The notes under the pieces were generated by a model. That model was not told where the DNA came from and did not search any database. It worked only from the letters and a program-made list of their open reading frames with translations. The translations under genes and the position numbers were made by a program. A stretch of 45,444 bases of DNA from positions 1 through 45,444 of the forward strand of contig JASJDE010000001.1 of NCBI GenBank assembly GCA_030065195.1. Direction: 5' to 3'. The DNA is from Erythrobacter sp. Lineage in GTDB: Bacteria > Pseudomonadota > Alphaproteobacteria > Sphingomonadales > Sphingomonadaceae. Positions 1 through 45,444 of the stretch are shown here, one piece after another (the stretch's first letter is position 1; every line of letters starts with the position of its first letter).

Positions 1-591
1 TCGGTCGAAGGCCCCAAGACCTTCACCCGTCCGATCTATGCCGGCAACGCCATCGCAACTGTCGAAAGCGCAGACGCGAAACTCGTCATCACCGTGCGAG
101 GCACTGCGTTCGACAAGGCCGCGACCGAAGGCGGCTCAGCCAGCATCGAAGACGCTGCCGGACCCGGTGATGCAGGGCTCTCCAGCTTCGTCAGCGCGGA
201 AATCGCCAAGAGCGAACGCCCGGAACTGACCAGCGCCAAGGTCATCGTTTCGGGTGGCCGCGCGTTGAAGGACAGCGAGACCTTCGAAAGCATCATCACT
301 CCGCTCGCCGACAAGCTCGGCGCGGCCATCGGGGCCTCGCGCGCTGCCGTCGATGCAGGATACGTTCCCAACGACTATCAGGTCGGCCAGACCGGCAAGA
401 TCGTTGCTCCCGAAGTCTACATCGCCATCGGCATTTCGGGCGCGATCCAGCACTTGGCAGGCATGAAAGACTCCAAGGTCATTATCGCGATCAACAAAGA
501 CGAAGATGCTCCGATCTTCCAGGTCGCAGATATCGGTCTAGTCGCAGACCTTTATAACGCCGTCCCCGAACTGACAGGCGCTCTCGGTTAA
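1..591 (+). CDS. etfA: Electron transfer flavoprotein subunit alpha (3' part)
   Basis: This is the C-terminal ~196 residues of the FAD-binding alpha subunit of electron transfer flavoprotein. ETF accepts electrons from acyl-CoA and related dehydrogenases and passes them to ETF-ubiquinone oxidoreductase. The reading frame is open from the window's first base (frame 1), so the start lies outside. The ORF-track start at an internal Met (94) is not the true start. The C-terminal FAD domain is clear: SGGRALKD, then the adenine/phosphate-binding stretch [20 protein letters not shown], then [11 protein letters not shown] and the terminal [20 protein letters not shown] segment. The frame ends with TAA and is followed within 35 bases by a strong hairpin terminator. 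etfB normally lies just upstream but is not in the window. Identification is secure. Confidence 0.97.
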
Positions 592-623
592 ACCATTCAG
601 ACACAACGCTTAAGGTTGCAAGG

Positions 624-661
624 AACCCCCGACCGGATAGTATGTCCGGCGGGGGTTTCTT
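624..661 (+). terminator. Rho-independent terminator after etfA
   Basis: The arm AACCCCCG-A-CCGGA pairs with TCCGG-CGGGGGTT across a 7-base loop, with one bulged A, and is followed by TTTCTT. The stem is GC-rich and sits 33 bases after the etfA stop. It also covers the upstream ATG at 642, which argues that the next gene starts at 663 instead. Confidence 0.8.
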
Positions 662-662
662 C

Positions 663-1592
663 ATGGCGAATCCAAAACAACTGACACTCGCGCATCTCGT
701 CGCGCTTGCCGTTGCCCTTCTTACGCCCAACCTGGCCCAAGCCCAGGATTTGCCTCCGGAACTTGCGAACAAGAAGGGAGCCACGAAACTCCAGCCCATC
801 GCGCCCTGGAACATCGACTTTGGCGACAATCGCTGCCGACTCTCCCGATTGTTCGGCGATGCCGAGAAGCCGCATCTCGTAATGATCGAACAGGCAGCTC
901 CGCGAAGTGAGTTCGGACTCACATTGGCAGGACCGAAGCTGCGTAAATTCCCCATGGGAAGCTGGACCTATCTCGGAGTCCTGCGTGACGTTCCGGTCGC
1001 CTCCTTGACGGGCGAGCAATACGGAGAAGTCGACCAGATCGGCAAAGCGATCATCTTCAACAGCATCGATATCGGCCAGCCAAGCGAAGCCGATGAAGGA
1101 CTGGGCCAGTTGACCCGGCCCGGTCTGGATCTCGATCAGGCGGGAAAGATCGATCGCTTCGTGCTCAAGCTCGGATCGACGGTGGTGAGCTTCGAAACCG
1201 GCAACATGATGCCAGCCCTTCAGGCGATGAATGTCTGCACCAACGACCTGCTTGCTTCATGGGGTCTAAGCCCCGAACGCCACGCCCTCTATCATCCGGC
1301 CCAGTGGATCAATAGGGACGACATCGCCGAACGGATCAGCAAGGACTATCCCGATAGCGCAAAGTATCGCGGCGAGCAGGGTATCATGCGTATGCGAGTC
1401 ATCGTCGAGACCGACGGCTCGGTCTCCGATTGCCACATCGAGGCTTCTACCGAGCAGGATCGCCTTCAATCTCCCGCTTGCGAGAAGATGGGCGATGCGC
1501 AATTCGAGCCTGCTCTAGATGCACAGGGCAATCCAATACGCTCGTTCCACGCCACAACGCTATTCTATTCAGCTTATCCGCTGGCCCGTTAA
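663..1592 (+). CDS. Secreted protein with TonB-like C-terminal domain (paralogue 1)
   Basis: The product is a predicted exported protein of 309 aa. I chose ATG 663 rather than the ORF-track start at 642. Position 642 lies inside the etfA terminator hairpin, while 663 gives a clean signal peptide (hydrophobic stretch, cleavage near AQAQ/DLPP). The N-terminal half has no family I recognise but shares a pattern with the next gene, including a Cys in a CRxSRxFG motif near residue 50 and a GPKLRK/GKPLRN segment. The last ~100 residues look like a TonB C-terminal domain: MRMRVIVETDGSVSDC, then AQFEPALDAQGNPI. Such domains in energy transducers contact outer-membrane receptors, but this protein lacks the usual N-terminal TM anchor and proline-rich linker. 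The function is unknown; a periplasmic role is inferred. Confidence 0.8.
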   Translation: MANPKQLTLAHLVALAVALLTPNLAQAQDLPPELANKKGATKLQPIAPWNIDFGDNRCRLSRLFGDAEKPHLVMIEQAAPRSEFGLTLAGPKLRKFPMGSWTYLGVLRDVPVASLTGEQYGEVDQIGKAIIFNSIDIGQPSEADEGLGQLTRPGLDLDQAGKIDRFVLKLGSTVVSFETGNMMPALQAMNVCTNDLLASWGLSPERHALYHPAQWINRDDIAERISKDYPDSAKYRGEQGIMRMRVIVETDGSVSDCHIEASTEQDRLQSPACEKMGDAQFEPALDAQGNPIRSFHATTLFYSAYPLAR

Positions 1593-1624
1593 CCAAGCCA
1601 AGCCATACTGGGGAATCCATAATC

Positions 1625-2491
1625 ATGCTCTGTCGGTCGCTTCTTGTCGCAATTGGAGTCTTTGGCACGATTTCAGCTGCACCCTCCTCGGCCGAAACCC
1701 TGATGCTCGCGCCGGACTCCGAGTGGAAGCTTCGCGAATACAGCGACAAATGCCGCATGAGCCGAACATTCGGCACCGGCGAAGACTCGGTCACGCTGTG
1801 GCTCGATCAGGGCGGGTCCGCACCGATCTACAACGTGACCCTAATCGGCAAGCCGTTGCGCAACCCCTATGGCCCGGCTGTGCGTATCCAGTTCGGGGAA
1901 CAGCCGGAAACGATCCGAAGCTACATCAAGGCCAAATCGAGCAAGGGGCGTGCGGTGCTCACCATGTTCGGCGTGACGCTTGCTCAGCCGGAAATGGAGC
2001 GCGACGAAGAAGCGGAACGCCCGGACCTCGACATCGGCGAGTCGATTGCCGCAGCGATTTCGACGTTTCGCGTCCGAAATGCGGTCGCCAAGCCGATCGA
2101 ACTCGATTTGGGACCGATGGCGGCACAGTTTGGATTCCTCCAAGGATGCGGCGAGCGGTTGGAGGTGCTGCTGAGTGAGCCTGGCAGGTCGCTTTCTAAG
2201 GAAGCGCGTCCGCCCGAACCGCTTGAGATCGATACCTGGCTGCAGGAAAGCGATTATCCGAACTATCTTTCTCGCGCACTCATGGAAGGCCGGTTGACCT
2301 ACCGATTGACTGTGTCGAAGACGGGACGCGCGACTTCCTGCTACGTCATCGATTCCAACAAACCTCAATTGTTCGACGATGCGATGTGCCTCGGTCTACT
2401 CCGCCGAGCCCGGTTCGAGCCCGCGCGAAATGCCGAAGGAGAATCGGTGGCATCCTATTATTCCGGGATCGTGACCTTCAGGATGAGATAA
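1625..2491 (+). CDS. Secreted protein with TonB-like C-terminal domain (paralogue 2)
   Basis: This 288-aa protein is a paralogue of the preceding gene and lies 32 bases downstream, so co-transcription is likely. The start at ATG 1625 gives a signal peptide (MLCRSLLVAIGVFGTISAA, cleavage near SSA/ET). The longer ORF-track start at 1430 would overlap the preceding gene extensively and destroy the signal sequence. The N-terminal domain carries the shared CRMSRTFG motif. The C-terminal ~90 residues carry the TonB-like pattern (LTYRLTVSKTGRATSC, then ARFEPARNAEGESV), including a Cys at the same place as in paralogue 1. There is no membrane anchor. The pair probably arose by tandem duplication. No specific function can be assigned. 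Confidence 0.8.
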   Translation: MLCRSLLVAIGVFGTISAAPSSAETLMLAPDSEWKLREYSDKCRMSRTFGTGEDSVTLWLDQGGSAPIYNVTLIGKPLRNPYGPAVRIQFGEQPETIRSYIKAKSSKGRAVLTMFGVTLAQPEMERDEEAERPDLDIGESIAAAISTFRVRNAVAKPIELDLGPMAAQFGFLQGCGERLEVLLSEPGRSLSKEARPPEPLEIDTWLQESDYPNYLSRALMEGRLTYRLTVSKTGRATSCYVIDSNKPQLFDDAMCLGLLRRARFEPARNAEGESVASYYSGIVTFRMR

Positions 2492-2613
2492 CGATCGACA
2501 CCGGCAACAACCTGGCCCCGCATTGCCTGGGTTCCATCCGCACCTGGCGCCCTATCGATTGCGCGAATGCGATATCCTGCCGCCGCTCGGGGACGCATAC
2601 GCAGCGGTTGGGG

Positions 2614-3093
2614 TCAGGCGCGTAGATCGCGATTGGTGACGGCTCTTGCTCCCATTCTCCCGCCACGTTCGAACTGCACCCCGCGCGGCCTTTGCGCGAA
2701 CCGATCCGATGCCAGCCTGGCGGCGGAGCGAACAGATTCGTCGATGTCGCCTGCCATGATGGCGGCTGCGCAACTCGAGCATTCACGCTGACCCTGATAC
2801 GATCGTTCCTGTGCCACCACTTGAGCCAAGAGGCCGAAGAGACGAAACCGCGATTCGGCGAAGCGCTCGTCGTCGACGCTCGCATCGAGCATCGAGAAAT
2901 ACAGTTCTTCACGCGGAGCGCGCATGGCAGCGGGGCTGCGGCCCGCCCAGCGCCCGGTTAACACGAACGAGCCGGCACCGACTTCGAGTTCGCAGGGACC
3001 AACCGCCGTTACGAGAGCGCCATTTATGACGGCCTGTGCGCCGGCGGTAAGTCTCACTTTTTGCGGGGTGGGGATGTCGTCCGTGTTGTCCAT
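2614..3093 (-). CDS. FlbT-like protein
   Basis: This 159-aa soluble protein resembles FlbT, the post-transcriptional regulator that binds flagellin mRNA in Caulobacter and relatives. The visible match is an N-terminal pattern: a basic 'KVRLTAGAQAVINGALV' opening (FlbT: LxPGExxxxNGAV), a short beta-rich segment, then a PREELYFSMLDAS stretch matching the FlbT 'iYF' region. The middle has a QRECSSCAAAIMAGD segment where FlbT has a conserved Cys-containing helix. The tail is low in similarity. It lies 62 bases downstream of the DUF445 gene on the same strand, and no other flagellar gene is near. Assignment to FlbT rests on a weak pattern; it could be an unrelated conserved protein. Confidence 0.5.
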   Translation of the reverse strand: MDNTDDIPTPQKVRLTAGAQAVINGALVTAVGPCELEVGAGSFVLTGRWAGRSPAAMRAPREELYFSMLDASVDDERFAESRFRLFGLLAQVVAQERSYQGQRECSSCAAAIMAGDIDESVRSAARLASDRFAQRPRGVQFERGGRMGARAVTNRDLRA

Positions 3094-3155
3094 GGCTCGG
3101 CTAAGAACGTCCGCGCCATCCGGCGCTTCAGCCGGGACGACTACTTAGCGCCGCG

Positions 3156-4457
3156 TCAGAAGAAGCTGACGATGAAATGCAGTGTCATCCCGACAAGGCC
3201 GCCAACCAGCGTACCGTTGATCCGGATGAATTGAAGGTCGCGCCCAACGGCACTTTCGATCCTGCCGGTGATGGTGGTCGCATCCCAACGTTTGACGGTG
3301 TCCGAAACGAGAGTCACAATTTCGGATCCATAACGTGTCGCAACGCCAACAGCGGTGCGCCGCGCAAACCGGTTAATCTGGACCTGTAGCCGCTCGTCCT
3401 TCTTGAGAGCGCCACCCAGTTCACCCAGTCCTTTCCGCATCTCCGTGCCCAGCCCACTATCGGCTTCCCTCGCCCTGCGGATCAAGGATCGGCGAATGCG
3501 TTCCCATACGCCCATCCACCATTCCGCAAGAGCCGGATTTTCGAGGAGGTCGCGCTTGATCGATTCGACGCGTTCGCGAGTTTCCTCGTCATGCTGGAGA
3601 TCTTGCGCCAGCTTTTCGAGACCTTCTTCGATCTTGTGCCGCAACGGATGCTCGGGATCGACCAGCACTTCGGCCAACAGCTTGTACAAGCCATCGAGCA
3701 CCGAGCCCGAAATCCTTTCGTCCAGCCCGGTCCAGCGCAGCACGGCATTGGCGCGCGAGCGAATGATATCGCGCACGGTCTCTTCATTGTCTTCGAGTGT
3801 CAGCCCGGCCCAGCGGATCATGCCGTCGATCAAGGGGAGGTGGCGGCGATCGGCAATCGCGCCCTCGAGCATCCGGCCGACCAGTGGAGAGACGTCGATC
3901 TTGGCAAATTGCGTGGCGAGACCCGATCGGACTTGGTTGCCAAGCCGGTCGGGATCGAGCGATTCGAGCACTTCGGCAAAGAGCTCGGCCGCACCGCCTG
4001 TGATACGCGAGCGAGCGTCGGGGCCGCTGGGATCCTTGCTGCTGCTCGACAGGAATTCGCCGACGCCGCGCGCAACATTCATGCCCGACATGCGCCGGGC
4101 AACGACGGCAGGCGTGAGAAAATTCTCACGCAGGAACTGCGCCATCGTATCGGCGATGCGATCCTTGTTTTCCGGAATGATCGCCGTGTGAGGAATCGGC
4201 AGTCCAAGCGGGTGACGGAACAAGGCCGTCACCGCAAACCAGTCGGCCAGCCCACCAACCATGGCCGCTTCGGCGAAGGCGTTGACATAGCCCCACGCCG
4301 GGTGAACCGGCTCCAGCCCATGAGTGGTAAAGAACAGAACCGCCATGGCTGCCAAAAGACCAGTCGCGGTCCAGCGCATGCGCCGTGCACGATCCGCCGT
4401 GAGCGGTTCGCCGCCGAATTTCAGCGGAATGGATCGGGCGGACGAAGCCATGTCCAC
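3156..4457 (-). CDS. DUF445 family membrane protein
   Basis: This 433-aa protein belongs to the DUF445 (YheB/YjiN-like) family, whose function is not established. Two N-terminal hydrophobic segments (about residues 27-48 and 58-80) surround the family signature GGLADWFAVTALFRHPLGLPIPHTAIIP. A long helical charged region follows, with a final hydrophobic helix at the C-terminus (LVGGLVGMTLHFIVSFF). Length is typical. The ORF track begins at a GTG (4457); an in-frame ATG lies two codons on (4451). A weak GGG at 9 bases favours the GTG. It sits 57 bases downstream of the RND pump gene on the same strand and may be read through from it. Confidence 0.9.
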   Translation of the reverse strand: MDMASSARSIPLKFGGEPLTADRARRMRWTATGLLAAMAVLFFTTHGLEPVHPAWGYVNAFAEAAMVGGLADWFAVTALFRHPLGLPIPHTAIIPENKDRIADTMAQFLRENFLTPAVVARRMSGMNVARGVGEFLSSSSKDPSGPDARSRITGGAAELFAEVLESLDPDRLGNQVRSGLATQFAKIDVSPLVGRMLEGAIADRRHLPLIDGMIRWAGLTLEDNEETVRDIIRSRANAVLRWTGLDERISGSVLDGLYKLLAEVLVDPEHPLRHKIEEGLEKLAQDLQHDEETRERVESIKRDLLENPALAEWWMGVWERIRRSLIRRAREADSGLGTEMRKGLGELGGALKKDERLQVQINRFARRTAVGVATRYGSEIVTLVSDTVKRWDATTITGRIESAVGRDLQFIRINGTLVGGLVGMTLHFIVSFF

Positions 4458-4514
4458 GCTAATAGACCCGGAATTCGTTTCGCGTCACGCCTTTACCGGT
4501 GGCCGTACCGATCA

Positions 4515-7500
4515 TTACTCGGCCGGTTCGGCACCCGGCGGAAGCGGCGATCCAGGAGGCGCCGGCTTGCCGGGGAACGGCACGTTCGGAACGGGTTCCT
4601 CAGCTGCCGGACCGATCGGCTTGGTGTCGTCCCCGGGCTTGTAGGTCAGCATGCGCTCGCGCAGCCACGGACCGGCCCTGCGTTCGAAGCCGTCGGCGAG
4701 GCTGAAGCCCGCCGGGACGATGATCAGGGTCAACAGTGTCGACATGATCAATCCGCCGATCACCACGATACCCATCGGCTGGCGCCAAGCACCATCGCCG
4801 GTTAGGGAAATGGCTGTTGGGATCATTCCCGCCGTCATCGCCACTGTCGTCATGACGATCGGCTGCGCACGCTTGTGCCCCGCTTCCATGATCGATTCGA
4901 GCTTGTCCGTGCCTTTCGCCATTTCCTCGATCGCAAAGTCGATCAACAGGATCGAGTTTTTGGAGACGATGCCGAGAAGCAGCAGAATGCCGATATAAAC
5001 CGGCATGGTCTGCGGCATACCGATCAGCCAGATAAACAGAATGCCGCCCAAAGGAGCTAGAGCCAGCGACGTCATATTCACCAGCGGGCTCATCAGGCGC
5101 TTGTACAGAAGTACGAGACACGCAAACACAAGCAGCACGCCGGCAATGATCGCAGTGGTGAGATTCTGGAGCATCTCCTGCTGCCACTCATCCTCGCCGA
5201 CCACATCGCGGATCACCCCGGTGGGGAGTTCCTGAAGGATCGGCAGTTGGTCGATCTGCGCTTGCGCTTCGCCTTTCACGACCCCGCTAGCCAAGTCGGC
5301 GCCAACCAGGACCCGGCGATTCTGGTTGTACCGCTGAATTGCCGTTGGACCCGAACCGAAGGTGATCTCAGCGACACGCGACAGTGGGACGGACCCACCA
5401 TTCGCGGTTTGGACCGGCAGGTTTTCGATCGTCGTCATGCTCGTCCGCGCTTCTTCCGAGAGTTTTACACGGATTGGAATCTGGCGATCGGATAGAGAGA
5501 ATCGCGCCGCATTCTGTTCGATCTCGCCCAAGGTCGCGATACGGATCGTCTGCGACAGTGCGACCGTCGTCACGCCAAGTTCGGCGGCGATCTCTTCGCG
5601 AGGCGTGATAATGATTTCGGGACGGTTGAGATCCGAGCTGATCCGCGGCGCGATTATGTCGTCGATTCCCTTCATCTGCTCGACCAGCGCCGTCGCCGTT
5701 TCTTCCAGCAATGCAGGGTCCGACCCCGCCAGCATGACGGTTAGGTCGCGGCCCGATCCAAATCCCCCACTCTGGGATTCGAAACGAACACGGGCATCGG
5801 GAATGTCTTGCAGAAGTGGGCCGACTTCGCGCTCGAATTCGATCGACGTGCGCTCGCGATCTTCTTTCAGCGTGATGTAGATATTGGCGTTGCCGATGCG
5901 CGTGCGTTCAAGCATCAGCTCGACTTCCTGCTGCTCTTCCAGAATGTCGACCACCTGCTCAACCACGCGCTTGGTGGTTGCCAATGTCGTGCCGGGCACC
6001 ATCTCGATATCGACAGTACTGTTCGAATCGTCGATCGATGGCTGGAATTGGCCAGGAATCTGTCCGAACAGCAGAACTGTGATGAGCAGCGAAAACCATC
6101 CCACCCCGAGCATCCAAACTCGGTGGTCGTAGAAACGGGCCGTTAGATACTTCGTGTTCTGCGCAAACCGGCCCGATCCGCGAGACGGCATTTCGATCGC
6201 CTTGAAAACCAACCAACCGCCAGCAAAGCCAATTCCCGTGGCAACGATGACCTGTGTGATCTCGAATATCTTGGAAGCGAGGAAATACGCCAGGGAGTTC
6301 TGATCGCTCGATACCGCCTCCGCGACCTTGGTCGGGATTTCAAGGCCGGCAATCGCACCGAACGACATGAACATCGCCATCGCAGTGGCCGCCAGAACGA
6401 CGATGACGACCAGCAGCAATGCGATCGAATAGAGCCAACGCATGCGCGGGCTTGAAAGTCCGGCACGACGAACTGCCATCTTCCCAGTGTCGAGAGTCCA
6501 TTGCAGGACCCGCAGATAGCGGTCCATCCACGGCCCCTCGCCGTGCTTGGCATGACCATCGGCCTTCAAGAAATAGGCTGCCATCAAAGGTGTGATCATT
6601 CGTGCGACCGCAAGCGACATGAGCACCGCTATGACAACCGTGAGGCCGAAGTTCTGGAAGAACTGGCCGGATATGCCGGGCATCAGGCCGACAGGCAAGA
6701 ACACTGCAACAATACAGAAACTGGTCGCGACCACCGGCAAGCCGATCTCGTCGGCTGCGTCGATACTCGCCTGATAAGCGGTTTTGCCCATTCGCATGTG
6801 TCTGACGATGTTCTCGATCTCAACGATCGCATCGTCGACCAGCACGCCCGCCACAAGCGCCAGGGCAAGCAGCGACAGGAAATTCAGGTTGAACCCGAGC
6901 AGGTCCATGAAGAAGAAGGTCGGGATCGCAGAGAGCGGGATCGCGACCGAGGAAATGAAGGTTGCGCGCCAGTCGCGCAGGAACAGGAACACCACTACAA
7001 CCGCAAGCAGTGCACCTTCGATAAGCGCCGCCATCGAGCTCTTGTACTGGCTTTCGGTGTATTTGACCGTGTTGAAGAGCGGTATGAATTTGACGCCGGG
7101 ATTCTCGGATTCGATCTGTGCGATCTTTTCCTTGGCTTCGGCGAACACAGTCACGTCCGAAGCGCCGCGCGCACGGCTCATGTAGAAATTGACGACTTCG
7201 CGGTCGCCGACCTCACCGATCGACGTGCGCTCCGAAAAGCCGTCGCGCACGGTGGCTACGTCGGCAAGGCGGATCGTTCGACCGCCGCCCAGCTGGATCT
7301 GGCGTTGGGAAAGGTCGTAGGCCGTCTCGTTGTTGCCGAGCACGCGCAGCGACTGCCGCGTCCCACCGACTTCGGCGAGACCGCCCGCGGCATCGATGTT
7401 CGACTGGCGCAGGACAGAGTTGATTTGCGTGGCAGTGACACCCAGCCCTTGCATCTTGGCCGGATCCAGGATCACTTCGATTTCGCGATCCACCCCGCCC

Positions 7501-8039
7501 CAGCGGCCCACTTCGGCCATGCCGGAAATGTTGCTGAGCTGCTTGGTCACCGTGTCGTCGGTAAACCAGCTCAGCTGCTCGATCGTCATATCGTCGGCTT
7601 GGACGGCATAAATGCCGAGGAATCCGCCGGCGATTTCCGCCTTGGTGATCCGGGGCTCAAGAATACCGTCGGGCAGAGCGCCGCGGACCTGGGAAATTGC
7701 GTTCTGGACTTCGACGACCGCGTCGTCGGGATCAGTGCCGATCTCGAATTCGACAAAAGTGCTCGAATTGCCTTCACTCGCGGTCGAATTGACGGACTTG
7801 ACACCGTTGATCGACGTGAGGGAGTTCTCGACGCGCTGGGTAATCTGGTTTTCGATCTCGGTTGGTGCTGCTCCGGGCTGCGAGATGGCAACTCGAACAC
7901 CGGGGAACTCGACGTCGGGATTGTTGGTCACGTCCATGCGCGAGAAGCTGACCAAGCCAGCAAAAAGGAGCGCGGTGAACATCACCAGCGGGATCACGGG
8001 ATTGCGGATCGACCAGGCGGATAAATTGCGGAAATTCAT
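4515..8039 (-). CDS. RND efflux pump, HAE1-type inner-membrane subunit with extra central segment
   Basis: This proton-driven resistance-nodulation-division transporter probably exports hydrophobic or amphiphilic compounds with the adaptor encoded just upstream. TM1 begins at residue ~12 and is followed by the porter domain. TM2-TM6 lie at about residues 335-490 and include the TM4 proton-relay motif [15 protein letters not shown] with its Asp pair. The second half repeats the layout, with [15 protein letters not shown] in the TM10 region. At 1174 aa it is ~120-140 residues longer than typical HAE1 pumps. The extra length lies mainly at residues ~520-640, where two additional hydrophobic helices ([16 protein letters not shown] and [19 protein letters not shown]) interrupt the segment between TM6 and TM7. 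The C-terminus is a Pro/Ala-rich tail. No TolC-type channel gene is visible nearby. Confidence 0.95.
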
Positions 8040-8108
8040 AGAGACCTCGCCTGCTTCTCGCGTCGCTTACCTTCTACCATACGGACCGAACGCGCATTCG
8101 GATGGCAT

Positions 8109-9308
8109 TCAGCTTTCCTGGCGTCGTGGATTGACTGTCTCGCCCGGATTCAGGAACCCACCCGCGCGCAGGACCACCATTTCGTTGCCAGACAGGCCTT
8201 CCATGATCGCAATGCCCTGGGACGTAACCATGCCGGTTTTCACCGATTGCCGGGTCGCCTTGTTTTCATCGTCGATGACATAGACGAATGCGCCTTCATC
8301 GTCCGCCAGGACGGCGCTTTCCGGGAGCACCGTGGCGGTGACCGTGCCGCTGTTGATCGTTGCCGTTGCAAACCCGCCGGGGCGAAGTTCGGGCGCATAG
8401 GACAGTGCGATGCGAGCCGTTCCCTGGCGCGACTGCGGGTCGATAATCGGCGAAAGCTGCCACACCTGACCCTGGAATTCCTTTTCCGAACCGGTCGGTA
8501 CGACGCTTGCGGATACCCCTTGGGAAAGACCGGCCAACTGGGCCTCGCTGAGATTGGCGAGCATTTCCATCTCTCCGCCACGAGCGATGTTGAACAACGC
8601 GGGCGTTCCGGGTCCGACAGTCTGTCCGGGCTCGACATTGCGGGCGAGGACGTAGCCTGAAGCCGGCGCTAGGATGTTCAGCTGAGCGTTGCGGGCTCGG
8701 CGTTCCTGCAATTGCGCTTCGGCCACCTTAACCCGGGCAACCGCGGCGTCGCGCGTTGCCGTAAGGCGATCGACATCGGCCTTTGAAACGAAACCGCGTT
8801 CGACCAGCTGCAATGCGCGATCGAGGTTGGCTTGCGCGATGTTGGCATCGGCTCTCGCCACTTCGATCTGCGCAGCTTGCGCCGCAGCTTGCTGATTCTG
8901 CACAGACCGATCAATGACGGCCAAAACCTGTCCGGCGCTGACCCAATCGCCCGCATCTACGCGGACCGAACGAACCTGTCCGCCTTCCCCTACCACGCCG
9001 ACTGGCATTTCGCGTCGAGCCGCAATCGTTCCCGGAGCCTCGATCGTCCCTGAAATAGTCGTCCGGCCCGGCGCAATGACCGTCACAACCGGCGCCTGTG
9101 AATCTTCATCCCCAGCCGCGACCTGATCTCCAGTACTCAGCGCAAAATAGGCCGCAATAGCGAGCAAGAGACCAAGAATGCCCATTCCGCCTAGAAGCAG
9201 CCAACGCGAGACGCCCGAGCGCGCTCCGCGCGCGCCGGCGATCCCGTCATCAACATCGGCGGCTACGTTGTCCGCAGCTTCGGCCCTGATGGTTGTCTCG
9301 AAATTCAT
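8109..9308 (-). CDS. RND efflux periplasmic adaptor (membrane fusion protein)
   Basis: This 399-aa HlyD/AcrA-type adaptor links the RND pump to an outer-membrane channel. A single N-terminal TM (about residues 36-58, WLLLGGMGILGLLLAIAAYF) anchors it. The first lipoyl half-motif follows (VRSVRVDAGDWVSAGQVLAVID), then a coiled-coil hairpin rich in Ala/Gln/Arg (about residues 125-205). The second lipoyl half is APASGYVLARNVEPGQTV, and beta-barrel and membrane-proximal domains end near residue 395. There is no lipobox, so it is TM-anchored rather than lipidated. The gene is first in the operon, 69 bases before the pump gene, and has a promoter-like sequence 28-56 bases upstream. Confidence 0.95.
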   Translation of the reverse strand: MNFETTIRAEAADNVAADVDDGIAGARGARSGVSRWLLLGGMGILGLLLAIAAYFALSTGDQVAAGDEDSQAPVVTVIAPGRTTISGTIEAPGTIAARREMPVGVVGEGGQVRSVRVDAGDWVSAGQVLAVIDRSVQNQQAAAQAAQIEVARADANIAQANLDRALQLVERGFVSKADVDRLTATRDAAVARVKVAEAQLQERRARNAQLNILAPASGYVLARNVEPGQTVGPGTPALFNIARGGEMEMLANLSEAQLAGLSQGVSASVVPTGSEKEFQGQVWQLSPIIDPQSRQGTARIALSYAPELRPGGFATATINSGTVTATVLPESAVLADDEGAFVYVIDDENKATRQSVKTGMVTSQGIAIMEGLSGNEMVVLRAGGFLNPGETVNPRRQES

Positions 9309-9335
9309 GCAGTTCCCTTAAAAAACGGCACGGGT

Positions 9336-9364
9336 GTATTACCGATATAACTCACTTACTGCAA
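9336..9364 (-). promoter_or_regulatory. Candidate sigma-70-type promoter for the efflux operon
   Basis: On the minus strand the sequence reads TTGCAG, a 17-base spacer, then TAATAC, followed 28 bases on by the adaptor ATG with AAGGGA upstream of the start. Both hexamers are close to consensus and the spacing is optimal. No TetR-type regulator gene or obvious long palindrome is adjacent. Confidence 0.5.
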
Positions 9365-9463
9365 TAGCCCTTACGCCTTGCGGCGAATCCGGGCAATCCG
9401 CGCTTCGACTGACGACTTTGAGCCTAGACGAAGGACAATACTGCCAATCGAGGCGTCCCGCAC

Positions 9464-9502
9464 GAAAAAAGGGGCAGCGCAGCCATTTGCTGCACCGCCC
9501 CC
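9464..9502 (-). terminator. Rho-independent terminator downstream of the GlsB-like gene
   Basis: Read on the minus strand, GGGGCGGTGCAGC pairs with GCTGCGCTGCCCC (13 pairs, two of them G-U) across a 5-base loop, followed by a run of six T. This is a textbook intrinsic terminator. It lies 44 bases after the end of the GlsB/YeaQ-like gene and insulates it from the efflux operon. Confidence 0.85.
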
Positions 9503-9545
9503 TTCCTGATTTACGAACAACCGATCCGCTGCGGATCCAGCTTCT

Positions 9546-9821
9546 TCAGCCGCGGACATTCCCGCGCTGGATCAGGTTGAGCACTCCCAGCAATACGATT
9601 GCGCCGATAAGCGCCGAAATTATGCCCATAATGTCGGGCGGCCAACCTCCGATCGTCCCGCTGCCGAGCACGAACGCGAACACCGTATTGCCGATGAACG
9701 AGCCGAGAATGCCGACCACGACGTTCCAGAACTTGCCCATAGCAGCGTCGCGATTCATCACCAGACTGGCGACCCAGCCGATGATCCCGCCCATGATTAT
9801 GAACCAGATAGATCCGAGCAT
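9546..9821 (-). CDS. GlsB/YeaQ/YmgE family small membrane protein
   Basis: This 91-aa, very hydrophobic protein belongs to the transglycosylase-associated (YeaQ/YmgE/GlsB) family, often linked to stress responses but of unknown mechanism. Three hydrophobic segments are visible: GSIWFIIMGGIIGWVASLV, then FWNVVVGILGSFIGNTVFA, then MGIISALIGAIVLLGVLNL. The Gly-rich helices are typical of the family. The ORF track starts 41 codons earlier (9944). I chose ATG 9821 because the family begins with this Met-Leu-Gly-Ser segment and a strong Shine-Dalgarno (GGGGAGG) precedes it by a few bases. It appears monocistronic, with its own terminator. Confidence 0.9.
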   Translation of the reverse strand: MLGSIWFIIMGGIIGWVASLVMNRDAAMGKFWNVVVGILGSFIGNTVFAFVLGSGTIGGWPPDIMGIISALIGAIVLLGVLNLIQRGNVRG

Positions 9822-9956
9822 ATTTGCCTCCCCTTGGACCCGTGAGCGCACAACCCTTGCGCGAATCCCAACACGGGCGAGCGGGAGGGCTAGCGCAAAA
9901 TTGCGCGGGAGAGAACCTTCGATGCCGGAAACGCCGAACAGCAATTCGGCGACAAA

Positions 9957-10256
9957 TCAGTACTTGAGCTGGCGTTCGTAGAGATCGCGATAGTGCTGGA
10001 TGCGAGTGACGCGCAGGCCTTGCATGCCCGAGCGGTCAACGGCACGCTGCCAGGAAGCGAACTCCTCCAGCGTCAGGCTGTAGCGCTCGAGCACCTCGTC
10101 GATCGTAAGCAAGCCGCCATTCACCGCAGCAACGACTTCAGCCTTGCGACGCACGACCCAGCGCTTGGTCTTCGGCGATGGCAAATCGTCCAGCGTCAGC
10201 GGTTCGCCGAGAGGGCCGATCACCTGTGCCGGGCGGATGTCCTGGTTTTCAATCAT
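9957..10256 (-). CDS. sciP: SciP-type CtrA inhibitor (DUF1153)
   Basis: This is a 99-aa homologue of Caulobacter SciP, a small helix-turn-helix protein that binds the cell-cycle regulator CtrA and restrains CtrA-dependent transcription, including that of flagellar genes. The family core is plain: IGPLGEPLTLDDLPSP, then TKRWVVRRKAEVVAAVNGG, then EEFASWQRAVDRSGMQGLR and a final RIQHYRD. I start it at ATG 10256 (MIENQD), which has GAGAGA upstream; the ORF-track start adds 11 poorly conserved residues. The start overlaps the end of the upstream gene by 8 bases, suggesting coupled translation. Its presence implies a CtrA circuit in the host. Confidence 0.93.
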   Translation of the reverse strand: MIENQDIRPAQVIGPLGEPLTLDDLPSPKTKRWVVRRKAEVVAAVNGGLLTIDEVLERYSLTLEEFASWQRAVDRSGMQGLRVTRIQHYRDLYERQLKY

Positions 10257-10623
10257 TAAACGTCTCTCGCATCGCCTTTTGCGCATCACCTTTTGGTTTA
10301 ACGGTCATGGCGCAAGAAGCTTTAGAGCCCCCTAAAGCATCAGGGTTAACGGCCCGTTCGCTTTCTCCCAGCGATTGGAAATAGGTGGCAGCCGCATCAC
10401 CAAAGCTCGACGCGGAAGAATCAATATTCATGCGCGAATCGCGACGCAGAACACGGCGCAGATCACGGGCTGCGTTCAAGCGAGCGGTCAACTCACTCCA
10501 CTCCATGGCGCGCAGGGCATCACCGCCCTGCCCCGGAACGGGATCACGGCTCCCGACCAGCAGATCGCCGGGCACTTGGTCGCCAATGGGAGCTTTGGAA
10601 ATAGGCGTCAGATTCTCGAACAT
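10249..10623 (-). CDS. Conserved hypothetical protein preceding sciP
   Basis: This 124-aa protein starts at ATG 10623 (MFENLTPI); an alternative lies six codons earlier at 10641. Its last 8 bases overlap the sciP start, so the two are probably co-translated. The centre has an Arg/Leu-rich helix, MEWSELTARLNAARDLRRVL, followed by a Ser-rich segment and a FGDAAATYFQSLGE stretch. I know of similar short proteins in Sphingomonadales but no assigned function. There is no signal peptide or TM. A perfect 7-bp inverted repeat (GCTTTAG/CTAAAGC, loop 6) lies within its 3' coding part, ~60 bases before the sciP start. Plausible as a real gene because of the overlap and frame quality. Confidence 0.6.
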   Translation of the reverse strand: MFENLTPISKAPIGDQVPGDLLVGSRDPVPGQGGDALRAMEWSELTARLNAARDLRRVLRRDSRMNIDSSASSFGDAAATYFQSLGESERAVNPDALGGSKASCAMTVKPKGDAQKAMRETFND

Positions 10624-10798
10624 GACGACGGCTATAGGCACCGTTGGTCAAGATGAAGTAAAACCGGAATTTACCAGGCCTTAGGAATAGCGCTGGCCGT
10701 CCCGACAATCCGCCGAACGCACGTTTTCGATTTCACACTCGGCTGACTTCTCGCCGGACTGGCGCAATCCGTCTGCATTCCCTATATGCGCGCCTCCC

Positions 10799-11968
10799 AT
10801 GGATCCCGCTGCGAATCTCGACCAAAGTCCGACCTTCGGGCTCGAAACGGCCGACCTGTTTGACCTGCCGCGACCGGCTGCGGATTGTCGAATCGTCGTC
10901 GCGATGAGCGGCGGCGTCGACTCCTCCGTCGTCGCTGCACTGGCGCACGATACGGGAGCCGAAGTGATCGGCATCACATTGCAGCTCTACGATTACGGAG
11001 CGGCGACCGGTCGCAAGGGTGCGTGCTGCGCCGGCGACGACATCCGCGACGCTCGCGCGGTGTGCGACCGGCTGGGTATTGCACATTACGTGTTCGATCA
11101 TGAAAGCGCCTTCCGCGAAGACGTGGTCGAACAGTTTGCCGACGAGTATCTGGCAGGCCGCACTCCGGTGCCCTGTATTCGCTGCAACATGGGACCCAAA
11201 TTTACCGATTTGTTCCGCATGGCGCGCGAACTGGGTGCCGATTGCCTAGCGACTGGGCATTATGTCAGGCGTATCGAAGCGGAGGGCGGGCCGCACCTTT
11301 ATCGTGCGGTCGATCCCGCGCGCGATCAGTCATATTTCCTATACGCGACCACGCAGGAGCAGCTCGACTATATCCGCTTCCCGCTGGGCGGCCTGCCAAA
11401 GACGCAGGTGCGCGAGCTCGCGGAGACAGCGGGCCTGCGCAACGCGGCCAAGCCCGACAGTCAGGACATCTGCTTCGTGCCAGATGGCAATTACGCCAAG
11501 ATCGTCACCAAGCTGCGCCCCGAAGGCAGGGTGCCGGGAGAGATCGTTCATGCGGCAACCGGCGAAACTCTTGGCGAGCACAAGGGTATCATCCATTTCA
11601 CCGTCGGCCAACGAAAGGGCCTGGAAATCGGTGGCCAGCCAGAACCACTCTATGTGATAGGGCTCGACGCAGAATCCCGCCAAGTTCGGGTCGGTCCGAA
11701 ACGCATGCTCGCGGTTGAAAGCGCGGCATTGATCGAAACCAACCGCATTGGTCCCATTCCGGATGCTCCGCTTACCGCCAAGGTTCGAAGCCTCGCCAAG
11801 CCGGTTCCGGTAACGCTCGAAGGGCCGCTCGGCGAAGGCGCGAGCACCACGATACGATTCGGCGATCCCGAATTCGGCGTCGCGCCGGGGCAGGCGGCAG
11901 TGATCTATGCCGGTGAACGCGTGGTCGGCGGCGGATGGATCGATTCGACGACGTCCGTCGCCAGCTAG
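10799..11968 (+). CDS. mnmA: tRNA-specific 2-thiouridylase MnmA
   Basis: MnmA makes 2-thiouridine at the wobble position (U34) of tRNA for Lys, Glu and Gln, using ATP and persulfide sulfur. The PP-loop ATP-binding motif SGGVDSSV starts at residue 37. The first catalytic Cys is C129 in [11 protein letters not shown], and the second is C225 in [11 protein letters not shown]. The central domain and C-terminal beta-barrel ([13 protein letters not shown] and the [18 protein letters not shown] end) are intact. At 389 aa it carries a ~30-residue N-terminal extension compared with E. coli MnmA; ATG 10799 is the earliest start in frame. The TAG stop overlaps by 3 bases, tail to tail, with the stop of the convergent small gene. 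Confidence 0.97.
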
Positions 11969-12306
11969 CCTTCCCAGGTCTCAAGCACGCAGCCATACCC
12001 TTCGCGGTAAGTCGCCGTATTGGACGTCACCAGCGGGAAGCGCGCGGTAACGCTCTTCGCATCGACATCGTCGACCAGAGTAACGATCTCCATGCCAGCC
12101 AGCTTGTCCTTCTGGCAGTCTTGGAGGCTGCGCCCGGCCACAAATCGGCAAGAGCACACTACGCGCGCGGAATAGGAAGTCGCGATCGAGGCATAGCCGT
12201 TGATCGGTTCGCGATTAACATAGATCGCGGCGGCGAGGCCCGCTGCAACAAGCAGCAAAAGCCATAGGCCGAGGCGGGAGGAAGTCGATCGCTGTGCTTT
12301 TGCCAT
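11965..12306 (-). CDS. Small membrane-anchored conserved protein
   Basis: This 113-aa protein (starting at ATG 12306, [11 protein letters not shown]) has one N-terminal TM segment ([19 protein letters not shown]). A periplasmic region with four Cys follows: CSCRF and LQDCQKD near residues 50-65, and GYGCVLE near the end. The Cys content suggests disulfides or metal binding; no family name comes to mind. Convergent with mnmA (shared CTAG at the stops) and divergent from the lipoprotein hydrolase only 36 bases away, so both promoters must overlap the genes' 5' ends. The ORF-track start at 12342 would add 12 unlikely residues. Confidence 0.7.
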
Positions 12307-12342
12307 TGCCAATCCGAAGAGCTTGGGGAATTGAGGGCGCAA

Positions 12343-13488
12343 ATGAAACTGTCGCGCCCGCTTTCCCTTATCGTTCCTGCAATGCTCCTGCCATGCCTTG
12401 CGGCGTGCAGCAATGCTCCTGCGCCCAGCCCCGCACCGTTGACCGACGAAGCGCTGGCCGCAGTGACGGACAACGCGGGTGCGCCCAAAGACCAGCTCGC
12501 ACGCGAAGTCGATGACTTGTTCGCGATCGAAGGATTGGGAGAGACCCGCGCCGTCGTATTGATAGCCGATGGTGAGCTCGCCGCCGAACGCTACGGCGAC
12601 GGCTACGACGCCGAGACGCGCTTTATCTCATGGTCCATGGCTAAGACGCTCACGGCAGTCCTGATCGGCATGCTCGTTGCCGATGGCAAACTCACGCTCG
12701 ATAATCCCGCTCCAGTGCCGATGTGGCAGCGACCCGGCGATCCCCGCGCCGAGATCACCTTGCGCCACCTGCTCCAGATGCGCGCCGGGTTGCGCCACAC
12801 CGAAGCGGGCGACCCGCCATACGAATCGAGCGAAGTGCGGATGCTGTTCCTCGACGGGCGGGACGACATGGCCAAGTGGGCCAAGGAGCAGCCGCTCGAA
12901 TCCGAACCGGGCGAACGTTTCGAATACTCGTCCAACACGACGGTGATCCTTGCGGACATTGCCGCACGGGCGCTGACCGACAGCGAAGAGCCCGACGCGC
13001 GAAGACGCGCCGTAGGCGAGTATCTCGACGAGCGCCTGTTCGATCCGCTCGGCATGACGTCGATGGTCCCGGAATACGATGCCAGCGGCACATTGATCGG
13101 CGGAAGCCTGATGCATGCCACCGCGCGCGACTGGGCCAAGTTCGGCGAATTCATGCGGCTCGGCGGTCAGTCGCCGGAGGGCGAGCAGCTGGTGCCCAGC
13201 CGCTGGATCGAAGCGATGATCGAACCCAGCCCGACAGCACAGCAATACGGTTATCAGACGTGGCTCAATCGGCCGCTGGGCAAGGAAGGGGCCGAATGGG
13301 GTCATCCTCTCTTTCCCGACCGTGCGCCCGCCAGCCTGTTCTCGTTGATCGGGCATATGGGTCAATACGTGTTGGTTTCGCCGGAGCAGCGACTCACGCT
13401 GGTTCGGCTCGGCCATTCGACCAGCGAAGAGCGCCCACCAATGCTGCAGCAGGCGGCGGATGTGTTGGCGCTTTATCCGGAGAGATAG
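12343..13488 (+). CDS. Serine hydrolase of the beta-lactamase/DD-peptidase-like family, lipoprotein
   Basis: This 381-aa class C beta-lactamase-like serine hydrolase is probably an esterase, peptidase or cell-wall enzyme rather than a resistance enzyme. I start it at ATG 12343, preceded by GAGG; the ORF track begins at a TTG four codons upstream. The N-terminus is a lipoprotein signal ending in LAAC, so it should be lipid-anchored and periplasmic. The nucleophile motif SxxK is SMAK near residue 97, and the Tyr motif is EYSSNT near residue 205. LRHLLQMRAGL and the C-terminal FSLIGHMGQYVLVSPEQRL (in place of KTG) are typical of the family. Its 3' end overlaps the convergent phzF-like gene by 16 bases. 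The substrate cannot be told from sequence. Confidence 0.9.
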   Translation: MKLSRPLSLIVPAMLLPCLAACSNAPAPSPAPLTDEALAAVTDNAGAPKDQLAREVDDLFAIEGLGETRAVVLIADGELAAERYGDGYDAETRFISWSMAKTLTAVLIGMLVADGKLTLDNPAPVPMWQRPGDPRAEITLRHLLQMRAGLRHTEAGDPPYESSEVRMLFLDGRDDMAKWAKEQPLESEPGERFEYSSNTTVILADIAARALTDSEEPDARRRAVGEYLDERLFDPLGMTSMVPEYDASGTLIGGSLMHATARDWAKFGEFMRLGGQSPEGEQLVPSRWIEAMIEPSPTAQQYGYQTWLNRPLGKEGAEWGHPLFPDRAPASLFSLIGHMGQYVLVSPEQRLTLVRLGHSTSEERPPMLQQAADVLALYPER

Positions 13489-14273
13489 AAGCTCCCCTTC
13501 ACCACCGTCACACAGGGCCCGCCGAGCCACACGCGCTCGCCTTCGAGTTGCAGGGTAAGGTCACCGCCGCGTGCGCTGGCCTGATAGGCGGTCATGTCAC
13601 TACGGCCCAACCGCTCGGCCCAGAACGGGGCCAATACCGCGTGCGCCGATCCGGTCACGCTATCTTCGTCGACCCCGCCGCCGGGCACGAAGACGCGGCT
13701 GACCATGTCGGTCCGCTCGCCCGGTGCGGTACAGATGAACTGGTCGTTTCCGAGTCGCGCCAAGCCGCGCAAATCCGGATCAAGCGCGCGGACAGCAGCT
13801 TCGCTCTGGAACAGGAGGATATTGTAGCGGGTTTCGTTGCGCCGCACTTCAAGGGGCTCGGCTCCGAGCGAAGCAACCGCCTCAGGATAGTCGCGCGGTT
13901 CGGTGGCGATAGCAGGCAGTCCAACTTCGTATCCGTCACCTTTGCGCCGGACTTCCAGGATGCCTGCCCGACGGCTGCGAAACGTCACCCGATCCCCTCC
14001 GGAATGCTCCAAAATCGCATGTCCGGACGCCAGCGTCGCGTGCCCACACATTGTGAGTTCCGATTTGCGGGAAAACCAACACAGCTCCCAATCGGCCTCT
14101 TGGGTCGCGTCACGGAGAAGGAATGCGGTTGCAGAGAACATGTTCTCTTTGGCGATTGCGATCAGCACATCGTCGGGCAGCCATTCTTCGAGCATCATCA
14201 CCGCCGCCTGATTGCCGCAGAATGGCCGCGCGGCGAAAGCATCGACATGCCAAAAGGGGATCGCCTGCGTCAC
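13473..14273 (-). CDS. PhzF family isomerase-like protein lacking the catalytic Glu
   Basis: This 266-aa member of the PhzF/YddE diaminopimelate-epimerase fold family has two similar halves. It starts at GTG 14273, sharing GTGA with the stop of the CDF gene. The ORF-track start 100 codons upstream runs inside that gene in another frame. The N-terminal hallmark WHVDAFAARPFCGNQAAV is present, as are CGHATLASGHAI and the second-half EDSVTGSAHAVLAPFWA motif. The position of the family's catalytic Glu (E45 in PhzF, usually SExxF) is Ala48 here (FSATAF). The protein may therefore be catalytically altered, a binding protein, or use another residue. Last gene of the pdxH operon. Confidence 0.88.
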   Translation of the reverse strand: MTQAIPFWHVDAFAARPFCGNQAAVMMLEEWLPDDVLIAIAKENMFSATAFLLRDATQEADWELCWFSRKSELTMCGHATLASGHAILEHSGGDRVTFRSRRAGILEVRRKGDGYEVGLPAIATEPRDYPEAVASLGAEPLEVRRNETRYNILLFQSEAAVRALDPDLRGLARLGNDQFICTAPGERTDMVSRVFVPGGGVDEDSVTGSAHAVLAPFWAERLGRSDMTAYQASARGGDLTLQLEGERVWLGGPCVTVVKGSFYLSG

Positions 14274-15199
14274 TGCTCGTCCAGCCTGTCGAATTCGTCC
14301 GCTTCCTTCAGCGGATCTCCCGGCTCGTCGATATGTCCTTCCGGATCGATATGGATCAGCAGTTCCATATTGGGGAAATGGCTTTCGAGGTCGGCCTCGA
14401 CGCGTTCGACAATGTCGTGGGCCTGTTCGACCGTCATATTGCCCGGCAAGTCGACATGGAATTGCACGAAATCGCGCGTTCCGCTGGTCCGCGTGCGCAA
14501 GTCGTGCAGACTGGCGAGCTCGGGATGTTTGGCCGCAAGTTCGACCAGCTTGAGCCGCTTCTCTTCGGGCCATTCACGATCCATCAGGTGATCGACCGCT
14601 TCGCGCGCCGCGCCCCAAGCGCCCCACAGCAACCAGGCGGCAATGCCCAGCCCAAACAGGGGATCGGCACCGGTGATGCCGAGGAACTGATCGGCGACCA
14701 GCGCGGCAATAACCGCAACATTGAGCAAGAGGTCCGACTGATAGTGGACATTGTCAGCGCGGATCGCGACCGAACCGGTCTTGCTCAGGACATGGCGCTG
14801 CCATGCGATGAGCGCGAGCGTCGCCGCCATCGCGATCACCGACACGACAATGCCTTCTTCCGCAGCAGCGGTTCGCTGCCCCTCGGCCAGCGCGACAATT
14901 GCGCGGAACCCGATGCCCGCGGCTGAGAGCGCAATCAGGATGACCTGGAACATCGCCGCCAGCGATTCGGCCTTGCCGTGGCCGAAACGATGCTTCCGGT
15001 CGGGCGGCTGCGCAGCGATTGTGACTCCGATCAGTGTTGCAATCGAAGCCACAAGGTCGAGCGCCGTGTCCGCGAGGCTCCCGAGCATTGCGGTCGAACC
15101 GGTCCGCGCGGTCGCCCACAATTTGAGCACCGCGAGGAACAATGCGGTTGCGATCGAGGCGTAAGCCGCGCTCCGGGTCAGGGCGGCGGCGTCACTCAC
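14270..15199 (-). CDS. Cation diffusion facilitator (YiiP/FieF-like) metal transporter
   Basis: This 309-aa CDF-family secondary transporter should export divalent metal (Zn, Fe or similar) in exchange for protons. Six TM segments fill about residues 10-205, followed by a cytoplasmic metal-binding domain. The TM2 motif SLADTALD gives DxxxD and the TM5 motif VHYQSD gives HxxxD. Together these match site A of YiiP (D45, D49, H153, D157). RKHRFGHGKAESLA is the conserved loop. The C-terminal domain has VQFHVDLPGNMTVEQAHDI and LLIHIDPEGHIDEP, with the usual His/Asp ligands. It starts with GTG overlapping the pdxH stop (GTGA) and ends overlapping the phzF start the same way. Confidence 0.94.
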   Translation of the reverse strand: MSDAAALTRSAAYASIATALFLAVLKLWATARTGSTAMLGSLADTALDLVASIATLIGVTIAAQPPDRKHRFGHGKAESLAAMFQVILIALSAAGIGFRAIVALAEGQRTAAAEEGIVVSVIAMAATLALIAWQRHVLSKTGSVAIRADNVHYQSDLLLNVAVIAALVADQFLGITGADPLFGLGIAAWLLWGAWGAAREAVDHLMDREWPEEKRLKLVELAAKHPELASLHDLRTRTSGTRDFVQFHVDLPGNMTVEQAHDIVERVEADLESHFPNMELLIHIDPEGHIDEPGDPLKEADEFDRLDEQ

Positions 15200-15858
15200 G
15201 GATAGAGCAGGGAATCGGTCCAGCCGTCCCCGCTGCGGGTGAAGAGGCGACGATCGTGCAAGCGGTTGTCGCGATCCATCCAGAACTCGATGGCGTCGGG
15301 GACGAGCGTGAATCCGGTCCAGTGATCGGGGCGCGGGACTTCGCCGGCAGCCTCATGCTCGGCCCACAGCGCCTTGACCCGGTCGATATAGACCTGCCGC
15401 TCCGGCAAGGCCCGCGATTGGTCGCTGGCGGCCGAACCGACCTGGCTCTTGTAGGGTCGCGAATGGAAGTAGCTGTCGGCGCGCTCGGGCGTCACTTCCA
15501 TAAGCGGCCCGGTGATGCGAATCTGGCGACGCTGGCTCTTCCAGTGGAACAGAAGGGCCGCCTGCATATTGGCGCGGATTTCCTCGCCCTTGCGGCTCTG
15601 CGCGTTGGTGAAGAAGGTGAAGCCGCCCTTCCCGCATTCCGCGGGCCCGTGACCCTTCAGCAGCACCATCCGCACCGAAGGCGCCGCGCCGGTCGTCGCG
15701 GTGGCGAGCGCCATTGCGTTCGCATCGTTGAGCTCGCTCTCTTGCGCCAATGCAAACCATTCGTCGAACAGCGCGTACGGGTCCGCGCCGCTCGGGATCT
15801 GGCTATCGGCTAATTGCGCCGCATCGAGGCTGGCAGGGCGGTTGGTCATCTCGTTCAT
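15196..15858 (-). CDS. pdxH: Pyridoxamine/pyridoxine 5'-phosphate oxidase
   Basis: PdxH is an FMN enzyme that oxidises pyridoxine or pyridoxamine 5'-phosphate to pyridoxal 5'-phosphate with O2. The 220-aa length is normal. Family segments are MALATATTGAAPSVRMVLLKG near residue 50, FTFFTNAQSRKGEEI, a WKSQRRQIRITG stretch that binds FMN phosphate, SYFHSRPYKSQVGSAAS, and the C-terminal WMDRDNRLHDRRLF with its PLP-contacting Arg. ATG 15858 has GGGGA at a good distance; a second in-frame ATG at 15849 is possible. First gene of a three-gene operon, each joined to the next by GTGA. PLP supply is relevant to the aminotransferases further along, although nothing shows a regulatory link. Confidence 0.96.
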   Translation of the reverse strand: MNEMTNRPASLDAAQLADSQIPSGADPYALFDEWFALAQESELNDANAMALATATTGAAPSVRMVLLKGHGPAECGKGGFTFFTNAQSRKGEEIRANMQAALLFHWKSQRRQIRITGPLMEVTPERADSYFHSRPYKSQVGSAASDQSRALPERQVYIDRVKALWAEHEAAGEVPRPDHWTGFTLVPDAIEFWMDRDNRLHDRRLFTRSGDGWTDSLLYP

Positions 15859-16080
15859 TCTCGCATTCCCCTGTCTGAACCGGCGGGAGACATGGACCGC
15901 ATGTTACACGGTCCAAGATTCGAAATCCGCCAGGATTTGGTCGATTGCCTAGCGTGTGCACGAATATGGGAAGAAGTGCGGATCATTCCACCGGAATAGG
16001 CAGGCGCGCGCGCGTAGGAAAGACCCGTCCGCTGCGCGACCGCGATTGCAAGCCCTTCATCTCGCGATTACTGATCGGTC

Positions 16081-16401
16081 ATGGAACTTCTTAGAGCCAT
16101 TGTCGGGCTTGGAATGCTGATTGCCGTGGCGGTGTATGCAGGCTGGAAGATCAGCCAGTATTTCGCGCGGGGCAAGAAGGATCACAGGTGGATTTGGTCT
16201 GATGCCAAGCGCGGCGCATTGCAGCTGGCAGCGATTTTCGCGATAATCATCGTGGCGCGGCTGATCTTTGGCGGCCCGGACGAACGGATCCTGTTCTATC
16301 TCGTCTTCGGATTGGTCGCGATCCCGATCCCATTCCTGGCATACTCTGGGGGACGATTCTGGGGTATCTGGCGTCGGTCGAGACAATCGCGACTGCAATA
16401 G
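16081..16401 (+). CDS. Small hydrophobic membrane protein, unknown function
   Basis: The protein is 106 aa with three predicted TM segments: AIVGLGMLIAVAVYAGW at residues 6-22, LQLAAIFAIIIVARLIF at ~48-64, and ILFYLVFGLVAIPIPFLAY at ~70-88. A basic cytoplasmic tail (WRRSRQSRLQ) ends it. I do not recognise a family. It is 75 bases upstream of the J-protein gene on the same strand. The 222-bp gap before it separates it from the divergent pdxH operon and would hold both promoters; no clear hexamer pair stood out there. Confidence 0.7.
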   Translation: MELLRAIVGLGMLIAVAVYAGWKISQYFARGKKDHRWIWSDAKRGALQLAAIFAIIIVARLIFGGPDERILFYLVFGLVAIPIPFLAYSGGRFWGIWRRSRQSRLQ

Positions 16402-16476
16402 CTTTGGCGGGGAACTCTGCGGGAATCGCAATTCATGCGCTTGCACCCGGGCACTGCCTCACCTAGCTAAAACACC

Positions 16477-17454
16477 ATGGCAGACCCCTACGGCACCCTT
16501 GGCGTAACGCGCACGGCCTCCGAAAAGGAGATTAAGAGCGCGTATCGCAAGCTCGCCAAGGAGCTGCATCCCGATCGCAACAAGGATAATCCCAAGGCCG
16601 CCGAGAAATTCTCGGACGTGACCAAGGCCTACGACTTGCTGTCGGACAAGAACAAGCGCGCGCAGTTCGATCGCGGCGAAATCGATGCAGACGGCAATCC
16701 CTTGAACCCGTTTGCCGGAATGGGCGGCATGGGCGGGCGCGGAGCCTATGGCGGGGCCGGCGGCCCGCGCGGCTACAGCCAGCAGGATTTTGGCGGCTTC
16801 GGTGCCGACGACATGGATCTTGGCGACCTGTTCGAAGGTTTGTTCGGCGGCGGACGCGCGCGCGGCCAGACGGGCAATGGCGCGCGGCGCGGATTCGGGC
16901 AACGCCCGCCGCCTCCGCCCAAGAAGAAGGGCGCCGACATCCAGTATCGGCTCGCCGTTCCCTTCGTCGATGCGGCGGCGGGACGCGATCAGCGAATCAC
17001 GCTGGCCGACGGCAAGGCGATCAACCTCAAGCTGCCTGCCGGAGTGACCGACGGAACCCAGATGCGGCTGCGCGGAAAGGGTCATGCCGGCCCCGGCGGC
17101 AATGGCGACGGGATCGTGATCATAGAGATCGGCGCGCATCCGTTTTTCTACCGCGATGGCGACCACATCCGCATGGACTTGCCAATTACCCTCAACGAAG
17201 CAATCCGCGGCGCAAAGGTGAAATGCCCGACAGTGGACGGACCGGTCATGCTTACGATCCAGCCGGGTACCAGCGGAGGCACCGTCATGAAACTCGGCGG
17301 CAAGGGCTGGACGAAGAGTGGAGGCAAGTCGGGTGAACGCGGCGATCAGCTGGTAACGCTGGAGATTCAGCTCCCGGAAGACCTCGAAAAGCTGCAGGAA
17401 CAGCTCGGCGATTGGGTCGATCCTGCACGCCCGCGCGAGAAGTTCGGCCTGTAG
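16477..17454 (+). CDS. DnaJ-class co-chaperone, CbpA-like (type II, no zinc finger)
   Basis: This 325-aa Hsp40 protein stimulates Hsp70 (DnaK) ATPase and binds unfolded substrates. The N-terminal J domain (about residues 4-68) has the HPD motif at 31-33 ([10 protein letters not shown]). A Gly/Phe-rich linker ([18 protein letters not shown] and similar, ~75-140) follows. A Pro-Lys stretch ([10 protein letters not shown]) leads directly to C-terminal substrate-binding domains with [19 protein letters not shown] and [18 protein letters not shown]. The four-Cys-motif zinc finger of DnaJ is absent, which makes it a CbpA/DjlA-like class II protein rather than DnaJ itself. It is 13 bases upstream of the YihY gene, so the two are likely co-transcribed. 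Confidence 0.95.
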
Positions 17455-17467
17455 AGGCGGCGAAACG

Positions 17468-18490
17468 ATGGGAGTTCCATCGAATCCTCAGCCTCCAAAG
17501 GACCCGCGCGAAATTCGTTCGCTCTCACCCGAGGCGCGGCGGCGGCATGCATTCCTGGTACAGCACCTCAAAAGCCCGGAGCCGATCGATGAAAGTTGGT
17601 CACACAAGCTCGTACGCGCACTCGGACCTGGAACCCGGCCATTTGAAGTGATCCGGCGCACGGCGGTAGGCTCATGGAACGACGGCTTCATCCATGCGGG
17701 AAACCTTGCATACCTGTCGATGCTGGCGATCTTCCCGTTCTTCATCCTTGGCGCGGCCCTGTTTGAACTGATCGGCGGTCGCGAGCAATCGGCCGCCCTG
17801 ATCGAAACCGTGTTGCTGGCGACTCCGCCGACGGTTTCGGAAGTGATCAGGCCGGTCGCCGAAGACTCGGCCGATGCGCGCTCGGGCTGGCTGTTGTGGC
17901 TCGGCGCCGGGATCGGATTGTGGACCGTTTCCAGCCTGATCGAGACGATCCGCGATATCCTCCGTCGCGCCTACGGCACCAGCCCCCGGCATGCATTCTG
18001 GAAGTATCGCCTGTTCTCCGCCGGCCTGATCCTCGGCGCGATGGTGCTGCTGATGGTGAGCCTGTTCGCGCAGGTCGGAATCGGCACCGCCCAGCAAGTG
18101 ATCGACGCGGCCTTTCCGCAGCTCTCCGAAGCGATCGACACTCTGCGCCTGTCGCGGATCATACCGGCACTTGGCTTGCTCGGCTCGCTCTACATGCTGT
18201 TCTATTCGCTCACGCCGGAGGAATACCGCAAGCGCCGCTATCCCAAGTGGCCGGGCGCGCTGTTCACGGCGCTGTGGTGGCTCGGCGTGTCGACCGCGAT
18301 GCCCCCGATCCTGCGCAGTTTCTTCACTTACAATCTCACCTATGGCAGCCTTGCCGGGATCATGATTGCACTGTTCTTTTTCTGGCTGGTCGGGCTGGGA
18401 CTCGTTATCGGGGCGGAATTGAACGCGGCCCTGGCCGAACCAGAGTCGGAGCCTTGCGACAGCGAAACAAACAAGGGGAATGCGGCATGA
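17468..18490 (+). CDS. YihY/BrkB family inner-membrane protein
   Basis: This 340-aa integral membrane protein belongs to the YihY/UPF0761 (formerly 'ribonuclease BN', virulence factor BrkB) family, whose role remains uncertain. A hydrophilic N-terminal region of ~75 residues is followed by about six TM helices. Family markers include GNLAYLSMLAIFPFFILGAALFE, the APPTVSEV-like segment ATPPTVSEVIRPVAED, and SLAGIMIALFFFWLVGLGLVIGAELNAAL at the end. ATG 17468 is preceded by GGCGG. Its TGA stop overlaps the fabI start (ATGA), so it is translationally coupled to fabI. Confidence 0.92.
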   Translation: MGVPSNPQPPKDPREIRSLSPEARRRHAFLVQHLKSPEPIDESWSHKLVRALGPGTRPFEVIRRTAVGSWNDGFIHAGNLAYLSMLAIFPFFILGAALFELIGGREQSAALIETVLLATPPTVSEVIRPVAEDSADARSGWLLWLGAGIGLWTVSSLIETIRDILRRAYGTSPRHAFWKYRLFSAGLILGAMVLLMVSLFAQVGIGTAQQVIDAAFPQLSEAIDTLRLSRIIPALGLLGSLYMLFYSLTPEEYRKRRYPKWPGALFTALWWLGVSTAMPPILRSFFTYNLTYGSLAGIMIALFFFWLVGLGLVIGAELNAALAEPESEPCDSETNKGNAA

Positions 18491-19293
18491 GCGGATTGAT
18501 GGAAGGCAAGCGTGGGCTGATCATGGGACTTGCCAACGACAAGTCGCTCGCCTGGGGCATTGCCAAGCATCTGGCGGAACAGGGCGCAGAGCTGGCATTT
18601 TCGTATCAGGGCGATGCACTGGCCAAGCGGGTGAAGCCGCTGGCCGAGCAGCTTGGAAGCGATTTCACCTTCGAATGCGACGTTTCCAGCATGGACGCGC
18701 TTGATGCAGCATTCGCGGCACTGCAAGAGCGTTGGGACACGATCGATTTCGTGGTCCATGCCATCGGCTTTTCGGACAAGGCGGAACTGCGCGGGAAGTA
18801 TGTCGACACCAGCCTCGACAACTTCCTGATGACGATGAACATCTCGGCCTATTCGCTTGTCGCAGTGACGAAGCGCGCAGCGGCCATGATGCCGAATGGC
18901 GGCAGCATCCTGACGCTGACCTATTACGGTTCAGAGAAGGTCGTGCCTCACTACAACGTGATGGGCGTCGCCAAGGCAGCACTGGAAACCAGCGTCAAAT
19001 ATCTCGCCAACGATCTCGGGCCGCAGGGCGTCCGCGTGAATGCGATCAGCGCCGGGCCGGTGAAGACGCTGGCAGCAAGCGGAATCGGCGACTTCCGCTA
19101 CATCCTCAAATGGAACGAATTCAATTCGCCGCTGCGCCGCAACATCACGATCGACGATGTCGGTGGATCGGGCCTGTACTTCCTCTCCGACCTGTCATCT
19201 GGCGTGACCGGAGAAACTCACCATGTCGATGCAGGCTATCACGTCGTCGGGATGAAGCAGGAAGACGCGCCCGATATTGCTCTCGAAAGATAG
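18487..19293 (+). CDS. fabI: Enoyl-[acyl-carrier-protein] reductase (NADH), FabI
   Basis: FabI carries out the last reductive step of type II fatty-acid elongation, converting trans-2-enoyl-ACP to acyl-ACP with NAD(P)H. The 268-aa short-chain-dehydrogenase-like protein has the FabI form of the nucleotide motif (IMGLANDKSLAWGIAK). The catalytic residues sit at the same numbers as in E. coli: Tyr146 nearby, then Tyr156, Met159 and Lys163 in HYNVMGVAKAAL. The GPVKTLAASGIGDF substrate loop and LSSGVTGETHHVDAGYHVVG end are typical. I start it at ATG 18487, overlapping the YihY stop; the ORF-track start at 17896 belongs to another frame of that gene. It ends 19 bases before the convergent sugar transferase. 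Confidence 0.97.
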   Translation: MSGLMEGKRGLIMGLANDKSLAWGIAKHLAEQGAELAFSYQGDALAKRVKPLAEQLGSDFTFECDVSSMDALDAAFAALQERWDTIDFVVHAIGFSDKAELRGKYVDTSLDNFLMTMNISAYSLVAVTKRAAAMMPNGGSILTLTYYGSEKVVPHYNVMGVAKAALETSVKYLANDLGPQGVRVNAISAGPVKTLAASGIGDFRYILKWNEFNSPLRRNITIDDVGGSGLYFLSDLSSGVTGETHHVDAGYHVVGMKQEDAPDIALER

Positions 19294-19316
19294 GGCCTTC
19301 GACCGCAGATCCCTAT
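19290..19316. terminator. Weak bidirectional hairpin between fabI and the sugar transferase
   Basis: ATAGGG pairs with CCCTAT across 15 bases in the 19-bp gap where two convergent genes meet, flanked by AAAG and TTTC. The stem is short and the loop long, so its action as a terminator in both directions is only a possibility. Confidence 0.3.
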
Positions 19317-20611
19317 TTCGAGCCGAACCCGGTCGCGATGGTGTGGATGGTCCGCATCACGATCAGCACGTCGATCCAGAACGAGAAGTACTTGATGTAG
19401 TAGAAGTCGTATTGAAGCTTGATGTCGATATCGTCGAGGTTCGCGACATGCCCCTGGTTGACCTGTGCCCAGCCGGTCAGCCCCGGCTTCACGATGTTAC
19501 GATAGGAATAGAAAGCGAGGTTATCCTCGTACCATTCGGCCAAGGCATTGGCTTCGGGACGCGGTCCGATCAGGCTCATCTCGCCCTTCAGAATATTGAA
19601 CAGCTGCGGCAGCTCATCCAGCCGGAACTTGCGGATGAACCGCCCGATTTTCGTGACGCGGGCGTCTTCGGATTTGGTGATCGCATCCTCGCGCGCGTCT
19701 TCGTTGCCATTGGGTGCGACGCGGTTGGTCATCGAACGGAACTTGTACATCCGGAAGGGCTTGCCGCCCATGCCGGTGCGGCTCTGTACATAGAACGGCG
19801 AATCCCGGTCCTGCAGCCAGATTGCCAGTGCCAGGACGATCATGATCGGCAATGTCAGAAGGATAGCGATGAGGCTGCCGACGATGTCGATCAGCCGCTT
19901 GATCGGGGTGTAGGACTGGTTCGGGATCAGCGAACCTAGCGAGTTCTCGGACAGGTGCTCGATCTTGACCTGGCCGGTGAGCGATTCGGTCAGCTGCTTG
20001 TAATGGTAGACAGGCACCCCGGCGAGCGAGGCCTTGGCCAGCAGGCGCTCCCATTCATCGGGCAGGTCGGCGCGGAAATCGGCCACGATATTGGCTGCGC
20101 GATCGCTGGGGATCTCCGGCCGGTTGAGCTTGCGCACCGGGAAGCCCTCAATCTCCTCCATCAGCATCGCCTTGCCGAACGGCACGAGGTAGAACGGCTG
20201 CTGCCGCAAGGTGCGGTTGCTCCAGCGCAGCTGCATCGCAATCAATGTCGAAACCGCCGCCGAATAGCCGAACATGACGCGGCTGTAATCGGTGCGCAAA
20301 GCAAACATCACGATCACCACGAGGATAAAGCTCATCCACATGATCGGCACTCCGTGCACCGTGCCGCGCGTGCCGGGGAGATCGAGCACCCGGCCGGCAA
20401 GGTACATGCCGAAAAACAGCGCGACCGTTGCCGCTACGGCGGTGTTGATCATGGTCGGATCGACGAAAGCGGGAATGATGTCGAGAAGGTCGTAAACGAT
20501 CAACGGCGCAAACACGACAACCGTCCACGCGACCCCATAGCGAATGAAGGACGTGATAGGATCGTTGCGGCCGCGCATGCGCGCCGCGGGGGCGATCGGT
20601 TCGATCATCAT
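19313..20611 (-). CDS. Polyprenyl-phosphate sugar-1-phosphate transferase (WbaP/WcaJ-like initiating enzyme)
   Basis: The 432-aa enzyme should transfer a sugar-1-phosphate from a UDP-sugar to undecaprenyl phosphate at the inner membrane, starting a polysaccharide repeat unit. The N-terminal half has about four TM helices (residues ~24-155). A cytoplasmic linker follows, then a re-entrant helix (IDIVGSLIAILLTLPIMIVLALAIWL, ~265-290) and the catalytic domain. Signature pieces are MYKFRSMT, KFRLDELPQLFNILKGEMS, LIGPRPE and KPGLTGWAQVNQG. It is divergent from pseB across a 346-bp gap. A TACAAT sequence lies only four bases before ATG 20611, so transcripts from it would be nearly leaderless; an internal start cannot be excluded. 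The sugar used cannot be read from sequence. Confidence 0.94.
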   Translation of the reverse strand: MMIEPIAPAARMRGRNDPITSFIRYGVAWTVVVFAPLIVYDLLDIIPAFVDPTMINTAVAATVALFFGMYLAGRVLDLPGTRGTVHGVPIMWMSFILVVIVMFALRTDYSRVMFGYSAAVSTLIAMQLRWSNRTLRQQPFYLVPFGKAMLMEEIEGFPVRKLNRPEIPSDRAANIVADFRADLPDEWERLLAKASLAGVPVYHYKQLTESLTGQVKIEHLSENSLGSLIPNQSYTPIKRLIDIVGSLIAILLTLPIMIVLALAIWLQDRDSPFYVQSRTGMGGKPFRMYKFRSMTNRVAPNGNEDAREDAITKSEDARVTKIGRFIRKFRLDELPQLFNILKGEMSLIGPRPEANALAEWYEDNLAFYSYRNIVKPGLTGWAQVNQGHVANLDDIDIKLQYDFYYIKYFSFWIDVLIVMRTIHTIATGFGSK

Positions 20612-20957
20612 TATTATTGTACCTGCACGTTCCCTGACAGTTGCTATCAGGCCCCAAAGCCGCCCTTAGACGCGCTTTTGAGGGGTAGCAAGGGCGGCAT
20701 GCCCCTGGTTTGGCACCCACGCGTTCGCAAAATGCACGGAAGAATCCGGGGCTTGCGCTCGGTCGGGCCAGGGGTTCGGTGTCACAATATCCGGCCAGAC
20801 CGATCCGATTTGGATACAACTATTTACGCTCGATCCTTGCGCGGTAAGGGCGAATTATCCGGTTGCCTTGGCGTAGGGGCGGGCTGTAGGGGAACCGCCA
20901 ATCACGTCGCAGCCGATACAATGCGGCATCCATTCGTCAGGCGAGCATCAATCCGAC
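20612..20957. promoter_or_regulatory. Divergent intergenic region between initiating transferase and pse cluster
   Basis: These 346 bases hold no convincing gene. On the minus strand TACAAT (20616-20621) could be a -10 for the sugar transferase. On the plus strand TACAAT (20917-20922) and TTGCCT-16-TGTAGG (near 20863-20890) are candidate promoter pieces for the pse run, neither with a strong -35. A perfect 9-bp inverted repeat lies near the sugar-transferase side. The region probably controls both directions; no terminator or small RNA is evident. Confidence 0.5.
20659..20698. repeat. 9-bp inverted repeat (GCCGCCCTT / AAGGGCGGC)
   Basis: The two perfect arms are separated by 22 bases in the divergent promoter region. 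Arm spacing is large for a terminator loop and close to two helical turns, so an operator for a dimeric regulator is one possibility. Confidence 0.45.
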
Positions 20958-21968
20958 ATGCTGAATAACAAATCCGTTCTCGTGACCGGGGGCACCGGCT
21001 CCTTTGGCAAGGCGTTCGTGCGCACTGTCCTCCAGCGCTATCCCGACATCAAAAGGTTGGTGATCTATTCGCGCGACGAACTGAAACAGTTTGAAATGGC
21101 GCAGGTATTCCCGCGCTCCGAATATCCCGCATTGCGCTATTTCCTCGGCGATGTGCGCGACGAAGCGCGCTTGAAGCGTGCACTCGAAGGGATCGATGTC
21201 GTGGTTCACGCCGCCGCGCTCAAACAGGTGCCCGCAGCCGAATACAACCCGTTCGAATGCATCAAGACCAACGTGCTCGGCGCGCAGAACCTGATCGAGG
21301 CTTGCTTCGATGCCAATGTCGAGCGGGTCGTGGCGCTTTCGACCGACAAGGCAGCCGCCCCGATCAACCTCTATGGCGCGACCAAGCTGTGCTCGGACAA
21401 GCTGTTCGTCGCCGCCAACAACGTGAAGGGCGCGCGCGATATCCGCTTCAGCGTCGTTCGCTACGGTAATGTCATGGGCTCGCGCGGCTCGGTCATCCCG
21501 TTCTTCATGGCCAAGAAAGACGAAGGGGTGCTGCCGATCACCGATCCGCGCATGACTCGCTTCAACATCTCGCTGCAGGAAGGCGTCGAGATGGTGCTGT
21601 GGTCGGTCGAGAACGCGCTTGGCGGCGAAGTGCTGGTACCCAAGATTCCGTCATACCGGATCGGCGATGTCGCCACCGCGATTGCGCCTGAGGCCGAACA
21701 GAAAGTCATCGGCATCCGTCCCGGCGAGAAGATCCACGAGGAGATGATCACAGCGTCGGACAGCTTCAACACGGTCGACATGGGCGACTACTATGCGATC
21801 CTGCCGGTCAGCGCTGAGTACACGATAGAGGATTACTGCCGGGAACACGGCGGCAAGCCGGTCGAACCGGGCTTTGCCTATTCCTCCGGCAGCAATCCCG
21901 ATTTTCTCACCGTCGAGCAGCTCCGTACCTTGATCGAAGAGCATGTCGTCGGGCAGACAATCGATTAA
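20958..21968 (+). CDS. pseB: UDP-N-acetylglucosamine 4,6-dehydratase (inverting), PseB
   Basis: PseB begins CMP-pseudaminic acid synthesis. It converts UDP-GlcNAc to UDP-2-acetamido-2,6-dideoxy-beta-L-arabino-hexos-4-ulose by 4,6-dehydration with C5 epimerisation, using bound NADP. The 336-aa extended SDR has the Rossmann motif GGTGSFG at 11-17, LALSTDKAAAP-type catalytic Asp-Lys (STDKAAAPINLYG), and Tyr139-x3-Lys143 (YGATK). RYGNVMGSRGSVIPFF and TDPRMTRFNISL are hallmark PseB/FlmA segments. First gene of the plus-strand run; the Shine-Dalgarno is weak (AGGCGAG, 14 bases upstream). A 20-base gap separates it from pseC. Confidence 0.95.
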   Translation: MLNNKSVLVTGGTGSFGKAFVRTVLQRYPDIKRLVIYSRDELKQFEMAQVFPRSEYPALRYFLGDVRDEARLKRALEGIDVVVHAAALKQVPAAEYNPFECIKTNVLGAQNLIEACFDANVERVVALSTDKAAAPINLYGATKLCSDKLFVAANNVKGARDIRFSVVRYGNVMGSRGSVIPFFMAKKDEGVLPITDPRMTRFNISLQEGVEMVLWSVENALGGEVLVPKIPSYRIGDVATAIAPEAEQKVIGIRPGEKIHEEMITASDSFNTVDMGDYYAILPVSAEYTIEDYCREHGGKPVEPGFAYSSGSNPDFLTVEQLRTLIEEHVVGQTID

Positions 21969-21988
21969 CCCAGCAAGCAGACGGGACG

Positions 21989-23152
21989 ATGGCGGACGAA
22001 TTCATCCCCTACAGTCGGCAGGAAATCAGCGACGCCGATATTGCAGCGGTAACGAACCTGCTGCGCTCTGATTTCCTGACGCAGGGTCCTAAGGGCGCAG
22101 AATTCGAGCAAGCGTTCGCCGAACGTCACAAGGTCAGCCACGCGATCGGCGTTTCGAATGCGACCGCCGCTCTGCATATCGGATGCCTTGCAATGGACAT
22201 CGGCCCCGGCTCTCTGGTTTGGACCAGCCCCAACAGTTTCGTCTCCAGCGCCAATTGCGCGATCTTTTGCGGCGCGCAGGTCGATTTCGTCGATACCGAT
22301 CCGGTGACGCGCAACATGTCGCTGGAAGGGCTGACTGCTAAGCTCGAAGCGGCAGACAAAGCGGGCAAGCTTCCCGATGTGGTGATCCCGGTCGACTTTT
22401 CCGGGTTACCATGCGACCTCGCAGAAATGCGGGCGCTGGCCGACCGCTACGGTTTCAGGATCCTCGAAGACGCCAGCCACGCGACCGGCGCGAGCTACAA
22501 GGGCGATCCGATCGGCTCGGCCCACGCTGACGCGACCGTGTTCAGCTTCCACGCGGTCAAGATCGTCACCACCGCCGAGGGCGGGATGATCGTGACGCAG
22601 GACGATGCGCTCGCCGAGCGGCTCCGGCTGCTCCGCTCGCATGGCGTGACCCGCGATGACAGCCTGATGCAACGCGCCTCTGAAGGGGGCTGGTATTACG
22701 AGATGGTCGATCTCGGCTGGAATTATCGCCTCACCGACCTGCAATCGGCGCTTGGCCTGTCGCAGATGGCGAGGATGGACGAATGGCGCAATGCGCGCGA
22801 GGCGCGCGCCGACCGTTACGATGCACTGCTCGCCGATGGACCGTTCAGGCGCCCGGCCCGGTTCAACGACCGCGTGTCTTCGTGGCACCTCTATGCCGTC
22901 GAGTTGACAGAGGCGGCTAGGATCGGCCGCACCGAAATGTTTGCGGCCATGCGTGAGGCCAAGATCGGTGTGAACGTCCACTACATCCCGATCCACACCC
23001 AGCCGTTTTACGAGAAACTCGGATTTAGGCGCGAACAATTCCCCAATTCCGTGGCCTACTACGACCATGCGATGTCGATCCCACTGTTCCCGGCGATGAG
23101 TGATGCGCAGCAAGACCGCGTGGTCGAGACCATGCTGAAGCTGGCGGCCTGA
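21989..23152 (+). CDS. pseC: UDP-4-amino-4,6-dideoxy-N-acetyl-beta-L-altrosamine transaminase, PseC
   Basis: PseC is the PLP aminotransferase that aminates C4 of the PseB product using glutamate. The 387-aa DegT/DnrJ-family protein has the Schiff-base Lys191 in FSFHAVKIVTTAEGG. It also has the cofactor Asp-His region (ILEDASHATGASYKG), the DFSGLPCDL segment typical of PseC, and YHYIPIH-like VNVHYIPIHTQPFY near the C-terminus. Neighbouring pseB and pseF confirm the pathway position. Its stop lies one base before the pseF ATG. The PLP it needs could come from PdxH encoded in the left part of the window. Confidence 0.95.
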   Translation: MADEFIPYSRQEISDADIAAVTNLLRSDFLTQGPKGAEFEQAFAERHKVSHAIGVSNATAALHIGCLAMDIGPGSLVWTSPNSFVSSANCAIFCGAQVDFVDTDPVTRNMSLEGLTAKLEAADKAGKLPDVVIPVDFSGLPCDLAEMRALADRYGFRILEDASHATGASYKGDPIGSAHADATVFSFHAVKIVTTAEGGMIVTQDDALAERLRLLRSHGVTRDDSLMQRASEGGWYYEMVDLGWNYRLTDLQSALGLSQMARMDEWRNAREARADRYDALLADGPFRRPARFNDRVSSWHLYAVELTEAARIGRTEMFAAMREAKIGVNVHYIPIHTQPFYEKLGFRREQFPNSVAYYDHAMSIPLFPAMSDAQQDRVVETMLKLAA

Positions 23153-23153
23153 C

Positions 23154-23864
23154 ATGGCAGGCAATATCGCCATCATCCCGGCACGCGGCGGCTCGAAGCG
23201 GATCCCGCGCAAGAATATCAAGGCGTTCGCCGGCAAGCCGATGATCGGCTACGCCATCGAGGCGGCGCTGGCGTGCGAGGCTATCACGCGCGTCATCGTC
23301 ACCACCGACGATGACGAAATCGCCGCGATTGCCGAGGATTTCGGCGCTGAGGTCCCTTTCCGCCGCCCGGAAGAACTCGCAGACGACATCACGCCAACCG
23401 TCCCGGTGATCCAGCACGCAATCAATGCGTGCCGCACGCGCGGGTTCGAATTCGACTACGCTTGCTGCATCTATCCCGGCGTGCCCTTCATCCGCACCGA
23501 TGACCTCGCCGAAGCCTTGGCCTTGCTGATCGAACAAGGCGGCGAAGGCTACACATTCCCGGTCACGGGCTTCCCCTCCCCGATCCAGCGCGCCCTGAAA
23601 CGCGAAGAAAGCGGCAGCGTTGCGCCTTTCGATCCCAGCCATGTAAACACCCGCACGCAGGATCTCCAACCGGCCTATTTCGACGCCGGCCAGTTCTATT
23701 GGGGCCACGCGGACACCTGGATGACCGGCGCGAACATCCACGCCAATGGCCGCGCGATCGTGCTGCCCGAATGGCGCGTGGTCGATATCGACACGCCCGA
23801 AGACTGGGATCGTGCCGAAGCGCTGCATAGGGCGTTCTCGGACGCAATCGCGGCGAGCGACTAG
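23154..23864 (+). CDS. pseF: Pseudaminic acid cytidylyltransferase, PseF
   Basis: PseF activates pseudaminic acid with CTP to give CMP-Pse, the donor for glycosyltransferases. The 236-aa protein has the CMP-NeuAc-synthetase nucleotide loop IIPARGGSKRIPRKNIK at residues 6-22. It also has the FPVTGFPSPIQRAL stretch and FDAGQFYWG motif of the PseF subgroup, and VVDIDTPEDWDRAE near the end, with an Asp likely to bind metal. Length matches known PseF. Tightly packed: pseC ends one base before its ATG and pseG-pseH starts three bases after its stop. Placing pseF before pseG and pseI is a common arrangement in alphaproteobacteria. Confidence 0.95.
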   Translation: MAGNIAIIPARGGSKRIPRKNIKAFAGKPMIGYAIEAALACEAITRVIVTTDDDEIAAIAEDFGAEVPFRRPEELADDITPTVPVIQHAINACRTRGFEFDYACCIYPGVPFIRTDDLAEALALLIEQGGEGYTFPVTGFPSPIQRALKREESGSVAPFDPSHVNTRTQDLQPAYFDAGQFYWGHADTWMTGANIHANGRAIVLPEWRVVDIDTPEDWDRAEALHRAFSDAIAASD

Positions 23865-23867
23865 ATC

Positions 23868-25385
23868 ATGAAGATCGCCATCCGGGTCGACGCCTCGGCG
23901 CAGATCGGCACCGGTCATGTCAAGCGCTCGCTGTCACTGGCCGAGGCGTTGCGCGCGCACGGCGCCGATCTCCGGTTTGTCACACGCGCTCTGGGTTTCG
24001 ACAGCGTCGGGATGATCGCTGCGGCCGGTTTCGAGCAAACGATCCTGCTGCCCCCGCCCGGCAGTGTGTTTGCGCCCGATCCGGAGATACCGCACTCCGA
24101 ATGGGCCGAAGTGGCGCTGGAGCGCGATGTCGCCGAGACGGTGGACGCCTTGCTGGAATTCGTCCCGGATTGGGTGGTGCTGGACAGCTACGCCTTCGAC
24201 GCGCGCTGGCACGATGAAGTTCGTGCGAAGCTGGGCTGCATGATAGCCCAGATCGACGATCTCGCCGACCGCAATCTCGCCTGCGACCTGCTGATCGACC
24301 ACACTTACGATCGCGATCATCGCACCAAGTATGGGAGCAAGCTTGCTCGCCCGGCGCGGATTCTCGGGGGGCCGCGTTATGGGTTGCTGGGACCGTCCTA
24401 TGCCGACGCTCCGCGCTATGATTTCGGCGAAGAAGTGCATTCGATCGGTGTCTTCATGGGCGGCGTCGATGCGGGCGGACATTCGCTCGGCGTGCTCGAC
24501 GCGCTCGATGCGATCGGGTTCGCAGGCGCGCTCGAAGTGGTTGCAACTTCGGCCAATCCGCACCTTGGCGATCTGCGCGAGCGCGTAGCCAGCCGCTCCG
24601 GCACCAAGCTGTCGCTCGACCTGCCCGACCTTGCCGCATTCTTCGCGCGGCATGACTTGCAGATCGGAGCAGGCGGCGGCGCAAGCTGGGAGCGGTGCTG
24701 TATCGGCGTGCCGACATTGCTGGTGGTGGTCGCTCCGAACCAGATGTCGGTCGCGCCCCTGCTGGCGGATGCCGGGATTGCCGCGTTTGCGCCCGATCCG
24801 GCACCCGAGGCGCTAGCGAAGCATATCGGCGAGCTGATAGCGGACGCGCCCTTGCGGAAAGGCCTGGCGGAAAGGTCTCGCGAACTGGTCGACGGATTGG
24901 GCGCCACGCGCTGTGCGCTTGGAATCCTCGCTTCGAGCCTTTCCGTTCGACCCGCCGATTCAAGCGATGCGCAAATGATGTTCGAGTGGCGCGGTCACCC
25001 GACGACCCGCGCCGTATCGCAAGAGACGGGCAAGCTGGTCTGGGAGGATCACCTCGCATGGCTTGACCGGGTACTTGGCGATCCAATGCGTCGGCTGTTC
25101 GTTGGAGAAATCGGCGGGCGACCCGTTGGCGTCATCAGGTTCGACTTCTCGGAGGAAACGCGGGCAGAAGTGTCGCTCTATCTCGACCCGGCGCTACACG
25201 GGCTTGGACTTGGTCCGCACCTTCTGCTTGCGGGCGAAGCGACGGCCGATCCAAAGATCGTCGATGCGACCGTGCTCGAAGGGAACCGCCCCTCGCAGCG
25301 ACTGTTCGAGGCCGCCGGCTACCACCAAACCGCTCCGATGAAATGGGAAAAGCACCGCTTGCCCCGCCCCGATGGCAAGCTGTAA
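23868..25385 (+). CDS. pseG: PseG-PseH fusion: UDP-sugar hydrolase plus GNAT acetyltransferase
   Basis: This 505-aa protein joins two steps. Residues ~1-345 are PseG, the inverting hydrolase that releases UDP from UDP-2,4-diacetamido-2,4,6-trideoxy-beta-L-altropyranose. The catalytic His17 is in GTGHVKR, as in Campylobacter PseG. MGGVDAGG and IGAGGGASWERCCIGVPTL are the GT-B-like nucleotide-binding pieces. Residues ~355-500 are a GNAT domain (VRPADSSDAQMMFEWRG, FVGEIGGRPVGVIRF, acetyl-CoA loop HGLGLGPHLLL). It is the obvious PseH candidate, adding the C4 N-acetyl group just before PseG acts. No free-standing PseH is evident, although a separate GNAT lies at 28733. The fusion couples consecutive reactions; it is seen in other bacteria but is not universal. 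Confidence 0.93.
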   Translation: MKIAIRVDASAQIGTGHVKRSLSLAEALRAHGADLRFVTRALGFDSVGMIAAAGFEQTILLPPPGSVFAPDPEIPHSEWAEVALERDVAETVDALLEFVPDWVVLDSYAFDARWHDEVRAKLGCMIAQIDDLADRNLACDLLIDHTYDRDHRTKYGSKLARPARILGGPRYGLLGPSYADAPRYDFGEEVHSIGVFMGGVDAGGHSLGVLDALDAIGFAGALEVVATSANPHLGDLRERVASRSGTKLSLDLPDLAAFFARHDLQIGAGGGASWERCCIGVPTLLVVVAPNQMSVAPLLADAGIAAFAPDPAPEALAKHIGELIADAPLRKGLAERSRELVDGLGATRCALGILASSLSVRPADSSDAQMMFEWRGHPTTRAVSQETGKLVWEDHLAWLDRVLGDPMRRLFVGEIGGRPVGVIRFDFSEETRAEVSLYLDPALHGLGLGPHLLLAGEATADPKIVDATVLEGNRPSQRLFEAAGYHQTAPMKWEKHRLPRPDGKL

Positions 25386-25397
25386 AGGCCCCGTGTC

Positions 25398-26441
25398 ATG
25401 CAGATTAATGGACGCCCGATAGGCCTCGACGCCCGCCCCTATCTGATCGCCGAGATGAGCGGCAACCACAACCACTCGCTCGATCGCGCGCTGGAGATCG
25501 TCACCGCTGCCGCAGAAAGCGGCGCGGATGCGATCAAGCTGCAGACCTACACCGCCGACACGATCACGCTCGATTGCGAAGGGCCGGGCTTCGTGATCGA
25601 GGACGCAAACTCGCTGTGGAACGGGCGGCGACTGCACGAACTTTATGACGAAGCGCACACGCCATGGGACTGGCACGCGCCGATCATCGAGCACGCGAAA
25701 GGGCTGGGCATCGATTGTTTCTCTTCGCCGTTTGACGCGAGCGCGGTCGATTTCCTCGAAGACCTCGGGGTCCCTGCCTACAAAATCGCCAGCTTTGAAA
25801 GCATCGACCTGCCGCTGATCCGCAAGGTCGCCTCGACCGGCAAGCCGATGATCATCTCGACCGGGATGGCGAGCGTGGTCGAAATCGGCGAGGCAATCCG
25901 CGCGGCGCAAGAAGCGGGGAACGAGCAGGTGTGCATCCTCAAATGCACCAGCACCTATCCGGCGACTCCGGAGAACACCAATATCCGGACAATCCCGAAC
26001 ATGCGCGACACGTTCCGGGTCGAAGTTGGCCTGTCGGACCACACAATGGGGACCGGCGTCGCGGTCGGCGCGGTAGCGCTGGGCGCGGTTCTGATCGAGA
26101 AGCACTTTACGTTGCGCCGCGACGATGGCGGGGTGGACAGCGCCTTCAGCCTCGAACCCGAGGAGTTCCAGGCGCTGCGCGACGAGACCGAACGCGCGTG
26201 GCAGGCGCTGGGCCAGATCACCTATGGCGGGACCAAGGCCGAGGCAGGCTCGCGCCAGTTCCGCCGCTCGCTCTATGTCGCCGAGGATATGGCCAAAGGC
26301 GAGGCCTTCACCGAAGCGAACCTGCGCTCGGTCCGTCCCGGTTTCGGCTTGTCCCCGCGCCACTTTGACGTGCTGCTCGGCAAACGCGTCAACCGCGCGC
26401 TGACCAAGGGCACCCCGGTCAGCTGGGACCTGATCGCCTGA
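25398..26441 (+). CDS. pseI: Pseudaminic acid synthase, PseI
   Basis: PseI condenses 2,4-diacetamido-2,4,6-trideoxy-L-altrose with phosphoenolpyruvate to make the nine-carbon pseudaminic acid. The 347-aa protein has the NeuB-type TIM barrel at the N-terminus: YLIAEMSGNHN, GADAIKLQTYTADTITLD, KCTSTYPATPENTNIRTI and VGLSDHTMGTG. IEKHFTLRRDDGGVDSAFS carries the metal/substrate loop. A C-terminal SAF/antifreeze-like domain (RRSLYVAEDMAKGEAFTEANL and on) caps the active site. LQTYTADT and DDGGVDSAFSLEP favour PseI over NeuB or LegI. It completes the pathway, so the cell should make CMP-Pse from this cluster alone. Confidence 0.95.
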   Translation: MQINGRPIGLDARPYLIAEMSGNHNHSLDRALEIVTAAAESGADAIKLQTYTADTITLDCEGPGFVIEDANSLWNGRRLHELYDEAHTPWDWHAPIIEHAKGLGIDCFSSPFDASAVDFLEDLGVPAYKIASFESIDLPLIRKVASTGKPMIISTGMASVVEIGEAIRAAQEAGNEQVCILKCTSTYPATPENTNIRTIPNMRDTFRVEVGLSDHTMGTGVAVGAVALGAVLIEKHFTLRRDDGGVDSAFSLEPEEFQALRDETERAWQALGQITYGGTKAEAGSRQFRRSLYVAEDMAKGEAFTEANLRSVRPGFGLSPRHFDVLLGKRVNRALTKGTPVSWDLIA

Positions 26442-26448
26442 CTCAGCG

Positions 26449-27456
26449 ATGACGTACAAAGTCCTTATCATCGGCTGCGGAGCGATTGCAGGAGGCTATG
26501 ATGCCGATCGCGAGGGGGAATTCACGCCGACCGACTTGCCGCTAAGCCATGCCGGAGCGATCCAAATGCACGATCGCTTCGAGCTCGCAGCCTGCGTCGA
26601 CCCCGATCGCGACACGCGCGGCGCCTTTGCGGAAAGATGGGGCGTACCAGTCGACGAACCCGATCTCACAGCACTTGGTGGTGAGGTCGACGCATTTGAT
26701 GTGATTGTGGTTGCATCGCCCACTCAAAACCACGCCGAACATCTGGAGTGGGCCCTGGCCGTCAAGCCAAAGGCAGTCCTCTGCGAAAAGCCAATGGCAC
26801 AAGATTATGCGCAGTCTGTGCATCTCGCAGATGCCTATCGATCCGCTGCCATACCGCTGTGCGTGAACTATACGAGGCGCTGGTCGCTCAGCCTCGGGAG
26901 CATAGCCGGAGAGATCGAAGCGGGCGAGTACGGTGAGCTAATCAGTGGGGTTGGCACCTACACCAAGGGAATAGTCCACAATGGTGGGCACATGGTTGAC
27001 CTGTTGCGCTTCCTGATCGGTGACGTAGCGGTGCATTCGATCGGCCCGGCGCGGCTAGATCATTGGGACCATGATCCCACCGCTTCCGCAATTCTCACCG
27101 CAGGCAATGGCGCACCGATTCACCTCGTGGCAGGCGACGCCCGTCTCGTGACACAGTTTGAATTGGTGCTCAACTTTGAAACCTGCCAATTTGCTATGCG
27201 CGACGGCGGACGACGGATAGAGTTTCGCAATACGGGCCCGAGCGACACGTATGCGGGTTACCGCGAATACGGGCTGCCGGAGTCCAACCAATCCGAAAAC
27301 GCCGGCGCTATGTGGAGCCTCTACCAAATGTTGGCCGACTCTATCGAGTTTGGCGTGCCGCTTATCAGTGACGCGGAATCCGCGCTTGCAGCACAGTCCA
27401 TTTGCGAAGAGATTCGCCTCAAGGCACTCGAGACCCTCAAGAAAGACCCGGAATGA
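26449..27456 (+). CDS. Gfo/Idh/MocA family sugar oxidoreductase (tailoring module, 1)
   Basis: This 335-aa NAD(P)-dependent oxidoreductase has an N-terminal Rossmann motif (IIGCGAIAGGYD, residues 6-17) and the catalytic-region Lys in the EKP motif (VLCEKPMAQ). A C-terminal alpha/beta domain carries HNGGHMVDLLRFLIG, whose His-x3-Asp is a usual active-site pair in the family. It would oxidise a ring hydroxyl to a ketone, setting up the aminotransferase encoded next (ATGA overlap). The line-by-line GC I counted here is about 55-60%, against up to 72% in pseI, hinting at separate origin. The substrate is unknown: a UDP-sugar, a nonulosonate or a cyclitol are all possible. Confidence 0.88.
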   Translation: MTYKVLIIGCGAIAGGYDADREGEFTPTDLPLSHAGAIQMHDRFELAACVDPDRDTRGAFAERWGVPVDEPDLTALGGEVDAFDVIVVASPTQNHAEHLEWALAVKPKAVLCEKPMAQDYAQSVHLADAYRSAAIPLCVNYTRRWSLSLGSIAGEIEAGEYGELISGVGTYTKGIVHNGGHMVDLLRFLIGDVAVHSIGPARLDHWDHDPTASAILTAGNGAPIHLVAGDARLVTQFELVLNFETCQFAMRDGGRRIEFRNTGPSDTYAGYREYGLPESNQSENAGAMWSLYQMLADSIEFGVPLISDAESALAAQSICEEIRLKALETLKKDPE

Positions 27457-28730
27457 CCGACCAACTGGCCCTTTACGGCGGGACACCCGTCATCCAGCGC
27501 GAACTCGACGCGTTCAAATCGATGGGTCGCGACGAAGAGGAGGCCGCGGCGCGCGTCGTTCGGTCCGGCGTCCTGTCGGCCTATATCGGCGCTCCCGGAG
27601 AGCTGTTCATGGGCGGAACCGAAGTGCGCGCGTTCGAGCAAAAAGCGGCCGAGTACTTCGGGGTCAAGCACGCGCTTGGTGTCAACAGCTGGACCAGCGG
27701 GTTGATCGCAGAAGTCGGAGCCATCGGGGTCGAGCCGGGGGACGAGATCATCACTTCGCCCTGGACGATGAGCGCGACCGCAATGGCGATCCTGCACTGG
27801 AATGCGATCCCGGTGTTCGCCGACATCGATCGCGCAACCTTCAATCTCGATCCCGAAAGCGTGCGCGCCAACATCACCCCGCGCACCAAGGCGATCATGG
27901 CGGTCGATATCTTCGGGCAGACCGCCGATGTCGCGGCCCTGCGCGCGATTGCCGACGAGCACGGCCTCAAGCTGCTGGGCGACACCGCACAGGCCCCGGG
28001 CGCACTCAGCGATGGCGGTCACACCGGCACCGGCTACGATATTGGCGGTTTCAGCCTAAACTATCACAAGCACATCCATTGCGGTGAAGGTGGCATTCTC
28101 GTCACCAATGACGATGCGCTGGCCGAACGGCTGGCGCTGATCCGCAATCATGCAGAAAGCGTGATCAAGCCGACGGACCGCAGCCAGCTGAACAACATGA
28201 TCGGCTACAATTTCCGCATGGGTGAGATTGAAGCCGCGATCGCCAGCGTGCAGCTCGACAAGCTCGCCGAGCGGGTCGCAGATCGCCAGCGGGTTGCCGC
28301 CGAACTGAATGAGGGGCTTGGCGGGTTGCAAGGGCTTTCGACACCCAAGGTCGCCGCCGGTGCGACACACGTCTATTACGTGTACGGCATGGTTCTCGAC
28401 GCGCAGGCACTGGGAATTTCGCGCGCGAAAATCGTCGAAGCGCTCAAGGCCGAGGGGGTCCCGGCTGTGATGCCCGGCTATCAGAACATCCATCGTCTGC
28501 CGATTTTCACCGAACAGGTCGCCTATGGCACTGGCAGCTATCCTTGGAGCCTGCGCGACGACCGCAACTTCGCCTACGGCATGGGCACGTGCCCGGTCGC
28601 CGAAGAACTCCACGATCGCGATTTCCTCGGTCTCAGCATCTGCGTCCACCAGCTGCCGAGCGAAGATGTCGCACACATCGTCGAGGGCTTCCAAAAAGTC
28701 TGGGCCAATCTGGACTCGCTTAGGGGCTGA
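27453..28730 (+). CDS. DegT/DnrJ/EryC1 aminotransferase (tailoring module, 2)
   Basis: This 425-aa PLP enzyme should aminate a keto-sugar or keto-cyclitol. I start it at ATG 27453, overlapping the preceding stop. The N-terminal LALYGGTPVI segment is typical of the AHBA-synthase/scyllo-inosamine (StsC) branch rather than of PseC or WecE. Schiff-base Lys206 lies in NYHKHIHCGEGG, and LLGDTAQAPGA holds the PLP-N1 Asp. YNFRMGEIEAAIA is also conserved. At 425 aa it is longer than WbpE-type enzymes. Together with the flanking Gfo/Idh and GNAT genes it forms an oxidise-aminate-acetylate trio. No UDP-GlcNAc 6-dehydrogenase that would point to a WbpA-WbpB-WbpE-WbpD route is visible. Confidence 0.9.
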   Translation: MTDQLALYGGTPVIQRELDAFKSMGRDEEEAAARVVRSGVLSAYIGAPGELFMGGTEVRAFEQKAAEYFGVKHALGVNSWTSGLIAEVGAIGVEPGDEIITSPWTMSATAMAILHWNAIPVFADIDRATFNLDPESVRANITPRTKAIMAVDIFGQTADVAALRAIADEHGLKLLGDTAQAPGALSDGGHTGTGYDIGGFSLNYHKHIHCGEGGILVTNDDALAERLALIRNHAESVIKPTDRSQLNNMIGYNFRMGEIEAAIASVQLDKLAERVADRQRVAAELNEGLGGLQGLSTPKVAAGATHVYYVYGMVLDAQALGISRAKIVEALKAEGVPAVMPGYQNIHRLPIFTEQVAYGTGSYPWSLRDDRNFAYGMGTCPVAEELHDRDFLGLSICVHQLPSEDVAHIVEGFQKVWANLDSLRG

Positions 28731-28732
28731 GC

Positions 28733-29260
28733 GTGACCGGGTTCCTCGAACTTATCGGCGAGAAGGTGCGCCTCAAGCCTTTCGGTTCGGGCGACATTAC
28801 CGAGGGTTACATCGGCTGGCTCAACGATCCCAAGGTCACGCGCTATTCGAACCAGCGCTTCCGCTCGCACACGCGCGAAAGCTGCGAAAGGTATCTCGCC
28901 AGCTTTGCCGGAACGCATAACCTGTTCGTGAGCGTGCGCGACAAGGAGTCTGGCGAGGCGATCGGCACCATGACCGCTTACCGCAATCGCGCGCACGGCA
29001 CCTGCGATGTCGGGATCATGATCGGCAACCGCGATTATTGGGGTGGAGGCTACGGGCAGGAGGCCTGGAACCTGCTGACCGGCTGGCTGATCGAGAGGGC
29101 GCGCGTACGCAAAGTCACTGCGGGATGCCTCGTCGTCAATGGTGGAATGGTGAAATTGATGGAGCGCTCGGGCATGGTCCCTGACGGCGTTCGCCGAGCG
29201 CAGGAACTGATCAACGAAAAGCCCGTCGATATCGTGCACTATGCCAAATTCGCCGATTGA
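28733..29260 (+). CDS. GNAT family N-acetyltransferase (tailoring module, 3)
   Basis: This 175-aa RimJ/RimL-like acetyltransferase starts at GTG 28733, two bases after the aminotransferase stop. Visible GNAT pieces are LIGEKVRLKPF at the N-terminus, YIGWLNDPKVTRYS, GTMTAYRNRAHGTCDVGIMIG (beta4), and the acetyl-CoA loop YWGGGYGQEAWNLL in place of R/QxxGxG/A. The last part (VNGGMVKLMERSGMV) is conserved in sugar-acting members. It probably acetylates the amine made by the preceding enzyme. It could alternatively be PseH, with the domain fused to PseG doing something else. The next gene overlaps it by 20 bases. Confidence 0.87.
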   Translation: MTGFLELIGEKVRLKPFGSGDITEGYIGWLNDPKVTRYSNQRFRSHTRESCERYLASFAGTHNLFVSVRDKESGEAIGTMTAYRNRAHGTCDVGIMIGNRDYWGGGYGQEAWNLLTGWLIERARVRKVTAGCLVVNGGMVKLMERSGMVPDGVRRAQELINEKPVDIVHYAKFAD

Positions 29261-30116
29261 TAGCCTGCCCCGACCGCTGGCTGTGGCGGTGCACGATGCC
29301 GGCGCGGCGAACATGATCGCGGCTTGGGTGGAAGCAGCATCCGCTTCGCCCGAACACGTGATCGCTGCAGGTCCGGGGGCAACGATCTGGCGCGCGCGGT
29401 TTGGTAACGCCGCGGGGATCAGCGACAAACCCGACAAAGTCCAAGGCCTCGCCACCCTGATCAGCGGCACCGGCTGGGCCAGCAACCTGGAACATCGGGC
29501 GCGTATCTCGGCTGCGGAGGCGGGCATCCGCTCGGTGGCGGTCATCGACCATTGGGTGAATTATGCGATGCGCTTCCAGCGCGAAGGATTGGTGCAGCTT
29601 CCCAACACGATCTGGGTGGGCGACGAGGACGCCGCGGCTATCGCCCGCTCAGAGTTTCCGGGCATCACGATCGAACAGCATTCCAACCTCTACCTTGCAG
29701 AACAAGCGCGCGAGGCAGGGCAGGTTCCGGCGGATGGCGATGTGCTATTCCTGCTCGAACCTGCGCGCAGCGATTGGGGCAAGGGCCAGCCGGGCGAGTT
29801 TCAGGCGCTCGATTACCTGGCCGGACGCCGCGATGTGGCCGGAATCCCCGCCGACACGCCAGTACGTATCCGTCCGCATCCTTCCGACCCTGCAGGCAAG
29901 TACGACGCATGGATCGCGGCGCATCCCGGTACCGCGCTCGACACCTCACCCGACATGGGCAGCGCGCTGGCTCGGGCTCGCTGGGTCGTGGGGATGAACT
30001 CGGCCGGCCTGGTGATTGCGCTCGAAGCAGGCCGCACCGTTATCAGCGCTTTGCCACCGCACGCCCCGCCATGCGTCTTGCCTCATGCGGCCATCGCAAG
30101 GCTCTGCGAACTCTAG
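29241..30116 (+). CDS. HP-motif protein, candidate nonulosonate/Kdo-type glycosyltransferase
   Basis: I do not recognise a named family for this 291-aa protein. Its layout is GT-B-like: an N-terminal AVAVHDAGAANMIAAW segment, a central VAVIDHWVNYAMRF region, and a C-terminal RPHPSDPAGKYD. Arg211-Pro-His213-Pro is followed ~40 residues on by VGMNSAGLVIALEAGR (Ser254). An His-Pro motif followed by a Ser-containing glycine loop is shared by bacterial sialyltransferases (GT38, GT52, GT80) and KpsS/KpsC-type Kdo transferases, all users of CMP-activated keto-acids. Given the CMP-Pse pathway just upstream, a pseudaminyltransferase role is an attractive inference, unproven. The start at ATG 29241 overlaps the preceding gene by 20 bases. 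Confidence 0.7.
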   Translation: MPNSPIDSLPRPLAVAVHDAGAANMIAAWVEAASASPEHVIAAGPGATIWRARFGNAAGISDKPDKVQGLATLISGTGWASNLEHRARISAAEAGIRSVAVIDHWVNYAMRFQREGLVQLPNTIWVGDEDAAAIARSEFPGITIEQHSNLYLAEQAREAGQVPADGDVLFLLEPARSDWGKGQPGEFQALDYLAGRRDVAGIPADTPVRIRPHPSDPAGKYDAWIAAHPGTALDTSPDMGSALARARWVVGMNSAGLVIALEAGRTVISALPPHAPPCVLPHAAIARLCEL

Positions 30117-30164
30117 CCATTTGGCGCGCCTTCAGCCAAAGGCAGCGCACTGAAGCGGGGGCGC

Positions 30165-31598
30165 ATGCTTTTTTCGACCGGCACATTCTGGCTGTTCTTC
30201 CCGGCGGTGCTCGCACTGTTGGCGGCGAACCGGCTGACACTGCGCTCAATCACCGTCCAGAATGCTCTGCTGCTCGGTGCGAGCTACGTGTTCTATGGCT
30301 GGTGGGACTGGCGCTTTCTCGGGCTGATCGTCGTTTCCACGCTGATCGACTACGTCGCCGCGCTGGGAATGCAGCGCAGCGGCGAAAGCCCGGCCCGCAA
30401 ACGCTGGTTGCACATATCCGTGTTCGCCAACCTTTCGATCCTGGGCTTCTTCAAATATTTCAACTTCTTCGTAGGCGAGTTGAAGTCCGGTCTGACGGTT
30501 GCGGGTGTGAACGCCGACTGGAGTACGCTCGAGATCATACTGCCAGTCGGCATCTCGTTCTACACGCTGCAGACGCTGAGCTATTCGATCGACGTCTATT
30601 ACCGACGCGCCAAGCCCGAACCGAACCTCCTGCGCTACGCTGTCTATGTCGCGTTCTTCCCGCAACTGGTCGCCGGCCCGATTGAACGGGCGCGCAAGCT
30701 GATCCCGCAATTCGCGGTTCTGGCCCAGCCGACCTGGGAGTCGCTCAATCAGGGCGTGCGGCTGATTATCGCAGGGCTGTTCCTCAAGATCGTGATCGCC
30801 GACAATCTCGCGCCCTTCGTCGACCGCATCTGGGCCGCGTATGCCAGCTTGGGTGGCGGAGAACTGCTGCTCGGAATGCTGTATTTCTCGATCCAGATCT
30901 ACGCCGATTTCGCGGGCTATTCCTCAATTGCCATCGGGCTTGCAGCGCTCATGGGAATCCAACTCTCGACCAATTTCGCGACGCCATTTCTCGCCAGTTC
31001 GATCAGCGCTCTGTGGCGCGGGTGGAACATCACGCTGACTTTGTTCTTCCGCGACTATGTCTATGCTGAGCTGCGAAAGGGGAGACGCACGGAAAGCCGC
31101 ATTGCGCTCGCCAATATCGCGACTTTCTTCGTCAGCGGGTTGTGGCACGGGGCAAACTGGACCTTCATCGTCTGGGGTACCGCGCACGGCGTACTGCTAG
31201 TGCTGGAGCGGCGCTGGCGCGCAGCGGTGACACTGAGTGAAAAGCTGTGGCTCAAGCTATCGGGATGGATCTACACGTTTGGCCTGTTCGTGGTGCTCTC
31301 CGCGCTGTTCCGCAGTCCCGATTTCGGCACCGCATGGACCGTGTACAACCGCTCAGTCACCGAGTTTGGCCTACCGCAAAGCGAGCGCTTCGGCCTGCTG
31401 TTCGTCGCACTGGCATTCGCCGTCGACGCGCTGTGGCGCGGACAAACCCGGTTGGACCAGGGCCTGAGGCTTGCGTGGCTTGACCGCGCAGGCAAGGAGA
31501 TGGCGGAGACCCTGCTGTTCGCCGCCGCGCTGATCCTCGTCCTCGTCAACGCCGTCACCCGTCAGGAAGCCAATGCCTTCATCTACTTCCAATTCTGA
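30165..31598 (+). CDS. MBOAT family membrane O-acyltransferase
   Basis: This 477-aa polytopic protein is of the AlgI/DltB/PatA type and should move acyl (usually acetyl) groups across the inner membrane for glycan O-acylation. About ten or more TM helices are visible. Family pieces include YVFYGWWDWRFLGLI, LPVGISFYTLQTLSYSIDVY, FFPQLVAGPIERA, and the catalytic His328 in SGLWHGANWTFIVWG. The second conserved His, normally in a WRRWHISL-type motif (H289 in DltB), is Asn288 here (WRGWNITLTLFFRDYVY), which is unusual. The next gene overlaps by 26 bases and encodes an SGNH partner, the usual pairing. A 48-base gap with competing hairpins precedes it. Confidence 0.93.
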   Translation: MLFSTGTFWLFFPAVLALLAANRLTLRSITVQNALLLGASYVFYGWWDWRFLGLIVVSTLIDYVAALGMQRSGESPARKRWLHISVFANLSILGFFKYFNFFVGELKSGLTVAGVNADWSTLEIILPVGISFYTLQTLSYSIDVYYRRAKPEPNLLRYAVYVAFFPQLVAGPIERARKLIPQFAVLAQPTWESLNQGVRLIIAGLFLKIVIADNLAPFVDRIWAAYASLGGGELLLGMLYFSIQIYADFAGYSSIAIGLAALMGIQLSTNFATPFLASSISALWRGWNITLTLFFRDYVYAELRKGRRTESRIALANIATFFVSGLWHGANWTFIVWGTAHGVLLVLERRWRAAVTLSEKLWLKLSGWIYTFGLFVVLSALFRSPDFGTAWTVYNRSVTEFGLPQSERFGLLFVALAFAVDALWRGQTRLDQGLRLAWLDRAGKEMAETLLFAAALILVLVNAVTRQEANAFIYFQF

Positions 31599-32529
31599 CG
31601 GATCGAACGCCAAGCGCGCGCTGCTCGCGCTGGCGGGCGTTTTCGTGCTGCTCAACATGGCGCTCATCGCGCTTTGGCAGGCAATCCCGTTCACCCCGGT
31701 AAGCGAGGGTCGTTATCTCGCCTCGGTCGACGATCACCTCGCCATGCTCGAGCGCAGCAAAGGCGAGAAAGGCCGCATCATTCTGATCGGTGGTTCGGGC
31801 GCGGCGTTCTCGATCTCTGCAGAAACGCTGGGTGAGGAACTGGACCGCCCGGTGTACAACGGTGGGATCCAGGCGGGAATCGGGTTCCGCAACCTGATGG
31901 ACCTCTACGCGCCGCATCTCGACCCTGACAACGACCTGATCGTGCTGTTGCCCGAACTTGAACTGCTGGCGGGCGACGAACGCTACTCTGCGACCTGGTG
32001 CGATGTCGTCTATCTGCGCAAGGACCTGGGGCGCCTGGTCGGCCAACCGCGCTGCGTGCCGCACGTAATCCACCGCACCTACCAGGAAGTTCGCCACCAT
32101 CTCACCGGCAGTACGGCCGTTGACGAAGTCTATCGCCGCTCGGGCTTCAACGACGTCGGCGATCTGACCTCGCACATCACCATAGACCGACCACCGCCCG
32201 ATTTCAGCGAATATCGCTTGCCCGATATCAGTCCAGAAAAAATCGATCGGTTCGAGGCCTACGTACAGGACAATCTGATCGCGCGCGGATTGGCGGTGCT
32301 CTACGTCCCCGCCGCGATGCCCGAACCCGCCTGCCGCTGGCGCGATGTTGAAGCAATCGCGGCGCAATTGAGCGCTCTCGGCTCGGTGGATTCCGTCCGT
32401 CACGACCTCACTCGCTTCTGCTTGCCTGCCGAATTGTTCTTCGACGGAGCCGGTCACCTCAATCGCGAAGGCCGCGTTGTGCAGACCGAGAACGTGCGCG
32501 CTGCGCTTGCGAAATACGCGACAAACTGA
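31573..32529 (+). CDS. Membrane-anchored SGNH-like protein, AlgX/AlgJ/DltD-like partner of MBOAT
   Basis: The 318-aa protein has one N-terminal TM helix (ALLALAGVFVLLNMALIALW, residues ~15-34) and a periplasmic domain. ILIGGSGAAFSI carries the likely nucleophile Ser75 in the SGNH block I position. VYNGGIQAGIGFRNLMDL matches block II. FFDGAGHLNREG carries Asp291 and His295. This layout fits AlgX/AlgJ or DltD-type acetyltransfer partners, which take the acyl group from the MBOAT channel and place it on polysaccharide. It overlaps the MBOAT gene and lies 13 bases before the next SGNH gene. The four Cys could form disulfides. Substrate is inferred from context only. Confidence 0.8.
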   Translation: MPSSTSNSDGSNAKRALLALAGVFVLLNMALIALWQAIPFTPVSEGRYLASVDDHLAMLERSKGEKGRIILIGGSGAAFSISAETLGEELDRPVYNGGIQAGIGFRNLMDLYAPHLDPDNDLIVLLPELELLAGDERYSATWCDVVYLRKDLGRLVGQPRCVPHVIHRTYQEVRHHLTGSTAVDEVYRRSGFNDVGDLTSHITIDRPPPDFSEYRLPDISPEKIDRFEAYVQDNLIARGLAVLYVPAAMPEPACRWRDVEAIAAQLSALGSVDSVRHDLTRFCLPAELFFDGAGHLNREGRVVQTENVRAALAKYATN

Positions 32530-32542
32530 CAGGGGCGCGCGC

Positions 32543-33280
32543 ATGTTACGCTATGCGGGACTTGCTGCTCTGGTGCTGGGAGCGTTCGGTTGGGGGTTCT
32601 CTGCCGGAGCCTATGACTTGTTCCCCTATCCGCAGGCCCGCGCGGCAAAGGCGGCACTGTTCGGTTCCCCCGACACGGCGAACGCAGAATACATGCTGAG
32701 CGATGTTCCGGCGATCTCGGCGGAGCGCTATTCCGCGCTCGGGACAAAGGCTCAGATCGTTATGGCGGGAGATTCAATCACCGCTAGCGGACGCTGGAAC
32801 GAGCTGTTCCCCGAGGCTTCGATTATCAACCGCGGTGTGCCCGGAGACCGGGTGGGCGGGTTGCTCGCGCGGGTCGACGATATCCTCAAGGCAGAGCCGT
32901 CCAAGGTCTTCGTGATGGTCGGCATCAACGATGTCGCCGCGCGCAACACCAACGCGCAGATCCTCGAACGCTACGAAGCGCTGGTCGACCGACTGTCCGA
33001 AGGCGGCGCGCAAGTCTTCGTCCAATCGGTAATCACGTGTCGGGACACGCAATACAGCCCTTGCGACGAGGCGATGCGCTCGCAGATCGGAGAATTGAAC
33101 ACCGCTCTCGCTGAATTGGCGGAAAGCAAGGGTGCGCGTTTCGTCGACATCGATAGCCGCTTTTCGGACGCAAACGGGGTTCTCGAAAGCTTCAGCATCG
33201 ATGGCATCCATCCGGGAAGCGCGGGCTTCGAGGAATGGCGCGCAATGATCGCTCCCCACGTCGAAGGCGAAGCGGAATGA
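32543..33280 (+). CDS. Membrane-anchored GDSL/SGNH hydrolase, tandem copy 1
   Basis: This 245-aa protein is anchored by an N-terminal helix (LAALVLGAFGWGFSAGAY) and has a periplasmic GDSL-type esterase domain. All four SGNH blocks are visible: block I VMAGDSIT (Asp77-Ser78), block II NRGVPGDRVGG, block III VGINDV (Asn129-Asp130) and block V DGIHPG (Asp220, His223). The start at ATG 32543 has AGGGG upstream; the ORF-track start at 32477 lies inside the preceding gene. The next gene is a close paralogue overlapping by ATGA. Placed beside an MBOAT gene, it may add, remove or edit O-acyl groups on the exported glycan. Confidence 0.9.
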   Translation: MLRYAGLAALVLGAFGWGFSAGAYDLFPYPQARAAKAALFGSPDTANAEYMLSDVPAISAERYSALGTKAQIVMAGDSITASGRWNELFPEASIINRGVPGDRVGGLLARVDDILKAEPSKVFVMVGINDVAARNTNAQILERYEALVDRLSEGGAQVFVQSVITCRDTQYSPCDEAMRSQIGELNTALAELAESKGARFVDIDSRFSDANGVLESFSIDGIHPGSAGFEEWRAMIAPHVEGEAE

Positions 33281-34017
33281 TCCAGTACGCCGTCATTGTC
33301 GCGCTGGTGCTGTGCGCCTTCGCATGGGGTATCGCTGCCGGGACCTACAAGATCTTCCCGTTCGCGCAGGTGCAGGCCCTGCACGAAGCCGTTATTACGT
33401 CCTCCGGCATCGGCAGTGACGGGGGCTATCGCGAAAATCCGGCGGCGACCCAGCGCGGATTGGCGATGGCGGATTGGGACACGCGCGCGGAGATCGTGAT
33501 GATCGGGGATTCGATAACCGAGGCGGCTCCATGGAAGGACATGTTTCCCGATGCCGATATCCTGGGTCGTGGGGCTTCGGGCGACACGGTGAGCGGGGTC
33601 GAAGCGCGGCTCGATGCGATCCTGCGCGCCGAACCCGACCGCGCTTTCGTGCTGATCGGAACCAACGATCTCAATCTGGGCAATCCGGTGGATGAGGTGC
33701 TGGCGCGGTATGAAAGGGTGATAGAGCGGCTGCAGGCAGCGGAGGTTGAGACGACAATCCAGACCGTGCCTCCGTGCGAACCTGTGCTCGATTTCTGCAC
33801 CGGTAAACGGCGCGACGCCGAAGCGGCGCTGAACGAAGGGATTGCGCGCCTGGCGCGTGAACAGGGTGTGCGCCTGATCGATCTTGCGGCGGATTTCCCA
33901 AGCGGGACCGAATACCGCGCCGACGGGGTGCATCCCACGGTGTCGGGCTACAAGGCTTGGCGCGATGTGCTGGCTCCTCACCTCGCCGCGCAACCGCAAG
34001 CGGAGGCCGCCGAATGA
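33277..34017 (+). CDS. Membrane-anchored GDSL/SGNH hydrolase, tandem copy 2
   Basis: This 246-aa paralogue of the preceding gene has the same plan: a TM anchor (VIVALVLCAFAWGIAAGTYKIFPFAQ, which mirrors copy 1's GWGFSAGAYDLFPYPQ) and a GDSL domain. The blocks are VMIGDSIT (Asp78-Ser79), LGRGASGDTVSG, IGTNDL (Asn130-Asp131) and DGVHPT (Asp216, His219), all intact. Both copies share a Cys pair (here PPCEPVLDFC, in copy 1 ITCRDTQYSPC). The start at 33277 shares ATGA with the previous stop. Divergence between the copies is large, so the duplication is not recent. Different positional specificities on the glycan are a reasonable guess. Confidence 0.9.
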   Translation: MIQYAVIVALVLCAFAWGIAAGTYKIFPFAQVQALHEAVITSSGIGSDGGYRENPAATQRGLAMADWDTRAEIVMIGDSITEAAPWKDMFPDADILGRGASGDTVSGVEARLDAILRAEPDRAFVLIGTNDLNLGNPVDEVLARYERVIERLQAAEVETTIQTVPPCEPVLDFCTGKRRDAEAALNEGIARLAREQGVRLIDLAADFPSGTEYRADGVHPTVSGYKAWRDVLAPHLAAQPQAEAAE

Positions 34018-35006
34018 GCATCACCGCCAAGACTGTCTGGCTGGAAGCCCCCGGCCAGGTTGCGCTGCGCAATGAAGCGCTGGAAGCGCCCGGCGCGGAC
34101 GAGATCCTGTGCGAGACGATCGTTACTGCCATTTCGCCGGGCACTGAGCTCGCGGCATGGCGCGGCGATCCGCCGCTACGCCCCGGTGTCGTCTATCCGC
34201 GGCTGCAAGGCTACTGCAATGTCGCCAAAGTGCTGGAGTGCGGCGAAGGCGTCGAGGATTTCACACCGGGCGACCGGGTGCTAACCTTGCAATCGCATCG
34301 CAGCCATTTTGTCGCCGCTGCCGACAGCGTGCTTTACCGACTGCCGGAGGATGCCGACGCCAACAAGGTAGTCGCCGCCTACCTGTTCCACCTTGGCTAC
34401 AATGCAGTCCTGCGCAGCAATGTTCGCGCCGGGCACCGGGTGATGGTGATCGGATTGGGCGCGCTTGGCCTCACATCGGTGGCGATGGCGGCCCTCGCCG
34501 GGGCAGAAGTTACTGCAGTGTCGAGCCAGTCAGCGCCGGCAAAGATTGCTAAAGGTTTCGGCGCGAAGGCCGTTGTCTCGCGGGACGAAGGCGATGCGCT
34601 CAAAGACTGCGCCGATGTGATCATCTCGACCACCAATGGCTGGGACGACTTCGCGCTGGCCCTGAGGGCGGCTGCGCAGAACGGAACCATCGCCTGCTTA
34701 GGCTTCCCGGGTCGGACCGAAGAACCGGGCGACTTCAACCCGCTGGCGAGCGAGCATTTCTACATGAAGCAGCTGCGCATCGAAGCGGTCGGCTGGTCGC
34801 CGCTCGAAAAAGACGCGCGCGGCTTTGCGCGGTTCAACCAGCGCGACAACATCGCCTTCCTCGCTCGCGCCATCGAAGACGGGCGACTCGATCCCGCTCC
34901 CATCATCTCGGGAAGCTATCGCGGCGACGACATCGCACAGGCCTACATCGATCTCGACGCGCGCAAGGACGACGCCATTACCTACCTGCTGGACTGGTCG
35001 GCATGA
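34014..35006 (+). CDS. MDR-superfamily (zinc-type alcohol) dehydrogenase, partner of following Gfo/Idh
   Basis: This 330-aa medium-chain dehydrogenase/reductase starts at ATG 34014, sharing ATGA with the preceding SGNH gene. The GroES-like N-terminal domain (about 1-130) includes ISPGTELAAWRG. The Rossmann domain follows, with VMVIGLGALGLTSVAMA (~145). The usual catalytic-zinc Cys in the GHE/Cys pattern and the structural-zinc four-Cys loop are not visible, so it may be zinc-independent. It is joined by ATGA to a Gfo/Idh gene. These two domains also occur fused in other bacteria as a bi-domain oxidoreductase in surface-polysaccharide loci. They probably act in consecutive redox steps on one sugar; the substrate is unknown. 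Confidence 0.87.
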   Translation: MSITAKTVWLEAPGQVALRNEALEAPGADEILCETIVTAISPGTELAAWRGDPPLRPGVVYPRLQGYCNVAKVLECGEGVEDFTPGDRVLTLQSHRSHFVAAADSVLYRLPEDADANKVVAAYLFHLGYNAVLRSNVRAGHRVMVIGLGALGLTSVAMAALAGAEVTAVSSQSAPAKIAKGFGAKAVVSRDEGDALKDCADVIISTTNGWDDFALALRAAAQNGTIACLGFPGRTEEPGDFNPLASEHFYMKQLRIEAVGWSPLEKDARGFARFNQRDNIAFLARAIEDGRLDPAPIISGSYRGDDIAQAYIDLDARKDDAITYLLDWSA

Positions 35007-36115
35007 GCAACCTCACTGCGGCAGTGATCGGCTGCGGTCGGATGGGCGCATTTACGTCGCCAAGCGTGCGCGAATACGGGCCGGATTGCTTCCTCCCGTC
35101 CGCCCATGCCGAAGCGTTCCAGCAAGCCGAAGGGATCGACCTGGTCGCGGTATGCGATGCCAATGCCGAAGGTGCGGCGCGCGCTGCCGAGCATTATGGC
35201 GTGGCGCGCAACTACATCGACCACGGAGCCATGCTGGCAGACGGTGCACCTGACCTGATCGGAATCGCGACCCGCACAATAGGTCGCACGGACATGATCG
35301 CCGACTGCATCGATGCTGGCACGCGCGCGCTGCACGTCGAAAAGCCGATCTGCAATTCATTCGCCGAGCTGGAACGGCTCGAAACCCTGTTCGCCCGCGA
35401 CGACGTGTTTGTGACGCTCGGCGCGGTGCGGCGGCACTTTGCGATCTACAAGGAAGCCGTCGCTCGAGCACAGTCGGGGAACTATGGAGAATTGCTCGAA
35501 GCCAACGCCGAATTTGGCGCGCGGACGCTGTATTGGTCGCATCCGCACACGGTGGACCTTATCCTGCTGGCCGCCGCCGGAGCCAAGGTTGAAGCGGTGC
35601 AGGCACGGTTGGGAGAAGTCGAACGCAAAGGCTTGCGGATCGTCAATGATCCAGTCGTCATGGACGCTACGATCTGGTTCGAAGGCGGCTTTGCGGGACG
35701 TATCACCCGCGTGCCGGGGACCGATTTCCGCATGGCCTGCCAGACCGCACAGATCGCCGTGATCGGCAACGGTCATTCGCTTTGGCTCTCAGGACGCCCC
35801 AAACCCGATCCAGACGCTCCACGCGATGCCAATCCGGCCGGGGCAAATCCCTATCACGAGCCGGAGAAGCAGAAATTCGTCGCTCCGGACGAGCCGCAAG
35901 GCGCGCTCGCGCCGATCCTGCAACTGGCCGATTGTCTCAAAGGCAGCGAAACCGCACGCAACGCCAACGCGGCGCTCAAGCGCGATATCACCACAGGTCA
36001 ACGTATCCTGTTCGCGATCGTACAATCGCATTTCGAAGGTGGGCGCCCGGTGACACTCGACGAAATCGACCCCGACCTCTTCATCGAAGGCCGCACAGGC
36101 GACACACCGGCATGA
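35003..36115 (+). CDS. Gfo/Idh/MocA family oxidoreductase, partner of MDR dehydrogenase
   Basis: This 370-aa oxidoreductase has the Rossmann start AAVIGCGRMGAFTS (residues 6-19), LVAVCDANAEGAARAA and the EKP motif (HVEKPICNSF). In the C-terminal half the HPHTVDLILLAAAGA segment supplies the family's His/Asp pair. It differs clearly from the Gfo/Idh gene at 26449, so the cluster holds two independent members. It overlaps both neighbours by ATGA, placing it in a coupled set from the second SGNH gene to the capsule-type transferase. A split version of the MDR-Gfo/Idh bi-domain enzyme is the simplest reading. Confidence 0.88.
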   Translation: MSNLTAAVIGCGRMGAFTSPSVREYGPDCFLPSAHAEAFQQAEGIDLVAVCDANAEGAARAAEHYGVARNYIDHGAMLADGAPDLIGIATRTIGRTDMIADCIDAGTRALHVEKPICNSFAELERLETLFARDDVFVTLGAVRRHFAIYKEAVARAQSGNYGELLEANAEFGARTLYWSHPHTVDLILLAAAGAKVEAVQARLGEVERKGLRIVNDPVVMDATIWFEGGFAGRITRVPGTDFRMACQTAQIAVIGNGHSLWLSGRPKPDPDAPRDANPAGANPYHEPEKQKFVAPDEPQGALAPILQLADCLKGSETARNANAALKRDITTGQRILFAIVQSHFEGGRPVTLDEIDPDLFIEGRTGDTPA

Positions 36116-37491
36116 GCACCAGGCCCAAGATTGTGTTCTTCGCGCGCGGATTCCAAGCCGGCTTCTACCCGGAGCTGCAGGACGAACGCTATGAGGCGAT
36201 CTATGTCACGCTGACCCGCGAGGAAGCCGATCAGGTCCGCGCCAAGGGCTGCGAAGTCGCGGCGTGCTTCGAAGCCGATTTCGATTCCATCGCCCCCGCC
36301 GAAGTCCCCGAGCACTACCTGCTCACCTCGCTGATGTCGGAGCGGTTCCTGGGCCGCTACTCGCAATCGGAACGGCTCACCATCCTCGGCAAGGAGATCG
36401 CCTTCTGGCGCGCGCTGCTCGACAAGCATCAGCCGATCGCGGTGTGCAACGAACTGATCGCGATCGAGATTTCCGAAGTGCTGCTGATCGAGACTCGCAA
36501 ACGGGGAATCAGATATCTCGCGCCGATGTATTGCGTGATCGAGGGCTATTTCTACTGGCTGCCCGATCCGCTGACATTGTCGGGCCGGGCGCTCGATCTG
36601 CCCGAACCGACCGAACGCACGCTAGCGATGGCGGATGCCTATCTCGATCAGGTGCGGCAAAGCGACTACAAGCCTTACTACGTCCGCAACCTCGCCGGGC
36701 GGCGCAATTTCAAACCGCTCGCAACTGGACTCGCTAAGTCGGCGCTTTGGAAATGGCGCGACTGGACCTCGCGCGATGCCATGAAACCCGGTGCCTTCCG
36801 CTACGAGACCTACACCGAGGAATACTCCAAGCGGCCACAGGTCTTCGCCGCGAGCTTCACCAAGAGCTACGACGCGTTGACCGACATTTCCGATGAACGC
36901 GAGATCGTGCTCTACCCGTTGCACCAGGAGCCGGAGGCAACGCTCAATTACATGAGCGAGTTCTTCTCCAGTCAGGTCGCGACGATCGAGAATATCCTCA
37001 AATGCCTGAGCCCGCATCAGACGCTGGTGGTTAAGGAGCATCCGGTCGACAAAGGCGCACTGCTGCGGCCCAAGTTCCAGGACATCCGGGCGCGCTATTC
37101 TAACCTCGCTTTCCTGCCAGCCGAAGTGCACAGCCGCGAAGTGCTGGCCCGCTGCGAGCGCGTTGTGACGCTCACCAGCAGCGTCGGTTGGGAAGCGGCC
37201 TGTATCGGCAAATGCGTGTTCGTGATGGGCGAAATATACTGGGACAGCGTGCCCGGCGTGTGGCGGATCGAGACATGGCCGGAACTGCGCGATGCGATGC
37301 GCACTCCGGTCGACCAGATCGAGCGGGTCGACCCCGAGGATGCGCGCCGCTTCGTCGCCAGCCTCGCCGAGTTCAGCCATGAAGGCCGCCCGCTACCCAA
37401 TCCCAAGCTCTACGATTCCGAAAATGTTGCGCTGGTCCGCAATGCGATCTGCATCGGTGCCGGAATTGAGCCGACAGGCAGCAGCGGCTAA
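36112..37491 (+). CDS. Capsule polysaccharide biosynthesis-type protein with HP motif (putative glycosyltransferase)
   Basis: This 459-aa cytoplasmic protein starts at ATG 36112 (ATGA overlap); the ORF-track start at 35782 is in another frame of the previous gene. The C-terminal half matches the 'Capsule_synth' (KpsC/KpsS-like) pattern: IVLYPLHQEPEATLNYMS, VVKEHPVDKG (His310-Pro311), and LTSSVGWEAACIGKCVFV (Ser356-Ser357). The N-terminal half opens with KIVFFARGFQAGFYPEL and a VCNELIAIEI region. KpsC/KpsS transfer Kdo from CMP-Kdo. With CMP-Pse made in this locus, transfer of pseudaminic acid or another sugar is plausible but inferred. It is the second HP-motif protein of the cluster. Confidence 0.82.
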   Translation: MSTRPKIVFFARGFQAGFYPELQDERYEAIYVTLTREEADQVRAKGCEVAACFEADFDSIAPAEVPEHYLLTSLMSERFLGRYSQSERLTILGKEIAFWRALLDKHQPIAVCNELIAIEISEVLLIETRKRGIRYLAPMYCVIEGYFYWLPDPLTLSGRALDLPEPTERTLAMADAYLDQVRQSDYKPYYVRNLAGRRNFKPLATGLAKSALWKWRDWTSRDAMKPGAFRYETYTEEYSKRPQVFAASFTKSYDALTDISDEREIVLYPLHQEPEATLNYMSEFFSSQVATIENILKCLSPHQTLVVKEHPVDKGALLRPKFQDIRARYSNLAFLPAEVHSREVLARCERVVTLTSSVGWEAACIGKCVFVMGEIYWDSVPGVWRIETWPELRDAMRTPVDQIERVDPEDARRFVASLAEFSHEGRPLPNPKLYDSENVALVRNAICIGAGIEPTGSSG

Positions 37492-37500
37492 ACCCCTGCC

Positions 37501-38022
37501 ATGAAGCGCTTTCTGCTCAAGCTCTGGATGGTGGAATCCAATATTCGCGCGACCATGCGCGTCTCGACGTGGTGCCACACCAAGATGCCACTGATCGGTC
37601 GCTTTATGGCAATGCTGATCGACCGGACGTTGCTGTGGCGCTTCGGCGTCGACGTGACGAGCTATCGGGTGAAAGTCGCAAAACTTCGAATCTCGCACCC
37701 GGCGGGCGTGCTGCTGGGCGGCAACGGTATCGTATCCGAGGGTCGCGTAGCGGTGAATGCAGGGGCGAAATTCGTCGGCCCCGCGCCGGACGACGAAGAA
37801 TACCTTGCGCGCCACAAGACCGGAGATGTCTTCCGCTTGGGCGACAATGTCGTTATTGGCGCAAACACGGTGGTGGTCGGCCCGGTCGACATTTGCGACA
37901 ATGTCGTCGTCGGAGCGATGTCGCTGGTCAACCGTTCCATTACCGAACCGGGCACCTATGTCGGCATTCCGGCCAAGCGGATCAGCGACGAAGTGCCGAG
38001 CGATATCTGGGTGAGCCGCTAG
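37501..38022 (+). CDS. Left-handed beta-helix acyltransferase, serine-acetyltransferase-like (1 of 3)
   Basis: This 173-aa hexapeptide-repeat protein has a helical N-terminus (KLWMVESNIRATMRVSTWCH). A beta-helix with imperfect [LIV]GxxxX repeats follows: LGGNGIVSEGRVAVNAGAKF and LGDNVVIGANTVVVGPVDIC. The end, GTYVGIPAKRISDE, is typical of CysE/NodL-like O-acetyltransferases. It should acetylate a sugar hydroxyl or amine with acetyl-CoA in the cytoplasm. It lies nine bases after the capsule-type gene. Similar helix proteins at 40247 and 43129 suggest that the repeat unit carries several acetyl groups, in addition to those added by the MBOAT system after export. Confidence 0.87.
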   Translation: MKRFLLKLWMVESNIRATMRVSTWCHTKMPLIGRFMAMLIDRTLLWRFGVDVTSYRVKVAKLRISHPAGVLLGGNGIVSEGRVAVNAGAKFVGPAPDDEEYLARHKTGDVFRLGDNVVIGANTVVVGPVDICDNVVVGAMSLVNRSITEPGTYVGIPAKRISDEVPSDIWVSR

Positions 38023-38044
38023 GGCGGCAGGGATTGAAGAGACG

Positions 38045-38911
38045 ATGGCAAGTACGGCCCTCAAGGACACGGCAAGCTTCCTGCGCTGGCGGCTCGTGCC
38101 CGTGCGCAAGCTCGGCAAGGTCAAGAACCAGCTGACCGGCCATGCCGCGCCGCCGCCGCGCGAAAGCAATTTCGACGACGAACGGCTCGAACAGCTCAAC
38201 ACGCTCGGCTATTGCCCCGCATCCCCGGTCGATCCTGACCAGCTCGCGGCAATCCGCGACATCTACATGCCGCGCGGCGACGAAGTGGTGCCGACCGATG
38301 CCGGCCACCCGTTCGAGAATGTCGTTCGTCCGGAGGATTTCAACGCGGAGAACCCGCTGTTCCAGCTGGCGTTTTCCGAAGGTATCCTTGGCGCGGCGCA
38401 GGCCTATTTCGACGGCAAGTTCTCCTTCGCCAGCATCCAGGTCGCGCGCTCCTTCCCGACTTCGGGGGCCTTGCGCGAAAGCCAGAAATGGCACCGCGAC
38501 TATGGCGATGCGAAGAGCCTGCACTTCATCATGTACCTGAACGATGTGACCACAGACGAGCATGGGCCGTTCGTGTTCGTCGACAAGCAGGTCAGCAAGA
38601 AGGTCAAGCGTTCGCCGATAATCCGCCGCCTGACAGACGATCGGATCGCTGCCGAGATCGGTTCTGATGAATTCGAGACCTTCTACGGCAAGTCGGGTTC
38701 GGCCATCCTTGTCGATCCGGCAACCTGCTATCATTTCGGCAGCCGCTGCAAGATCCCGCGCACGGCCGTTTTCATCACCTTCAACACCCATGTGCCCTAC
38801 ACCGAGATGATGAATCCGCTCGGCAGTCACCGGGCGCAAGCTGCAATCGAAGCGCGCAAGGTGCGGCCCGACCTTTCGGGCGACTACATCGATTCGATCC
38901 TGCAGGTGTAA
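38045..38911 (+). CDS. Phytanoyl-CoA dioxygenase-like Fe(II)/2-oxoglutarate oxygenase
   Basis: This 288-aa protein has the double-stranded beta-helix iron-binding facial triad: WHRDYGD (His150, Asp152) and CYHFGSRC (His230). PRTAVFITF (Arg239) would hold 2-oxoglutarate. KSLHFIMYLNDVT and GPFVFVDKQ between them are usual for the PhyH family. It should hydroxylate or oxidise a substrate with O2, Fe(II) and 2-oxoglutarate. Within a glycan cluster the target may be a sugar; KdoO, an Fe/2OG enzyme hydroxylating Kdo, is a precedent for a keto-acid sugar. That link is inference. Preceded by a 22-base gap containing GAAGAGA as Shine-Dalgarno. Confidence 0.87.
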   Translation: MASTALKDTASFLRWRLVPVRKLGKVKNQLTGHAAPPPRESNFDDERLEQLNTLGYCPASPVDPDQLAAIRDIYMPRGDEVVPTDAGHPFENVVRPEDFNAENPLFQLAFSEGILGAAQAYFDGKFSFASIQVARSFPTSGALRESQKWHRDYGDAKSLHFIMYLNDVTTDEHGPFVFVDKQVSKKVKRSPIIRRLTDDRIAAEIGSDEFETFYGKSGSAILVDPATCYHFGSRCKIPRTAVFITFNTHVPYTEMMNPLGSHRAQAAIEARKVRPDLSGDYIDSILQV

Positions 38912-38932
38912 GCGCGGCTGCGCGCAACACTG

Positions 38933-40216
38933 ATGAACTCCCGTTCCGCCTATGTCGCCATCGGGCTGGGCGTGAACCTGCTGATGCTGGTACGCGGCGT
39001 CGTGCTTATGATTGCTCTCGATTACGCCGCGCTCGGGCTGGTGGCGCTGGTGCAGGCGGCCATCCTCGTTTCCGGCCTGATGCATTTCGGACTGCTCAAT
39101 GGTGGCTATCGATTGCTGTGCAGCGCGGGGGAGCGGACCAAGCAGCGAATTATCGACCTCGCCTATACGGGCTTTGCCATAATCGCCGCGATCATCGCTC
39201 TGGTTGCGACCGGGGTAGTGGCCATCACCGGGACCTACTACGCCGACATTGCCATCCTGACAGCCCTGGGCGGCATCGCGACCTTGCTGCGATCGTGGAT
39301 GTTGAACGAGATGGTGGCGGCGGGGCGGTTTGGTCTCGCCAATCTCATCAACGCCCTTTCGATGATTGCGTCTCTCGCCGTGCTCCTGATGTTGCTGCCC
39401 GGCTGGAGCGCTTCGCCAAAGGCCGATGGTGCGGGCATTGCAGTCCTTTCGATCGCAGTCCAGCCGGTGCTGTTCGCAACACTCGCGCTCTTCAGCGGTG
39501 CAGTATTGCGGCCCAAGAGCCTGCGGGTCTCCAAGCGGCTTGGCTCGGTGGTGTTCAAAGCCGGCTTTGTCCTGTTCCTCACTGGCATCGCGATCCAGCT
39601 CAACACGCTGATCGAACGCGCATATGTGTCGAGCGAGCTCGGTCTCGAACCGCTCGGGCGGCTCTATCTCGCCTTCCTGTTCCTGACCCTGTTCAACCTC
39701 GCGCCGAACCTCGTGCAGCAGGTGTTCCTGCCCAATATCGTGCGGCACTGGAAAGCGGGAGAAGCAGCGGCGACTTCACGCGAACTACGTACGCTGCTGG
39801 CGATCACGGCCGGGTATTGTACCGCAACCGCATTGGCGTTGTGGCTGTTGGCCGAACCGCTGCTGGGGCTGGTTCTGCCGAAATACGTTCCCGACCTTCG
39901 CTGGGTCTACCTGCTGACGCCGGGCCTCATTGCATTCGCGCTCTCGGCGCCTTTCGCGCTGACCTACAATGTGGTGATCGACTACAGCTGGTACGTCATC
40001 GCCTATGGCGCAGGCATTGTCGCAACCCTGCTCGCTTTCGGTGGCGCGATGCTGGTTGGAGATACCTTCTCACTCGACGGAGTGATCATCTTGCGCGCGA
40101 GCGTCTATGCGCTGATGGCGGTGCTGCTGGTGATGGGTTGGTGGCAGCTTTCCCGCCGTCATCCGGAATTCCGCCTGTTCGACCCTCGCCTTGCCGCAAA
40201 CCGGGCGAGCGTGTAG
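38933..40216 (+). CDS. Wzx-like polysaccharide flippase
   Basis: This 427-aa polytopic protein with about 12 TM helices is consistent with the MOP/PST flippase superfamily. Such a protein would move the undecaprenyl-linked repeat unit to the periplasm. It begins MNSRSAYVAIGLGVNLLMLVRGVVLMIAL and continues with short loops and many Gly/Ala/Leu helices. LGRLYLAFLFLTLFNLAPNLVQQVFLP resembles the mid-protein region of Wzx proteins. Wzx proteins are very divergent, so the assignment rests on topology and on co-location with a Wzy-like polymerase and an initiating transferase. The gene is 21 bases after the oxygenase gene. Confidence 0.8.
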   Translation: MNSRSAYVAIGLGVNLLMLVRGVVLMIALDYAALGLVALVQAAILVSGLMHFGLLNGGYRLLCSAGERTKQRIIDLAYTGFAIIAAIIALVATGVVAITGTYYADIAILTALGGIATLLRSWMLNEMVAAGRFGLANLINALSMIASLAVLLMLLPGWSASPKADGAGIAVLSIAVQPVLFATLALFSGAVLRPKSLRVSKRLGSVVFKAGFVLFLTGIAIQLNTLIERAYVSSELGLEPLGRLYLAFLFLTLFNLAPNLVQQVFLPNIVRHWKAGEAAATSRELRTLLAITAGYCTATALALWLLAEPLLGLVLPKYVPDLRWVYLLTPGLIAFALSAPFALTYNVVIDYSWYVIAYGAGIVATLLAFGGAMLVGDTFSLDGVIILRASVYALMAVLLVMGWWQLSRRHPEFRLFDPRLAANRASV

Positions 40217-40246
40217 GCGCGCGCCACACGCAACAAGACAGTAGCC

Positions 40247-40843
40247 ATGCTGCATTTCCGCATCCGCGACTTCCTTTCGATCCTGTTCTACCGGCTGCTC
40301 GCACCCTTTTTCGGCAGCATGGGCAGCGGTGTGCGGATCGTGCGCCCCTTGCGAATCTTCGGCGCGAAACACTGCCATTTCGGCGACGGAGCGGTGCTGC
40401 AATTCGGTGCCTATATCGCGGCACTCAAGGAACATGACGAGCCGCCGGTCTTCAAGGTCGGCGCGCGCAGCATGATCGGCAATCATGCGCATATCGTCGC
40501 AACCAAGCGCGTCGAGTTCGGCGAAGGCGTTCTGACGGCAGACCGCTTGTTCGTCGCCGACAATCGCCACACCTTCGAAGACCCGGACACGCCGATCCGC
40601 GACCAGGGACTGACCCAGCTTGCCGAAGTCCATATCGGCGATGGCAGCTGGATCGGCGAAAATGTCTGCATCTCCGGCGCGTCGATCGGCAAGCAATGCG
40701 TGATCGCCGCCAACAGCGTCGTCACCAGCGACATTCCAGACCATTGCGTCGCCGTTGGAGCGCCCGCACGTATCGTCAGGCGCTATTGCGACACGCGTAG
40801 GGGGTGGTATCGCACGACTCCCGAAGGAGAATTCCGCGAATGA
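40247..40843 (+). CDS. Left-handed beta-helix acyltransferase, WbbJ/NodL-like (2 of 3)
   Basis: This 198-aa hexapeptide-repeat acyltransferase has an N-terminal helix (FRIRDFLSILFYRLLAPFFG). A long beta-helix region (IFGAKHCHFGDGAVLQFGAYI, FKVGARSMIGNHAHIVA, VHIGDGSWIGENVCISG) follows. The cap HCVAVGAPARIVRRY is typical of the family. DNRHTFEDPDTPIRDQG contains the likely catalytic His in a loop, as in maltose/galactoside O-acetyltransferases. It should act on a nucleotide sugar or lipid-linked repeat unit in the cytoplasm. Its stop shares ATGA with the following polymerase gene. Much longer than the third copy at 43129. Confidence 0.88.
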   Translation: MLHFRIRDFLSILFYRLLAPFFGSMGSGVRIVRPLRIFGAKHCHFGDGAVLQFGAYIAALKEHDEPPVFKVGARSMIGNHAHIVATKRVEFGEGVLTADRLFVADNRHTFEDPDTPIRDQGLTQLAEVHIGDGSWIGENVCISGASIGKQCVIAANSVVTSDIPDHCVAVGAPARIVRRYCDTRRGWYRTTPEGEFRE

Positions 40844-42144
40844 GCGCGAGTGCCGCCCCTGCCCAAGCGAAAACCGCCCTGCCAGCTCCGCGCAAAGCCG
40901 GTCAGATCACCAATCCGGTGCTGCGCCAGCGGCTGCGCCAGGTTGCGCTGTTCGCTGCCATCCTGATCTCAGGCGGCCTGCTGTCGATCCCGCGCATGCC
41001 GCTGCTGATCTTGGTGTTGGTGCTGTGCTTCGCGCTGCGAAATCCGCTGCGCATGTTCCGCCCCGAATTTGCGCTGATCTGGCTGTTGCTGCTTGCGGTC
41101 GGTGCGGTCGCGTTGATCGGGGGCGAGAGCTTCCAGCTTATGCCGATGACTATCCGCTATGCGAACTTCCTTGCGGGGATCGCTTTGCTGATGGTCTATA
41201 TCGACGAAACGCGAACCACGCTGGCGGACGACCTGTTCCCGATGCTGAAGCTGATGGCGTTCCAGTCGATCCTGACACCGATTGCAGTGCTGGTCGCGGG
41301 CGGTTTCTTCACGACCTTTCTCGTGAACGAAACGACCTACCACACGCTGTTCTACGTTTTCACCTATCATGAACTTATCGAGACCGGCGCGGTGTTGAAA
41401 AGACCCGACGGATTCTTCTTCGAGCCCGGCGTGTTCCAGATCTATCTCAATATCCTGCTCTTCATCTGCCTGTTCGTGCGTAAGCATTCCAAGGTCGATA
41501 TCGGGATCGCCACGCTCTCGATCATCGCGACGCAATCGACCACCGGCGTGGTGATCATGATGATCCAGTTCGGCATCGCCTATTTCCAATGGCTCAAGAC
41601 CGCAAACCGGCGGCAGAAGGTCGGTGTGTTCGTGTTCGTCCCGATCCTGTTGCTGCCTCTCGCGGCATACATGACATTCAATATCAGCCAGAAGTTCTAC
41701 GGCGCGCTGAGCGGATCGGCCGAGGCGCGTGAATACGACTTGCGCACCGGCATCGCCGTGGCCGCGGAAAAGCCGCTGACCGGGATCGGTTTCGATTATG
41801 AGAAGTATTTCGATGTTTCGGCCCGCGTCGGCTATCGAGAGGCCAACCTGTCGCGCGACAACATCACCGAACGCGGCAACACCAACGGTGTGGTGGTGCT
41901 GCTCTATAGCGTGGGCATACCGCTCTCGCTGATATTCCTGCTGGGCCTTGCTTTCCAGCGCATGTTCCGCCCGCGTTTCCTGTTTGCCGCACTGATCGTG
42001 CTTTCGTTGATGGCGGAATCGCTCTTCTTCACACCGATCGTGCTCATGGTCGCGTTCAGCGGGTTGCTGATCCGGCCGAAACGGGTGATGAGCCTGCTGG
42101 GTGGCGGCCGCACCGCGCGTGCGTCGCAGCCGCAGCGCGTCTGA
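40840..42144 (+). CDS. Wzy-like O-antigen/exopolysaccharide polymerase or ligase
   Basis: This 434-aa membrane protein has roughly ten TM helices and a periplasmic loop near residues 285-350 (FNISQKFYGALSGS, YDLRTGIAVAAEKPLTGIGFDYEKYF). The motif of a Glu/Arg-rich loop ending in PLTGIGF is typical of Wzy polymerases and O-antigen ligases (PF04932-like). It would join flipped repeat units in the periplasm or attach the chain to a carrier. The start at ATG 40840 shares ATGA with the acyltransferase; the ORF-track start at 40804 is 12 codons upstream. Polymerase versus ligase cannot be decided from sequence, but the neighbouring Wzx-like flippase favours polymerase. Confidence 0.85.
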   Translation: MSASAAPAQAKTALPAPRKAGQITNPVLRQRLRQVALFAAILISGGLLSIPRMPLLILVLVLCFALRNPLRMFRPEFALIWLLLLAVGAVALIGGESFQLMPMTIRYANFLAGIALLMVYIDETRTTLADDLFPMLKLMAFQSILTPIAVLVAGGFFTTFLVNETTYHTLFYVFTYHELIETGAVLKRPDGFFFEPGVFQIYLNILLFICLFVRKHSKVDIGIATLSIIATQSTTGVVIMMIQFGIAYFQWLKTANRRQKVGVFVFVPILLLPLAAYMTFNISQKFYGALSGSAEAREYDLRTGIAVAAEKPLTGIGFDYEKYFDVSARVGYREANLSRDNITERGNTNGVVVLLYSVGIPLSLIFLLGLAFQRMFRPRFLFAALIVLSLMAESLFFTPIVLMVAFSGLLIRPKRVMSLLGGGRTARASQPQRV

Positions 42145-42163
42145 CGTTCCGGAGCCAAGCCCC

Positions 42164-43132
42164 ATGTCGCGCATCCTGTTCATCGGCATCGACTATTTCG
42201 CCTATGCGAAAGAGATCTGCGCTGCGCTCGAACGCCTTGGGCATGAGGTCGATTACCACCCGATCGAAGATGCGGGGTTCGCGAGCAAGACCGCAAAGAA
42301 ATTTGTCGGCGGCGCCTATGCCAAGCGCCTGGCAGCCTATCACGACCGACTGATCGAACAGAGCGCCGGCAGGGGCTACGACACCATCCTGTTCATCCAG
42401 TGCCACCACATGCACGATTCCGCGCTTGAGCGGCTGCGTCAGCTGCACCCGGATGCGCGCTTCGTCCTGTACAATTGGGATTCGCTCACCACCCACGATT
42501 ACAGACCGTGGCTGAAGCATTTCGACCATGCCGCAACCTTCGATCCTGTAGACGCGGAGGCGCTGGGAATTGGATACCTCCCGCTCTTCGCGATCCCGCG
42601 TTTCTTCACGATCGATCAGGAGCGCCCCAAGGCGCAGGACCTCTACTTCGTTGGCGCGATTGGTACGCTGCACCGCTTTAGCGCACTCGAACGGCTGCAT
42701 GCCTTTTGCGACGCTCACGATCTCACTACCCGCTTTCACTTGAAATGCTCGCCGGTGATGCAGTTGACCCTCCTCAAGGAACGCAAGTCGCTACCGGGCG
42801 TCACCGGCAAGAGCCTCAGTTTCGACGGGATCGTCGACATGCTCGAAGCCTCGCGCGGGACCTTCGATTTCGCCAATCACAAGCAGTCCGGCTACACCAT
42901 GCGGCTGATCGAGAACATGTGCGCCGGCCGCAAGATCGTGACCGAGAACCCGCGCATCCTCGACGAGCCGTTCTATCGCGACGACCGCTTTCTGCTGGTC
43001 GACGGCCATGATTTTTCTCAGGTGCCTGAATTCCTCGCGCGACCGATTACCTCGGAGCTGGACGTTCAGGCCTTCAGCATCGACAGCTGGGCGCGGAAAT
43101 TGGTCGAACAGGAAAGGGTGCCGGCGGCATGA
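42164..43132 (+). CDS. CgeB-like glycosyltransferase
   Basis: This 322-aa protein of GT-B-like layout resembles the CgeB (spore maturation) glycosyltransferase family. N-terminal domain: RILFIGIDYFAYAKEICAAL and DTILFIQCHHM. The linker segment VLYNWDSLTTHDYRPWLKHFD recalls CgeB's central region. C-terminal donor-binding part: LYFVGAIGTLHRFSAL, then YTMRLIENMCAGRKIVTENPR, where the Arg/Glu pattern is usual for nucleotide-sugar binding. I start it at ATG 42164; the ORF-track start at 42101 overlaps the polymerase gene. Its stop shares ATGA with the next gene. It probably adds one sugar of the repeat unit; donor unknown, perhaps the GDP-sugar made via gmd. Confidence 0.8.
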   Translation: MSRILFIGIDYFAYAKEICAALERLGHEVDYHPIEDAGFASKTAKKFVGGAYAKRLAAYHDRLIEQSAGRGYDTILFIQCHHMHDSALERLRQLHPDARFVLYNWDSLTTHDYRPWLKHFDHAATFDPVDAEALGIGYLPLFAIPRFFTIDQERPKAQDLYFVGAIGTLHRFSALERLHAFCDAHDLTTRFHLKCSPVMQLTLLKERKSLPGVTGKSLSFDGIVDMLEASRGTFDFANHKQSGYTMRLIENMCAGRKIVTENPRILDEPFYRDDRFLLVDGHDFSQVPEFLARPITSELDVQAFSIDSWARKLVEQERVPAA

Positions 43133-43572
43133 GCGAAGAGACCAAAGGGTTACGGCAGAGCATTGCCAGGCGCGTGCAATGGTTGCGCTGGTATCGCTAC
43201 AAGATGGCCGGCTACGACATCCATCCGAGCTGTGAGCTGGAACGCGGACTCAATCTCGATCGCTACTTCCCGCAAGGCATCCATGTAGGCGCGCACACGA
43301 TCCTGACCAGCCGAGTGACGATCCTCAGCCACAAGCTGATCCCGCGCAAGAGCCTGGGCCGCTACGATGGCGAAAAGTGTCACACCTATATCGGCGAATG
43401 GTGCGTGATCGGGATCGGCGCGGTCATCATGGGCGGCGTCAAGATCGGCGACGAATGCGTCGTGGGATCGGGCGCGGTGGTGACCAAGGACGTACCCTCC
43501 GGCACGATCGTCGCGGGCAATCCGGCCCGCGTGGTGCGCGAAGGGATCGAGATGGAAGACATCTACCTGTAG
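43129..43572 (+). CDS. Left-handed beta-helix acyltransferase, short form (3 of 3)
   Basis: This is a short (147-aa) hexapeptide-repeat protein. The helix-rich start (SIARRVQWLRWYRYKMAGYD) leads to a compact beta-helix (IHVGAHTILTSRVTILSHK, TYIGEWCVIGIGAVIMGGVKIGDECVVGSGAVV) and the cap GTIVAGNPARVVREG. The His in ILSHK is at the usual catalytic position for this fold. It is shorter than WbbJ-type enzymes, so it may form a compact trimer. ATG 43129 overlaps the preceding stop. It is followed by an 85-base gap with hairpins, suggesting a break in the transcription unit. Confidence 0.87.
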   Translation: MSEETKGLRQSIARRVQWLRWYRYKMAGYDIHPSCELERGLNLDRYFPQGIHVGAHTILTSRVTILSHKLIPRKSLGRYDGEKCHTYIGEWCVIGIGAVIMGGVKIGDECVVGSGAVVTKDVPSGTIVAGNPARVVREGIEMEDIYL

Positions 43573-43610
43573 TTTGTTCGCAGGTGCAACATCTGGAACG
43601 TTGCCAGCTA

Positions 43611-43632
43611 CGCGCCCCGAGTGTAGGGCGCG
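43611..43632 (+). terminator. Hairpin in the gap before the FkbM gene (terminator-like, no U-tract)
   Basis: CGCGCCC pairs perfectly with GGGCGCG across an 8-base loop 39 bases after the preceding stop. The downstream bases (CTCCGTTC) do not form a T-run, so this is either a weak/Rho-dependent stop or a structure stabilising the upstream mRNA. A smaller GCAAC/GTTGC pair precedes it. Confidence 0.4.
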
Positions 43633-43657
43633 CTCCGTTCAAGGAATTCACCAGATC

Positions 43658-44386
43658 ATGAGCGCCAAGAAGAAAATCCTGCAGGCCGCCAATCGCGTGC
43701 TCGCTCCCACCGGCGCGCAGCTTTACCGCGCCGGGATCGACATGGAATACGCCCTTGGCTGGCTGGCCGAACGCGACCATGGCATCGCCAGCATATTCGA
43801 CCTTGGCGCGGCACGCGGCGATTGGAGCCGCATGGCGCTGGGCATGTTCCCGAATGCGCGCATCGTCGGCGTCGATCCCCTAAAGGAACGCCTGCCTTTC
43901 TTGGAACAGCTCAAAAGCGAGAATGATCGGTTCGACTTCGTTTCCGCCGTTGCCGGCGAAGACGAAGGCGGCACGGTCGAGCTTGCGGTCACCGAAGATC
44001 TCGACGGCTCGAGCGTCCATGGCAGCGAAGGCGAGACCCGTAGCGTTCCGGTCCATTCGGTCGATGCGATTGCCGAGATGAAAGACCTGAAGGGGCCCTA
44101 CTTTCTCAAATTCGACACGCACGGCTTCGAAATGCCGATCCTTCGCAGCGCCGAAAAGGTGCTCGCCGAAACCCGCTACCTTGTGATGGAAGCCTACAAT
44201 TTCCGCCACACGCCAGAGACGCTGCTATTCCATGAAATGATCGCCTTCATGGCGACCAAGGGCTTCCGCGTGACGCACCTCGTCGATGTGCTGAACCGTC
44301 CTCGCGACGGCGCACTTTGGCAGATCGACCTGATGTTCGCGCGCGAGGACGATCCCGTCTTTGCCAGCGACAGTTTCAAGTCCTAA
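43658..44386 (+). CDS. FkbM family SAM-dependent methyltransferase
   Basis: The 242-aa methyltransferase should O- or N-methylate a sugar. ATG 43658 has AGGA at 11-14 bases; the ORF-track start at 43574 lies in the hairpin gap. A glycine-rich SAM motif (IFDLGAARGDWSRMAL, residues ~41-56) is followed by an acidic post-I motif (IVGVDPLKER). GPYFLKFDTHGFEMPILRSAEKVL matches the FkbM-family pattern (lKiDvqGaE.eVLrGae), with Phe/His in place of the usual Val/Gln. It precedes gmd by 39 bases. Methylated sugars are common in sphingomonad and rhizobial surface glycans. Confidence 0.9.
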   Translation: MSAKKKILQAANRVLAPTGAQLYRAGIDMEYALGWLAERDHGIASIFDLGAARGDWSRMALGMFPNARIVGVDPLKERLPFLEQLKSENDRFDFVSAVAGEDEGGTVELAVTEDLDGSSVHGSEGETRSVPVHSVDAIAEMKDLKGPYFLKFDTHGFEMPILRSAEKVLAETRYLVMEAYNFRHTPETLLFHEMIAFMATKGFRVTHLVDVLNRPRDGALWQIDLMFAREDDPVFASDSFKS

Positions 44387-44425
44387 TCGACTCATTCCCT
44401 CAATCCATTCTCCGAAAGCACATCG

Positions 44426-45444
44426 ATGACCACCGGCAAGAAAGCACTGATCACTGGAGTTACCGGGCAGGACGGCGCGTATCTTTCGCGGCTGCTGCTC
44501 GACAAGGGGTACGAAGTGCACGGGGTCAAGCGGCGTTCCTCCTCGTTCAACACCGGCCGGATCGAGGATATCTACCAGGATCCGCACACCGACGATCAGC
44601 GCTTCGTGCTGCATTACGGCGACCTCACCGACAGCACCAATCTGATCCGCATCGTGCAGGAAGTGCAGCCTGACGAGATCTACAACCTTGCCGCGCAAAG
44701 CCACGTGGCGGTCAGCTTCGAAACGCCCGAATACACCGGAAATGCCGACGCGATCGGGACTCTGCGTCTGCTCGAAGCAATCCGCATCCTTGGGCTTGAG
44801 AAGAAGACCCGGTTCTACCAGGCTTCGACTTCGGAGCTTTACGGGTTGGTGCAGGAAGTCCCGCAGAGCGAGACTACGCCGTTCTATCCGCGCAGTCCCT
44901 ATGCTGCGGCCAAGCTCTACGCCTACTGGATCACGGTCAACTACCGCGAAGCCTATGGCATGCACGCCTCCAACGGTATTCTGTTCAACCATGAAAGCCC
45001 GCTGCGCGGCGAAACCTTCGTCACCCGCAAGATCACCCGCGCCGCCGCTGCCATCGCGCTGGGCAAGCAGGACAAGCTCTATCTGGGGAATCTCGACGCC
45101 AAGCGCGACTGGGGCCATGCCCGCGAATATGTGCGCGGCATGTGGATGATGATGCAGCAGGACGAGCCGGACGATTACGTGCTGGCGACCGGCGAGACCA
45201 CCAGCGTCCGCGACTTCGTGCAATGGGCATTCGAAGACGCCGGTATCCCGGTCGAATTCAAGGGTGAAGGCGTTGAAGAGAAGGGTTACGCGCTCGACGA
45301 CGGGCGCTGCCTGATCGAAGTCGACCCGGCCTATTTCCGCCCGACCGAGGTCGAACTGCTGCTCGGCGATCCGACCAAGGCCAAGGAAAAGCTCGGCTGG
45401 GTCCATGAAACCGGCCCGCGCGAACTGGCGCGCGAAATGGTCGA
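44426..45444 (+). CDS. gmd: GDP-mannose 4,6-dehydratase (3' end beyond window)
   Basis: Gmd converts GDP-D-mannose to GDP-4-dehydro-6-deoxy-D-mannose, the branch point for GDP-fucose, GDP-rhamnose, perosamine and similar sugars. The frame is open from ATG 44426 to the window end (339 codons), so it is missing from the ORF track. The extended SDR features are [12 protein letters not shown] at residues 9-20, [29 protein letters not shown] and QASTSELYG with catalytic Thr/Ser-Glu. Tyr159-x3-Lys163 follows in [29 protein letters not shown] and [12 protein letters not shown] are also typical. The product enzyme, such as Fcl or Rmd, would be expected downstream of the window. Confidence 0.96.

Follow-up and report, generated by a model that had tools for sequence, protein, structure and literature searches.

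A candidate cassette for tailoring nonulosonic acids beside the pseudaminic acid genes of an Erythrobacter species

Phages and immune systems recognise the nonulosonic acids (NulOs), such as sialic, pseudaminic and legionaminic acid, that are found on flagella, capsules and O-antigens. In a 45,444 nt stretch of Erythrobacter sp. DNA (the window), the genes for pseudaminic acid (Pse) synthesis are followed directly by genes for an oxidoreductase, an aminotransferase and an acyltransferase, which raises the question of what this trio oxidises, aminates and acetylates. Our analysis points to the NulO itself: the cassette probably swaps one of its hydroxyls for an acylated amine, with C8 the most likely position.

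The pseudaminic acid genes and the unit behind them

The sequence-only reading of this DNA described intact, packed Gfo/Idh, DegT and GNAT genes after pseI, and the open reading frames and Pfam matches confirm this (Table 1). The gfo gene starts 7 bases past the pseI stop (26441) and shares a 4-base ATGA overlap with degT, and gnat starts 2 bases past the degT stop. The description as a trio was accurate for these three genes and left out a fourth member of the unit, orfU, which shares 20 bases with the end of gnat.

Table 1. Genes of the cluster, with positions in the window
Gene or product	Position	Strand	Details
pseB	20958..21968	+	TIGR03589, 533 bits, above cut-off
pseC	21989..23152	+	TIGR03588, 498 bits, above cut-off
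pseF, CMP-pseudaminate synthetase	23154..23864	+	TIGR03584, 282 bits, above cut-off
pseG-pseH fusion (hydrolase and the pathway's own GNAT domain)	23868..25385	+	
pseI, pseudaminic acid synthase	25398..26441	+	TIGR03586, 495 bits, above cut-off
gfo (Gfo/Idh/MocA oxidoreductase)	26449..27456	+	ATG, 335 aa, PF01408
degT (DegT/DnrJ/EryC1 PLP aminotransferase, distinct subfamily)	27453..28730	+	ATG, 425 aa, PF01041
gnat (GNAT acyltransferase)	28733..29260	+	GTG, 175 aa, PF13302
orfU (unannotated, GT-B fold predicted)	29241..30116	+	no Pfam or NCBIfam match
Capsule_synth-type transferase carrying an HP...SS motif of its own	36112..37491	+	PF05159

The Pse pathway is complete in the window, from pseB and pseC through the pseG-pseH fusion and pseI to pseF, and the trio is therefore an addition to it. 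Within the fusion protein, residues 1-296 match TIGR03590 above its cut-off, and the PseH-like part (residues 365-489) scores 44.5 bits, below the cut-off of 93.1. We ruled out that the trio supplies a core step lacking from the pathway, since both PseC and the fused PseH-like domain are present. The Capsule_synth-type protein further downstream is possibly a second ulosonate transferase of the cluster.

Distribution and linkage to nonulosonate genes

Our survey of other genomes covered 91 loci, chosen by DegT similarity, many of them on MAG contigs and together spanning at least seven bacterial phyla; because the arrangement recurs across this range, it is not due to chance. The usual order is NulO synthase, gfo, DegT, GNAT and orfU, with gfo present in 88 loci, orfU in 82 and GNAT in 65. 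The trio had been expected to keep company with pse genes rather than to occur mainly away from them, and a NulO synthase or CMP-transferase gene does indeed lie at 85 of the 91 loci, with gfo immediately after the synthase in 43 and immediately after the CMP-transferase in 14. A NeuB-family gene was found somewhere in 11 of 12 genomes, a set that covers the six loci with neither gene. Three Rubrivivax loci have the cassette with NulO genes absent within 10 kb, and a search of a plasmid collection returned one distant locus (Azospirillum).

The cassette is paired with a PseI-like synthase in 60 loci and with another, divergent NulO synthase in 16, and some partner clusters have no pseC (L042, L047). 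Well-supported branches of the DegT tree force at least seven switches of partner synthase, which ties the cassette to NulOs as a class. Among 301 genomes of the order, DegT was detected (E<=1e-100) in 12, 11 of them among the 76 genomes with a NulO synthase (Fisher p=1.4e-6); these counts are lower bounds, because the single-sequence cut-off was too strict and missed five further genomes in which a DegT profile scores >500 bits (G042, G070, G073, G076, G079). The twelfth genome (G055) has a divergent NulO synthase about 4 kb from its DegT gene. The fourth gene tracks the cassette, not NulO or Pse synthesis in general: orfU matches of >300 bits are confined to the 7 genomes that carry the canonical cassette, all of which have one, and are absent from every other NulO-positive genome (p=1.5e-7), and of 9 genomes with weak matches, 8 also have DegT.

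The four proteins and their relatives

The DegT protein begins MTDQLALYGGTPVI, and so opens with the LALYGGTPVI segment to which the sequence-only reading drew attention. As a signature of AHBA/scyllo-inosamine aminotransferases the segment proved not to be specific: it is kept across the whole DegT family, with L5, G9 and G10 invariant, it is also common to Fic25 and RbmB, and the AHBA synthase alignment begins only at residue 53. The subfamily motif is NYHK206HIHxGEGG, and H205-K206-H207-I208-H209 is invariant in an alignment of 48 members. The same reading was right to set the protein apart from PseC and WecE, as it falls far below the PseC (204 of 423.5 bits), LegC, ArnB and WecE model cut-offs.

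DegT is a subfamily of its own, a placement made by HMM and fold rankings, the tree covering the DegT subfamily only. The best profile score belongs to Fic25 (286 bits), ahead of perosamine synthase (247), KdnA (240), RbmB (237) and BtrR (233), with WbpE (193) and AHBA synthase (179) lower; neither WbpE nor the StsC/RifK group of AHBA and scyllo-inosose aminotransferases, all below Fic25, is the nearest relative. Fic25, an aminotransferase of the ficellomycin pathway (8gyh, 8gyi, 8gyj), is also the closest solved structure by sequence (33% identity) and by fold (TM 0.87), and precedes every nucleotide-sugar aminotransferase in the fold ranking, where WbpE stands at rank 21. One of its structures (8gyj) contains an acyclic amino-acid adduct, and Fic25 differs from the cassette enzyme in its amino-acid substrate and antibiotic pathway.

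Judged by its sequence, Gfo looks catalytically intact, because the G9xG11 Rossmann motif is kept and E113-K114-P115 and H181 are invariant across the family alignment. Its nearest PDB profile match is inositol 2-dehydrogenase 4hkt (101 bits), and inositol, UDP-sugar and other dehydrogenases all lie at about the same distance from it. The GNAT protein, which has no NCBIfam match, is nearest to the profile of aminoglycoside N6'-acetyltransferase 6erd (68 bits), and its gene directly follows DegT in 57 of the 91 loci. In some loci its place is taken by a methyltransferase or by an Acetyltransf_6 protein, and WbuX-HisH-HisF amidination genes often lie downstream of the cassette; the amine is the variable point.

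The AlphaFold model of orfU (pLDDT 96) has a GT-B fold, the structures it matches, with TM values of up to 0.62, are GT-B proteins, and the predicted fold also resembles UDP-GlcNAc 2-epimerases and PseG. H213-P214 and S/T254, both in the C-terminal Rossmann domain, are each conserved in 59 of 59 sequences. The HP motif is known from transferases that use cytidine-linked donors, and hhalign weakly aligns orfU with the HP...S region of the Capsule_synth protein in the window (E = 0.0076, probability 5%). Taken as a whole, orfU is probably a glycosyltransferase for the modified NulO. A role as a second PseG-like hydrolase was rejected, as the orfU and PseG profiles show no significant match (E 0.11), although the folds are alike.

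Proposed chemistry and competing explanations

We propose, with a probability of roughly 0.6, that gfo, degT and gnat together with orfU form a transferable NulO tailoring cassette that oxidises, aminates and acetylates C8 and transfers the product. The Gfo/Idh enzyme would act on the completed NulO and oxidise one of its side-chain hydroxyls, most likely that at C8, to a ketone, which DegT would aminate before GNAT acetylates the new amine. In the window, the substrate would be pseudaminic acid from PseI, free or CMP-bound, so that tailoring may precede or follow CMP activation, and the product would be a 5,7,8-triacetamido-3,5,7,8,9-pentadeoxy NulO. As a dedicated GT-B transferase, orfU would recognise the altered CMP-NulO and add the residue to a surface polysaccharide. 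C8 is free in both the PseI-type and the PseC-less NulO variants, and C7 of Pse is already aminated. The sequence-only reading had named three possible recipients of an extra acetamido group, of which the evidence best supports the nonulosonate itself; a NulO precursor is disfavoured on chemical grounds, since the hexose ring must open before the C8 hydroxyl becomes exposed.

A precedent for oxidation and then transamination at C8 of an ulosonic acid is KdnB/KdnA of Shewanella, which yields 8-amino-3,8-dideoxy-Kdo (Kdo8N), and the linkage to synthase or CMP-transferase genes that we observed is what would be expected of such a pathway. KdnA is likewise a DegT-fold enzyme, and its profile match spans residues 20-420 of the cassette DegT, whereas those of WbpE, PseC and ArnB end near 353; KdnA is not among the 50 best fold matches listed for DegT. 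The systems differ in that KdnB is an iron-type alcohol dehydrogenase and not a Gfo/Idh protein, Kdo has eight carbons with a primary C8, neither GNAT nor orfU takes part, and the cassette DegT is a separate subfamily. C8 redox of pseudaminic acid itself occurs with EpaA/EpaB, which make 8-epi-pseudaminic acid in Acinetobacter prophages, although there an aldo-keto reductase/CTP-transferase fusion and an SDR bring about epimerisation and no amination (PMC12053666).

The main rival, which we consider unlikely, is that the trio converts UDP-GlcNAc into a separate nucleotide sugar, UDP-2,3-diacetamido-2,3-dideoxy-glucose or a derivative of it, and that orfU links this residue beside the NulO; genome context alone cannot separate a modified NulO from a second, always-linked sugar. 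The WbpB-WbpE-WbpD and WlbA-WlbC-WlbB sets for UDP-GlcNAc3NAcA draw on these three enzyme classes too, with the chemistry in the same order, UDP-GlcNAc is always on hand, WbpE and 3q2k are among the matches, though not the best, and WbuX-HisH-HisF also acts on 3-acetamido sugars, which it amidinates in the Wlb/Wbp route. However, nothing would be expected to keep a UDP-GlcNAc-derived sugar with NulO synthases through so many changes of partner, the nearest relatives of DegT, with which it has the C-terminal region in common, are enzymes for non-nucleotide substrates, the HP motif of orfU points to a cytidine-linked donor, and the archaeal UDP-GlcNAc 3-dehydrogenase model, the sole such model compared, gives Gfo 20.9 of 450 bits. 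The Wbp/Wlb acyltransferase is a hexapeptide protein and not a GNAT. The sequence-only reading found this route unsupported, and the distance from WbpE and the lack of a linked UDP-GlcNAc 6-dehydrogenase also speak against it; that no such gene is visible holds for the window, but, in the rival's favour, the genome has five NDP-sugar-dehydrogenase matches, all on contigs other than the window's, the one that could be typed being UDP-glucose 6-dehydrogenase (TuaD)-like. GnnA-GnnB, which makes UDP-GlcNAc3N for lipid A, is also a Gfo/Idh and DegT pair, likened here by description and not by sequence, but has no GNAT and no NulO context.

Tailoring of the NulO at another position is more doubtful still. 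Every NulO has a free C4 hydroxyl, oxidation of ring hydroxyls is common among Gfo/Idh enzymes, and C7 would be free at L042 and L047 because pseC is absent there; yet C7 is already aminated in most partners, an 8-amino NulO is known whereas we know of no natural 4-amino NulO, and Fic25, the closest structure to DegT, acts on an open-chain ketone. That the trio makes an amino-cyclitol or other small metabolite unrelated to a glycan is very improbable, even though the nearer relatives of solved structure include the 2-deoxy-scyllo-inosose aminotransferases RbmB and BtrR and an inositol dehydrogenase: the neighbourhoods that recur around the cassette contain no recognised inositol or cyclitol gene, which leaves the earlier suggestion of a cyclitol target without support, and NulO genes are nearly always there.

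A wider form of the preferred C8 reading, to which we give even odds as a whole, is that a mobile four-gene cassette in at least seven phyla puts a third nitrogen on C8 of many different NulOs, N-acetylated here, or N-methylated or acetamidino-substituted in variants, with orfU as a dedicated glycosyltransferase family. A compound of the predicted kind is described in PMC3210612, the 8-amino-3,5,7,8,9-pentadeoxy NulO of manno configuration in the Flexibacter (Tenacibaculum) maritimus O-antigen, which carries other acyl groups, placed inconsistently on N5 and N7 in that text. The literature searched for nonulosonates of this kind, which gave two marine reviews only, yielded in the portions available no gene assignment for an 8-amino NulO.

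Overall, our analysis illustrates how three generic enzyme annotations can conceal a conserved pathway. If the proposal is true, it would supply candidate genes for the 8-amino nonulosonate that was reported from a fish bacterium in 2003, and would make orfU an uncharacterized transferase family and the 8-amino NulOs a large class so far without assigned genes. The succession of NulO synthase, gfo, DegT, GNAT and orfU would then represent a gene signature that predicts amino-NulOs in many environmental bacteria.

The gene set downstream of pseI

The sequence-only reading had described three tightly packed genes directly after pseI, and all three proved intact, with the positions and packing it proposed. 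Together with orfU, which has no match in Pfam or NCBIfam, this trio (gfo, degT and gnat) forms what we call the cassette. A complete pseudaminic acid pathway lies upstream (pseB, pseC, pseF, a pseG–pseH fusion and pseI), whose members exceed the NCBIfam cut-offs, the PseH-like domain excepted. The trio is therefore dispensable for pseudaminic acid synthesis. The medium-chain dehydrogenase of the window and its second Gfo/Idh gene are paired again in approximately ten cassette loci.

Coordinates of the cassette genes and of other features discussed (L027 is a locus on Azospirillum argentinense plasmid p6)
Feature	Location	Position	Description
gfo	window	26449-27456	Gfo/Idh gene; intact; start 7 bases after pseI
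degT	window	27453-28730	DegT aminotransferase gene; intact; ATGA overlap with gfo
gnat	window	28733-29260	GNAT acyltransferase gene; intact; GTG start, 2 bases past the degT stop
orfU	window	29241-30116	20-base overlap with gnat
pseG–pseH fusion	window	23868-25385	single 505 aa protein, PseG fused to a PseH-like GNAT domain
O-acylation island	window	30165-34017	MBOAT acyltransferase, unannotated gene, two tandem GDSL/SGNH paralogues
Dehydrogenase pair	window	34014-36115	medium-chain dehydrogenase (BchC-like, 63 bits) and second Gfo/Idh gene; 4-base overlap
DegT fusion	L027	16196-18538	DegT–methyltransferase domain fusion, 780 aa

A candidate route to an 8-amino nonulosonic acid

We propose that the trio oxidizes, aminates and acylates a nonulosonic acid (NulO), and we infer that the nitrogen is placed at C8. 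Pseudaminic acid carries nitrogen on C5 and C7, its ring is closed at C6 and C9 is a methyl group, so that, besides the anomeric position, free hydroxyls are found only at C4 and C8. The C8 oxygen is the C5 oxygen of the hexose precursor, where it closes the ring, and is freed as a hydroxyl only after the action of PseG and PseI; this order fits a trio placed after pseI, and counts against the precursor as substrate. Amination of a ulosonic acid at C8 by a DegT enzyme is known from Kdo8N (KdnA, 5k8b). Redox chemistry at C8 of pseudaminic acid is established for EpaA/EpaB (PMC12053666), and the Flexibacter maritimus O-antigen is reported to contain an 8-amino-3,5,7,8,9-pentadeoxy nonulosonic acid with the manno configuration (PMC3210612, citing Vinogradov 2003).

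The main rival is that the trio makes a separate UDP-GlcNAc3NAc-type sugar that is always attached beside the NulO, which is compatible with the genome context. The DegT protein, as had been anticipated for PseC and WecE, is far from the PseC, LegC, ArnB and WecE models. The solved relatives that its profile matched best were Fic25 (286 bits), perosamine synthase (247), KdnA (240), RbmB (237) and BtrR (233), with WbpE (193), AHBA synthase (179) and PseC (164) ranked lower. Fic25 was also the best fold match of the AlphaFold model (pLDDT 91; TM 0.87), ahead of the nucleotide-sugar enzymes. The Fic25 structure contains an acyclic amino-acid adduct, and the nearest relative of the DegT protein therefore handles an open-chain, non-nucleotide substrate. 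The PLP lysine of the DegT protein lies within an unusual invariant H-K-H-I-H stretch. All 41 aligned Gfo members retain the Rossmann glycines, the EKP lysine (K114) and H181, but the closest solved relatives of the Gfo protein are a mixed group. The GNAT profile is closest to aminoglycoside 6'-acetyltransferases.

The amine is the varying point of the cassette. A methyltransferase replaces the GNAT in three loci (L058, L077 and L092), and an Acetyltransf_6 protein does so in L027 and other loci. Downstream in many loci lie HisH, HisF and two amidotransferases of the WbuX type, a set known to convert acetamido to acetamidino groups; at this place the window has MBOAT and GDSL genes, an O-acylation island. 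The DegT fusion of L027 adjoins a short NeuB-family gene and the Acetyltransf_6 GNAT.

OrfU as a candidate transferase

The AlphaFold model of OrfU (pLDDT 96) has a GT-B fold, predicted to be like those of UDP-GlcNAc 2-epimerases, PseG and LpxB, with Kdo transferases as weaker matches; TM never exceeded 0.62, and OrfU is thus a family of its own. D103-H104-W105 is invariant, and H213-P214 and S/T254 are each present in 59 of 59 members, and the latter two resemble the HP...S signature shared by KpsC and other CMP-ulosonate transferases. Profile alignment of OrfU with the Capsule_synth protein of the window was statistically weak (E 0.0076), and fell exactly over this signature. Profile comparison with PseG gave no link.

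Recurrence of the cassette and its tie to NulO synthesis

Of 301 genomes from the order to which the window belongs, at least 12 carry DegT relatives (E<=1e-100), a lower bound to which a profile later added five genomes at >500 bits. Scanning named genomes yielded 80 loci, in Pseudomonadota, Bdellovibrionota, Verrucomicrobiota, Cyanobacteriota, Chlorobiota, Bacteroidota and Nitrospirota, as given in records of which many are metagenome-assembled genomes (MAGs). Canonical members keep the order pseI-gfo-degT-gnat-orfU. Among 91 loci, chosen by DegT similarity and many of them MAG contigs, 88 carry gfo, 82 orfU and 65 a GNAT gene; gfo and degT overlap or abut (median -4 bases; <=60 bases in 79 of 88). 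Directly ahead of gfo lies a NulO synthase gene in 43 of these loci and a CMP-transferase gene in 14, and 85 loci hold one or both genes. The other six are L043, L046, L050, L084, L100 and L101. In a set of 12 genomes that includes theirs, 11 have a NeuB-family gene, the exception being that of L084, a MAG contig that begins inside gfo.

Several arrangements depart from the canonical one. In three Rubrivivax MAGs (L043, L046 and L050) the cassette has no NulO genes within 10 kb and a WbuX-like gene upstream; each genome has a NeuB-family gene elsewhere. In one lineage of the same order (L115, L117-L119, L121 and L122) the cassette is split, with SpsF, gfo and orfU together and DegT elsewhere, adjoining pseI. 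IMG/VR contigs classed as viral (L124-L134) contain PseF/SpsF-gfo-DegT, joined in some of them by GNAT and WbuX, possibly a phage-borne surface-sugar conversion if the contigs are truly viral. L042 and L047 combine the cassette with PseB, PseF, an RmlD-like reductase and a divergent NulO synthase, without PseC; this gene content suggests a 7-hydroxy NulO backbone.

A NulO synthase is found in 76 of the 301 genomes, including 11 of the 12 with DegT (Fisher p=1.4e-6); in the remaining DegT genome a divergent synthase lies a few kb from DegT. OrfU matches >300 bits occur in exactly the seven canonical-cassette genomes (p=1.5e-7) and in no other NulO-positive genome; of nine genomes with weaker matches, eight also have DegT. 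The partner synthase is PseI-like in 60 loci and divergent in 16, and the eight divergent synthases scanned all fall under the PseI and NeuB cut-offs. Well-supported branches of the maximum-likelihood DegT tree force at least seven switches of partner type. Accompanied by PseI-like and divergent synthases alike, the cassette therefore follows NulO synthesis as a class.
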